Both the position numbers and the translations under genes were made by a program. DNA of 64,000 nt, from positions 20,919,839 to 20,983,838 of the forward strand of contig CM049316.1 in assembly GCA_026874595.1 (NCBI GenBank), read 5' to 3'. The notes beneath the pieces are model-generated. The model was not told the origin of the DNA. It saw nothing but the letters and a program-made list of their open reading frames with translations, and searched no databases. This DNA is from Sipunculus nudus (taxonomy: Eukaryota > Annelida > Sipuncula > Golfingiida > Sipunculidae). Below, in pieces: positions 1-64,000 of the stretch (position 1 is its first letter; every line of letters starts with the position of its first letter).

Positions 1-2250
1 GAAGGACTGGCTAGCCCAGCTGGACTATAGGTCTGTGTCCCAGGGAACATTGTGACAACTATTTAACAGTGTTTCTCGTCTTTATTTGCAAAAGACAATT
101 GTGTCATTTTTATGATATGTGCTCATGTGTTATTTTCAGACTGAATAGGCATCCTTATTGTGCATGTATTATATCATTCGTCGAATATGACTCCATGGCG
201 CAGCCTCTCATTTTTTATTAGTAAGGTATTTTATTCTTTTTGAGCCTGTTATATTACAACAGCCGTTGGGACATATTGTCACGCACAGTACACCACCTTT
301 CCTGCAAAAGTAAATAAAAAAATATAAAGCTAAATTTCATGATTTGTGCATTTCGAAAATTTAATCTGTTAATATTTTCATGATATGGATGTTATCCAGG
401 AAAATATATTGAAAAGTTTCGGGGTTGAGTTTCTTTTCATTATAAGGAGTACCATTTAGATATATGTATCATTATCTTCAACGGATTTATAGTCAGGGCT
501 GTTCGGGGGCTGCTCGGGGAAAGCTGAGTTACAAGCTATTGTAGTTCTAACATTTCCTTAAAATATACCCTATAAACAGTGCTATTTTATCAGAAGTGGA
601 CAACATAAATAGCTCCACAAATCAAATTGCTTAGCAGGAAAGTATTGGAGTATTTGTAAAGCAAACATGCGTTTAGCCTTTCTTTCAAATCGACATAACG
701 GCCATTTTTCAGAAAATGCATTGCGATCCATGTTTCAAATAACATAAATGGAAAATGCATTAAATCAAAATGCCGCAAAGACAGTAAATGCCACAATTGC
801 TCTCTACTCCCATTCCCCCTGCTTATTTGAGGCTTGATTTATGGAATGCTTATGGTAATGCTTTGGTTTCTCCTGTATACAGGGAGTGTTACTCGGCTTA
901 TTACTAAGTAACATAAGCTTATTACTTATTACTATGGACAGTGGGTTGGCGATGAAATTGTTTTTTTATGTGAGCGGCGTGACATAGGCTTAGGTACAGA
1001 TGTCCTTTTGGTAAAAAAATTACGATGCTAGTATCCACCAAACGCGTACTCTAACAAGTGTGACTCTCCAGAAATACCCTTGCACATTTATCGTGATCCT
1101 AGAGAACAATTTCTTACAACAGTCATACCAACGACTGTGTCACGCGTGCTATGTGAACAAACTACCAAAAAGCGATATTAATTCGGACAAAAGTCTGCTG
1201 ACACCGAGGCGTAATGTTTTATGTGGACGTATTCATTGGTGTGGGATACTAAGAAAAGTCAACAAGTCGTCTGGTCCAGAAGTGTTGGCTGCAGATTCAG
1301 TTAAGAAATGTGAGATATGCGACTTAACCTACCGCGGTGCCGTTAAGGCCTCTGTCAAAGCAATAAAGCGCATATCACTTCACTTCCAAATACACAAAAA
1401 ATTGTTTCAAATTGGGATGCTTATATCAGTGTTTGAATTTCCTACGACATCCTTATCAATGTCTCGTGCCACAATGACAAGAAGACATGCCATAATCAGT
1501 GCCATTATTTTATCACTTCTGAGGCAACTGTTATTCACGCTTGCACTGCACTTGAGACTGACCAACAAAACACGTCTCGTATAAATGTATTTATTCTATA
1601 GAATAAATGTTAAGGTTGCTTATCATTGCGCATCTTCTCATGTACAAATATAGCCATTAATATACTTATAAACACATACACACACACACATATATATATA
1701 TATATATTTATATATATACATAATAAACAACTGATATAAAGCACTTTATACATCCATTGTAAATGAAGTAATGTTCTTTCAAAGGACAGCATGATTCCAT
1801 CTTTTAGCCAATGTCTAGAATGTCGGATATATGTACCCCAATATAGAACCTTTCAAAAACAAAACTTTATCCATGACAGTTACATGGCTGGTCGTTGTTC
1901 AATGACAGGAATATTGAGAGAAGTTTTCTCTCTTTACATATGCATCATTTATCTTTAACTAGCATGTTGGAGCACTGACTTATATGTTACATCCCTGTGT
2001 TAGCATTCTGAGGCTGTGCCAAAAAGAATTTTATCTAGGAATATGTATATGTTATAGCAAGTTGAGTTTTTTCTAGTTATAAAGAAAATCCCTCTATTTA
2101 TCTAAATCTATCAGGTACAAAGTTACTTTGGCAATAAAGAGTAAAACGAAAAAATAAAGTTCAACTGTCTCAGTAATATCCTAACCCAGCCATACTCCTT
2201 ACAAATCTTGATTGCATATATAATTCTAAATTGAATATAGAAACAGAAAT
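1..2250. other. No recognised gene; AT-rich non-coding stretch
   Basis: I see no supported gene here. The longest open frame (1060-1584, plus, 174 codons) begins at GTG, matches no family I know and has ordinary intergenic composition, so it is not called. A short (CA)n/(TA)n run lies at about 1677-1712. Confidence 0.6.
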
Positions 2251-2257
2251 CGAACAT

Positions 2258-2460
2258 GAATATACAGAAAAGTCGGTTCACTACCTATGGGAATCGAACC
2301 TATGACATTCCGATTTCCGATCGTTTGCTGTATCCACTGCGCTACAGCAGATCGATGATCTTTCTGTGTGTTTGCACACTTTATAGGAACCAACGAAGTC
2401 ACGTCGTAGTAGTGACGTTAGTGCGCTACCAACTATATGTGTCGGCACAGCGTCTTGTGG
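2258..2460 (-). mobile_element. tRNA-derived SINE, copy 1
   Basis: Read on the minus strand, the sequence carries a tRNA-like promoter: an A-box-like TGTAGCGCAGTGGATA just inside about 2353, then a B box GGTTCGATTCC at about 2290-2300. The tail reads towards 2258 and ends in a CCGACTTTTCTGTATA motif. A second copy at 10048-10232 shares the tRNA-like part, this tail and the flanking segment through GTGTCGGCAC, so it is an interspersed repeat rather than a tRNA gene. The anticodon arm does not fold as a functional tRNA by eye. Confidence 0.65.
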
Positions 2461-2519
2461 CCTTATTTGGTGTGAAGCATATATTATATACAGAGATGTA
2501 TCAATAGTCATGTCCTTCC

Positions 2520-2622
2520 GATTATCGTTCCTGCAAATACACGGAAGGGATCGGGGATCTGCTGTAGCTCAGTGGACAGAGCAAACAATTGTCAATGAGC
2601 CGACGCTTCTGTATATACATAT
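2520..2622 (+). mobile_element. Truncated tRNA-derived SINE, opposite orientation
   Basis: The sequence GATCTGCTGTAGCTCAGTGG at about 2556-2575 is a good tRNA-type A box on the plus strand, related to the A box of the minus-strand SINE 200 bases away. The B-box half is missing: the text jumps to a tail GAGCCGACGCTTCTGTATA, which is the reverse complement of the outer end of the neighbouring copy. The pair therefore forms a head-to-head foldback with an internal deletion in this arm. Confidence 0.55.
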
Positions 2623-2703
2623 ATACAAAAATACACACACATATATATAAATATACACTCAAGTTCTGCGTTAGCTAGAGGTTCATAGCAATTCATATAG
2701 CGA

Positions 2704-2705
<2 letters not shown>

Positions 2706-2747
<42 letters not shown>
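2706..2747. repeat. (TA)n microsatellite
   Basis: Perfect alternating TA run just 3' of the frameshifted Toll-like receptor gene. It generates meaningless IYIYIY open frames. Confidence 0.95.
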
Positions 2748-2750
<3 letters not shown>

Positions 2751-2775
2751 GAGTTTGACATTTGCATTTAAAAAA

Positions 2776-5132
2776 TCAAATATTGCTTGCCGCACTGAGG
2801 TCTCCTTGTGTAGACGATAGTGCTGACCGAAGACGTGACCAAAACACTGGAACATGGTCGATCATATCTTGCCCGGGCCACACGAGATACGTGTGACTCC
2901 TTAAAATGGCCTTTAGGGTGCGCGGCATATCAGTGGTTGGGATTTTCTCAAGCAATATAACAATCAGTTTATCTACTCCTCTTTCCATCATGTGGATTCG
3001 GGCCATGTGCATTTCAAATTTACACCAACCACTGCGAATAAAATGTCGTGACAACACAATAATGGTTCTGCGACTCGTTGAGATACTTCTAAGGATATTC
3101 TCTTCAATCGGTCGACCGATTTCAAAGTCTCTATGGTGAAAACATAGTCTAAATGGGGCTTCCCTTCCTTCTAGGTTTGCAATCAGGTGATTATCTACCC
3201 ACGGCAAGTCCCTCTCATTGTAGGCTACCAAAGCATCATATTGAAAAGCCCCATCTTCCTCGAACAGTTCAGCGAAGAGTTCCCGCCTGATTTTCAAACG
3301 CAGGCAGGAATATTTTATGTCCCATCGGTGACGATAAATAACCACAGACAATGACAAACAAACTGTAAGGATAACAAGACAACTTGCGGTTACATACAGC
3401 CATTGAAAGCTTATGCAGTGTTTTTCAAGATGCGGTAAAATATCTCTGCCTAAATGAGCCAAAGGTACTTGCTTTCCACGAAGATTGCATGTCATTTCCT
3501 CAATATTTCTTAGACTGTGTATAATTAAGTTGATTGATTTTAGAAATTCTAAAGAATTGCATGAACATTCCAAAGGGTTGCCCATCAGGTACAGGTTAAA
3601 ACTATTTCCTGGTCTATCTGCTGCCATGAAAGCTTTGTTTACTTGTGATGCAACATCATTCTGCAAGTACACAATTCTGTTGTTGGAAAGGTCCAGTGTT
3701 GTCAGACCGTGCATGATTTTGCTAGGAGCTGAGAAGTCAAGCAAAAAGTTGTTTTTCAGGAGAAGACGCTCCAAATGCAGTGAGTTTCTTTCATTGAAGT
3801 ATTTAGGTGATATATAGTAGATGTTGTTATACGAGAGATCAAGGTATTTCAAATTATTGAATGTGGTAATGGATCATCATTTTTTGCAATCCTTTTACCA
3901 AGGTCATTGTGGGCCAAATTGGCCCAAACGATAGCTGCAGCTAAGGTTCTGCCAATGCATTGATTGGAAATTTTGCTTAATTTGACATGTGCGATGTTAA
4001 TCGATATACCGACGGCAGGGTATTGCAGTTCTGTAAACCCAGTACACAGAAGTTTAAGATTACTGTAAGAGATGTCTATAAACACGTCTACCATATGCTC
4101 TTCATTTAATATGTATACGTACTTATTGTATGGCCACTTGATAAACCTACCCAAATGTCGAGCATTTACAGCTGCGAGATTTTTTGGCCAAGGAATAGGA
4201 AAAAATTGTCTTACTAAATTTTGTTCCTGAATAAATCCACCACTAAATTTACTCTTCTTCCTCTTTGTATCATTACCGGCGACAATCGGATGACTTTTGC
4301 TCGAAGCTAGCTCACGTGGAAGCAAACTGCAACCATATAATTCACTTTTTAATTTTTCTTTTTGCAAGTACGGGTCTTGATTTCCTATTTCTAAAAGTGT
4401 TAAACGGGATAAGCCCAAGAGGAAAGTAAAAGAAGACAGTTCATTTAGACTGAGGCGAAGTTCTACTATATTTGGTGTAAAATTAGCTATTATTCCTTGT
4501 ATTTTTGCTATTCTGTTATCACTAAGGTCAAGATGAGTTAATGATGGTGTCCTCATGGATTCTAATAATTCAATAGAGACAACATTACTAGGACGCTCCA
4601 TGTGAAGCGCTACATGTTGCAGTGTCAGTTCCTTTAATTTTGATTTTTGCAGTGAGCGCAGTAACGATATTAAAACGCGGTATTTATTGTTGCCAAGCTT
4701 CACGTTGAAGGACATATCTAGTGTTTCTAAACTTGTTAATGGTTTAAAGACATGTGATATCTTAAGCTGTTTGGGATCTAATCCTAGATAATTTCTACTG
4801 AGATCGAGGGTTCGTAAATTTGAAAGTCCCTCAAAGGCTTTTACATCCATAAGTCGGATACCCAATACACTTAAGCGTAACGTAACCAAGTTAACACACT
4901 TAATAAAGGCATAACCCCTTATTAGGGTTATGTGGTTTAAATGCAGAGAAAATCCCGTTACATTTTCTTCGCAAAGATCTGGTACTTCGGTTAAGTTTTT
5001 GCGCTCGCAGTCCACAAATATAGAGCCTTCTTTAAATGTGCAAATACAAGGGGTGCATTTGAACATTTTTGCAGCAGGGCAAACCACATAAACGTATAAA
5101 GGAAAAATGATGCTCATAGCAATGTACTTCAT
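2776..5132 (-). pseudogene. Toll-like receptor gene, full length but split by one frameshift
   Basis: Toll-like receptors are membrane pattern-recognition receptors that signal through TIR adaptors such as MyD88. Two minus-strand frames (5132-3849 and about 3866-2776) together give about 785 residues colinear with the intact receptor at 54667-57069. The ATG at 5132 opens a signal peptide (MKYIAMSIIFPLYVYVVCPA), then a Cys-rich LRRNT (CTPCIC...C...LCEE), about 15 LRRs with a non-LRR insert, one LRRCT (NPLECSC...C...C), a TM helix (about 3408-3334) and a TIR domain (about 3240-2815). TIR boxes are YDALVAY, RDFEIGRPIEENI and FW. The reading frame slips at about 3852-3868: PLPHS runs to a stop while NNLKYLDLSYNN continues in the next frame, consistent with one missing base. 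A minus-strand splice acceptor (TTCTTTCTTTTGCAG ending at 5313) lies upstream in the 5'UTR. No other break is visible, so recent loss or an assembly error are both possible. Confidence 0.88.
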
Positions 5133-5312
5133 GATTTCTGGTGATCCCGGTATTAATGAAACACACACAAAAAATGCAGTGTCTTTGTATGTGGCTTTTC
5201 ACAACAGCAGCTGCTCAGGGTTTTAAAAAGCAGTCAAATGATGCACGTTAGTTTGACGCTTATTAGAATATGATCTTCACCCGATGCATTTCAAGAGATA
5301 TCCATAATGTTT

Positions 5313-5330
5313 CTGCAAAAGAAAGAAAAT
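5313..5330 (-). promoter_or_regulatory. Candidate 5'UTR splice acceptor of the frameshifted TLR
   Basis: On the minus strand a pyrimidine tract followed by TTTTGCAG ends at 5313, about 180 bases before the ATG at 5132. The intact TLR has an equivalent acceptor about 124 bases before its ATG. This supports a non-coding first exon followed by one coding exon, but no transcript is available. Confidence 0.4.
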
Positions 5331-5475
5331 ATATTTTAATATCTAGATGTATAATTGTGTATACTGATTTAATAACTGAGAAAAAAAAAAAAAAAGACTG
5401 AGAAAGCCAAAATGTGTGTTTGTAAGGAGCGAAACATAAGGAGACCAACTCTGCATGTTAACAGATATAACAGAC

Positions 5476-5909
5476 ATACTGTGGTTGCCTTTTTGTTCGC
5501 GAGGGTTTAAATTTCGCGATATTCGCGAATGGGAAATAATCGCGAAAATGAAACCCTCGGGAATAATTGGCCAATTGAGTATGTCCTCCTTATTCAGTAA
5601 AACCAATACTTGTATGTGAATAGGTTAGAACAGTGAGAACTTTTATAATAAATTACATGCAGGTTTAGGGAAAACGTTTTCTTAAATTTGAACTAAACTA
5701 CCTGTGCTGTGTGTACGGGACCATCGTTATATGAGCAGAATATCACAAACGCATGACTTATTCTCATTTTATAATATAAACAGGTATGGCTTTACGTAAG
5801 TTTTTATATAGGTTCTGGAGAGATCGCGAAAATGAAACCCTCGCGAATCATTCAAAATTGAGAAATCGCGAAATTTCAGCCTCGCGAATATGAAGCCAAC
5901 CACAGTATA
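5476..5909. mobile_element. MITE with TCGCGAA-rich subrepeats
   Basis: The ends are inverted copies of ATACTGTGGTTG (5476-5487) and CAACCACAGTAT (about 5897-5908). TA may be the target duplication, which would fit a Tc1/mariner-like non-autonomous element. The inside carries repeats of the type TCGCGAAAATGAAACCCTCG at about 5540-5559 and 5824-5843, plus other CGCGAA motifs. No coding capacity is seen. Confidence 0.6.
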
Positions 5910-6610
5910 TGTCGAAGAGTAATTAAAAATGTTTAATTACTAACTGAATAAATGTAAATGACTAAACAATAAAATATTTTCAAGCAAACAGGTACAAGAT
6001 GTACGTTCTAGCTTGCACTGCCATATGTTTATGGACAGAATACCATTTCACATACATTCGACGACGGCACGTTCTACAGTACATGAGAAAGGTTAATACC
6101 GAAATTAAGGTGGACAATCCCTTGAACAGTATGTTGCACAAGCATGATCTCCAAACACTGGATAGCATATGTAACAATACATTATATGAAACAATCATTA
6201 TTAAATAATACATCATACCTGTACAAGTACAACTGGAAGCTTCTTAGAATGAGTCAAATACAATATCGTGAGAGGCTTAACGACTATAGCAACCTGACAG
6301 CAGGGGGCAGTAAAACACCTATCTACATATAACTCTTAATAATTTAATAGCACAGACAGAAATCGATGTTTTTTATATACGAAGGATGGTTTTCTTTTCA
6401 TGTAACTACATTGTGTTCGGAACAACATTTGCGAAGCTAAGTATTACATAAAGGAGTCTTTGTTTATCAAAATACCAGTCTATATGGTTTTAAGTTACCC
6501 AGAAAGAGTCAATGGTTACAGGAATTTTTGTATATTTTCATAAACATGGTGTGACATATAACCAGATAACTTATACGTGCACAAAAGCATCGGCGACTGA
6601 TAGTAATGAT
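5910..6610. other. No recognised gene
   Basis: AT-rich sequence with only short overlapping open frames (about 60-78 codons on both strands at 5980-6332) that look like chance. Nothing further is recognised. Confidence 0.5.

Positions 6611-6612
<2 letters not shown>

Positions 6613-6688
<76 letters not shown>
6613..6688. repeat. (TA)n microsatellite with TATG interruptions
   Basis: About 75 bases of TA dinucleotides interrupted once by two TATG steps. Confidence 0.95.
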
Positions 6689-6689
<1 letters not shown>

Positions 6690-6691
<2 letters not shown>

Positions 6692-7423
6692 CATCTAGAC
6701 CGGTGAATGTTTAAATAAAAAATGCTGCAATTCTTACAATGCCATATGGATGTGATCAGCTGCCTTAGCGGATGCCTGCGCTCTCTGAATGCTTTTCTAG
6801 TTCAACGCTAGATTCATGCCAATCGTGTATTATCTCTGTGCATCTGTTACCGATGTTTTATCCTAATGAAAAGAATATTATTTAAATATAGACAGGAATT
6901 CATACACAAAAATTAAGACCCCGATCATTGTATTAAACTAGTCTTGCTTAACAAATAGACGCTAAAATCAGAACAGTTGTATGTTTTTCATATATTCTTA
7001 ATATTTCTCAAATTCATAAACAAAGGCTCTGTTAATCTATCCATGGTCATATCTATAATACAGTTTTGGAAACCACGAATCCATTATGAATTATGCATGC
7101 CACAGTCACTGAAGATATCAGCACTTCCTGGTTAATTATATAAACATCATTATCTTTGTTCAATTATTTATATAACTGATATAGAAATACATATAACATG
7201 GTTCGCAATAGTAAACATTGAGGTTCAGTACCACTTATCATAGGTTCGTTTGACAACATTCATTCTCTTTATATGCTGCATTCTCTTAGACTCTGTAACT
7301 GTCCACGTACAACATGGATGCTTCACAATGACACCTGTCTCACCAGCAAAAAAAATGGTGCTTACTTTAGACGGAATCTGGAAAGACCTTTGCAATCAAC
7401 AATAGAATCCTATACTTCTGGAC
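6690..7423. other. No recognised gene
   Basis: AT-rich stretch with stop codons in all frames apart from short chance frames. No known domain seen. Confidence 0.5.
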
Positions 7424-7431
7424 TGTCAGCT

Positions 7432-7798
7432 ACGGTGGCTCGGATAGGACACCAAGAATCGTGTTCACGCGATAATTATCACATGGCGTTGCTTTAGTAT
7501 GCTATGCTAGCTAAAACCCTCACTTGGAGCAGAATGTCTGTGGTATGTTGTCTGTTGACAACGCCAGAGGATTAATGCAACTTATTTTTTATGGAGAGGT
7601 AGTGGACCACCTTTTGTCCCCTCTTTCGGGGAATAAAACTTTTTTAACGAGAAAATTGCTCAATTTCCAATCTTAATCCAGTGCAGAGAAACATGCCTTA
7701 AGGATTATAGATGAAGGTCTTACGGTATTATCTATCTGTATTTATCTCGTAGGAACGAGATAATAATAAATGTCTTTATGTCCTATACGAGCCACCGT
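7432..7798. mobile_element. MITE, 19 bp inverted termini and 8 bp target duplication
   Basis: Left end ACGGTGGCTCGGATAGGAC (7432-7450) and right end GTCCTATACGAGCCACCGT (7780-7798) are reverse complements with one mismatch. The element is flanked by TGTCAGCT (7424-7431) and GGTCAGCT (7799-7806), an 8 bp duplication with one change, as expected of hAT-type transposition. A short hairpin, TTATCTCGT/ACGAGATAA, lies near the right end (about 7741-7762). Size is 367 bp with no transposase, so it is non-autonomous. Confidence 0.75.
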
Positions 7799-7806
7799 GG
7801 TCAGCT

Positions 7807-9760
7807 GAATTAACTTACAAAACAAATTTTGATTTCTTTTGTCCACTATGATGTCCATAATCTAACACATGTTAAAGATACCACACATGAAAAAGTAGGT
7901 AGTTAGCTTTACCAATCTTTGCACTTCAAGTCCCCCGCTGCTGGACACGGTCGCCATTGTAAATAACTTGAAAGTAATTAAAATGAAGCACTCTCCATCG
8001 ATAAGGTGGTGTTGTTCGACTCGATGATAACCATTTGAGTCCGACGCCGCCGTTATTTTGCGCAATCTCCAGCCGAGGTTAGGTCAAGCCGAGCCGATTT
8101 TATGTAGCTCAGATTGGACTGAGAAAAATTTAATACAAAAAAAATAAAGCTTTTACAAATAAAATTGTCCGAAACATTTACAGACTAATACAGAAGAAGA
8201 CCATCCTTTTTCTATTTTGGAAGAGTGACTGTGAGCGTTTTCCTTATGTGGCAAACATTGCCAGGGAACATGCGCTTAGCTGATGAACCACGTTTTTTAA
8301 ATGTTCCGGTTTTGTTATTTTTTATGTTAGGAAACGGTGTGACACCAGGACAAAATATACTCGATCCGTAAGCGCATACTAATTAAATGTAAAATGGATG
8401 CAATATATCAGACTTAATATAAATAACTTGTTTAAATAAAACGGGTACTTTTTAACATCGTCAAATGAAAAGGCTTTCAGGTCAGTTAAAGCCAGCCGAT
8501 ATTTTGCAAGGCGAGTGGAGCCACAAAGCTTGGCTTACTTCTACAGTCAGCCGTCTTTTCGTCCAACCCAGCTGCATTTGAGTGGCTTACACGGCTCCGT
8601 GCTCTATAACCATCAAATTCGGACGGGATATTACAATCCGCCGAGGACCATACCAGGTCGCCGGCGGAGAAAGTCGAGCGTTCCACACCTCGACTGAACA
8701 AAGCCCTTAATGTAAACATTCATTTTCCATGTCGGACAATTGTAAATTTAGACATGTATCATAATACACAGATGAGAAGAAAAATATGACACAATACTAC
8801 AATATAATATATTTGTAATATTTATACTGTTGATATAATACAGTGATTAAATTTATAGTTAGGATTATGGTTAATTTGTGGTTTCCAGTTGATATTAGGT
8901 AACGTTGTTGTGTGTATGATTATACAGTGTCTGTAAAAGTATGATTCAGTAGCTTTTAGTGTCAGCAGACCTTAAGGAATCTAAAGTTACCTGACAAAAT
9001 ATATTTGGTTCTGGTATTGACCAATGTCCTGTACGTTTAGGTAAAGGAGATAGTTATGTCGCGATTCATATTGCAAGGGGGTTTAAATGATAGAAAATGG
9101 GAATTAATTTACTTTTTTTTACTTCAATACTATCCCAGGTCAAATAAATGCAACTATTGATACTGTTTATTTGATCAAGGATTATCAGATGCACCTTTCC
9201 TGCATCCATTAAATCCATCATAACCACTTGGATGTAACCATGAAGTTAATTGACTATTATTTAGCAATTTATACTACAGATAAACAATGTACATAAAATG
9301 TTCTTTTGATTCCTAAGTATAGAAGAAATCCTTGTTAAACGCTTGTACCAATATTTCTAAACAATACCAGTAACCGTCGAAATGGTTCATTGAACAATAA
9401 AGGCTTTTTAAGGCTGTAATAAGAAAAATTAATTAAATTTTATCTTGCAATGTTATACAACAAGTACATACTTTATAATAAAATGCATTTTATATTTCCG
9501 AATAGATAAAAATAATTGAAATTTCCGTTAAACAATTTTTCCAATAATTGAAAACAATATCTGTGCACAGCGCAGGTAAATTATTGAACAAGAAAGGTTT
9601 TTCTTATGTAACCATTCCCAAGTTGTCAAAGTCGTCCAGTTCATATGACAAATTTATATTTGCAGATAAATTAACAAGAAATTCACTCGATCACACGTGC
9701 AATATATATCAGGGATTGAAACATAAACTTATTTAGTTTATAAACCTTTATAGAAATTTG
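7807..9760. other. No recognised gene
   Basis: Mostly AT-rich. A slightly GC-richer patch at 8500-8700 is open in two frames on opposite strands (plus 8515-8697, minus 8719-8486), but neither product resembles a known protein. Confidence 0.45.
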
Positions 9761-9766
9761 AAGCCA

Positions 9767-9769
<3 letters not shown>

Positions 9770-9807
<38 letters not shown>

Positions 9808-9962
9808 TGTGTGTGTGAAGAGAGAGAGAGAGGGGGGGGGGGGTTGGGAGAAAGAAAAAGGTAAATAATGTCCTTGAAAATTTCAATGAGGGTCCGTCCA
9901 CCTGTACGATAATAGCATGATATAATTTGCATCTCCAAGATTCGGTATAATGAATTATATAT

Positions 9963-9998
<36 letters not shown>
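9770..9998. repeat. Microsatellite cluster: (TA)n, (GA)n, G-run, (TA)n
   Basis: A TA run (about 9770-9802), a GA run followed by about twelve G (about 9818-9843), and two more TA runs (about 9955-9998) lie within 230 bases. Confidence 0.9.
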
Positions 9999-10047
9999 GA
10001 TGCATGAATGGCCATGCCTGTTCATAGTATATAGATAAGGAAGTACT

Positions 10048-10232
10048 ATACACAGAAAAGTCGGTTCATTGCCGATGGGAATCGAACCCCTGATCTTTCG
10101 ATTTCCGGTCGGCTGCTTTAACCAGTAAGCTACGACAGATCCCGAACCCCTTTGTGTATTTGCATACTTTTTTACGAACCAGTGAAGTGACGTCAGAGTG
10201 CTAACGACTACTTGTGTTGGCACCGCGATATA
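10048..10232 (-). mobile_element. tRNA-derived SINE, copy 2
   Basis: On the minus strand an A box TCGTAGCTTACTGGTTAA (about 10133-10116) is followed by a B box GGTTCGATTCC (about 10079-10089) and the same tail (CCGACTTTTCTGTGTATA) as the copy at 2258-2460. Similarity continues beyond the tRNA part through a TTTGTGT..TTTGCA segment to GTGTTGGCACCGCG, which defines a repeat of about 185 bases. It abuts a TACA/TA microsatellite. Confidence 0.7.
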
Positions 10233-10259
10233 CATACATACATACATACATACATACAT

Positions 10260-10322
<63 letters not shown>
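10233..10322. repeat. (TACA)n followed by (TA)n microsatellite
   Basis: About seven TACA units then about 60 bases of TA repeat, directly joined to the SINE end. Confidence 0.95.
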
Positions 10323-10325
<3 letters not shown>

Positions 10326-10335
10326 AATCCCTTCA

Positions 10336-10464
10336 TGTTGGACGTCCGTGGAGATTGCGGATCTTAAATATCTCCGGCGCGAGTTTGGAATTCTGTCTAC
10401 ATCCCCCACTCGTGAACAGCTGGTGGATGTTATCAAAAGAGACCAATCTGTTCTGGAAATATAG
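10336..10464 (+). other. Possible coding remnant, unidentified
   Basis: A 129-base stretch with near-balanced composition stays open up to TAG and reads [18 protein letters not shown] followed by TSPTREQLVDVIKRDQ. It looks protein-like (amphipathic, charged, helix-turn-helix or SAP-like spacing), unlike the surrounding TA-rich translation. I do not recognise the family. It could be an exon end or part of a transposon open frame. Confidence 0.3.
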
Positions 10465-10499
10465 TTTTCACACGATATTAATGTCAAAGACACTTATTT

Positions 10500-10899
10500 T
10501 TCTCATACCCCATTAAATATTTAATTCATAGTCAACATAGATAGATATCTATGAAGGTATAGATGTCAACATCCAGGTAAATACCCAAACAGTAGAAGTA
10601 TTTCAAACTCTGGTACTGTAACTGGCCTCAGCTCCCAGTGTTTGCAAAACCGAAAGCTGAGTGATGTGATCTTTGTTTAGGGCTTGAATTGAAATCTTCA
10701 AAACATTGAGACTTGATCACAAAAAAGAGGGGTCTCGGTAGAGACAAGTATTACATTTAATAATTATGACACTAGTTAAGAAAATAAATTTGTCCTAGAA
10801 GCGGACATCGACGTTACGTGTGCCGAATTGTAAGGCTCAAATCAGAACGGAATCTGGTCAACCTTAATGGAGTAGAACCATTTTGTGAATTAATTATAA
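10500..10899. other. No recognised gene
   Basis: Non-coding sequence with no clear repeats before the ACCTTGACC-type repeat begins. Confidence 0.4.
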
Positions 10900-11815
10900 T
10901 AATAAATAGGGACCAAGGGGTCTCGAGTTTCAGCTGGATTAGTCAATAAGGATATTTTTTAAAGAAATTTTTAGAATGACAGTCCCGTGATCTTAACCAA
11001 TGACCTTGTGACCAAAAAATCTCAGAATTTATTATCCTTGAACTTGCAGCATTTAGATTATTGTAACAATGTTTTAAGAAAGTGGGTCGAGTGACCTTGA
11101 CCTCTGACTAGATAACCTCAAAATCTACAGATTTCTTCCACTTTGGGCAAGTGAAGGATGGAAAGTTTTGGATCGAAAGTTTGATTAACAGTACAATAAT
11201 TTTAAAGATGTGGCTCCTGTGACCTTCACCTTTGACCTCAGGGCCCTGAAAATCAAAATGTTCCTAACGTAAGTGGTGGGTCATTTATAAATCAAGTTTG
11301 TAGCTAATCTGTCCAGACAAGGAAAATTTATTATCATCCATAAACTAATTTGTGAATGGATGGGCCCTGTGACCTCGACCTTTTACCCTATGACCCCAAA
11401 TCAAATGAATGTTCACCTATTGGCATGTGAGTAATATCTTGAAGATGGAAAGTGATGAAAAGTTTGGCTTGAAATGCATACACATTCCTTTTAAAGAAAT
11501 GGGTCCTTTGACATTGGCCTTTGACCTGGGGACCCCAAAATCGACAGAGGTCTTACTTTAGTGGTGAGCCATATATGAATAAGTTTGCAATCAACATATC
11601 AAACTAAACTGGAGTAATCGTCAGGAAACTAATTTGTGAACAGATGGCCCCTGTGACCTTGACCTGTGACTTTGTGACCCAAAATTAATATGTAAGTAAT
11701 GTTTGAAATCCATATGTCAATCTAACCTGGAGTTATCATCTGGAAACAATTTTTTGGATGGACAGTTGGATAGACAGAGAGAAAGACCAACAGACAGACA
11801 GACAGGGTGATTACT
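10900..11815 (+). repeat. Degenerate ~140 bp tandem repeat with GTGACCTTGACC motifs
   Basis: Variants of GTGACCTTGACCTTTGACC recur near 10998, 11091, 11219, 11369, 11508 and 11652, spaced about 128-150 bases apart. Each is followed by a CCAAAATC-like segment and then AGTTTG..ATC text. Units are strongly diverged. The block ends in GACAGACAGACAGG at about 11800. Each motif holds tandem TGACCT half-sites (AGGTCA on the minus strand) in direct-repeat spacing. Confidence 0.7.
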
Positions 11816-12090
11816 ATAAGGCATCCATTTGTGATAAATAAACACACCAGGTTTTGGGACACAAGATGGAATCACAGCTACGAAACTGACATAATTGTTG
11901 TCATTTTATAGTAAAATTAATAGAAAAAATATTCCTAAAAATAAGAAAAAAATCCAGGTAGTGCCACCACTTTTCGGGAACTGACAAAACTACTCATGGT
12001 TAATAGGCCTATTCAGGGCAAGAATCAAGACAATCCGTGCATTAATTATCAAGATATTGGAGATTTTGTATCAATTTTTAATTTTTCTGG

Positions 12091-12328
12091 GGGGGGGGGT
12101 ACTTACAAGCCCTATAGCTCGGAGGATATAGGTCGCAGTGACCTTGTTTCAGGTTTTCAAGGAAATTTTATATAGACCTCTCTAGATTTTTTAGTAACAG
12201 GCTTCTAGAGTCAGCGGTTACGATTTGTGCTCTGCTAACGGACGGTCGGACGGCCGGACGGCCAGACGGCCACTGACGACGGACAAAGCGCCATAACTAT
12301 ACCTCAGTTGACTTACAGTCAGCTGAGC

Positions 12329-12330
<2 letters not shown>
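12091..12330 (+). repeat. Interspersed repeat ending in GGACGGCC-rich tract
   Basis: After a run of about 10 G, a unique segment is followed by GGACGGTCGGACGGCC-type repeats (about 12240-12270), then ACGACGGACAAAGCGCCATA and an (AAT)n tail. The CGGAC tract plus simple-sequence tail looks like a non-LTR-type or SINE-like insertion, but no promoter boxes or coding sequence are seen. The family is not identified. Confidence 0.4.

Positions 12331-12417
<87 letters not shown>
12329..12417. repeat. (AAT)n facing (ATT)n palindromic microsatellite
   Basis: About 32 bases of AAT repeats run directly into about 55 bases of ATT repeats, with only a C at the junction. The two halves are complementary and can form a long hairpin. 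Confidence 0.9.
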
Positions 12418-12439
12418 GAGATATTATTATTATATTGAG

Positions 12440-12440
12440 A

Positions 12441-12485
<45 letters not shown>
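12440..12485. repeat. (TA)n microsatellite
   Basis: Perfect TA run directly after the ATT palindrome. Confidence 0.95.
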
Positions 12486-12488
<3 letters not shown>

Positions 12489-12489
12489 A

Positions 12490-14157
12490 CAGGATATCGA
12501 ATAATATTGTTAAGACTTACATTTTATAAATTTGAAATTCTTAAGCTATGGGATGGGGAGAACTGAATGCCGCACACGTTAATCCAGTTGAGTCGGTTCG
12601 TTATGTGTATGCACCATAGTCAGACTTTAGAGTCAAACCTGATCAATCAGGGAGAGTTTAGTTGAGTCGGATGCCGTTCATCGTGTAAGCCGGACGGGGA
12701 AGGGGTATCCCTACAAATACCGCCACTAATAAGCACAGGATATTTAGAAGATTTAAACATTTTGTTTTAATATAAAAATATCGAACTGCTTACCGATTAT
12801 GTACAAATTCCTATTTAGCAAATCCAGCAAAACCACTAGGATTCAAAAAAGCAAATACTATAGAGATTTGAGGAGTGATTAAAACTTAAGATTAGAGAGA
12901 CTGGACTTCGCTATTCCCTCTGTGGATATCAACTGAATATTTTTTCTTTCCACGGCAGGCGTCACCATTTTTGGATTATCAAGTACAATAGACACGACAA
13001 CATGATATCGTGAGCTGTCTGGACCATTCTCCACCAGAGGTCCAACGGATTCAATATATGACAAGGCCTTATGATATCGAGTGTGGTATGTTTACCAAGA
13101 AGTGCCTTTATTGGTATATCAAACTGTTCTCTGTGCAAACCAGCTGGCCACAGTAACAGTCAAGAAATAGTTAAGTTAGAAATCGGGTGAAAACAAAGAC
13201 ACGTGAAGTTAGTAGGCTGCACCTTGACCAAAAAAACGGTGACCCGTGGTTAAAAGAAAGTAGTCCGGGAATGTTGACAGAGGTGTTATTGAGGCCCAGA
13301 GAATGCGCTTCTGGTAGCAAATGGCTATCCTGTTCTCATTATTTATATTACGTCCACAGTTTTACAAGTTCAAAAACGGTACACGACAAAAGTTGACCTA
13401 CAGAAAGCGAATCGACCTAAAAAAAAAAATATGTACTAAACGTTTGGACGTTAAGATGCCTAAAAAATAGACTGCCATGCGCTGACCAAATGATTTATTT
13501 ATATTGATACTCAGACGGTTGTCAGCAGTATATTTGGATATAATTCTTAACATTGCAGGGTTCATTATGTCAGTTAATTAATTACAAAATAATATATTCA
13601 CACGAAAATTATTATTAAATGTTTGTTCTTCTGACTAGATTGGCCCTGTATAAGTTACCTGCAACACTCTTCGTAATCCACGCGACACATGCACTCCCTC
13701 TCCGTCCCTTAATGTCGAAGAAGAAAATCACACTTAATAAAAAAAAAAATGCCAATATTATAGCCCTTTATTTCGTTCTGGTTGCTTACTAACTATCTTA
13801 TTATGTTCTTTTAATTACTTATAAAAGAAATCCAGTTGATTAAATTAGCCTAAAGTGAGGAGCGTTATTATGATAGTGGGTTACTAGTCTCAAGCCTTTC
13901 CTTGGGGTCTACACAAAGATAAAGTGTTTGCACATCCTTTGGGCACTCCCTTCAATGTTCCTTTGCTAATGAATGCGTTGACATCATTCATCCAATTAAT
14001 AATATATAATCTGGCAGATGCTGCCAAAAACATAATTTGATCTGTATATATATATATATATATAAATATTATAATTGTTACGGAACCTAATATAAAGAGA
14101 TCATGTATACGTGATGAACACAAATTTTGTAATGGAGATTAAAAAAAAATCAGATTC
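12490..14157. other. No recognised gene
   Basis: AT-rich, with a short (TA)n at about 14045-14063. Open frames of 60-77 codons on both strands resemble nothing known. Confidence 0.5.
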
Positions 14158-14839
14158 TGTAACACTAGGCAGCCGGAAATGTCTAGGGGAATGAATAAAG
14201 AAGTCAGTGGTCTTTTGTTAACACATAACTATAATTTATTCCTAAAACAACCCCAACAATACACTAAATCAGTACAATTATACAGTAGCACAGCGTTATA
14301 GCAACAAGTCAATATAATCACACAGAAAGATAATGATACAGTGCCTCGATATCAACACCGTCACCACGGAATTTTGAATCCTTTGAATGTAAACTCTCGG
14401 AGAATGACAGTCCAGTGGAAAGTTCTTGCAACAACACAGAAAGTAAACTGAAGTACAAATGTATAAATCCAGGAAAGTTCTTGAAAACTCTATAATAGCC
14501 GCATTTGTGGGATAAGGTCTTAGAATCTGACACACACTCCAACGTCCGCTGGAATCTGCTCTGCTCTCTGCCCCCTGGTTCTAAACAACAGCCCCTTTAT
14601 ATACCTTCACACCCCAAGCCCGGATTTTTCCACTTCTCGAACAGTCTACACACGTTTCAGGAATTCTCTATTAAGACATCGCTGTGTATCTACACATACC
14701 AGGCTCACCACGTGACCCATGACCAAGCGTGAAAGCTCAAGGCCCACATGACAACGAGAGTTCAACCAGTACGGATTAAACACAAAATGCAACAACAACA
14801 CGAGTTACGCCCGTGTCACACAATAGAGCACCTGTAACA
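14158..14839 (-). mobile_element. Candidate solo LTR
   Basis: Read on the minus strand the segment begins TGTTACAGGTGC and ends CTAGTGTTACA, that is TG...CA. It has a TATA box (TATATAAAG, about 14604-14596) and a later AATAAA signal (14240-14235), in U3-R-U5 order. Length is about 682 bases, normal for an LTR. No second LTR or internal pol lies next to it and I see no clean target duplication (flanks GATTC and ATATA), which lowers confidence. A host promoter region is the alternative. Confidence 0.45.

Positions 14840-14845
<6 letters not shown>

Positions 14846-14912
<67 letters not shown>
14846..14912. repeat. (TA)n microsatellite
   Basis: About 65 bases of TA immediately next to the candidate LTR end. 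Confidence 0.95.
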
Positions 14913-14913
<1 letters not shown>

Positions 14914-14914
14914 C

Positions 14915-16340
14915 AAGCACCGAACTGAGGATTTGGGTGACAAATTGTTCTGAAATTTAGTGAACCCATTAATGTGAGAGGCTGAATCCATCGAAGAAAC
15001 TTGTGGCGCCGCCTATTCAGCGTTTGATAGATATAGGTCAAAGGACGAAGTCCTTTACAAAGGTGGGGTAGCTTAGTTAGCTGAGGCACGCAGGCTTCGT
15101 TTATGCTAGAAAGTTAGGTACATTTTCATACTCAAACATATCGACAAACTGATAAGGAAATAATTGATATTAAACCATTGATTCAACATAGTATATTGAC
15201 TTTCTTAACCTTAGAGGCATTCAAATTACAGTCTTTCTGAGGACTCCCAAACACACACACACAAAGTTTAACTGATTTGAACAATAGTTAACCCGATAAC
15301 AGAATGATGAGTCCTCTCTCTATAAACTTATATCTGTATTGTAATCTCTGAGACAGTATAAACACGAGACCAGCTGATCATATGTACTTGCTTGACTTTT
15401 AGGTGTGCGTATAACAAAGGTATACACGTCCCTGTAGTCGTGTAGTCGTATTATAAGTGATCAATATATCAATATATCTGCATTTGCTAATATATAGATG
15501 TTGTCATCATGAAACGTTTGTTTCACCTTTCGTTTATATGACGCCTAATCAAAATGCTGCAAACTATGGATGATAGATGGCGTAACTGTAGTTATTACAT
15601 TTAGAGCAGACTTTATTATTCGCTCAAGGATCTTTATAATCTGTGAAGAGCCTAAATATACATATATATTAATAAAATCACCGTCGTTGCCTTTGTGATA
15701 GGTGCCCATCTTAGAAGGGGCGAAACTGGGCAATTCGGGCTGTATGGTATTAATTTGTTGTATACTGGTATAAGTAAGATATTTTAGTCGATTCCAATTT
15801 TACATGGTTAACATGTATTGATCTCAGTGGGGAGACATGACCCAGTATCCCAGTTTCTAATCAAAACCTCTGACTATCTTAATTATTTACTATGATTCCT
15901 CAGACATACCTGTGTGATAACAATACAGTATTAATAATATATAATATATTTATAATTAAAATAAAAATAACTAGACTTCTTGTAACTGTCATGGGACAGT
16001 TACGGATCTCCACATATCTCCCTCCCGTCCACCCCAATCCTCACCCCTACCCCCGGATCTCCCATCGTTCCGCATGAGTGAATTCAAAGCTTTACCCCCT
16101 TGTATGTTGGTAACTAGATATTATTGGAGCTTTTTAATATATTTGTCTGTACCCCGTGATTTTAGAAGAAAATCAACATTGAACATTTGAAGAAATCGAA
16201 CTTTTTGACCCTTTTGACCTTGACAAATAGTTCGTCACTGAAACTGGGACAAATAAATTGGACCATGGAAGTGTACATCCTGTGAAAATATGAATAAAAT
16301 AGGATGAACAAGAAGCAAAACTAGCACTCAAAGCACTCAA
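14915..16340. other. No recognised gene
   Basis: Mixed AT-rich sequence. A lone A-box-like GTAGCTTAGTTAGCTGAGG at about 15068 has no partner B box. Nothing else is supported. Confidence 0.45.
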
Positions 16341-16344
16341 ACAG

Positions 16345-16600
16345 CGCAGACCTCCGCCAAGACAGCTCTTTGCCCCCTATGTAACTGTCAGAAAAGCAGC
16401 ATTTTTCCGTCAAAATATTTTTGGAACCAGAATGTTATCGGTATCAAAATTTCATAAATTGTTCCTTCTATATCATTGCCGAGCTATCCAGGAGATTTCA
16501 TCAACATCCGTCGATTAGTTTTTAACTAATGTTACTAATAGACAACAAACAAACCAATGCCCGCAAAAACATTACCTCTGTTGTTTGGCGGAGGTTATAA
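16345..16600 (+). mobile_element. Interspersed repeat with ACCTCCGCCAA inverted ends
   Basis: ACCTCCGCCAA at 16350-16360 and TTGGCGGAGGT at 16585-16595 are perfect 11 bp inverted copies bounding about 245 bases. The 3' part (AACAAACAAACCAATGCC..AAAACATTACCTC..GGCGGAGGT) resembles a widespread animal repeat end that I associate with RTE-like LINE 3' tails. It has no open frame and may be either a short non-autonomous copy or a 5'-truncated LINE end. Confidence 0.5.
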
Positions 16601-17990
16601 ACAGGTTAAGTCGAATATATTTGCAGACTAAAGCAAAGATTTCTTAAGTACGAAATGCGGAATGCGGAAGTCGTATAAGTTCGGTACACGTATTGAGTAA
16701 TAAAAAAGGTGAGACTCCTCATGCCCGGATCCGGCATGCGGAATGCGTATCCGGCAAAACGAAACGCTACATGTACCGTTTTTTAAAGTTTTCGGATGGT
16801 ATCCAGGGGCAACACATAGAAACATCGACCGCCAGGTAAAACCTGCAGTACAAAGCATGGATATAACAAATTTCACTATGTAAAATTTATCTTGTCATAA
16901 ATCAGGAAGCTGAAAATCTGGACCAATGAAATTAAATACATCTTTCTACATACCAACTACCAATAACTTACATATACTATTTATAAACTTATAAATCCCT
17001 TCTTTTCTGAATCACCAGATATATTTGAGGTTTAATGTATACCTCCACATTTATGAGGTTGACTTTTCAGAAATAAAATTATATTTATAATTCATAAAAA
17101 AATATTACCGAATGGTTGTATGATATGTAATAACTTAAACTCTTAGTATATGTGCACAGGTGAACGGAAATTCAGGCATCTTTCATTAAACGAAGAGAAA
17201 ATGAGGAAATCTGAAATTTTCTTTCGCATTAAAGTTTGCTTATTTATTCACAACATTTCTATATTACAATAATGAAACATTTTACGAAATATATTTTAAC
17301 ATCATAATTTGTTACCCAATTTGCATAGCTGACAATTGTGGAATATATAAATGTATACAATGTTAAAAATATTCCATAATAATTCAATCGCCGCTCTGGT
17401 CATGTCTGACAGGTTTACGTGCCTACAGAGTCTCAGCACACCCGACATGTGAAGCAATCCCGTCGCAAGTGCGTGGCAAGTACGTGAAACGTGCGTAACG
17501 TTTTATGCAACCGTCGCAAGAGCTTCGCAATTTCCGTAGAAAACCTATTGTAACCTTGCGATTTTTTTTATGCAACACGCCCAGGCTAGAGCCGCCATAT
17601 TCATTTCCCTGTCTATCTCCTTTTGTATCAGGCTGTCACTCAAAACTAAAAGAGAACAGTCGAAACAATTTACCCGCCGGTCACTACTAAGGGACACAAT
17701 TGACAACGTCGCCGGTACATGGATTGTGTTTGCGAAATTTCCTTAGATGCTCTAGGGATATGGGCCACGTTTTGGAATTTTCATGACACTTTTTATTGAT
17801 TCAGCTTGACACAGCATATTCAAGCGTTTCCGACCTGGTATGTACTGGTCTTTGATATTTATGCAGGGAATATACCACTGGACCTTTTAGATTATCACGG
17901 AAGCGTGGTTTTGTTAACACTGGGGACTTAAAAGCCCCGAGAAATGAAAGAAATTAAGGAGAATAACGTGGCTTGAAAGTAGCTACAAAT
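16601..17990. other. No recognised gene
   Basis: Mostly AT-rich. A patch at 17440-17600 has repeated CGCAAG/GTGCGT words, perhaps an old repeat. A weak 82-codon minus frame (16876-16628) is not protein-like. Confidence 0.45.
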
Positions 17991-17992
17991 TG

Positions 17993-18124
17993 TACCGCTT
18001 GACACCATCATTTGGTGTCTTGATGCTACACAGAGAAATATGTGGCCAAACGTATTTGAACAGTTCGACAATCCATGAGGTTGTCTCTCACCGTACCAAG
18101 TTGTACCGCTTGTGTCAAGCGGTA
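17993..18124. repeat. Short foldback element, TACCGCTTGACAC ends
   Basis: TACCGCTTGACACC near 17995 has its reverse complement, GTGTCAAGCGGTA, near 18111-18123. A second direct TTGTACCGCTTG word lies just inside the right end. The roughly 130-base unit could be a small MITE. Confidence 0.4.
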
Positions 18125-18758
18125 TTATTTTTACCTATCTTGACAGCTAAGTGATAGTGTTAGCCTTCTCACTGCTGACGTATTTGCGGATCAGTGATCG
18201 GCTTTAATCATAATGAACGAATCGAGAATATCTGGTATCCCTTATGGAAATTTAACCAAGCATTAGTTACATATCATATATCAGGCTGTTTTCTATTTAC
18301 AAGTGTGCTATACTCATCATGTAAATATATGTATATACATATATTATTTTAAATACTTTACAGAAATATAATATACTTTATTCACCAGTGGAAAATCCAC
18401 GGTTCTGTCAGATCAGAAGAAAATGTTGTAAAAATTGGATTTATGGAGATATAACAGATTTTATTTCTAAAAAGTATGCGGTTTTCAACATTCTTTGGTA
18501 TGTCAATCATATTTGCCCAGTCTGATGTGAAACATGCGTCCTTGCTCTGCTAAAATCTAATACCTCTAAACCTTTTCATTCTCAGCTGAACAAAATAGGC
18601 TCCCTAAACATACCAAAATGGAAATAATTGAAAATCAACTGTTTTAAAACAAATACAGGATGTCCCTGCTGATTCATACACTAGTGAGCTACAGTGGCCC
18701 ACTGTGTTACACTGAGGGAGAAACCTGATACCGCTGCTGTGGTGATAACAGTTCAGTT
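18125..18758. other. No recognised gene
   Basis: Nothing recognised. It may include the degraded 3' part of the neighbouring retroelement. Confidence 0.4.
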
Positions 18759-20700
18759 CTAAACACTGCCACACACCAACGTACTCAAGCCATTAAGTGG
18801 CCCTACTGGTACCTGCTGTGTTGTTTTCCGTCTGTATCGTGAACGGTCTACACAAAAAGTACATCTTGAAGAGCCCATGCAATTGCCAAATACTCTCTCT
18901 CTCTCTATCTCGATGGTAGAGTAGTTCCTCTCTTTAGCCAGTAAATTTCTGCTAGCATAAACTACCGGGTCCATTATCCGTCGTGTCCGTCTGCATAATG
19001 ATACTCCCGACTCCGAAATCCGACGCGTCGCATTTCAAGTAGAACCGCTTATTGAAATATGACAGTCTGAGTATAAATGGATCAGTTAGCTTATCTTCAA
19101 GTGTACAGTTGGCATTCCGATCGAACTCTTGCCAATTTAATTTGTTAGTAAGTTCTTTCCTTGTAAAATCAGTTAAGATAACTGCACGTACTTCCAGTAA
19201 AAACAGTTAGGCCTGGAAAGACTCGGAAGGTTTTTCTGGTTTTCTGTATTTCTGCGCTCTGGATTTTTTTAGCAGTGTAGGGTTTGTTACCAAATATCCT
19301 GTGCCTCAAGGTGGCCTAAAAATTCGAGGCTGCGATATTCTACGAACGGCTTTGCTGGTTTAGCCGCAAGGTTGACCCACTCGAGCCTAGCTGGCACCTC
19401 ACTGAGCGTTCTTACGTTTTCGTCCCATGTTTCCGCGTGTACTAGCATGTCGTCAGTATAGCATATCACATTTGGCATATCGCCGACATTCTTCGCATCA
19501 TGCGGGTAAAAACTGCGTCAGCAGTCACTAAACCTTAGGCAACGAAAGACTCGCAAGGATTTCTAGGTTTTCTGTCTTTCTGCGCTCTGGATTTTCTTTA
19601 GCAGTGTAGGGTTGGTTAACAAATATCCGGTGCCTGAATAGTGGCTTAACAATTCTAGACTGATATCCTTAGAACGGGTTAGCTAGCTAGTACCTCACTG
19701 AGCGTTCTTACGTTTTCGTCCCCTGTTTCTGCGTGTACTAACACGTCGTCAATATAGCATGTCACATTTGGCATATCGCCGAACAATCTTCGAACCATGC
19801 GGGTAAATACTGCGTCAGCAATCACTAAACCGAATTGCATTGACCTGAACTGGAAATGTCCGTCAGGCTTTACAAATGCCTTTTTGTCCCTGAATTCAAC
19901 TTACATCGGAATCTGTAGCATTTCATTAGATTGATCCTGGTAAAATATCTGCAAACAGTGTTTCCGTCTCTGGCTTCGGTTCCGGATCAAAGAGTGTTTC
20001 AATGTACGTAAATATACCCCGAATCTGATCTTTCCATCCGGTTTACGTAATATAATGCATGCTGAAAGAAACTCGACTCCAATTTCTCGATTATGCCTAA
20101 TTCTAGCATCTTTTTTTATATCTGTTCGCATCGTGTCTCTCAACTCAGGCCTAAACGATACGGTTTCATCTTCACTGTGTACGCAAGAGAGTTGAATGTA
20201 ACACTGAACGATACCGATGAGTTTGCGTACATCCGTAAATACTCGTCCATATCAGTTTAGCAAATCACATATCTCGTGCTGTTTTCGCTTGCCTAGCTCT
20301 GCAATGATTTGCGCGTTGCGTTCAGTTATTCTACGCACTATCGACGGTAACGATATGTGGGAGGTTTCATCTACTCCCTCTAGGTTTAGCTCTCCGACCA
20401 AGCGGGATTGGATTCACAATCTGGATTATCCGGTACTCGTACGGTAACTTCCGGGCTTAAGGTTACTGCCGCTAAGACATGCTGAGTTTCAGGCCTGGTC
20501 TGATGTCTCCGAAGCATGTTCACGTGGAAGGTTTTGACCGTGTTATCGACCTTGACCCGGTAGTCTAGGTCACCTACTTTACCTACAACGCTGTAAAGGT
20601 CTTTCCACTGGACTAATAGTTTGTTTCGGAACCTCAGATGGAGCGGTAACACCTCATCGCCCACTTTGAATTTGGGGACCTGTAGTATCCTTACGATCAC
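18759..20700 (-). mobile_element. pol: Decayed Ty3/gypsy-type retroelement, integrase before RT (Gmr1-like order)
   Basis: Domains in transcription order on the minus strand are as follows. First comes an integrase C-terminal GPY/F-like module (20700-20386: KVGDEVLPLHLR, VQWKDLYSVVGKVGD, YRVKV, KTFHVNML). Next is a linker with ELGKRKQHEICDLLN and YGRVFTDV (about 20385-20200), then the RT N-terminus (about 20143-20000: ACIILRKPDGKIRF). The RT catalytic motif follows (VICYTDDMLVHAETWDE, about 19473-19423), then the RNase H start (about 19080-18900: YLKCDASDFGVGSI, then VVYASRNLLAKERNYSTIE). Many stops and frameshifts make it dead. Canonical gypsy elements place integrase after RNase H. Integrase before RT within one decayed open frame is the arrangement known for Gmr1-like elements. 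No LTRs, gag or protease were found. Confidence 0.75.
19209..19850 (-). repeat. ~330 bp direct duplication inside the decayed RT
   Basis: The block 19209-19531 recurs as about 19538-19835. Both contain the Y-x-D-D region: YTDDMLVHAET in one and YIDDVLVHAET in the other. Both end in the same CTGCGTCAGCA(A/G)TCACTAAACC text. The copies are clearly diverged, so the duplication is old. Confidence 0.7.
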
Positions 20701-22390
20701 ACGTGGGTTGCACCGAACTTAGAAGACATACGGACGAACAGATGTGCAAGTATGTGATATTATATCCTAACATACACCAATTAAAGGATACACTTACCGG
20801 TCGTGTGACCTTACTAAACTTACACCAACAAACCACTTTTACTTATTAAACTAAACAGAGCCGACTGTCAAATTTCTACTCTGATCTGAGTAATTATCAA
20901 GCATATTGCAATGGTTTACCAAATTAAAGCATTAACATGCATCAACTCTATTTGACGTGCGTATGTGTCAGGTCTGAGCACTGATTCTCAATTTCAAATA
21001 TTACTAACCTTTAAACAATACAAAGAAGTTTTATCAATTATAAAATGCAAAATTCACCGAATAAACATTGGACGCTCGCCAGTTCATTACAATCGACTTC
21101 CAGGTTCTTTTAAACGGTAAATTGAGAGGACTAATGCTCACATATATACTGAAAAGAGACGAGAGAGACGCGTGTAACAAAACAAATAAAATGTAATAAA
21201 ATGAACTCCCACACAAAAGGTACACTATCTATCGAGTCCATATTAATACACACAATGACAGAGTCCTGTTTTATCCTGTAACTTAATGTTAACACAGTAC
21301 ACGGAACGTTCAAAAAATCACCACCAATACCGCTGGTCACATGACTATTGCGCACGTGGCGACTTAGCGATATTCTACTCGAGTTCTGGTGGTTTAACAC
21401 AGCACACGACTTATCACCGACACACAAATCAATGGTCTAACACAGTCTCAATATCTTAGGCACTCACTTCTCCGAAACAGTGACTGATAGGCTCGTGACC
21501 TTCACTGTTATCTCATTCTGACAATGTCAGTAAATGTCAGCTGCGACTGTAATCCACTCTGGATATATTCATTATCTGTACACGAATATGCCACAGCACA
21601 CGACAATATTCGGTACTACACACGTCGATCAGCGTATTAATTGCCCTCCGGTTTGTGCACTGTGCTAACACCACAGGCGATAATCATCGGCTATTTATCA
21701 GTCCTCCCGTCAACATAACTCATCAGTCCGTCAGTGAACTACGCTGGCCGCCCACAGACTCTGACATACGATAATCCGGGGATTCGTTCTTGTGCTAATC
21801 AGTTAACTGACAATCTCGGACCCTCCTCTGGACCGTCGTGCGGCTAGACAACACTATATTGCTTGCTGACTTAGGAGATGTGATTTTACCCTCTTGTCCT
21901 TAGTATATATACTCATTTCTACGTCACACATCATGATCGGGTCCAGCCTGTCGCCATACAATGTCATTAGACCTGTCGCTCAATGCATAAATATTAAAAT
22001 GGACACGCTTCCATAGACCAAGGTGTGAGAAAATCAAATTTGCAGGTGCGTTGTCTTTTGAATCTACATGTGTGACGGAACAAATTAAAGAATCACGTAT
22101 ATTTGTACATAAAAGATGCATATTTTCTGTCTTAGATAGCATTTGATTAACTTACTTTATCTATATGGAGATCTAGCAGAAGTCTGGACAACATGGGTGT
22201 TGACCGTATTGAGGGAAGGGAGGAATGGTTTCAGGGTTTATTTAAGCCTAGATCCCGATATATGTAACTGCTAATACATTTAACAAATTCTTCGTGTTTG
22301 ATAGAAAGTAGGTCCGGAAAACAGCCACTCTTTCCATTATCATGATTTCCACAACATGTGCTCCCCCCGACTATAAAAAGGCAAACCTCG
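20701..22390. other. No recognised gene; possible upstream part of the retroelement
   Basis: No gag, protease or LTR could be recognised although this is where upstream parts of the minus-strand element should lie. Frames of 60-98 codons occur on the minus strand without known motifs. Minus-strand CCGGTAAGT near 20798 resembles a splice donor, but nothing pairs with it. Confidence 0.35.
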
Positions 22391-22393
22391 TCC

Positions 22394-22442
22394 ACCTCGG
22401 TATAGCGAACACCTCGGTATAGCGACCAGCTCGGTATAGCGA
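22394..22442 (+). repeat. Three 17 bp repeats of ACCTCGGTATAGCGAcc
   Basis: TCGGTATAGCGA occurs three times with a 17 base period (22397, 22414, 22431). This looks like the subterminal repeat block of a DNA transposon, but no matching opposite end was found nearby. Confidence 0.6.
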
Positions 22443-22449
22443 CCACCTT

Positions 22450-23315
22450 TTTTCATGGTTCCAATTTTATTTTGCTTTACGTCTTACATCGGTTTCCGTT
22501 TTGCGTATAAATAATTTGGTCCCAAAGGGTAGACTGCGCCTGAATTATACGACCACTAATACCAGAGTAAACATTGCCTGGTCACGCGTAATTGAGGGTT
22601 GGGCTTAAACCAACGCATAACATTACAGATTAGTAAAGGACAGTAGACGACATGGTGACATAAAGGACAGGTGCACGGCATAGATCAAAGCGTGATCGTG
22701 GATGATCAGACTGGGTCAGCAATTTTTGCGTCTTTGTTTCACACTGTTTTGTGTGTTATGACATTTATAAGAATTGGCAAATTTCATTGGCAGCTAGAGA
22801 CCATTAACCGTGTATCAATTTGCTGTCAGATTTATAAGCAACTATACATTTACGTTTAGATAGTTTTGATGAGTCATAGGTATTTGTTAGCTCTCACAGT
22901 AAGTACTGTTGCTGGGTGCGCACACTAAGTGTCGAAGTCCGATCAGTTTATGAAGAAGTATAATTTATCATGAATATTTTATATTGTGGTCATGTAGAAT
23001 GAATCTGTTAAATATTGTGTCTGTATTCTTCTTTGGTTAATGATAACTATATATTAACTGTAAATATCGACCAAGCACTCATTGTAAAAGGTAGTGTCTG
23101 ACTTGTCTAATTTTTTTTCTAAATATCACATGTAACACGACAAGGCAGTAAGAATATCAGAATTTGTTCTCCAAAACTTCCTAATTCAAAGTGCCTTATC
23201 TTATATAATCAAAGATGAAAAGTTGGTATGGTCCTTATATACTGTCATGTGTTGTATACAAATAAATATGTCCGCCTAATATGTTAAATTGTGTCTTAAT
23301 AAGTGAAATATTCAT
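22450..23315. other. No recognised gene
   Basis: AT-rich sequence without supported coding or RNA features. Confidence 0.45.
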
Positions 23316-23316
23316 T

Positions 23317-23317
<1 letters not shown>

Positions 23318-23372
<55 letters not shown>
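23318..23372. repeat. (TA)n microsatellite
   Basis: About 55 bases of perfect TA. Confidence 0.95.
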
Positions 23373-23374
<2 letters not shown>

Positions 23375-23399
23375 GAACATATTTCTGTACTGAATGAAA

Positions 23400-23795
23400 T
23401 GTAAGTATAACTGTTGATGTAAGTATGTAATTTACAAAACGGACAACACTTGCAAATACTTCTGAGATTCAGTCCGGATGCCCAAGTGCTGCTCCTGTAC
23501 ACTCTTGTACCACCACTTGCTTGATTGAGAAAATATGTCAAGGCTGCTGCAGACCAGACGATGCTGGCCTAAGAATAATCCAGTGCTGGCACCACAGGCA
23601 GTGACAAGTGGCATCCTGCTGGTGACATGAGTATACAGATGGTCTGTGTCCCTTTAAGGGGTGTGTAACGTAATGCAGAACACGCAGGTTTCTACTGCTA
23701 ATGCTAATCTATCTTCATGCGCTTACAGTTATTATTGAAAAGCGTTTAATCTTTCAATACGTGAGCCAAAATGGTATGCGTTTAAGTATGTCTGT
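23400..23795. other. No recognised gene
   Basis: GC-richer patch at about 23430-23660 with a 60-codon minus frame, but no family recognised. Confidence 0.35.
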
Positions 23796-23926
23796 TCGTG
23801 TGTGTGTGTGTGTGTGTTTGGTGGCTATAGGATGCTGAGATAAGGTCTCCATGAGAAATATATATATTTATATATATATATTTATATATATATATATATG
23901 TATGTATATATATATGTATGTGTGTG

Positions 23927-23990
<64 letters not shown>
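23796..23990. repeat. (TG)n and interrupted (TA)n microsatellites
   Basis: A GT run at about 23800-23818 and long TA blocks with TTTA and TATG interruptions at about 23860-23990. Confidence 0.9.
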
Positions 23991-23991
<1 letters not shown>

Positions 23992-23993
<2 letters not shown>

Positions 23994-24150
23994 CACGAAC
24001 ATAATCAGAAGAGAGACCTCAACGCCAACATTTAATCAATCATATAATGTAGATCACATATACAGACTGTTGTTAAAATCTCAGCTACCTCTGTAGCCTT
24101 CGTCAGAGCGAGTGTCTTGAAATCGAAATCAGTAATCAAAGATGACAGTG
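23992..24150. repeat. Possible retroelement end fragment
   Basis: The minus strand reads CTGACGAAGGCTACAGAGGT near 24107-24088, of the GAYGAAGGC type often found at the 3' end of animal retroelement open frames. No reverse transcriptase is present here, so the identity is uncertain. Confidence 0.25.
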
Positions 24151-25559
24151 TGACACTTCGCTAGGTCACCGGGTCTAGCTTGCCCGCTAAACCCATTAAC
24201 CTGGCTGATGTCTCTTCAGAACTCGCCTTTGCAAATCCACTTGAAAACAGGGCTGCTGTCGTATCATTGACATGAAGGGGTTAGTTTAGCAGGAAGAGTA
24301 TGTGCTAAGTGCCGGGTATTTAGAGAAAAAAGCCAAGTCCTTGGTTAATACTATTATGGACTGTAACAGGAAACTAATGCATGTAAATATTATACGCCTA
24401 TAGGAATATGTTTGTTTGTCTTACTCAGTACTCAAAAGCAGTAAGGGTGATTAAATATATCCAAAGTAAGGTTTAATTTACCCAAGTCAAGAGAAAACAA
24501 TATAGCTAGTTTATATCAGTAATAAGTTAGAGATCTATAAGTAGACTTCAATTTGTGGTCATGACAGATGGTCGTATAGAGGTGTGTTCGACAACTTCCT
24601 CCTTTGAAAATTAATATATGCATGTATGTTTGTGCGTGCGCGAATCTGGACACTTTCTGTGGATTCATCTGTAAATAAGTCAACTGTTGTAATACCTAAT
24701 GTTATAAAAGGTGTCCTACATAACACTTTACAAATTATATATCGTTCTCAAAGCTCCCGAGCCAGGGGAAATTTAACGCTTCTATGCAAACTCATTTGAA
24801 ACGCCCTGTGGAAAGAGCGTAAACGCCTCCTAAAACTTCGGATATAAGAACCGATATTTTTAGACACAAAACACACGTTAATGCTCTCATGGAGTTATTC
24901 ATGGGGTTCAGCATGGAATCTAGCCGACATGATTGCGAGTCATGATCCAAAAAATTAAGTGACAGCGTCCTAAAAGCTGTGGACAACCAGAATGTATGAG
25001 ATTTCTTGATCAGACATTGCTACAGGCCGCCTTTGTATCTTCAATGCACCGGGCTGATGACATCAGCCGTGTCAATCACATTTGTATTGTCTAGCTCACA
25101 TATTATAGTGCATAATATAATACATTGGTAAATTCAAGTTTCAGATCGTTCCGAGGGATATTTTATATAATAATTTAATAAACTTTACTTTTACCTTATT
25201 CAAATTTTTCAATACAATCATCTGTGACATGAATCAAGTTGACGTGTTATTAATAAGGAATGTTTTATACACCAAAATTGATAATTTTTTTACTACGTGC
25301 CATTTATATGGTTGAAAACCGTTGCGATAATGTATACAACGGGTTCACTTTTGGCTCCTTGACGGTAATGTCCGTCCAGCAAAGATATATTATAAGACAT
25401 AGGGTCTACGTATGGTCTACCTGGATACGTGATTTCACTGCTAATGTTACCAAGCGCGTTGTTCTGTCGATTGACTAAGGCTACTGTGCATCACATAAAG
25501 CACGCGTTACTAATATGTAAATTGGAAAGACTCTCGAGGTCCTCAAAGCATTATGGCAC
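24151..25559. other. No recognised gene
   Basis: AT-rich with no supported feature upstream of the TLR pseudogene. Short frames (64-74 codons) are not protein-like. Confidence 0.45.
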
Positions 25560-27180
25560 CCTAATTTGGAAATATCACATGTAATCCGGATTTCTCTGTA
25601 GGCCGCGTTTTTCTGTATCCCTGGGCAAAGCTTAAATTGTTCTAGTTTCGTCTGTACACGGGACCCTGGTTCCACCATCGTAAACTGTAGGAACAAAGGG
25701 CTCACGGATATTACATTTTTTGGTAAAAATAACGTTTCAAAGTTTACACTGTCTGGAAAACAAATACCCCGAAAAAAAAGAATAGTTCATTTGTCAACTG
25801 CTGTTACTTAGAGATAAGCAACTTGCGAAGTTCCGGCATTTCTACACAAAAAGAAGGGTCATATATGGGTCTCACCACTTTACAAATCCTAGACCTTCTC
25901 TTGGCTCGGACACCAAAGCACTGATGTCAAACGTCTTGAAGCTCCTAATAAATTTAGAAACTCTAGATCTGTCTTTGAATTCTGAACTGGGAAATGATAA
26001 GTATAGAATTTTAACTTCTTTGTTGCTGTCCCTGACAAAGAACAGATTAAGCACCCTCCTGCTGATATATGTTTATTGGTCAAGTGTGTTTTCAGATAAT
26101 TATATCACTTTGGAATTATTAAACTTTATTAAGACACCTTCACTCAGGAAACATGAAATCAGCAGAAAGAGAATGTCATCCTTTTCGAGTTTGCTGATTG
26201 GTTTTACCCCAAACCTAGATGAACTTTATGTGAGCGTCAACCACCTGTCATTGTAATCATTCCGGTTGGGTCTTCGACATCTTAAAGTTTGAGACAAAAG
26301 TCAACAAGCACCGGAAATACTTTCAGGTCATACAGACAAAAAAAAAATCCAGGAGCAGCAGTACTCTGAAATTTGGAACATCACTAAAATGTTCAGAAGG
26401 ACATGTTTACAACAACATATCACTTTTCCATTTCATGGCCAATTTTGGCATAATCAACCCCAATGTATATCTATCCTTGCAGAATAAAAACACTCAACTA
26501 TATATATACATAGACCTTTCGGAAAACAAACTGGTCTAGTTCAGGGGTTTAAAAGAGTTTTGTGCACAGAGTAAAACAAAGCACTAGCTTAGAATGGTTG
26601 TATACTATAGCAGGTATAATGGATTGTTTTGTCCTTTCTTTGTCGGTTTCCGTAATTGCGTATTGGTACAGATTAGAAATAAAGGATTTCTGCATTTGTC
26701 TGAAAATCCAGCGGGAGCTGTACGCCGAATTATGTGCAACAGACGGGGCGTTTCAATAGGATGCTTTTGTAGCTTTAAGCGAGAGAAAATTACCTTGGGT
26801 TGAGAATCATCATATCGCAAATCTTATAGAATGGATATGGGGTTTCATTTGTGTGTTCATTGCAGAGATTTTGAAATTGGGTGGCCGATTGAAGAAAATA
26901 TCCCTCGAAGCATTTCCACAACTCGTTAAACCATCATTGTGCTATCAAAACATTTTATTCAAAGTGGTTGGTGTAAATTTGAAATGCACATGGCCCGGAT
27001 CCACATGATGTAACAGGGGATGGATAAATGAATTGTTCCTTTGCTTGAAGAAGTTCCGATTGCAAACATGCCACGCACTCTTGTGGCCATCTTGAGCCTC
27101 ACACCTATTGCTTGTGATCTGGAGAGGATATAATAAACCATGTCCCTGCATTTTGGTCACGACTACGGTCCGCTCTGGGT
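25560..27180 (+). pseudogene. Decayed Toll-like receptor pseudogene
   Basis: The frame at about 25626-25745 aligns residue by residue with the intact TLR's LRRNT: QSLNCSSFVCTRDPGSTIVN, then CRNKGLTDIT, NVSKF and SGKQIP. It is preceded by a signal-peptide-like segment with a TAG at about 25599. LRRs follow (25924-26256: NLETLDLSLNSELGNDKYR, TPSLRKHEIS, FTPNLDELYVSVNHL), closest in wording to the minus-strand TLR at 2.8-5.1 kb. The middle LRRs and LRRCT are largely deleted between about 26280 and 26560. A TM segment (26590-26680) and a TIR domain remain (box 1 DAFVALSERKLPW after a TAG; box 2 CRDFEIGWPIEENI at about 26855-26900; GWCKFEMHMARIHMM near 26970-27010), with several stops and frameshifts. 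Homology ends near the FW box equivalent, about 27150-27175. Confidence 0.88.
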
Positions 27181-27714
27181 AAAGCACATGAACAATATAA
27201 CTCAGTATATGAAACTTGATTCTTGTATTGGCTTCATGAGGATGTACGTTTACCATTGCCAGACCTGTCAGAAATGTAATATTCAGTGCCTGATACATCT
27301 GCCGTTTGAGGTCATAATTGCCAATGTACCGCAATTATTATCCTATATACTCTTTAAATAATCCATCTGTCACTGTTTATGTATATACAACATGTTAAAG
27401 TATCAAACGTCAACATTATCCCATTGCACATTGCACATATTATTTTATGTAAGTTATAAACACGGCAAATGCTTATTTGTTTATCATGTGGCAAATCGTT
27501 GAATATATTCATTATTCACAGTGAGCATGATGTTATTCAATTTTGACTTATAGTGTTATAAATCTAGGTAAATAGGCATATACCCCTGTGATCAAGTTCA
27601 GTCTTACAGCTAGTTAAGCTTAGGCACAACGTTTTCTTGTTTTTTTTATACAGAGCTGGGATATCGGCTGTTTTATATAAACGCATTTTCACACATATGC
27701 CAGAAGTTTATTTT
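27181..27714. other. No recognised gene
   Basis: AT-rich spacer between the TLR pseudogene and the piggyBac relic. Confidence 0.5.
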
Positions 27715-28378
27715 AGTATCGCCTGAAGCGCCTCATATCTAGAAGGAAAGGAAGCGTAATGGCGATGAAATGGAAAGATAAGAGGGATGTGATGATGCTG
27801 TCGACAATGCACGGGGGTGGTACGGGAAAGACTGGAAAACGAAACAGAAACGGGAATTTTATGTTAAAACCAAAGTGCATCATTGACTGTAATAGAGGGA
27901 TGTGCGGGGTGGATCGGAACGACCAGCTGAACAAATATTATTCTGGCCTTCGGAAAACGCTAAAATGGTACAGGAAAATAGGACGTACTGCATTACATCG
28001 AAATAAGCGTGAATAATTCGTACCTTTTGTACAAAAAAGTGGGCGGCAAAGAACCGATACTGTGGTTCAGAAAAGAGGTGATTCGGGGTCTATTAGAAAA
28101 ACATGATACTGGTTTGTCGGATGATCAATTATTGACACCGATATAGAAATAGAAATATGAGGGACAGGGCCAACCAGGCACAGCTCAAGCCAGCACATAC
28201 GACTTTCTGGGACGCCGCACTATCCGGAAATAGTGCCACCGACGTCCGCAAAGGAGAAACCTACGAGACGATGTGTTGTTTGCACAAAACAAAAAATTCG
28301 TCGAGAATCACGATATCAGTGCAAGAACTGCCCAACAAAACCAGGTCTCTGCGTATATCCATGTTTTGAACTCTATAC
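27715..28378 (+). pseudogene. piggyBac-type transposase, C-terminal remnant
   Basis: piggyBac transposases cut and paste at TTAA through a DDD RNase H-like core and carry a C-terminal Cys-rich zinc finger. This piece reads MAMKWKDKRDVMMLSTMHGG (from 27759), then MKPKC-like KPKCIIDCNRGMCGVDRNDQ and LNKYYSGLRKTLKWYRKIG, the usual order near the end of the catalytic core. After frameshifts the zinc finger follows at 28257-28370 (PTRRCVVCTKQ, then YQCKNCPTKPGLCVYPCFE). Upstream, RLKRLISRRKGSV continues in frame from 27720. The N-terminal half is absent and no terminal repeats were found, so it is a truncated, inactive copy. Confidence 0.85.
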
Positions 28379-28476
28379 CATACGGTGGTGGATTATTGAT
28401 TATAATTGGGTTATTGCGGACATGAATACAGAGAAATGCACACATAGATATGCATTTTTTTGTTTACTTTTAGATT

Positions 28477-28478
28477 AG

Positions 28479-28530
<52 letters not shown>
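28477..28530. repeat. (TA)n microsatellite
   Basis: About 54 bases of TA ending exactly where the GCAGTA-hairpin element begins. Confidence 0.95.
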
Positions 28531-28533
<3 letters not shown>

Positions 28534-28810
28534 TGCCCTAATTAGGCAAAAGGCAGTATGTTCTCTAAAGATGATTTTGAGTAATTGCCCTTTAAAGTGT
28601 TTTTAAGTGTCCCATTAAGACCAATATCAGCAGGTACCGAACTTTATATTTTATATGTACATTATTATAACAGTATTTAACTGGTTACTGGCGGAAGCAT
28701 TCCAGCCATTTGTTTTTTTAAATATTACGAAAAATGTCTTTTGCCTTATTACTGCAGAAGCGATTATATATTACCTCCCGAAGTCAAAAAGCAGTAACTG
28801 CACAGTCGTT
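28531..28810 (+). repeat. GCAGTA-hairpin element, copy 1
   Basis: Starts with TACTGCC (28531-28537) pairing with GGCAGTA (28552-28558), directly after the TA tract. It shares GGCAAAAGGCAGTA, and further in GAAGTCAAAAAGCAGTA (about 28782-28798), with the reverse-oriented copy at 30795-31072. The remainder is strongly diverged. No open frame is seen. Class is unknown. Confidence 0.5.
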
Positions 28811-30495
28811 GATTCTGAATTTGATTAATTACCCTTTCCAAGTGGTTCAAGTGTCACATCACATCATTAACACAAACATTTTTCAGACTGACGTTAACAT
28901 CATCTTAAAACCATGACAACAAGCTCACAAAAATGTAATTTTAAGCCAAAACTTATAAACAAAGTAAGGCATAATAAAAATAAACCACAGATGCGCATCT
29001 GCATAGGGATTTCTACTTATACAAGTATACCTATCTTTTCCTATAGGTATTTTGTTTAAAATATTCTATAATATTTTCTCTATATTGGTCGACTTATTTT
29101 GATTTTTGTAATTGTTCCATTTCTTACATGATCAACCAGAACTTGAAAAACGAAGTTAAGCTATGTTTTCATAATGACACAAATGTCTATTAATGTTTCC
29201 ACTCAGACCATTATTTTAATATATTTATGGCACTGAAATCGACCAGAACAGTCAACAATTCGTTGAGCAAATAATAACATTGTTTCAAGAATGAAGATAA
29301 TATTGATAATAAACATTAGGACATGATTAAATAAATTTGAACCTAAGACTGTATTCAGCTACAGGCAGAGTTTGTTTAGATATTTTAATAAAGGTTAACC
29401 ATCATGTCCTTTGATGTCTGAAATCTGCTTAACCTGACATCATACTAAGTTCAGTTTCCTCAACAAGACTGTTTAACGTAAAGATCTTTTAACAAATATT
29501 AAAAAAATTACTTTATTGGGATATGCCGGAAAAAATAACACAGCCTGTCTACATGTAAAGTTTCAACTTATCTGGGCTGATGGTCTTACTTTATGCTCGG
29601 GTAATGATCCATTTTCTGAGCTTCTGAAGTATTACAACTTGTGTCTTTGCTTCCTATAGTAAAAATATAGGACAGCTATTTACGGTCAGGTATGCTGAAA
29701 TTTAGTGAAAAGTCGAATATTTCTTTACGTGAAGCGTGATCTTTGCGAAGTGTCCAAACGAAGTGTCCTCTGTTGGGGGATAAATAAGTGTCTTTTTCAA
29801 AAATACAAGAAAAATGATTAAATATGAAAACATTAAAGTGGTTGTACCAGTCTTCAGCAGCATCTCAAGATTTTCAGGGATCATTTTTTAGATCATATTT
29901 CATAAAAATTTACATAGCCATTCCCGAAGTCTGATCCTGTATAAAGTTACTAAATTTTCCTAATATATACTGAAAAATTCCCCCCGTAACTGTATTAGTA
30001 CATGATAGTTATTTCTCATCCCCATACCCAAGACAATCTAGTGGCATTTAAAGTTTGGATATTCAATGTGCTGCCGATCCCATTTTGCCATTTCTGCTCA
30101 GTGGAAGGATAGACCCATCGCTGAAATATGTGATTCTCAAAATTACATGTAAAGCCTGTACTTTCGTCCAAGGTGACCTGTTAGGACGCTGTTTGTCAAG
30201 CTGGAACTTCAAAAGTACTGAGAATATTATTTGGACCCTTCTGAATGTAGAGCGAGACTGTAATAAATCAATGACAATTAGCATTCTGAATTCCATAACA
30301 ATCAATCTTACTTATATTAAATGTGGTCTTTTGTTGATGTTTTACTGAATGGATACTTCACTTCCTAGAAGCGTTTCTGTACCCAGAGAATATAAGTTAA
30401 TTAACCTAATCCTGGATTTTCCACAGATGACTAACAAGGACTGTCAGCATGTTGACTTTCTGGCTTAATAGTTTCTATCTCCCTTAGATAACCTA
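28811..30495. other. No recognised gene
   Basis: Long AT-rich stretch. A 97-codon plus frame (30055-30348) and its antisense shadow show no known motif, so neither is called. Confidence 0.45.
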
Positions 30496-30500
30496 AAATG

Positions 30501-30574
<74 letters not shown>
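30501..30574. repeat. (CT)n followed by (TA)n microsatellite
   Basis: About 50 bases of CT repeat passing directly into about 24 bases of TA repeat. Confidence 0.95.
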
Positions 30575-30794
30575 GTCGTGTCCGTATTTCAACAAAGTTT
30601 TTCCTGCTATATAGTTTCACAATCTATTATGTTTTAATTTGTTATACATCTTTTCTGCAGAGCCATTGAATTCATCTGCATGTCGGAGAAAGATTCATCG
30701 TTCATAGTTTTTCAGAAAGAAATTTGTTTAACTATCACGAACAAATAGCAGTATCGTGATGTCAGTTTACGGAATATATGCTCATCCTTAGGTA

Positions 30795-31069
30795 AAGAAG
30801 AGCAGTAAGTGTTCTTACTGCTATTTGCCTTAGGATTTCTTAATGCTTCCTGTGCGGAAAAAGCAGTAAGTGAAGATACTGCTTTTTACTTCAGTATTGT
30901 GGTGTGTAAACGCAAATATTGTGATGTTACTGCCCTCATATCTCGGGATTCCCGAGGGCCAAGACGTAGCAACACATATACCTGATAGCACACATACTGC
31001 TATTGAAGATTTGAGCGTTAACTCATTTTGCCCAAACATGGAATTACTGCCTTTTGCCTTTGCTCGGCA

Positions 31070-31072
<3 letters not shown>
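30795..31072 (-). repeat. GCAGTA-hairpin element, copy 2
   Basis: Three separate inverted pairs of the same word are present: AGCAGTAAG/CTTACTGCT (30801-30822), AAAAAGCAGTA/TACTGCTTTTT (30858-30887) and TACTGCC/GGCAGTA (31045-31072). A CTCGGG/CCCGAG hairpin lies at about 30943-30957. The minus strand is open for about 80 codons (SSIAVCVLSGICVATSWP, then IFAFTHHNTEVKSSIF), but this is probably a property of the repeat. The outer end abuts a (TA)n tract exactly as in copy 1. Confidence 0.6.

Positions 31073-31132
<60 letters not shown>
31073..31132. repeat. (TA)n microsatellite
   Basis: About 60 bases of perfect TA at the end of the GCAGTA-hairpin element. Confidence 0.95.
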
Positions 31133-31136
<4 letters not shown>

Positions 31137-31379
31137 CATTTTTTATATACCGTATGTCGCATGACATGTATATATTCGAATGAAGACTGAGACATGCACA
31201 CTTTGAAATAAACACGTTTTATATATATTTATGTTATATATTATAAATTATATATATGTCGTATGTCACATGGCATGTAAATATACACGAGATACTATTC
31301 TGTAGATTTGTATATAATGCGGGGATGAACACGGAATTATGCATATATATATACATGTGTTTTTATATTTATATATTTT

Positions 31380-31415
31380 ATATATATATATATATATATA
31401 TTTATATTTTATATA
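31380..31415. repeat. (TA)n microsatellite
   Basis: TA-rich run with TTTA interruptions. Confidence 0.85.
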
Positions 31416-31439
31416 TATTTGAGCCATATGGCATGAACA

Positions 31440-31567
31440 GTTTTATTCTTAATATATAAGCAGTAAGTAGTGATATATAAGCATGATGTGCCGACCTCTC
31501 TCTGCTTTTCTTTCGCTCCCTCTGTCTTATCTCTCGATATATATATATATATATCGTATATATATAT

Positions 31568-31615
<48 letters not shown>

Positions 31616-31870
31616 CGTTGAAATGTACATATGAACTGGGTATGGTACACGATATCTACACACACAATATTTATATTTATTACTATTTGTATATAGATAC
31701 TTTATTCTTATAAGTATATAAGCAGTAAGTAGTGATATATAAGCATGATGTGCACAAACCTCTCTCTTCTCTTGTTCCTTCTGTCTTCTCCCTCTCAATA
31801 TATATATATATATATATATATGCTTTGAAATGTACATATGAACTTAGTATGGGACACGATATCTAGAAAC
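31440..31870. repeat. ~265 bp tandem duplication with CT and TA tracts
   Basis: TATAAGCAGTAAGTAGTGAT, then AAGCATGATGTGC, a CT-rich tract, a (TA)n tract and GAAATGTACATATGAACT occur in the same order at about 31455-31670 and 31719-31867. The two copies differ mainly in microsatellite length. Confidence 0.8.
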
Positions 31871-31929
31871 AGATATTTATTTTTTATTATTATTTGTATA
31901 GATGTAATAAACTCCGTTTATTATATTTA

Positions 31930-32755
31930 TTTGTTGTTTACTTGTGAATGCTGAGAGAGACTGATGTGAGTAATGCCCAGTGAGTGTTCACCAATTGCTC
32001 TGGCCCAGTGCCAGGGATCTCCGTTCTATGGTTTTATGGCCCCCTGCGTAATCAGATTATCACACCTCACTATCAGCTAATAAGCACCATCTCTGTCCCC
32101 TCCCGGACCACTGGGGTATGACTGTTGCAGCCTGTGGAGTCCTGGCACTGGGGGTATATTTCGGCTGGCAGTGAATGTGCGACATTTAAGAGAGTAGAGA
32201 ACTTTTCGACTGAAAGGAGGAAGATAAAAAAGCTACACAAGTTATGGAAATCGAAATTTTTCTGGGCAAAATATGTCATGGGGTAATCCACCTTAATTGT
32301 GAAAACAAAATCCATAAGAAATGGAAAAAAAATAAATAAAAAATAATTACCGACTTACAATGTAAAAGCAAAGGACTTTAAATGATAAATTGGAGACTGT
32401 TTAATAATAATGTTCTGATGTCAAATAAAACTTTGTAGTTTATCATCGAGTTGAAAGGACCTCTGGAGGCAAAATGAAAAAAGGACAAATTTTCACCCAC
32501 ACTAATGCAGTGTCCATTTGAAAGATGCATCTTAGCATAACGTATCTTGAGATCAAGCGCGTAGTGAAGGCTAACGACCATGCTGATGTGCATTGAACCT
32601 CCTAGAGGGACATGCAGTGTTCTTATGTGCAATTTGTGTGTTTTTAATCAAAATAATGCACGTAACCGCCACAAATTGATTTGCAATAATCAAACAGCTT
32701 CAAAGACAACAGAATTAAGACTTTGACAGAGATTGAAGGGAAAAAATCAGCCTTA
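31930..32755. other. No recognised gene; one inverted repeat
   Basis: CAGTGCCAGG near 32006 and CCTGGCACTG near 32141 are inverted and bound a 145-base GC-richer segment, perhaps a small foldback element. The remainder is unremarkable. Confidence 0.4.
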
Positions 32756-32763
32756 ACACAATA

Positions 32764-32935
32764 TTGTGGCGCCCGCCCGTCTGTGGCAAACCGGCTCCCC
32801 CGGCCACCGATGGCGCGGGTGAAAAGTTGCGGCGGCGCCTGGCCACCGAGCGGCAAATGGCCTAGAGCGACGCCCCGGCCGGCGGGTCCGGGCGGCGGGC
32901 AGCACAGGGAGGGTTCATTCTGTCGCGCGTTCCTG
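32764..32935. other. Isolated GC-rich, CpG-rich islet
   Basis: About 170 bases are strongly GC-rich with dense CpG (GGCGCC, CCGGCC and GGCGGCG words) inside AT-rich DNA. It starts TGGCGCCCGCCCG, which weakly recalls a retroelement primer-binding site. A 109-codon plus frame and a minus frame run through it, but neither is recognisable. It might be a promoter islet, part of an inserted element, or foreign sequence. Confidence 0.5.
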
Positions 32936-34269
32936 GTTTGTCCGTCCGTCTGTTACTGGACAAACACACAACAAGGGCAACCCCCAAAACACCCTCTCAT
33001 ACTAAGTGGTTATTATTTGCCACTTCCATTCGCAAAAATTGTCAGGATATAAGTAAAGTTATTTAATGGATCAGAGCATCATGTGAAGGATTACTTATTT
33101 ACACTGGTTTCCATGACACACACGCCTAATATTCCAGATCTCTTCCATAATTATTCACAAGACCTTTTTAAAAGTTTAAAACATTTAATTTAGAACAGGT
33201 TTAACAAATGGTGTGATCGCATCAAACATGAACTTATGCTAGCTAAAATTCCTATCCCTAGAAAATTTTCATCCAGTTTACCCACACAAATCCTCTAATA
33301 AACCCCAAATTCCCTAATATCTTAATGTTACCATCATTCCGGAATTCCTGATAAATTCCCTACAGTCAAAGTTTTATGAAGGAACTGGCTAATCTATAGT
33401 GACCAATCTATGAAGCTATCCCATTCCAAGTATGGCTGAGTTAATATACAATGTCAATGATATAACATTTGATTTAAATCCTTCCTGAAGATCAGTCATC
33501 ATGACAGAAAATTTGTTTAAGACACAAGCCATTAGACACAGTTAACTGTTATCAGATGTACTGGATCATTACCAGTTATATCAAAGTTACGTAGTTTTCC
33601 ACAAATTATTTACAGTTCTCATATACAAGAGGTTATAAACATTCATTTTTAACAGTACCATTAGGTTATATGAAAACCGTTCAAATATCTCCGTAGTGCA
33701 AGAGTACGCACTCGCGACAACAGGGGCTAGACAATGGCTGGTAAACATTCCAGAAATTTCGGATGCTGTTGCTCAAGGTATGATGTGAAAGTAAAGTAAA
33801 TGTAAACGTGTTCTCTAGCACTCTTTCGGCAAGTTAACTGAGGTCATAGATTTTTATGTGTTTGACCATTCATGGCGCAACAATTATTAACGGTTGGCAC
33901 CGGCTTATTTTTCATTGTTTAATTGAGTGGCCGCAGGCCATGTTTTGCCTTACAGAGAACCAGTTTCTGTGACGCAGTGAATCAACGTGAATACCTCATG
34001 TTTTGATATATGGTAACTGGAAGATTTTATTTGAAGTTAAAGGAAGAGAAATATCAACTTAAGATTCGAATTGAAGATATATCATACTTCCGTTTAAAAT
34101 AAACTCTAAGAAAACCATATACAATGGCGTTATTGATGACATGTGTTTGATCTTAGCACAAGCAACACCCCAATCTGTATTTTGCCGTATGAACATTTAA
34201 AACCTTATCTATTTAGAACCAAATAACAAGCGAAAAAAATTAATACAAATGACAACAAAATGAACACAA
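32936..34269. other. No recognised gene; one short coding-like segment
   Basis: At 33692-33781 a short frame reads VVQEYALATTGARQWLVNIP and EISDAVAQ, followed by GGTATGA, a plausible splice donor. This could be a lone exon or chance. The rest is AT-rich without features. Confidence 0.3.
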
Positions 34270-34821
34270 AATTTCAACAAGTACATTGCTTATCAGGGCT
34301 TACGGTTGATTAATGTGATGTCAAAATTAAATTTATCAACAGGCATAGGTGCAGACGATATAATATCCTTCTTAGGAGCCTCAGCATTTAAAGTTCTTAC
34401 ACAGATCGTTCGAGACGATATCTCCGTTCATTTTGATACATTCTAGTGCATTTTATGTGGGAATATTTTCATTCCATTAAACATTGCTTATATTCCACGG
34501 CCCATAACTATAATGTCGCCTCTCTTGGAGGCGATAAAGCAGTCTCACGATTTTACTTAGTTACCTGCTTTATTATATTCACATAAACTTTTCGAATTCT
34601 ATTAGTTAAATTACTGATCATGTAATCAAAGGTTTTGTATGAATTTAAAGGCATGTTGGTATGCATTTTCGATACCCAGAAAGCACGGATATAGTTTTGT
34701 ACCTTCTGACATGTGTATATATTGTTGTCAAAAACCCTGTTTTGTTGAAAAAGGATGGGAAATCATCTACGGGGCTAACCTGTTTAGAATTGATGTTATT
34801 CTGCTTCAGAAGAACGGAAAT

Positions 34822-34825
<4 letters not shown>

Positions 34826-34868
<43 letters not shown>
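34826..34868. repeat. (GA)n microsatellite, unit 1 A half
   Basis: About 42 bases of GA. Equivalent tracts sit in the same place in units 2-4 (39156-39196, 43108-43156, 47086-47128), with AAAG interruptions there. Confidence 0.95.
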
Positions 34869-34872
<4 letters not shown>

Positions 34873-36215
34873 CATGTGGTCTAGCTGGTTGATCATATGT
34901 GTACATTTGTGTATATGAAGATGTTGTTACTACCCTTACATCACTTAACTGGATCTGTGAAACAAAGCAAAATACATGGAATAGTGCTATATGAAACTCT
35001 GACAGTTCAGGGACGTGGGCACCCTAACCAAAATTGGAGGCCCGGTATTCGATGCCCACACAGTGAGAACTGAATTTTCTGAGTATTCATTATTTATATA
35101 TGTATGTGCAGGAGTACATATAGAGTCGTAAAGAGGAAGTTTCTCCTGGGTAAGATGATGTGTATCAGCTAAACCTGTTGCCATGTCGACTGCACACTTC
35201 TCTTTTTCATATACAGCAATCTTTATGTATGGTATATTATTCGTATTACTCTTATTTCAAAATTGTTCAAGGGGCATGTATGCATGTTTTCACGATTCTG
35301 CTTGCCTTTCCATTCGGCATTCTGAATTGCTTCATTATTGCTATGGATCTGTAGACAACAAAATAATAAAAAAAAATACATTCAGTAACCGTGTCCCTAA
35401 TTGTAGGCCGTGTTTCATTTTATAACAAACACACAGACGGACACACACAGATAATGCATTATAAGTATATAAATATGTATGCGTCGCAATCCCAAATGAC
35501 ATGAGGGACACTGTAATATTTATACCTATATAAACGGGACCTACGTATATAGCACATTGCTCAAGGTCATAAAAACGTTACTTTGCAACAAACAGTGATT
35601 AGCGATAAAATATAATAACCATTTTAAACAAGTGGATAAAGTCGATGCTTGAACACGTATGCTAATCACGACTTACGGTTGATTCGGTCTAATGTCAAAA
35701 TTATACTGATCAACAAAGGTGCTGACGGTATAATATGGCTATAAGGAACCTGAACATTTATTATCCAACGCATTTCTTTCCAAACGCTTTCAGCTAAGAC
35801 CTAACTGTTTCAATGAAGGAAAAAAGCAATTTTATCCTTTAAACTGATTGAATTTTATTAGTACATTTACTGTAGTTGTGATCAGGGGTTTTGTAAGTTT
35901 TTAAAACCATGTTGATATGTATTTTCCGTGTTCAGTATCTGCAACTATCGGCGATACAGGAAACGTGTGTGTTGGATGAGATCATTGTGTAACCCCGTGT
36001 CGGTCATCCTTGTCACGGCAGACCTGAGACAATTCGATAAATATGTTGCCTTTGTGATCCAGGGAGTAATTAATCTTTAATTCACTGTATATGCCCATCA
36101 TTGGTAGAAAAGCACTTGTTTTTCACTTGAGAGTTACATGGTTTCATCAATGAGCTGGTCGGGTTTTGGTATACGTTTCAATTCTTGACCAGTTACAGAA
36201 CCAAGATCTGATTAT

Positions 36216-36219
<4 letters not shown>

Positions 36220-36273
<54 letters not shown>
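36220..36273. repeat. (GA)n microsatellite, unit 1 B half
   Basis: About 54 bases of GA. Equivalent tracts lie at 40257-40286, 44216-44263 and 48194-48250, varying in length between units. Confidence 0.95.
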
Positions 36274-36278
<5 letters not shown>

Positions 36279-38352
36279 AAGATTGAAACTTCGTGTAAAT
36301 AGTAATGTTATACACTGGGCCTTGATGATTACTGAGACGTGCTCCTTTAGAGTGTAAAAATATACAGATAATTTGGAGAATCTCAATCCTGGCGCCAGGA
36401 CACCTGGGCTTGATTTTTAACCCACGTGTATTTACAGGCGACTGCCTAACACTCTACTTTATTATCAGGATGATGCTTACAGCACAAACAGGAAGATTTA
36501 AACTAAAACAACTCGAACACAGTAGAAAAACCGCAGATCATGATTTTATATCACAGCTAGGAGGGTATTTTTTTTTTCTCTCGGTTCGTTGGTCGGTCTG
36601 TCTGTTAGCAACTTTACGCAATAATGTATTTATGATGGCATTTTGTGGAAGGTCAGGATAACACCCAATGATTGATCCATTGAATTTTAATATAAATCAG
36701 GATTATCATAATTTGTTTTCATAATGTCCGCGGTGAAGCATATATGGATGAACCAAAGTATTTGAGACATAACACGACAGTACAACATATGGGATCTTGA
36801 TTTGGGGATTAAAGGCATTTTTACCTAAAATATAGTCGCTTACATATTCTACGTATATTTTATTGACTTTTACAATGAATAATCAACTATGGCAATTTAT
36901 ACATGCATTTGCCGAACAGGCTGCCGATGTTACATTGTTTTATTATTATTATTATTTTATTATATATTTTCGAATTTTAATATAAAATATAACATATTAG
37001 AATAATAAATTCTGGGCTTGTTTGGTTTCTAATGTCCACATACATTTATCCATATTGTTGACTGGAGAACGTTCGTTTAGATACCGAAATCATAAGGGCG
37101 TTAAAAAATGAAACCATGCAGCTGGTTGATGTGTTATGATATTTCTACTCATGTTATAAAATGTATGTTTAATTAGTATTATGCCTAATGTTATATTGTC
37201 GGAGAGAATTTTTCTCAGTGCAAATATACAAGGTATAATGCAATGTATATCCGAAGTATAATCATAGGTGGGTCATTCTTAAATCCCCCTGTGTAGATAC
37301 AAAACGCTTAGTCACAAGTCAGTATAAATCCCTTCTATTTAAAGTCCAATTTAAGTTTAGACAAGAGGATACATGAGCGGTCATATTGCGGTAAGTTGTA
37401 AAAAGTTTTGTTGCTCATATTCTGATTATTTTATCTTCATATCTAATTCCACGGTCGGCGATCTTTTCCCTATGGGGTGATGGGCGTTGAAGCGAAATAG
37501 GAATCGTAGTAGTATATCAATAATTGACCCAAGAGTGGGGACACGGGTGTGAATCCATGTTCACAATCATAAGCATTAGAAGGTACATATGCATACACAC
37601 ATTCAATTAGTAAATCTTCAAAATCACATCAAAAGTAAAATGATGACTGGATACCAGATCTGCACTAGAGGAGTGGTCTTAAACGTGTAAGTGAGCAGGA
37701 TTATCAAGTGTAACATGGGCTGCTTGGTTTGCAGGAGTTCATTCTCTTCTAAAATCGACCTAATCCAAATGATAAGCCTTCAATTGACGATTACAAGTGC
37801 CTGGCAGGAACCCTTGCTCTTATTTGGGAAATGTCAATCAAACCTGCCTTTCTTATTATGTGGGACGTTTGGTTTTAGCCTTGACAGGGTGCGGTATATC
37901 AGTCGTGTAGAGTCACTCTAAGGACTTTGTAGTCTACTTCCTTTTCAGAAGCGATCATAAGTTAAATTTAAAGGGACTTAATCCAAATGTAAACCACAAT
38001 GCTGTCAAGTGACACTAATGACATTATCTCCGAGACTGTTATTCAAGCACTTCTGAAGTCCATCATACACTGCTGCCTAGTTATGTGGGACGTCCTGTCA
38101 TAGCCTCCAGTGTGCGAAGGATGATGGCCATTTCACCCGTTCACATCATCTCGAACTCGAAAGAAAGCAAACAGTTCATCTGTGTTTTTGTGAACCTGAG
38201 CCATTTAAAAATGACACAGCTCACTGCGAATAATATTCCATTATTTCAGGGAACCGCCAGAAATGGTAAGTCTTTAGTCCAAATATTAAAAAAAAAACCC
38301 AGAATAAAAGTATTAAACAGATGGTATACCGGATGCTCAAATAAGTGAATTT

Positions 38353-41300
38353 CTTATCAGGACTTGCGGTTTATTCGGTCTGGTGTAAAAATAAAGTATA
38401 AACAAGTATAGGCGCTGACAATATAATATGCCTGATGGGAACTTGAGCATTTGCCATTCTTACCCAGGTTTTACAAACCATTTTTTTCTTATTTATCTTG
38501 AATTTTTTATAAAAAGTTTCAGACCTTAACTAATACTGAATGTTGAAATCTGTCAATTAATGATTGAATGAATAGAATTTTATTGATATACATAATATGT
38601 ACAAGGAAAAACCCTTGCAAAATCACACAAAGAATAATATTTATTAATTTTATCACAGTTCATTCTAGTGCCAATTCTAAGGCATTTTCGTTCCATTAAA
38701 CACTGTTTATATTCTATGGCCCAAAACAGCCCCTCATGGAGGCTATAAAGCAGTCCCACGAATGCTCTAAGTGACCTACCTTAGGATATTCACATAAACA
38801 GGTCGATTTTGAACAGTAAAAAAAGTCTGTAGTGATAAGAGGTTTAAAGCCATGATGATATGTATCTCCCTGTGTCCATTTTCTCTTCCTATTTGCATAA
38901 CACAGAACGTTTACCTCGGTCGGTTAAGTTCCTTTGCTACTGCAAACCTGAAAACATAAAATAATCAAGTTGCCTTGGTGATCTAGGGAAAAATGAAACC
39001 TTACGTCACTGTATATGCATATTATTGGCAGAGAAGCACGTGTTTTTCTTTTTCGAGTTACCGAGTTTCAAGAACATTCTGGTTGGGTTTGGTACACGTA
39101 TCAATACAATTATTTCAGTGTACATTGTTCCAGTAAATATGTATATATTAACAGAGGAGAGAGAGAGAGAGAGAAAGAGAGAAAGAGAGAAAGAGAGGCA
39201 CATGTGGTCTAGATGGTTGATTATATGTGTACATTTGTGTATATGGAGACGTTGTTACGACCTTTACGTCACTGGATCTGTGAAACAAAGCAAAATACAT
39301 AGAATAGTGCTATATAAAACTCTGACAGTTCAGGCACCCTAACCAAAACTGGAGGCCCGGTATTCGATGCCCACACAGTGAGAACTGAATTTTCTGAATA
39401 TTCATTATTTATATATGTATGTGCAGGAGTACATTTAGAGTCGGAAAGAGGAAGTTTCTCCTGGATAAGATGATGCGCATCAGCTAATCTTGTTGCCATG
39501 GTGACTGCAAACTTTTCTTCTTCAAATACAGCAATCTTTATGTGTCGTATATTATTCGTATTACTCTTATATGAAAATTGCCCAAGGGGCATGTATGCAT
39601 GTTTTCACGATTCTGCTTGCCTTTCCGTTCAGCATTATGAATTGCTTCATTATTGCTATGGATCTGTAGACAACAAAATAATAAAAAAATACATTCAGTA
39701 ACCATGCCCTTAATTGTAGGCCGTGTTTCATTTGATAACAAACATACACAGAAGGACACACACAGATAATGCATTATAAGTATATAAATATGTATGCGTC
39801 GCAATCCCAAATGACACTGAGGGACACTGTAAAATATATACACATTTAAACGGGACCTACGTATATAGCACTGTTATCCTTTAAACTGGTTGAATTTAAT
39901 TAGTAAATTAACTGCCGTTGTGATCAGGGGTTTTGTAAGTTTTTAAAACCATGTTGATATGTCTGTTCCATGTGCAGTATCTGCAACTATCGGCGATAGG
40001 TAACGTGTGTTGGATGAGATCACTGCGTAACCCCGTGTCGATCATCCTTTTCACTGCAGACCTCAGACAATTCGATAATTATGATGCCTTTGTTATCCGG
40101 GGAATATTTAAACTTTACTTCACTGTATATGCCCATCATTGGTAGAGAAACACCTGTGTTTCACTTGGGGGATACTTGGTTTCATTAGTTACCTGGTCGG
40201 GTTTTGGTATACGTTTCAATTCTTGACCAGTTACAGAACCAAGATCTGATTATTTCAGAGAGAGAGAAAGAGAGAGAGAGAGAGAAGGAAGATTGAAACT
40301 TCGTGTAAATAGTAATGTTATACACTGGGCCTTGATGATTACTGAGACGTGCTCCTTTAGAGTGTAAAAAAATACAGGTTATTTGGAGAATTTCAATCCT
40401 GGCGCCAGGACACCTGGGCTTGATTTTTAACCCACGTGTATTTACAGGCGACTGCCTAACACTCTACTTTACTATCAGGATGATGCTTACAGCACAAACA
40501 GGAAGATTTAAACTAAAACAACTGGAATACAGTAGAAAAACCGCAGATCATGATTTTATATCACAGCCAGGAGGTTATCTTTTTTTCTCTTGGTTCGTTG
40601 GTCGGTCTGTCTGTTAGCAACTTTACGCAATAATGTATTTATGATGGCATTTTGTGGAAGGTCAGGATATACGTTGGATGAACCAAAGTATTTGAGACAT
40701 AACACGACAGTACAACATATGAGATCTTGATTTGGGGATTAAAGGCATTTTTACCTAAAATATAGTCGCATACATATATTCTACGTATATTTTATTGACT
40801 TTTACAATGAATAATCAACTATGGCAATTTATACATGCATTAGCCGAACAGGCTGCCGATGTTACATTGTTTTATTATTATTATTATTTTATTATATATT
40901 TTCAAATTTTAATATAAAATATAACATATTGGAATAATAAATTCTGGGCTTGTTTGGTTTCTAATGTCCACATACATTTATCCATATTGTTGATAAGGTT
41001 TCCACGTGATTGATACGACTGGAGAACGTTCGTTTAGATACCGAAATCATAAGGGCGTTAAAAATTGAAACCATGCAGCTGGTTGATGTGTTATGATATT
41101 TCTACTCATGTTATAAAATGTATGTTTAATTAGTATTATGCCTAATGTTATATTGTCGGAGAGAGTTTTTCTCAGTGCAAATATACAAGGTATAATGCAA
41201 TGTATATCCGAAGTATAATCATAGGTGGGTCATTCTTAAATCCCCCTGTGTAGATACAAAACGCTTAGTCACAAGTCAGTATAAATCCTCTCTATTTAAA

Positions 41301-42302
41301 GTCCAATTTAAGTTTAGACAAGAGGATACATGAGCGGTCATATTGCGGTAAGTTGTAAAAAGTTTTGTTGCTCATATTCTGATTATTTTATCTTCATATC
41401 TAATTCCACGGTCGGCGATCTTTTCCCTATGGGGTGATGGGCGTTGAAGCGAAATAGGAATCGTAGTAGTATATCAATAATTGACCCAAGAGTGGGGACA
41501 CGGGCGTGAATCCATGTTCACAATCATAAGCATTAGAAGGTACATACACACATTCAATTAGTAAATCTTCAAAATCACATCAAAAGTAAAATGATGACTG
41601 GATACCAGATCTGCACTAGAGGAGTGGTCTTAAACGTGTAAGTGAGCAGGATTATCAGGTGTAACATGGGCTGCTTGGTTTGCAGGAGTTCATTCTCTTC
41701 TAAAATCGACCTAATCCAAATGATAAGCCTTCAATTGACGATTACAAGTGCCTGGCAGGAACCCTTGCTCTTATTTGGGAAATGTCAATCAAACCTGCCT
41801 TCCTTATTATGTGGGACGTTTGGTTTTAGCCTTGACAGGGTGCGGTATATCAGTCGTGTAGAGTCACTCTAAGGACTTTGTAGTCTACTTCCTTTTCAGA
41901 AGCGATCATAAGTTAAATTTAAAGGGACTTAATCCAAATGTAAACCACAATGCTGTCAAGTGACACTAATGACATTATCTCCGAGACTGTTATTCAAGCA
42001 CTTCTGAAGTCCATCATACACTGCTGCCTAGTTATGTGGGACGTCCTGTCATAGCCTCCAGTGTGCGAAGGATGAAGGCCATTTCACCTGTTCACATCAT
42101 CTCGAACTCGAAAGAAAGCAAACAGTTCATCTGTGTTTTTGTGAACCTGAGCCATTTAAAAATGACACAGCTCACTGCGAATAATATTCCATTATTTCAG
42201 GGAACCGCCAGAAATGGTAAGTCTTTAGTCCAAATATTAAAAAAAAAAACAGAATAAAAGTATTAAACAAATGGTATACCCGATGCTCAAATAAGTGAAT
42301 TT
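38353..42302 (+). repeat. Array unit 2
   Basis: Nearly identical to unit 3. It lacks the 276-base segment present in unit 1 (35556-35831) that carries the B-half start landmark. Like unit 3 it also lacks about 80 bases found in units 1 and 4 (unit 1 36661-36741). Confidence 0.88.
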
Positions 42303-43109
42303 CTTATCAGGACTTGCGGTTTATTCGGTCTGGTGTAAAAATAAAGTATAAACAAGTATAGGCGCTGACAATATAATAGGCCTGATGGGAACTTGAGCAT
42401 TTGCCATTCTTACCCAGGTTTTACAAACCATTTTTTTTCTTATTTATCTTGAATTTTTTATAAAAAGTTTCAGACCTAAACTAATACTGAATGTTGAAAT
42501 CTGTCAAATAATGATTGAATGAATAGAATTTTATTGATATACATAATATGTACAAGGAAAAACCTTTGCAAAATCACACAAAGAATAATATTTATTAATT
42601 TTATCACAGTTCATTCTAGTGCCAATTCTAAGGCATTTTCGTTCCATTAAAACACTGTTTATATTCTATGGCCCAAAACAGCCTCTCATGGAGGCTATAA
42701 AGCAGTCCCACGAATGCTCTAAGTGACCTGCCTTAGGATATTCACATAAACAGGTCGATTTTGAACAGTAAAAAAACGTCTGTAGTGATAAGAGGTTTAA
42801 AGCCATGATGATATGTATCTCCCTGTGTCCATTTTCTCTTCCTATTTGCATAACACAGAACGTTTACCTCGGTCGGTTAAGTTCCTTTGCTACTGCAAAC
42901 CTGAAAACATAAAATAATCAAGTTGCCTTGGTGATCTAGGGAAAAATGAAACCTTACGTCACTGTATATGCATATTATTGGCAGAGAAGCACGTGTTTTT
43001 CTTTTTCGAGTTACCGAGTTTCAAGAACATTCTGGTTGGGTTTGGTACACGTATCAATACAATTATTTCAGTGTACATTGTTCCAGTAAATATGTATATA
43101 TTAACAGAG

Positions 43110-43143
<34 letters not shown>

Positions 43144-44212
43144 GAGAGAAAGAGAAGCACATGTGGTCTAGATGGTTGATTATATGTGTACATTTGTGTA
43201 TATGGAGACGTTGTTACGACCCTTACGTCACTGGATCTGTGAAACAAAGCAAAATACATAGAATAGTGCTATATAAAACTCTGACAGTTCAGGCACCCTA
43301 ACCAAAACTGGAGGCCCGGTATTCGATGCCCACACAGTGAGAACTGAATTTTCTGAGTATTCATTATTTATATATGTATGTGCAGGAGTACATTTAGAGT
43401 CGGAAAGAGGAAGTTTCTCCTGGATAAGATGATGCTCATCAGCTAATCTTGTTGCCATGGTGACTGCAAACTTTTCTTCTTCAAATACAGCAATCTTTAT
43501 GTGTCGTATATTATTCGTATTACTCTTATATGAAAATTGCCCAAGGGGCATGTATGCATGTTTTCACGATTCTCCTTGCCTTTCCGTTCGGCATTCTGAA
43601 TTGCTTCATTATTGCTATGGATCTGTAGACAACAAAATAATAAAAAAATACATTCAGTAACCATGCCCTTAATTGTAGGCCGTGTTTCATTTGATAACAA
43701 ACATACACAGAAGGACACACACAGATAATGCATTATAAGTATATAAATATGTATGCGTCGCAATCCCAAATGACACTGAGGGACACTGTAAAATATATAC
43801 ACATTTAAACGGGACCTACGTATATAGCACTGTTACCCTTTAAACTGGTTGAATTTAATTAGTAAATTAACTGCCGTTGTGATCAGGGGTTTTGTAAGTT
43901 TTTAAAACCATGTTGATATGTCTGTTCCATGTGCAGTATCTGCAACTATCGGCGATAGGTAACGTGTGTTGGATGAGATCATTGCGTAACCCCGTGTCGA
44001 TCATCCTTTTCACTGCAGACCTCAGACAATTCGATAATTATGATGCCTTTGTTATCCGGGGAATATTTAAACTTTAATTCACTGTATATGCCCATCATTG
44101 GTAGAGAAACACCTGTGTTTCACTTGGGGGATACTTGGTTTCATTAGTTACCTGGTCGGGTTTTGGTATACGTTTCAATTCTTGACCAGTTACAGAACCA
44201 AGATCTGATTAT

Positions 44213-44265
<53 letters not shown>

Positions 44266-46282
44266 AAGATTGAAACTTCGTGTAAATAGTAATGTTATAC
44301 ACTGGGCCTTGATGATTACTGAGACGTGCTCCTTTAGAGTGTAAAAATATACAGGTTATTTGGAGAATCTCAATCCTGGCGCCAGGACACCTGGGCTTGA
44401 TTTTTAACCCACGTGTATTTACAGGCGACTGCCTTACACTCTACTTTACTATCAGGATGATGCTTACAGCACAAACAGGAAGATTTAAACTAAAACAACT
44501 GGAATACAGTAGAAAAACCGCAGATCATGATTTTATATCACAGCCAGGAGGTTATCTTTTTTTCTCTTGGTTCGTTGGTCGGTCTGTCTGTTAGCAACTT
44601 TACACAATAATGTATTTATGATGGCATTTTGTGGAAGGTCAGGATATACGTTGGATGAACCAAAGTATTTGAGACATAACACGACAGTACAACATATGAG
44701 ATCTTGATTTGGGGATTAAAGGCATTTTTACCTAAAATATAGTCGCATACATATATTCTACGTATATTTTATTGACTTTTACAATGAATAATCAACTATG
44801 GCAATTTATACATGCATTAGCCGAACAGGCTGCCGATGTTACATTGTTTTATTATTATTATTATTTTATTATATATTTTCAAATTTTAATATAAAATATA
44901 ACATATTAGAATAATAAATTCTGGGCTTGTTTGGTTTCTAATGTCCACATACTTTTATCCATATTGTTGATAAGGTTTCCACGTGATTGATACGACTGGA
45001 GAACGTTCGTTTAGATACCGAAATCATAAGGGCGTTAAAAATTGAAACCATGCAGCTGGTTGATGTGTTATGATATTTCTACTCATGTTATAAAATGTAT
45101 GTTTAATTAGTATTATGCCTAATGTTATATTGTCGGAGAGAATTTTTCTCAGTGCAAATATACAAGGTATAATGCAATGTATATCCGAAGTATAATCATA
45201 GGTGGGTCATTCTTAAATCCCCTGTGTAGATACAAAACGCTTAGTCACAAGTCAGTATAAATCCTCTCTATTTAAAGTCCAATTTAAGTTTAGACAAGAG
45301 GATACATGAGCGGTCATATTGCGGTAAGTTGTAAAAAGTTTTGTTGCTCATATTCTGATTATTTTATCTTCATATCTGATTCCACGGTCGGCGATCTTTT
45401 CCCTATGGGGTGATGGGCGTTGAAGTGAAATAGGAATCGTAGTAGTATATCAAAAATTGACCCAAGAGTGGGGACACGGGCGTGAATCCATGTTCACAAT
45501 CATAAGCATTAGAAGGTACATATGCATACACACATTCAATTAGTAAATCTTCAAAATCACATCAAAAGTAAAATGATGACTGGATACCAGATCTGCACTA
45601 GAGGAGTGGTCTTAAACGTGTAAGTGAGCAGGATTATCAGGTGTAACATGGGCTGCTTGGTTTGCAGGAGTTCATTCTCTTCTAAAATCGACCTAATCCA
45701 AATGATAAGCCTTCAATTGACGATTACAAGTGCCTGGCAGGAACCCTTGCTCTTATTTGGGAAATGTCAATCAAACCTGCCTTCCTTATTATGTGGGACG
45801 TTTGGTTTTAGCCTTGACAGGGTGCGGTATATCAGTCGTGTAGAGTCACTCTAAGGACTTTGTAGTCTACTTCCTTTTCAGAAGCGATCATAAGTTAAAT
45901 TTAAAGGGACTTAATCCAAATGTAAACCACAATGCTGTCAAGTGACACTAATGACATTATCTCCGAGACTGTTATTCAAGCACTTCTGAAGTCCATCATA
46001 CACTGCTGCCTAGTTATGTGGGACGTCCTGTCATAGCCTCCAGTGTGCGAAGGATGAAGGCCATTTCACCTGTTCACATCATCTCGAACTCGAAAGAAAG
46101 CAAACAGTTCATCTGTGTTTTTGTGAACCTGAGCCATTTAAAAATGACACAGCTCACTGCGAATAATATTCCATTATTTCAGGGAACCGCCAGAAATGGT
46201 AAGTCTTTAGTCCAAATATTAAAAAAAAACAGAATAAAAGTATTAAACAAATGGTATACCCGATGCTCAAATAAGTGAATTT
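42303..46282 (+). repeat. Array unit 3
   Basis: Differs from unit 2 by scattered single-base changes and by GA tract lengths. It shares both deletions with unit 2, so the two are the youngest pair. Confidence 0.88.
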
Positions 46283-48189
46283 CTTATCAGGACTTGCGGT
46301 TTATTCGGTCTGGTGTAAAAATAAAGTATAAACAAGTATAGGCGCTGACAATATAATATGCCTGATGGGAACTTGAGCATTTGCCATTCTTACCCAGGTT
46401 TTACAAACCATTTTTTTCTTATTTATCTTGAATTTTTTATAAAAAGTTTCAGACCTAAACTAATACTGAATGTTGAAATCTGTCAATTAATGATTGAATG
46501 AATAGAATTTTATTGATATACATAATATGTACAAGGAAAAACCTTTGCAAAATCACACAAAGAATAATATTTATTAATTTTATCACAGTTCATTCTAGTG
46601 CCAATTCTAAGGCATTTTCGTTCCATTAAAACACTGTTTATATTCTATGGCCCAAAACAGCCTCTCATGGAGGCTATAAAGCAGTCCCACGAATGCTCTA
46701 AGTGACCTGCCTTAGGATATTCACAAAAACAGGTCGATTTTGAACAGTAAAAAAACGTCTGTAGTGAAAAGAGGTTTAAAGCCATGATGATATGTATCTC
46801 CCTGTGTCCATTTTCTCTTCCTATTTGCATAACACAGAACGTTTACCTCGGTCGGTTAAGTTCCTTTGCTACTGCAAACCTGAAAACATAAAATAATCAA
46901 GTTGCCTTGGTGATCTAGGGAAAAATGAAACCTTACGTCACTGTATATGCATATTATTGGCAGAGAAGCACGTGTTTTTCTTTTTCGAGTTACCTAGTTT
47001 CAAGAACATTCTGGTTGGGTTTGGTACACGTATCAATACAATTATTTCAGTGTACATTGTTCCAGTAAATATGTATATATTAACAGAGGAGAGAGAGAGA
47101 GAGAGAAAGAGAGAAAGAGAGAAAGAGAGGCACATGTGGTCTAGATGGTTGATTATATGTGTACATTTGTGTATATGGAGACGTTGTTACGACCCTTACG
47201 TCACTGGATCTGTGAAACAAAGCAAAATACATAGAATAGTGCTATATAAAACTCTGACAGTTCAGGCACCCTAACCAAAACTGGAGGCCCGGTATTCGAT
47301 GCCCACACAGTGAGAACTGAATTTTCTGAGTATTCATTATTTATATATGTATGTGCAGGAGTACATTTAGAGTCGGAAAGAGGAAGTTTCTCCTGGATAA
47401 GATGATGCGCATCAGCTAATCTTGTTGCCATGGTGACTGCTAACTTTTCTTCTTCAAATACAGCAATCTTTATGTGTCGTATATTATTCGTATTACTCTT
47501 ATATGAAAATTGCCCAAGGGGCATGTATGCATGTTTTCACGATTCTGCTTGCCTTTCCGTTCGGCATTATGAATTGCTTCATTATTGCTATGGATCTGTA
47601 GACAACAAAATAATAAAAAAATACATTCAGTAACCATGCCCTTAATTGTAGGCCGTGTTTCATTTGATAACAAACATACACAGAAGGACACACACAGATA
47701 ATGCATTATAAGTATATAAATATGTATGCGTCGCAATCCCAAATGACACTGAGGGACACTGTAAAATATATACACATTTAAACGGGACCTACGTATATAG
47801 CACTGTTATCCTTTAAACTGGTTGAATTTAATTAGTAAATTAACTGCCGTTGTGATCAGGGGTTTTGTAAGTTTTTAAAACCATGTTGATATGTCTGTTC
47901 CATGTGCAGTATCTGCAACTATCGGCGATATAGGTAACTTGTGTTTGATGAGATCATTGCGTAACCCCGTGTCGATCATCCTTTTCACTGCAGACCTCAG
48001 ACAATTCGATAATTATGATGCCTTTGTTATCCGGGGAGTATTTAAACCTTAATTCACTGTATATGCCCATCATTGGAAAGGAGAAACACCTGTGTTTCAC
48101 TTGGGGGATACTTGGTTTCATCAGTTATCTGGTCGGGTTTTGGTATACGTTTCAATTCTTGACCAGTTACAGAACCAAGATCTGATTAT

Positions 48190-48251
<62 letters not shown>

Positions 48252-50350
48252 GATTGAAACTTCGTGTAAATAGTAATGTTATACACTGGGCCTTGATGAT
48301 TACTGAGACGTGCTCCTTTAGGTTGTAAAAATATACAGATAATTTGGAGAATCTCAATCCTGGCGCCAGGACACCCGGGCTTGATTTTTAACCCACGTGT
48401 ATTTACAGGCGACTGCCTAACACTCTACTTTATTATCAGGATGATGCCTACAGCACAAACAGGAAGATTTAAACTAAAACAACTCGAACACAGTAGAAAA
48501 ACCGCAGATCATGATTTTATATCACAGCTAGGAGGTTATCTTTTTTTCTCTTGGTTCGTTGGTCTGTCTGTGTGTTAGCAATTTTACGCAATAATGTATT
48601 TATGATGGCATTTTGTGGAAGGTCAGGATAACACCCAATGATTGATCCAATGAATTTTAATATAAATCAGGATTATCATAATATGTTTTGACAATATCCG
48701 CGGGGTAGCAGATAACGGATGAACCAAAGTAATATAGACATAACACGACAGTACAACATATGGGATCTTGATTTGGGGATTAAAGGCATTTTTACCTAAA
48801 ATATAGTCGCATACATATATTCTACGTATATTTTATTGACTTTTACAATGAATAATCAACTATGGCAATTTATACATGCATTAGCCGCACAGGCTGCCGA
48901 TATTACATTGGTTTATTTTTATTATTATTTATTATATATTTTCGAATTTTAATATAAAATATAACAAATTAGAATAATAAATTGTGGGATTGTTTGGTAT
49001 CTAATGTCCACATATATTTATCCATATTGTTGATAAGGTTTCTTCGTGATTGATACGACTGGAGAACGTTCGTTTAGATACCGAAATCATAAGGGCGTTA
49101 AAAATTGAAACCATGCAGCTGGTTGATGTGTTATGATATTTCTACTCATGTTATAAAATGTATGTTTTATTGGTATTATGCCTAATGTTATATTGTCGGA
49201 GAGAGTTTTTCTCACTGCAAATATACAAGGTATAATGCAATGTATATCCGAAGTATAATCATAGGTGGGTCATTCTTAAATCCCCCTGTGTAGATACAAA
49301 ACGCTTAGTCACAAGTCAGTATAAATCCTCTCAATTTAAAGTCCAATTTAAGTTTAGACAAGAGGAATCATGAGCGGGCATATTGCGGTAAGTTGTAAAA
49401 GGTTTTGTTGCTCATATTCTGATTATTTTATCTTCATATCTAATTCCACGGTCGGCCATCTTTTCCCTATGGGGTGATGGGCGTTGAAGCGGAATAGGAA
49501 TCGTAGTAGTATATAAATAATTGACCCAAGAGTGGGGACTCAGGCGTGAATCCATATTCACAATCATAAGCATAAGAAGGTACATATGCATACACACATT
49601 CAATTAGTAAATCTTCAAAATCACATCAAAAGTAAAATGATGACTGGATACCAGATCTGCACTCGAGGAGGCGTCTTAAACGTGTAAGTGAGCAGGATTA
49701 TCAGGTGTAACATGGGCTGCTTGGTTTGCAGGAGTTCATTCTCTTCTAAAAGCGACCTAATCCAAATGTTAAGCCCTCAATTAACGATTACAAGTGCCTG
49801 GCAGGGACCCTTGCTCTTATTTGGGAAATGTCAATCAAACCTGCCTTCCTTATTATGTGTGACATTTGGTTTTAGCCTTGACAGGGTGCGGTATGTCAGT
49901 CGTGTAGATTCACTCTAAGGAATTTGTGGTCTACTTCCTTTTCAGAAGCGATCATAAGTTAAATTTAAAGGGACTTAATCTTAAATGTAAACCGCAACGC
50001 TGTCACGTGACACTAATGACAGTATCTCCGAGATTGTCATTCAAGCACTTCTGAAGTCCATCATACACTGCTGCCTAGTTATGTGGGACGTCCTGTCATA
50101 GCCTCCAGTGTGCGAAGGATGAAGGCCATTACACCCGTTCACATCATCTCGAACTCGAAAGAAAGCAAACAGTTTATCTCTGTTTTTGTGAACCTGAGCC
50201 ATTTAAAAATTACACAGCTCACTGCGAATAATATTCCATTATTGCAGGGAACCGCCAGGAAATGGTAACTCCTAAGTCCAAATATTTTACGAGAAAATAG
50301 AATAAAAGTATTAAACAAATAGCATACCCGATGCTCAAATAAGTATATTT
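46283..50350 (+). repeat. Array unit 4
   Basis: Shares the 276-base deletion with units 2-3 but keeps the 80-base segment (about 48631-48716) that they lost. Its 3' third is more diverged (for example at 49688-50350) than the same part of units 1-3. Confidence 0.88.
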
Positions 50351-51980
50351 CTTATCAGGACTTACGGTTTATTCGGTCTGATGTAAAAATAAAGTATAGT
50401 ATAAACAGGTATAGGCGCTGACGATATAATATGCCTGATGGGAACTTGAGCATTTAGCATTCTTACCCAGGTCTTACAAACCATTTTTTCTTATTTATCT
50501 TGAAATATGATGAAAAGTTTCAGACCTACACCAATACTGCATATTGCAATCTGTAAATTAATGATTGAATGAATAGAATTTTATTGTTATACATAAAATG
50601 AACAAGGAAAAACCTTGCAAAATTACACAAAGAGTAATATTTATTAATTTTATCACAGTTCATTTAAGTGCCAATTCTAAGGCATTTTCATTCCATTAAA
50701 ACACTATTTATATTCTATGGCCCATAACAGCCCCTCATGAAGCTATAAAGCTATAATTCGTCCCACGAATGTTCTAAGTGACCTACTTTAGGACATTCAC
50801 ATAATTTTGATTTTGAACAGTTAAATAACGTCTGTAGTGATAAGAGGTTAAGTCGGTTTTTAAAGCCATGTCCTATGTCCAGTTTCTCTTTCTATTTGCA
50901 TTACACAAACGTGTACCTCGGTTAAGGCCATTGCGAAGTGGCAAGTCGGTATTCCTTGTCACTGCAAACCTGCAAACACGAAATAATCATGTTGCCTTGG
51001 TGATCTGGGGAAAAAGTAAACCTTACGTCACTGTATATGCCTATTATTGGCAGAGAAGCACGAGTTTTGCGCTTTCGAGTTACCGGGTTTCAAGAATATT
51101 CTGGTTGGGTTTGGTACACGTATCAATACAATTATTTCAGTGTACAATGTGCCAGTAAAATAGGATTTATGTTATATTTTTACATGATATTTTGACAAAA
51201 CATGAACTTTCATTTAGAGTGTAAAAATATACAGGTTATTTGGAGGTGTCTGGAAGCCGAGTTCTGACGTTGGGAGACCCGGGCCCTTTAACTCGTCTGT
51301 GTATTCATGTGTACTCATAGGCGACAGCCTAGCACACACTTTCAATATGAGGATGATGCGCAAGCAGGAAGATCTGAATTAAACCGCAGGATATGATTTT
51401 ATATCACCACCAGGAAGATATTTTTTTTCCTCCTGGTTGTTAGTCAGTTTGTCTGTTGGTAACTTAACGCATTGATGTAGAATATTGATGATATTTTGTG
51501 GAGGATCAGAGCTATTGACTTTTAAGATTAATTTATGACAATATTTGATGACAAAATAAAATCCTTTGAAGTAGATTCCGCAGGGCAGCACGTACCAGAC
51601 GAACTAATGAAATGGAACCGTAACAGGGCAGCACAAACAATGAAAGCTTGATTCGAGGATTAAGTGATCTGCTTAATTTGTGCTTCCTAAAATATGGTGG
51701 TATTCATGTATCACACATATATTATTGAGTTTTGCAATTAATCATCTATGGCCATTTTATGCATGCATCACGCCGAACAGGTTCCAGGTATTACACTGTT
51801 TTCTGCACGTTTAATGTATCTTCAAATTTACATAATATAAAATAATATATAATAAAATAGACTAGTATATTTGTTTCCAACACCGATTGAAATAATAAAT
51901 TGAGGGAATAGTTGGTCTTATGAAATCTAACGTCCACGTACGTTTATCCATTTTCTTGATTAGGTTTCCAGAATGTGCCA
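50351..51980 (+). repeat. Array unit 5, undimerised and diverged
   Basis: Runs from an A-type left arm (50351 to about 51160) directly into a B-type right arm (TTTAGAGTGTAAAAATATAC at about 51213 onwards), without a GA tract or the intervening A/B segment. Similarity fades at about 51980 after TTGATTAGGTTTCCAGAATG. It may represent the ancestral monomer or a deletion derivative. Confidence 0.75.
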
Positions 51981-52321
51981 TTGCATTTATGACACAGACG
52001 GTTGAATCTGATTTTCCCTGAGATTTTTTTGTGGGAATTATCTCGGTAAAATTAAATTTGTTTCACTCACACAAATCATGAACTCTAAAGTGGAGTTTTC
52101 TACACAGCATTGTTCTTGAATATTACCTGTTCTGGCATGTGTGTATCTAGTTTCACTTTTATTATTATTATAATATTAATTATTATTGTTATAATTATTA
52201 TTATTATTAACATTTTATTGCTGGCCAAATCATTGTGAAATGTAATGTAATGAGATATTTAAAGGTACTACAGTAAGAAAGAATAGCTATATAAAAGTAT
52301 CAGTCAATAAGCGCTCAATCC

Positions 52322-52905
52322 CTATGAAAGCTTATCTGAATAATTTATCTTTAGTTTTGATTTAAAAATTGGCACAGTTTGACTAGATCTGATGCCCAGC
52401 GTAAAAGCCTTCCATACCGAAGGTCCAGCTTCATAGAATGCTCTGTCACCACACGAGGTCCTGTAGGTCTTTTTCCGTGGTAACATGTAGCTGTCTGCTG
52501 ACCGTGAGGTTCTTGTACGTCTATATGGATGGATCATTTCTTTAAGATAGATGGGTGCTAGGTTATCTTGGTACTTTAAAATGAACAATAAAATTTTAAA
52601 GTTTATCCTCTGTGCAAAAGGGAGTCAGTGGAGATCATATACAATGGGTGAAATATGGTCATGTTTATGTGCTCTGGTGAAATTACTAGCAGCAGTATAT
52701 TGAATTCTCTGCAGCTTCGATATTAGTGTCTAGTAGATCATATAACAAAGAGTTTAGATGATCCAACCTTGATGTTATAAAGGCATGAATCAAGATTTTC
52801 GTTTTTTGGTCTATCCAGATACCTGCATATCCGACCAATATTTCTCACGGCAAGGTATGCCCCTCTACACAGAGAAGCCAAATCACTAAAGGCGCTACTT
52901 ATTAA
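52322..52905 (-). pseudogene. CR1/Jockey-like LINE reverse transcriptase, C-terminal remnant
   Basis: On the minus strand a reverse-transcriptase tail is readable in order: GAYLAVRNIGRICRYLDRP, HAFITSRLDHLNSLLYDLL, KLQRIQYTAASNFTRAHKHD, then HISPIVYDLH. It continues INFKILLFILKYQDNLAPIY, RTSRSADSYMLPRKK, GDRAFYEAGPSVWKAF and FKSKLKINY. This is the C-terminal thumb/connection region typical of CR1, L2 and Jockey-clade non-LTR elements. One frameshift (about 52708) and a TGA in place of the usual Trp of the LHWLP motif (about 52636) show it is dead. The catalytic RT core and endonuclease are absent (5'-truncated). Confidence 0.82.
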
Positions 52906-54420
52906 GCTGACAGAACTAATATCCTCTGTTTCTTCGAGATATCAAATTCACTATAGGCAATCCCAGAGGGCTCCATGACAGAGTTTGCAGAGTTTTCTCC
53001 CCACCGTTTTTCTTTAATTTTTATGTGTTCTCAGCTTGTTATTAACTAGCTTCACTACAAGCGCACACCTGTGCCAAATTAGAAGCCCGTTTTTATGTTT
53101 AAACTAATATTCAATAAAACTATAACTTACAATAATTTAAAAAACTGCGCTACTTATTAGACTGAGAGACTACTGTAGTGTGTAACTCACAAAAACGAGC
53201 TCCATGAAGGGTTTCTTTTCAAAATATATCACGGGTCTATACATATTCGCTGAGGGCTTCAAGACACTCCATCCACTGTCAATTTCTATCTATCGGAGGC
53301 CTCTCATTATAACACCGTACTTGTGATTTGTTCCTCTTGCCTCTTATTCTTCCTTTTTTTTCCGTTTCAATCCAAAAAAGAAAAGCGAAAATACATTTCG
53401 ATATGTGTCATATCTGGAGCTAAGCGTATATAAGTGTATAAAAAATGTTGTTTTGTATTTTTTATCAGTTCTACAACTACTGCTTAATTTTATGCCTTAG
53501 CATAATATAGTCAAACGTTTGAGGGGTTCAATATTTAATATTTATATTTTCATATTTAGGACATAATCTTTCAATCCTTTGCAACATGTTAATGTTAATA
53601 GTGAATATCATCTTTTAAATGTAATGCACGGGTTCAAATAATTGGTATTTTGAAGACTTATTATAAATTTTCCATGTATAGGAAGGTCTTGCCTCACTCA
53701 CAGAAAAGGTGATTGAGGGGTTTCCTCAGTGTTATAGTCCAGTAGAGTATAATAACAAAAAGTAATAAACTGTGAATAATTTACTAATCTAATTGCTGAT
53801 GAATTGCAAGAAATATGCAAATGGAAAATTAATCACGAATATATTGGAAGTGAAGTGGATAGCGAAATGTGGGGGGGGGGGGGGCACTGTTTTAGCAAGG
53901 ATACTAATGCATTAATAGCGGTAACGTTTTTTAATTCATAATTATTGTAAACCAAACATGGTTTCACAATAGATAACGAATACAATCCACCTCTGTGGAT
54001 GCTTGGGTGCTTGGATAGCCGATAACAGTTTATAAGATAAGCATTTGACAGGAGTTATACATACTGTTGGGATCACCTCGCCCTCGGTCCATTGACGATT
54101 CTCTCCAATTTCAAGGAACACTGGATGTTGTAAAGTGTATTTTAGACGTGCTACACACAATAAGCAGCACACAGGTGTATGTTGGTAAGGATCATTGACT
54201 TATTAGAACGCTACTGGTATTTAATATTCGTAGGGCAGGTCTACTCAGGCTTTATTTTGTAGTGTTAATATTCCATCTTGTAACAGTAATGAAGTTAAGA
54301 TCAAATATCATTTAGCTGATGGGACATACGATTTTTTTGCATAAGGCAAGGTTAGAGTAGTTTTGGCTTCGTTTTCACACAGGAAACTGTCATTGTCATT
54401 GCCGTTGTCAATACCTGTGC
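52906..54420. other. No recognised gene; upstream region of the intact TLR
   Basis: GCGCTACTTATTA(A/G)(A/G)CTGA occurs twice (about 52892 and 53149), a weak ~257-base direct repeat that begins inside the LINE remnant. A run of about 12 G lies near 53873-53884. The first non-coding exon and promoter of the TLR may be here but cannot be located from sequence alone. Confidence 0.4.
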
Positions 54421-54522
54421 AGTTTTATGTTACAACTTTTAATTACATGTTTTCTCCTAACTGTCCAACAGTGGCTTTTCACCTCAAACTTAACAATTTT
54501 ATACGACAAATTTCCTAGCCTC

Positions 54523-54543
54523 ATTTTTTTTTATTTTTCACAG
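54523..54543 (+). promoter_or_regulatory. Candidate 5'UTR splice acceptor of the intact TLR
   Basis: A long T-rich tract ends in TTTTTCACAG at 54543, a strong animal 3' splice site. The apparent open frame runs back through it to an ATG at 54427, but residues upstream translate the pyrimidine tract (FFYFSQ), so that ATG is probably intronic. The real start is most likely the ATG at 54667. Confidence 0.55.
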
Positions 54544-54666
54544 ATAAGAAACCCCCTGAGTAAAGAAAATTTTGGCAACGGAAAGGAATACCCACGAGGA
54601 GGCCACACGAACTGCAAAAGGTATACCGATATTTCTACAGTCACTTCGGTTGCTCACCAAAACAAG

Positions 54667-57069
54667 ATGAGGCAAACATTATCTCCCATACATGTCATTC
54701 TTGTTGCAAATATAGTCGCTTATTCTGGAGCTCAGTCCTATAGTTGCCCTCCGTGTAACTGTACACAAACGGCTGGATCCACGAACGTAAACTGCAGCAA
54801 CCTAGGACTGACTGAGATACCTGATCTCTGTCAACATAACGTGTCAGAATTTCTGCTCTCCGGAAACAAAATATCCCGGATAAAGAACAATTCCTTTATC
54901 AAGTGTGTTAATTTGAACAAATTGCAGCTACAGAATTCAGAAATCCAGCTTTTGGATTCGGGAGCATTTGAGGGACTCTCACAGTTACAAGTCCTTGACT
55001 TGAGACAAAATCTACTTGGATCAGATCAACTACAACTAAATGAGTCATCTGTTATGACACCTCTTAAGAACTTAGAGCACCTGTATGTTTCCAGCAATAA
55101 ATGGATAGGGGGCAATGACTATCAGACTATGAAATTTTTTATGCGGTCTCTCCCCAAAACAAAACTTGAAGTTTTGGCACTTGGATTTATAACACCGGTC
55201 CATGACTGTGCAAAAACTGATTTAACATCAGATATTCTCGTATCAATAAAAACTCCCTCACTCAGGAAACTTTATCTTCAGGGAAATTTCATATGCTATA
55301 TCCGCACAATGATCAGTGCATTTACACCAAATTTAGAAGAACTAAATCTCATGATGAACCACCTTTTAGGTTATTCATTTTTATTAGGATTGAAACATCT
55401 GAGATATCTAAATATAAACTATCAAACCTTGCTTTCAAACCCTAGGCAGAGCGCATATAACTTCCACGGCATTAAACCAATATCAGGTACGACGCAGACT
55501 TCTGAGCCACAGATTTGCGATATGGACTATGAAACTTTTCTCAACACTGAGATTCAAGCTTCCGAACAAGCTTATGACTTAGGTCACATTCTATTTAAGG
55601 ACAACAGTAGTGACAGTCCGATCCCATTTTACTGGCCTTCCAATTTAACTATTGTTGATGCTAACGAAGTTGGGCAAATGATGTATATAATAGGAGGTAA
55701 ATTTTTAATATGGAATCATGAAAATATAGGTGAAACAACCATACATTTTGGTAAAAATCGACTGTTTCAGTTTGAGGGAATTGTTGAAATGTGCCATCAA
55801 GCGTCTGCGCTACATATGGATTTTCATGGTAACGAGCTCGCTGTAGTGTCTAAACTTGCCTTAGGTAAAAATGTAATATCGTCACTTGTCTCGTTTAACT
55901 TATCATTCAACAATCTAGGTGATTTGTTATCGAAAGGAGGAGGGCCATTGCCATACTTGTACAATCTAAAATATTTGGACTTAGAATACAACAATATCTT
56001 TCATATATCGACATATGTTATTAATGGCTCTACCCACCCTCATTTAAAGGTCCTAATATTAAAAAATAACAATTTGCTTGATATCCCACCCAGTGTTACT
56101 GGTTTGAAAACTCTGGTCCATCTTGATATCTCTATGAATAGAATTGTTGATCTAAAAACAAAGCGTATAGCCCGTTTAATAAATCTAGTTCGTCTTGATA
56201 TTTCTATGAATAGAATATTATATCTAAACAGAAAAGTTTTATCCGAGTTAAGTTTCATAATCAAAAGGAATGTGACCGCGTTCCAATTAGACTTGAGTGG
56301 CAACCCTATAGAATGTTCATGTAAATCGTTATTTTTTCTTAGATGGATGTACCGATTTCAAAATAATCTGGTAAACCTAGGTAAAATATCATGTAATCTG
56401 CAAGAGCGCAGGGTTCTATTATCACTGTTGCAGAAAGTCATTCTGCCTAACCTCGAAAGACTTTGTCTCAGTAGAGAGTGGTTGTACGCGATGTCCGGTA
56501 TCCTGATCACTCTTCTGGTTTGTTTGACCGTATCAGTTATAACGTATCGCCACAGATGGGACATAAAGTATTTCTGCCTTCGACTTAAAATCCGTCGAGA
56601 GGTGTATGCTGAAATATTTGAAGAGAGAGGAGCTTTTTATTACGATGCATTTGTTACCTACAGCCATTGCGATTCTTCTTGGGTTGAGAATTTCCTTATC
56701 CCAAATCTTGAAGAAGGTGACTCCCCGTTTCGTCTATGTGTTCATCAGAGAGATTTTGAAGTAGGGTCATCAATCGAGGAGAGTATTCTGCGCAGTATAT
56801 CGAAGAGTCGTAAAACGATAATTGTTTTGTCAAAAAACTTTATTCGTAGTAACTGGTGTAAATTTGAAATGCATATGACTCGGGTCCACATGATGGAGAG
56901 GGGAGTTGATCAAGTTATTATCGTTATGCTTGAAGAGGTTCCAACTGCTGATTTGCCACACACCCTGGTGGGTATTATGAGACGACATACATATATTGTT
57001 TGGCCAGGAGAAAACATGATTGATAATGTGCCTGCATTTTGGTCACGTCTGCGGTCGGCGCTGCATTAG
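54667..57069 (+). CDS. Toll-like receptor, intact (800 residues)
   Basis: A single-pass pattern-recognition receptor expected to sit in the plasma or endosomal membrane and recruit TIR adaptors. The ATG at 54667 gives a signal peptide (MRQTLSPIHVILVANIVAYS, residues 1-24), an LRRNT (about 27-60: CPPCNC...C...LCQ) and an LRR solenoid to about 545. The solenoid holds a roughly 120-residue non-LRR insert (about 290-400) that contains the WPSNLTIVDANEVG segment also seen in the 2.8 kb paralogue (WPKNLAAVNARHLG). One LRRCT follows (546-600: NPIECSC...C...C), then a TM helix (about 604-627) and a TIR domain (658-800). TIR boxes are YDAFVTYS, RDFEVGSSIEESI and FW (791-792). A single LRRCT makes it a vertebrate-type (sccTLR) layout. 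The BB-loop has V where many TLRs have P, as in Drosophila Toll. A tandem pair of near-identical LRRs lies at 56113-56256. An upstream ATG at 54427 would add 80 residues but lies before a likely splice acceptor. Ligand unknown. Confidence 0.93.
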   Translation: MRQTLSPIHVILVANIVAYSGAQSYSCPPCNCTQTAGSTNVNCSNLGLTEIPDLCQHNVSEFLLSGNKISRIKNNSFIKCVNLNKLQLQNSEIQLLDSGAFEGLSQLQVLDLRQNLLGSDQLQLNESSVMTPLKNLEHLYVSSNKWIGGNDYQTMKFFMRSLPKTKLEVLALGFITPVHDCAKTDLTSDILVSIKTPSLRKLYLQGNFICYIRTMISAFTPNLEELNLMMNHLLGYSFLLGLKHLRYLNINYQTLLSNPRQSAYNFHGIKPISGTTQTSEPQICDMDYETFLNTEIQASEQAYDLGHILFKDNSSDSPIPFYWPSNLTIVDANEVGQMMYIIGGKFLIWNHENIGETTIHFGKNRLFQFEGIVEMCHQASALHMDFHGNELAVVSKLALGKNVISSLVSFNLSFNNLGDLLSKGGGPLPYLYNLKYLDLEYNNIFHISTYVINGSTHPHLKVLILKNNNLLDIPPSVTGLKTLVHLDISMNRIVDLKTKRIARLINLVRLDISMNRILYLNRKVLSELSFIIKRNVTAFQLDLSGNPIECSCKSLFFLRWMYRFQNNLVNLGKISCNLQERRVLLSLLQKVILPNLERLCLSREWLYAMSGILITLLVCLTVSVITYRHRWDIKYFCLRLKIRREVYAEIFEERGAFYYDAFVTYSHCDSSWVENFLIPNLEEGDSPFRLCVHQRDFEVGSSIEESILRSISKSRKTIIVLSKNFIRSNWCKFEMHMTRVHMMERGVDQVIIVMLEEVPTADLPHTLVGIMRRHTYIVWPGENMIDNVPAFWSRLRSALH

Positions 57070-57095
57070 AATTCAGGAAATGGATCATAAATTTG

Positions 57096-57101
57096 AATAA
57101 A
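57096..57101 (+). terminator. Candidate polyadenylation signal of the intact TLR
   Basis: AATAAA lies 27 bases after the stop codon. Further AATAAA-like words occur near 57698 and 57715, so the true 3' end is uncertain. Confidence 0.4.
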
Positions 57102-57368
57102 TTAAACTTGATGATTTGTTTATAATTTGCCTAGATGTTCATTGTAATAAGAGGAAGTCACGTATGTTTAGTCGGAAAACAAAGGGGAAGGAAACACAGA
57201 GAGTCAAAATGAAATTAAAGATATTTTTTTGTGAAACATTAGTAAGATACTAGTATATAAGTAACATAATCATTTGAATATCGCGTAATGATACCGCTTA
57301 ATCATTAATATTTAATCATTATGTGTAGACCCCCTGGAGAGAAAAGTTACTGAAGATTGAATAGATAC

Positions 57369-57371
<3 letters not shown>

Positions 57372-57422
<51 letters not shown>
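57372..57422. repeat. (TA)n microsatellite
   Basis: About 50 bases of TA in the 3' flank of the TLR. Confidence 0.95.
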
Positions 57423-57423
<1 letters not shown>

Positions 57424-57429
57424 GTAGAT

Positions 57430-59215
57430 TATATAAAATGTTATATAAAAATATATATTTTTTAATCAATGCTAGCCCATGTATTAATGTAAACTTTATC
57501 AGCTATATAATACATATACGTTATTATTTGATATGTATTAACCTCATATATTCAGTTGCACGGTATTACATGTAAATATATTCTTATTTAGTATATGTAT
57601 AATTTTCATCCCCTAATAATATTAGCTGTCATGTGAAGTTATATAAATATGGTTCTTTCTACTAAATCTGTACATGTATACTTTACATATTAAATGTAAA
57701 TAAACTTTTATCAAATAAATATTTCAGCATTTGTATGATATGGAAAACACATCTTGCACTCAGTGAGTGAAGATATGTAAATTGTAAATTTTACCACACT
57801 TCCTCTATTTACAAAATGGATCAATAATAGTCATCTTCTAGAACGTTTAATTGCTTCATGTAATTTTGCATGTACTTCGGGTTTGGGATGTCGATTTGTT
57901 GATTCTGTATATTTTTCCATCTGTCTGATATTTCGGAATTGGCCCAAAATAAGTTACCTTTTTTAAAGGTGACTCGCTTCAAAATGTTATGATAGAACTC
58001 AACTCCAGTACACTGTTAACTACAAGCATAGCTTGGATGTCATTGCCTTTGGATTAAAATCCCTTGGATCCCCTTTGCCTGTTGACAATTCACAATCCGT
58101 AAGTGCTCGGCGTAGGCGTAATGCTTGTATCGCAATGACGGCCTTCCATGTCGTTGTGGACTAAAGGTTAGTCAAATATACTGTCGCCGCAGTAAACCAG
58201 AAACTAGAACACTCAAGGAAGTATAATGCGTCACCAGACGAACTGTGCGTGGTAGCTTGGATCACCCATTGTCTCAGCAGATTCGAATAAGGCTGTGTAC
58301 AGTGCAAGGGAAAAGAATTATTATCAATATTAGTATTAATAATTTCATACATATGTTAATATATTCCAAATATTTTCGTAATATATATGTTTAAGTATAT
58401 ATATATATATATGTTAATAATATATCTTTATAATTAATACGCAGTTGGTTTGTTTTGCTGCAAAATTGTTTACCTGCTTCAGCTCTGTTTTGACTCTCCA
58501 AATTCGCACACTTGTCGTCGGTGTGGTCTTCTAGGACAATTTTGTTTTCTTTTGCGGGATTTTTTTCCTATTAAGCTGTAAAATTAATATTTTTAACATT
58601 TCCCCATTAGATGTCCCTATTTCTTTTGTGCTTTAAAGTTCCCAACCCATATGACGCTTTTTCAGGAGGCGCCTTTGGGATTTTCTTGCATTTTTAGCTC
58701 ACTGATCCGTTCAGATATGGCCTGTCTAAAACAATGTTAGGTCAAGCGGGTCGCCTGTAATCCCCATTCACACCCGTATACTTTATACTGCCTTTTACTG
58801 AGTTTTACTCTGTGAAAAGGAGGTAAATATTTAAATTCAAGCGCTGGACACATCTTCACATGAATATGCTTTCAATATCAATATATTTCATTCCATTCAA
58901 AAATATATGTTCATGCTAACCATGGTTTTAACAGTTCGGCTAATTTATGGGTTGTTAGTTTCGGATCAGACCTGCTTATTCCTTGACAACTGACAATATA
59001 GCAACTGAACATTAAATACTGTTATATATTTATCTGAGCCTGTCTTTTCATATTAGCAGCTATCGTTTCACGTGCAAAAGCCATCAACGACATACCCATG
59101 TATCAGCGCATATTGTGTTTGTTAACATGCCTAAAGCTGCCAGACCATGAAGCCGCGGGTACGGAAACTCATGGGGAAACGTATGTGCTGACTTCCATTT
59201 TGAAGAGTTGAAAGA
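57430..59215. other. No recognised gene; 3' flank of the TLR
   Basis: AT-rich sequence, possibly partly 3'UTR to about 57720. A short TA run lies at about 58398-58412. No coding feature is supported. Confidence 0.5.
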
Positions 59216-59217
59216 CC

Positions 59218-60505
59218 TAAAGGCCCTGTCATCCTTAATGCCCTAACACTTCTGCGTGACAGATTACTTGATGATTTACACATTGACATTTTCTTCATAA
59301 GCAGTCGCACAATACGCACCTCATATGCATCTCAATCGATTTGTGTAAATTTTCTGCACGCAGGCATGCGCACAGTACGGCCCAGAACGTTGGACGTTTT
59401 CGGCATGCACAAAACTACGTTGCGTACAATGTTACGCAGGTCATCAGTTATAAATACGCAGCGCATCGGTACTGCGTCGGTCTAGCGCGGTAAGAGTACG
59501 CTATGTGTTCGTGGGGGATAAGCGGTTCCAACGCCGTAATACGCTGACCTCCCGGCCCGGACCCCGTCAGCGTATGGGCCGCGTATATTGCTCTTATATA
59601 AAGCGTACTTGCAGCGCAGATACAACGCACACTAAACAAACTCAAAGCAAATGTTGACGTATTGCACGAGTTAGTTCTGTTCGTATGGCCATTAGGCAGC
59701 GCATTACACTTATTTGTCACTTATGAGAAACGCTCAGATAGCGTATCTAAAGCGTACACCCAGGGTACACTCCAGATTTGGTATTAACACTCCTCTGGAC
59801 TCCAGGGTGAAAATGCCGAGCATTTCCTGATGTAGGTCAGGCATGCGGTGGGCATATGTCGGGTGCGTCCGGAATACGCTTGGCATGTGCACTGTATATG
59901 CAGTTGTTCGCAGGAAGACAAATAGTGTTGCGCAGTGCATAAGCAACTCGTACGCACCTCATTCGCAGTTGGTGCGGTGAATTCGTTACTTACACGCAAG
60001 ATATACGTCCCACGTAATGCTCCTTTCACCCGGGCCTAAAAAAATGTTGCTACGCGCATGATCGGCGGAGTCCCTGCGTAGGTTATGCATAGGCTGGCGT
60101 ACGATGACGTATTTCGTCTGGCTGGCGTAGGTTAGCGTGCTCTTGCTTAAGCATGGAGTACAGCAGCGTACAGTAGCGTAGTGTGTACTTTCTGCGTCCA
60201 GAACTCTACGCCGACGCTACGCGAAAAAAATGACAGGTTTAATTAATTGCGTCCATCTCGCGTATCCCTTTGCGTCCCTCGGCGTATTGTCACGTAGACC
60301 AGCGTAGGCACAACGTAGGACAGCGTGAGATCGGAGTAGTCTGTACGCCGCACTACGCAACTCTACGTAGGCCCGTTGTAAAGGGGTTTAAGTCAAAGAA
60401 ATCGAACATTTTCGAAATTTTGAGCGTACGGCTGCGTATTGAAAAATTCAAATAAAGAATTCATACAGATTTGAAATTCGCAGAAGTGTGACAAGGCCTG
60501 GATTC
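59218..60505. mobile_element. TACGC/GCGTA-rich element, copy 1
   Basis: The left end AAAGGCCCTGTCAT..CACTTCTGCG (about 59218-59258) and the right end CGCAGAAGTGTGACAAGGCCT (about 60478-60498) are imperfect inverted copies, suggesting a non-autonomous DNA transposon. The body is crowded with TACGC, GCGTA and CAGCG words on both strands. Copy 2 at 60520-61515 repeats the same landmarks (AATACGCACCTCATATGCAT, AGGCATGCGCACAGTACG, AATACGCAGCGCATCGGT). The open frames on the minus strand differ between copies and are not protein-like. Confidence 0.6.
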
Positions 60506-60519
60506 CTTTTGAGTTGGGC

Positions 60520-61515
60520 ATTGACATTTACATCATAAGCTGATTTACATACAATACGCACCTCATATGCATCTCGATAGTTAGTTGTAAGTTATATGTA
60601 CGCAGGCATGCGCACAGTACGCCCCAGTACGCCTGACGGTTTTGAGCGTGCACAAAAAAGTACGCTGCGTGCGCTGTGACGCAGGTCATAAGTTTAAATA
60701 CGCAGCGCATCGGTTCCGCATCGGTAGAGCGCGGCACGAGTACGCTATGTATTCGTAGGGGAAGAGCGGTTCAAAAGCGGTTATTCGCTGACCGCCCGGC
60801 TCACACCCCGGCAGCGAATGAGCCGCGTATATTGCGCATATAAATAGCATACTTGCAGCTGAACGAACTCAAGCGAATGTCGACGTATTTCTCGAATAAG
60901 TACCGTTCGTCTGGCGGTCAGGCGGCATATTGTACTTCTATGTCACTTACGGGAAACGCACAGATAGCGTATATATAGCTTACTTGCCGTAAGCCTACAT
61001 CCAGGGTACACTTCATATTTGGTATAAATACGATGACTCCTCTTAAGACTCCAGAGTAGATCGAGGCTGCAATCGGCGAGACTGCATGATCGCTGCCCTC
61101 AAATACCAGCATGACAGCATGATCCTGCAGCTCTATGAAAAGAATAAGAAGAAAATCGCACCGAGGAATCTCCTTTTTAATTAATCGGCGGGGCGAGTGG
61201 CAGAAATCCGGCGGAAATACGCACAGAATACGCTCGACATTCGACGGATGTGCGTCAGTCTTGCGGTGGGCATAAGTCGGGTGCGTTGGAATACTGTTAA
61301 TAGCATACGCAGCTTTTTGCAGCAAGAACAATAGTTTTGGGAACTTCATACGCAATGGATGCGCTGCATTAATACTAATACGCTAGATGTGAGTCACACT
61401 TAAGTCAAAGTAATCGAACATTTTCGAAATTTTGAGCGCACGGCTGCGTATTGATTAAAACTAAAACGGAAATCATAAGGACTTGATATACGGAGAAGTG
61501 TAATCGGGCCAGAAA
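60520..61515. mobile_element. TACGC/GCGTA-rich element, copy 2
   Basis: Direct diverged copy of the preceding block, starting near the shared CATTGACATTT and ending with TTTTGAGCGCACGGCTGCGT and GAGAAGTGTAATCGGGCC. It lacks most of the GCGTA-densest central segment (about 60040-60370) of copy 1. The minus frame of 145 codons (61355-60918) is open by chance or by repeat composition. Confidence 0.6.
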
Positions 61516-62115
61516 CCGTTCTGACAAAGGTATATACATGTAATTGACACACACACAAACGTATGCGCACCGCACCCGCACTCAGTTCAAGTGGACACGA
61601 AGCTTAAGTTTATCCTAAACTGACAACTAAAACATTGTCTGTTATGATGCCTTCTGTGCTTCAATGCATGCATGGTATATTAAACTTTTACTTTGCTTTA
61701 GGCATATAATTCCTCCAAAGTATTTTTAGGGTTGAATGTTTCTTCATACAAACGTTATAGGCCTATCGGTATTAATTGTCATCTCTCAAACAATGATGCT
61801 GTCGTACCCATGTTTCTTATCGAAAAACATTCTCACTCAAAATTCATATACATTATTGTGCTTAATATCTCCTTTCAAAACATATATTTGTATGATTTCT
61901 GGAACAGAATAATTTGCCATTACTTTGTTAATATGCTTGAAGGGGTTTCCTGGAGAATTTTAGCAAAAGTAATCTTTGAATCATGTAAGTGAAACACATG
62001 GCAACAGTCCTTGTGGAAACCTTAGAATTAAAATGTGACATTTAGTCCCTAACAGTTCATTACAAGAATCATTTTGAGCCGTGGATTTTTTTCACGGGTG
62101 CAGCTTGTAAAATAT
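61516..62115. other. No recognised gene
   Basis: AT-rich. An 86-codon plus frame (61732-61992) has no known motif. Confidence 0.45.
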
Positions 62116-64000
62116 ATTTTATTTTTTATTTTTTTTTTCGCCTCAGAAATTTTAATGAAATACAGTTTTGTTTCATCACAGGCGATTTTTTTTCAAACAT
62201 CATCAACATATGTATACAATACAGTATCACAATTCAATGATACAGGACTAATCATAGGACATTACAAACACACATTGTCTTCAATTAAATCATCGAACAA
62301 GCTTCTAAGTTTGCTCCACTTATCATTATGCTTTTTCAGTAATTCTCTGCCACTTGCTATACATCTTTCAATTCTCTCTGTATAATCCAGTTTTGATTTA
62401 AAGACTGAAAATAATGAAGATTCCTTCTCCTCTCTTTGTTTGTAAAGTATATATTTGTACAACAATAAAATTTGATTAAAAAGGATATTATTTTCGTTAA
62501 CAGGTAAAATACCATAAATTACAATAGAAAGTGATATATTAGGCAGGTCCAATTCATACTCGTGTAGCCATGCCTGAATTTTATAATATAAGTCCTTACT
62601 CACCATACATTCAAAAAATAAATGAATTATACTTTCCTGATAATTGAAACAATATGAACATTTGTCTGTTTCACTTATCTTCCATTTATATAACTGTTCA
62701 TTAAGAGGTATGTACTTATTTAGAATTTTGTATTGGAATTCTCTAAGATAGGTATCTAGTGTAACCATATAGATTCCCTTATACACATATTCCCATTCAA
62801 CTTCAATATTATTCTTTTCATTCATGTCATTCCAGCTCTTCTGCGTCGTAGGAACTTTCCATTTATTACTTATGTAGGTAGACTAAACATGCCTCGACTT
62901 CACATTATCAAGTATTTCAATCCCATTCGCAGACACAATTATATATTTTTCCACATTTTCATTTGTTATCTCTTTGTTCAATATATTATTTTTCGATCTT
63001 TGTAGAATTGACTGTTTTAATTGTAGCCAGTACATATGACTCAATAATGTACATCTATTATTGTTTTGTAGAAAAGTACTCCAGCTTTTCCATGATCCAT
63101 CTGTATTCAACAAATCTTTCACATAATTCATTCCCAGGTTTTCTAAACGTTTATTATATAATGACATGCCATTTACTTTTATATATTTGTTATTCCATAC
63201 ATATTGATAGATTATTTCATCTTCTGTCTGTGGTTCCACGGATACATAGTCAGCCCAGATTTTTAACATTTTCACATATAATTTTGGCAATATTTTTGGT
63301 AGCACATTAATATCAAAGTTGCTCCGAATACATCTTAAACCTCCGATACTCCTAAGTCTAAAATTAAGCATGTCCTTCACAACAGATTCTTGTGGCTCAA
63401 GACATCTCTTGGCCCACATTATCATCTGGGTTCTTATTTTGCTCTCAATATCTGGCACATTTAACCCTCTCTGCTCATATTTTCCGATTATTGTGGTGTA
63501 TTTAACTTTTGGTTTTCTGGCATTCCAAATAAAATCACATAGAAGTCTCTTCAAGGTTTGCAAAGTCTTTGTTTGGGGTACTAACATCTTAGTCACATAC
63601 AAAACCTCTGAAAGCCCAAGTGAACGGGCAACTTCTGCCCTGCCATAAATTGTAAGATTCCTGGTTTTCCAAATTGTTAACGTAGTTCTCAGATAATTCT
63701 CAACTCTCTGAAAGTTCTCCTTGAATATAATATCTTTATTATAAGAAAACCATATACCAAGAATTTTTATGGCTGCCCTTGTTAAATCGATCCACTTCAA
63801 ATTGTATAAACTCATGACACTGTTACTTTTCATAGATCCAATACAAGTAGCTTCAGATTTGGTTACATTTAATTTCAATGAAGAATAATATTCAAATGTC
63901 TGCATGACAGAGAGTGCTTGGCCTAGTGATTCTGAGTTTTGACATATATGGTAGTGTCATCAGCAAACATACACATTTTAACTGCAGTATTTCCGATTAC
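62116..64000 (-). mobile_element. Tx1/L1-like LINE, 3' half, running off the window
   Basis: The minus strand carries the last part of an ORF2 (see next entry), a short 3'UTR of about 120 bases and an A-rich tail (reverse complement of the T tract at 62116-62138). The element begins beyond 64000. The tail and low number of lesions suggest a fairly young insertion. Confidence 0.8.
62262..64000 (-). pseudogene. LINE ORF2 (reverse transcriptase), C-terminal part with two lesions
   Basis: ORF2 of L1/Tx1-clade LINEs is an endonuclease plus reverse transcriptase that copies the element into the genome. At the window edge the catalytic FADD motif is visible (MFADDTTIYVKTQN, about 63974-63930). A one-base frame slip follows at about 63928, then 340 open residues (63905-62883: SLKLNVTKSEATCIG, IKILGIWFSYN, WKTRNLTIYGRAEVARSLG, LLCDFIWNARKPKV). 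An in-frame TAG at 62885-62883 separates these from the last 187 residues plus about 19 upstream codons in the same frame. The C-terminus (YLREFQYKILNKYIPLN, CSYCFNYQESIIHLFFEC) is the Cys/His-rich tail typical of this clade. Two lesions only, so recently inactivated. Confidence 0.88.

Follow-up and report, generated by a model that had tools for sequence, protein, structure and literature searches.

Alpha-satellite-type higher-order repeats consist of 171-base monomers in hundreds of copies, and by the time higher-order satellites are seen, repeated exchange has usually erased their origin. Earlier studies have reportedly dealt with recombination hot spots in connection with purine tracts or microsatellites. 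Human gene-free megasatellites (Warburton et al. 2008, PMC2588610) have kilobase-long tandem units containing transposon remnants, and their growth is presumed to occur by unequal crossing over. In bivalves, tandem expansions of immune genes are described for TNF and C1q, with one mention of a Toll-like receptor (TLR) (PMC8905726). A literature search on mollusc TLR with tandem or segmental duplication gave no match for all of these combined; absence from print is not claimed.

The window analysed here is a stretch of 64,000 bases of Sipunculus nudus (contig CM049316.1). Its self-comparison showed a head-to-tail repeat array at 34200-51970, composed of four units of about 4,000 bases and a diverged partial copy on each flank (Table 1). 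The units matched over their whole length with E = 0; this means that the array did not arise by chance. Unit boundaries were phased on the first (AG)n tract. The summed units amount to 16.3 kb, or about 17.7 kb including the edge copies. The left limit of the array was at 34276 by the first scoring; less strict scoring moved it to about 34200. The limits of 34270-51980 given in an earlier note were accurate, since the diverged partial copies reach about 34200-34276 on the left and 51970 on the right. The setting described there, a TLR pseudogene on one side and an open TLR on the other, was also confirmed; the open TLR is 3 kb from the array.

Table 1. Features of the repeat array, in window positions (a point in the strand column: no strand assigned)
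Feature	Position	Strand	Remark
Unit 1 (U1)	34826-39152	+	4327 bases; starts at first (AG)n tract
Unit 2 (U2)	39153-43112	+	3960 bases; chimera, left U4-like, right U1-like
Unit 3 (U3)	43113-47084	+	3972 bases; chimera of U2 type
Unit 4 (U4)	47085-51159	+	4075 bases
Left diverged partial copy	about 34200-34825	+	end part of old monomer; unit positions about 1543-2150
Right diverged partial copy	51210-51970	+	spans A block through unit position 3663; lacks inserted Y+A2
A1 block	46622-47129	+	old internal duplicate of A2 (47702-48240); given for one copy
AG1 (AG)n tracts, U1-U4	34826-34867, 39153-39197, 43106-43155, 47085-47129	.	
AG2 (AG)n tracts, U1-U4	36219-36277, 40257-40285, 44216-44262, 48193-48248	.	
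tRNA/SINE-like relic, U1-U4	34919-35112, 39250-39426, 43207-43386, 47180-47359	+	
Decayed TIR-coding TLR fragment, U1	38080-38237	-	antisense; 17.9 bits
Decayed TIR-coding TLR fragment, U2	42031-42188	-	antisense; 17.7 bits
Decayed TIR-coding TLR fragment, U3	46013-46170	-	antisense; 17.7 bits
Decayed TIR-coding TLR fragment, U4	50078-50235	-	antisense; 22.0 bits
Chimera junction interval	U1 36152-36351; U2 40190-40361; U4 48126-48322	.	contains (AG)n tract 36219-36277

The unit is itself built of related blocks. A1 (unit positions 1971-2478) and A2 (3051-3589) are 62.7% identical when gaps are included (553 columns, E = 1.4e-33), or 70.7% identical over 491 aligned bases. The inserted part Y might be a remote copy of the start of the monomer, at 30.4 bits, the best of 20 crude shuffles being 28.5. 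Blocks of 63-71% identity lie inside a unit whose U2 and U3 copies are about 99% identical, which is the arrangement of a higher-order repeat with a truncated second monomer. Such nesting of diverged blocks in near-identical larger units is shared with the alpha-satellite type, whereas the blocks here are 0.5-3 kb long instead of 171 bases and there are four copies instead of hundreds. The left partial copy is 66-70% identical to the unit with gaps counted and 68-76% over aligned bases; the corresponding values for the right one are 66-67% and 76-77%, with one profile match of 286 bits. Lack of the Y+A2 insert in the right partial copy points to an older monomer form. This form, together with an extra monomer-like piece kept in U1, fits the higher-order make-up. 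U1 has a specific piece of 274 bases (about 35556-35829) that is missing from U2-U4, and another piece of 80 bases (about 36661-36740 in U1) is missing from U2 and U3. The SINE-like relics of U1-U4 match the element at 9996-10226 with 24.5, 16.8, 20.7, and 20.7 bits, respectively, against a maximum of 8.8 bits in the reversed window.

Relatives of two searched unit parts were found on one chromosome only: in the array, at three single-copy sites (D1-D3, at 20.30, 20.47, and 20.62 Mb of contig C11, 0.3-0.65 Mb from the array), and at five sites 5 Mb away (15.97-16.17 Mb). For the unit body, 26 of the 28 matches were on C11 and the other two were short (19/19 candidates scored); for the other part, 40 of 341 candidates were scored. 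Beyond C11, the candidates scored in the genome-wide search with both parts gave (AG)n matches and two short matches, and no second array was found for them. D1-D3 show the same order as the array unit, namely a body with TIR relics, an A-like block, an (AG)n start, and Y. They differ from it in being single copies with a body only 76-81% identical. These copies are embedded in larger duplicated blocks and are not separate insertions.

A DNA profile of the TIR region, built from three TLRs of the window, matched all four units at one place and on one strand (17.7-22.0 bits), and the reversed array gave no match. None of 200 shuffles reached the score of U4, the maximum being 2.1 bits; the score of D3 was 16.2 bits against a maximum of 9.7 in 200 shuffles. 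D1 and D3 each contain two TIR relics in tandem, one of which has a weak protein match (36 amino acids, 47%, E = 0.009), and D2 contains one at the cut-off used. Of the far sites, 5 Mb away, the one that was examined carries a TIR motif interrupted by stops (E = 4e-5 at the DNA level and 0.088 at the protein level). It should be mentioned that these three groups of relics do not represent independent origins, because the groups are related to one another. A profile of the unit matched antisense TIR sequence at 3 of the 11 TIR loci in the 238 kb neighbourhood, with none in reverse; one of the three is a 98% copy of a window TLR. This search also gave a match of similar strength at 20614553-20614679 (E = 6.6e-5), which is unaccounted for.

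The homology is consistent in strand and position, and it is weak or absent in the protein comparisons, the ten-gene profile, and one pairwise comparison. Pairwise DNA comparison supported two of three window TLRs, their scores being reached by 3/200 and 2/200 shuffles; for the third, 47/200 shuffles reached the score and the match pointed elsewhere. When one unit was searched at the protein level with frame shifts allowed, nothing stood above shuffles (best score reached by 7/100), and plain tblastn of the array gave a best E of 0.17, compared with 0.29 for the reversed array. A full-length TLR profile from ten genes scored -1.9 bits (E = 0.11) at the right place in the array; in D3 it scored 6.9 bits, compared with 0.5 for the reversed D3. 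For the LRR and transmembrane parts of TLR there was no convincing match outside the TIR; the feature is a relic and not a gene. The recognisable TIR relic covers about 160 of the 4000 unit bases, which counts against an origin from TLR. Taken together, the DNA comparisons support the interpretation of this relic as the decayed end of a TLR gene, antisense in the unit. The suggestion of the earlier note that a decayed gene had been amplified in tandem is supported in this form, and the gene can be named.

U2 and U3 differ from each other by 0.46-1.23%, depending on the region. The first third of U4 is 98.5-98.8% identical to both, its middle part is 4.5-4.9% different, and its last half 6.6-6.7%. 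U1 has the mirror pattern, its difference from U2 and U3 falling from 7.9-8.4% in the left part to 2.6-2.9% in the middle part and 1.0-1.1% in the right part; U1 and U4 are 3.7-8.3% apart by region. U2 and U3 are chimeras, U4-like on the left and U1-like on the right. This means that the near identity attributed earlier to units 2-4 holds over the full length for U2 and U3 but only in the left third for U4, and that the recent unequal exchange or gene conversion proposed with it is supported in a sharper form. U1 and U4 differ at 260 sites; if U2 is given a single switch point, 22 of these sites do not fit and one more agrees with neither unit, and this fit was equalled by none of 10000 shuffles. 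The mosaic pattern of U2 and U3 is that expected of one unequal crossover, and its mechanism and order are inferred. A role of (AG)n at the switch rests on a single junction, and by a hand estimate an interval of this kind would include a tract by chance in about 1 of 8 cases.

The mosaic might instead have arisen by gene conversion of existing middle units, with U4 and U1 as donors, a scheme that differs from the crossover scheme in one step only. Patches of other similarity are present. U2 and U3 have 15 private sites, 9 of which cluster, together with the 80-base deletion, to the right of the junction; this would not be expected from a simple crossover. In addition, the block at 34281-35359, which takes in most of the left partial copy, is 96.9% identical to 20306602-20307690 in distant D3 and has sharp ends. 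On the other hand, one switch explains 237 of the 260 informative U2 sites in the orientation predicted by an expanding crossover, and conversion seems the less likely route by a wide measure.

The array is very probably a decayed TLR end, lying in a segmentally duplicated TLR cluster, that was amplified by unequal crossing-over. The unit would combine the 3' end of the TLR, read on the minus strand, with adjacent DNA that carries the SINE-like relic and the (AG)n tracts. Single copies of this sequence lie inside segmental duplications of one chromosome, as is seen for three sites. At the array site, diverged monomers would have formed an old tandem, and one full and one truncated monomer would have been locked into the 4 kb higher-order unit. 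Duplication of this unit would have given two lineages, U1 and U4. A single unequal crossover within or close to an (AG)n tract would then have produced a chimeric middle unit, which was presumably copied once more to give U2 and U3. In this scheme the array would be a recombination by-product of a duplicating immune-gene cluster, for which function is not required. It is probably without function.

A stronger version, in which recombination is still active at the array as a hot spot and the breakage and mispairing of its (AG)n tracts drive both the array and the turnover and repeated duplication of the surrounding TLR genes, is considered unlikely. If it were true, the birth of a higher-order satellite from a dead immune gene could be followed at this locus, from single-copy relics through an old tandem and a crossover chimera to the re-duplicated chimera.

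Selection for function, as a non-coding RNA or as an insulator- or enhancer-like array in the TLR cluster, is quite improbable. The units run head to tail, two are nearly identical, the open TLR is nearby, and every unit has a decayed tRNA-like element; nevertheless, the three sister sites hold the sequence unamplified, and no Rfam family was found at the family cut-off across the array. A known structured RNA was rejected on the latter ground, and the earlier proposal of a non-coding RNA locus is left without support. ARAGORN found no tRNA genes in the window. A coding array was also rejected: only 10 of 84 indels over seven alignments were divisible by 3, with no conserved frame, and the single Pfam family, DUF3915, fell on translated low-complexity (AG)n, (RE)n. 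Mismatches were nearly even by phase, the most uneven being 29/31/17 and 58/40/46. The CpG value of the array (0.71) was inside the window range of 0.61-1.07 per 4 kb and gave no sign of special methylation. One exact 30-base pattern had no match in the virus collection.

Assembly artefact, with two haplotypes or a mis-joined repeat placed in tandem, has very little probability. The difference between U2 and U3 is at a level possible for heterozygous alleles, and the copy number of these two could be wrong. The diverged edge copies and the U1-U4 distance, however, indicate an old tandem, and the assembly is highly contiguous (1.43 Gb in 153 contigs). It contains the same units, but it is the source assembly itself and provides no independent check. 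With the mosaic of unit differences and old partial copies at both edges, a wholly artefactual array is unlikely. A mobile element landed or grown in tandem, such as a Helitron or another non-autonomous transposon, is the least credible reading: tandem arrays of transposons with a length of kilobases are known and each unit holds a SINE-like relic, but one unit lacked any transposon protein, as the earlier note had said, relatives of the two searched parts are confined to C11 except for short or (AG)n matches, and the D copies lie within larger duplications.

The array looks like a small gene-free megasatellite early in growth. Its head-to-tail units exceed 2 kb, the array exceeds 10 kb, and one or few loci are found, as in megasatellites or macrosatellites, for the two unit parts searched (40/341 and 19/19 candidates scored). 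Classical satellite DNA does not apply, with four units and no further array for these parts; of the young satellite suggested earlier, the young, tandem, and non-coding character stands, and the satellite copy number does not. The array resembles the human megasatellites (PMC2588610) in its kilobase-long gene-free tandem unit with a transposon remnant and in its presumed growth by unequal crossing over. It differs in having about four copies, a decayed gene end besides the SINE-like relic, and an exchange chimera that is still readable. With the bivalve expansions (PMC8905726) it shares immune genes under tandem and segmental duplication, but here the amplified item is a dead remnant and no gene.

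This kind of structure is familiar, and the general surprise is therefore modest. The array still shows its single-copy relatives, an older monomer form, a chimera from one exchange, and part of its source, the decayed TLR end, and it reveals the extent of recent duplication around the TLR genes.

Self-comparison of the window revealed a single long tandem array. With the first (AG)n tract taken as the unit start, the array consists of four head-to-tail units (U1–U4), each having two (AG)n tracts, and is bordered on both sides by older partial copies. The limits (34270..51980) and the period of about 4 kb assigned to it in the earlier note were right.

Array units, flanking features and TIR relics (decayed TIR-coding pieces of a Toll-like receptor gene, located with the TIR DNA profile), in window coordinates
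Feature	Position	Strand	Remarks
Left older partial copy	~34200-34671		66-70% identity, gaps counted; 68-76% of aligned bases
U1	34826-39152
U2	39153-43112
U3	43113-47084
U4	47085-51159
Right older partial copy	51210-51970		66-67% identity, gaps counted; 76-77% of aligned bases
TIR relic, U1	38237-38080	minus
TIR relic, U2	42188-42031	minus
TIR relic, U3	46170-46013	minus
TIR relic, U4	50235-50078	minus
TLR pseudogene	about 25573-27259		matches split across several frames
Open TLR	54361-57069		902 residues stop to stop; LRR + TIR

Unit positions 1971-2478 and 3051-3589 (numbered from window 44652) are old duplicates, with 62.7% identity over 553 columns (E 1.4e-33), or 70.7% if only aligned bases are counted. 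At the right edge of the array, the first of these blocks is joined directly to unit position 3663. This means that the extra 1.1 kb, which comprises the second block and the part preceding it (Y), can be read as an addition: the older monomer, whose length by subtraction is about 2.9 kb, seems to have been enlarged later. A 274-base piece retained in U1 but missing from U2–U4 matches unit positions 1573-1762 at 70%, as expected if the second block was once part of a longer monomer. These three features make the 4 kb unit a higher-order repeat, composed of one long and one truncated monomer.

U1 and U4 can be told apart at 260 positions; across these, the left part of U2 follows U4 and its right part follows U1. 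A single switch describes this pattern with 22 exceptions and one site matching neither; none of 10000 shuffles was as good. U3 shows the same mosaic. The earlier description of units 2-4 as almost identical is thus correct for U2 and U3 (0.46-1.23% apart) but not for U4, which these chimeras resemble only in their left parts. The switch interval, 36152-36351 in U1, covers the (AG)n tract at 36219-36277. If crossover joined the left part of a unit-4 ancestor to the right part of a unit-1 ancestor, exactly such a middle unit would result, and the array would gain a unit. Judging from the slight difference between U2 and U3, the chimera was subsequently copied. The order of these steps follows the divergences: the old blocks are 63-77% identical, U1 and U4 differ by 3.7-8.3% depending on the region, and the chimera differs from its parents by about 1-1.5% outside the middle. 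We infer the crossover as the cause, this order of events and the role of the (AG)n tract. It should be mentioned that U2 and U3 have 15 private sites, of which 9 cluster, together with an 80-base deletion, in alignment columns 1548-1973 (~36370-36790 in U1). These columns adjoin the junction on the right, and there U2 and U3 are 2.6-4.9% from both parents. The proposed growth steps do not account for this cluster, which suggests error-prone (possibly mutagenic) repair or a lost third donor.

The neighbourhood of the array is actively duplicating. Window 1-32407 is for the most part duplicated at C11 20543577-20575368, with block identities of 97.5-98.6%, and this duplication ends about 1.9 kb short of the array. 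The array is absent from the copy; since the copy ends ahead of the array position, it is not an empty site. The surrounding 238 kb (C11:20460000-20697999) contain 11 TIR-coding TLR loci, some of which are copies of one another, and the array itself has a TLR pseudogene on one side and an open TLR on the other. The TLR at 2776-5198 (minus strand) shows one frame break, where two long frames overlap at 3849-3873; LRRs and the TIR domain are otherwise present. A zf-RVT domain match (E 6.3e-10) lies at 62265-62882, adjoined by a long frame without a Pfam match, and by sequence 62265-63956 is likely a non-LTR retrotransposon remnant. By eye, the minus strand of 52380-52800 looks like the 3'-terminal part of a LINE reverse-transcriptase frame; Pfam gave nothing at E 0.01 in three minus-strand frames. 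A direct repeat of ~480 bases (59281-59757 and 60519-60983) is 77.5% identical.

Relatives were sought in the 1.43 Gb assembly (153 contigs), where the window occupies C11:20919839-20983838. A 1 kb query (38300-39300) matched at least the four units, the start of U1 and three sites on C11, at 20.307, 20.467 and 20.625 Mb, a lower bound because 40 of 341 candidates were scored; among the matches listed, those on other contigs involve the query's (AG)n stretch. The unit body (44662-46860) gave 28 matches (19/19 candidates scored), including the four units. It is 76-81% identical to these same three sites, the single-copy relatives D1–D3 (20.30, 20.47 and 20.62 Mb), and 65-83% identical to five sites at C11 15.97-16.17 Mb, which are in the opposite orientation and tens of kb apart; off C11 there were two short matches, on C1 and C16. 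For the parts searched, the relatives of the array are confined to one chromosome. Each D site carries a single copy, which runs from the body through an A-like block (like the duplicated blocks) and the (AG)n start to Y. The D blocks, spaced 157-160 kb apart, are ~99% identical to one another over roughly 20 kb compared per site; D1 and D2 share 25 kb at 99.2%, a block repeated about 157 kb apart. The left edge of the array (34281-35359) is 96.9% identical to D3 with a sharp break at each end, so the array was probably also affected by exchange between distant sites.

A profile of the four units matched, in the rest of the window, a tRNA-bearing element at 10017-10250 and, in antisense, the TIR-coding part of TLR 2776-5198; the top match fell on an (AG)n run (30499-30551) and was excluded as a simple repeat. 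With simple repeats masked, a single-sequence query scored 15.8 and 12.3 bits against 0.0 for the best of 60 shuffled queries. In the reverse search, a DNA profile built from three TIR regions matched all four units (17.7-22.0 bits) and gave no match in the reversed array; five further rows were weaker (E 0.29-8.7) and not significant. In 200 shuffles each, the maximum was 2.1 against 22.0 for U4, and 9.7 against 16.2 for the D3 region. Other results spoke against a relic: one of the three pairwise DNA tests with TLRs pointed to another place, one unit aligned to protein with frameshifts allowed no better than shuffles did, tblastn of the array for TLR reached only E 0.17, and the scores of a ten-gene full-length TLR profile were -1.9 bits for the array and 6.9 bits for D3. 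On the profile matches, each unit carries a TIR relic at the DNA level.

The bodies of D1 and D3 contain two antisense TIR relics each, one also with a weak protein match (E 0.009); D3 against three family proteins gave E 0.004-0.007 (reversed, 0.095), and D2 has one relic at the cut-off applied. One far site of C11 15.97-16.17 Mb (3 kb examined) shows the TIR relic again, interrupted by stops (E 4e-5 for DNA and 0.088 for protein). Thus, three diverged groups, themselves relatives of one another, indicate one and the same gene part, with the strand also agreeing. Of the 11 TIR loci within the 238 kb, 3 were matched by the unit profile, all antisense, and it matched nothing in the reversed 238 kb. 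C11:15.97-16.17 Mb is perhaps a second decayed TLR cluster. C11:20614553-20614679 matches unit-profile positions 2568-2690 (11.8 bits, E 6.6e-5) about as strongly as those 3 loci do, and no TLR or known relic accounts for this match.

Y contains a SINE-like relic, scoring 16.8-24.5 bits across the four units versus 8.8 for the reversed window. Its strong relatives in the 238 kb neighbourhood sit in the second copy of the left half of the window, so that the status of a dispersed SINE family is unsupported within this region. Two related elements (9996-10226 and 2234-2450) have a tRNA-like core and flanks common on both sides, a SINE-like layout; the core at 10067-10139 scores 35.9 bits for Rfam tRNA, without an ARAGORN call.

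The sole Pfam match in six frames of one unit was low-complexity, translated (AG)n. Seven alignments between diverged or paralogous parts of units showed no strong phase bias of mismatches (29/31/17 and 58/40/46 were the most uneven counts), and of the 84 indels 10 had a length divisible by three. Rfam gave nothing at family cut-offs over the array; one permissive match scored 22.4 bits where the cut-off is 100. The array seems to be without function.

Gene-free megasatellites with transposon remnants, for whose growth unequal crossing over is presumed, are outlined for the human genome (PMC2588610), and as outlined there they appear to be a comparable kind of structure. The kind of array is therefore already known; this one is of note because the early stages of its growth remain legible.
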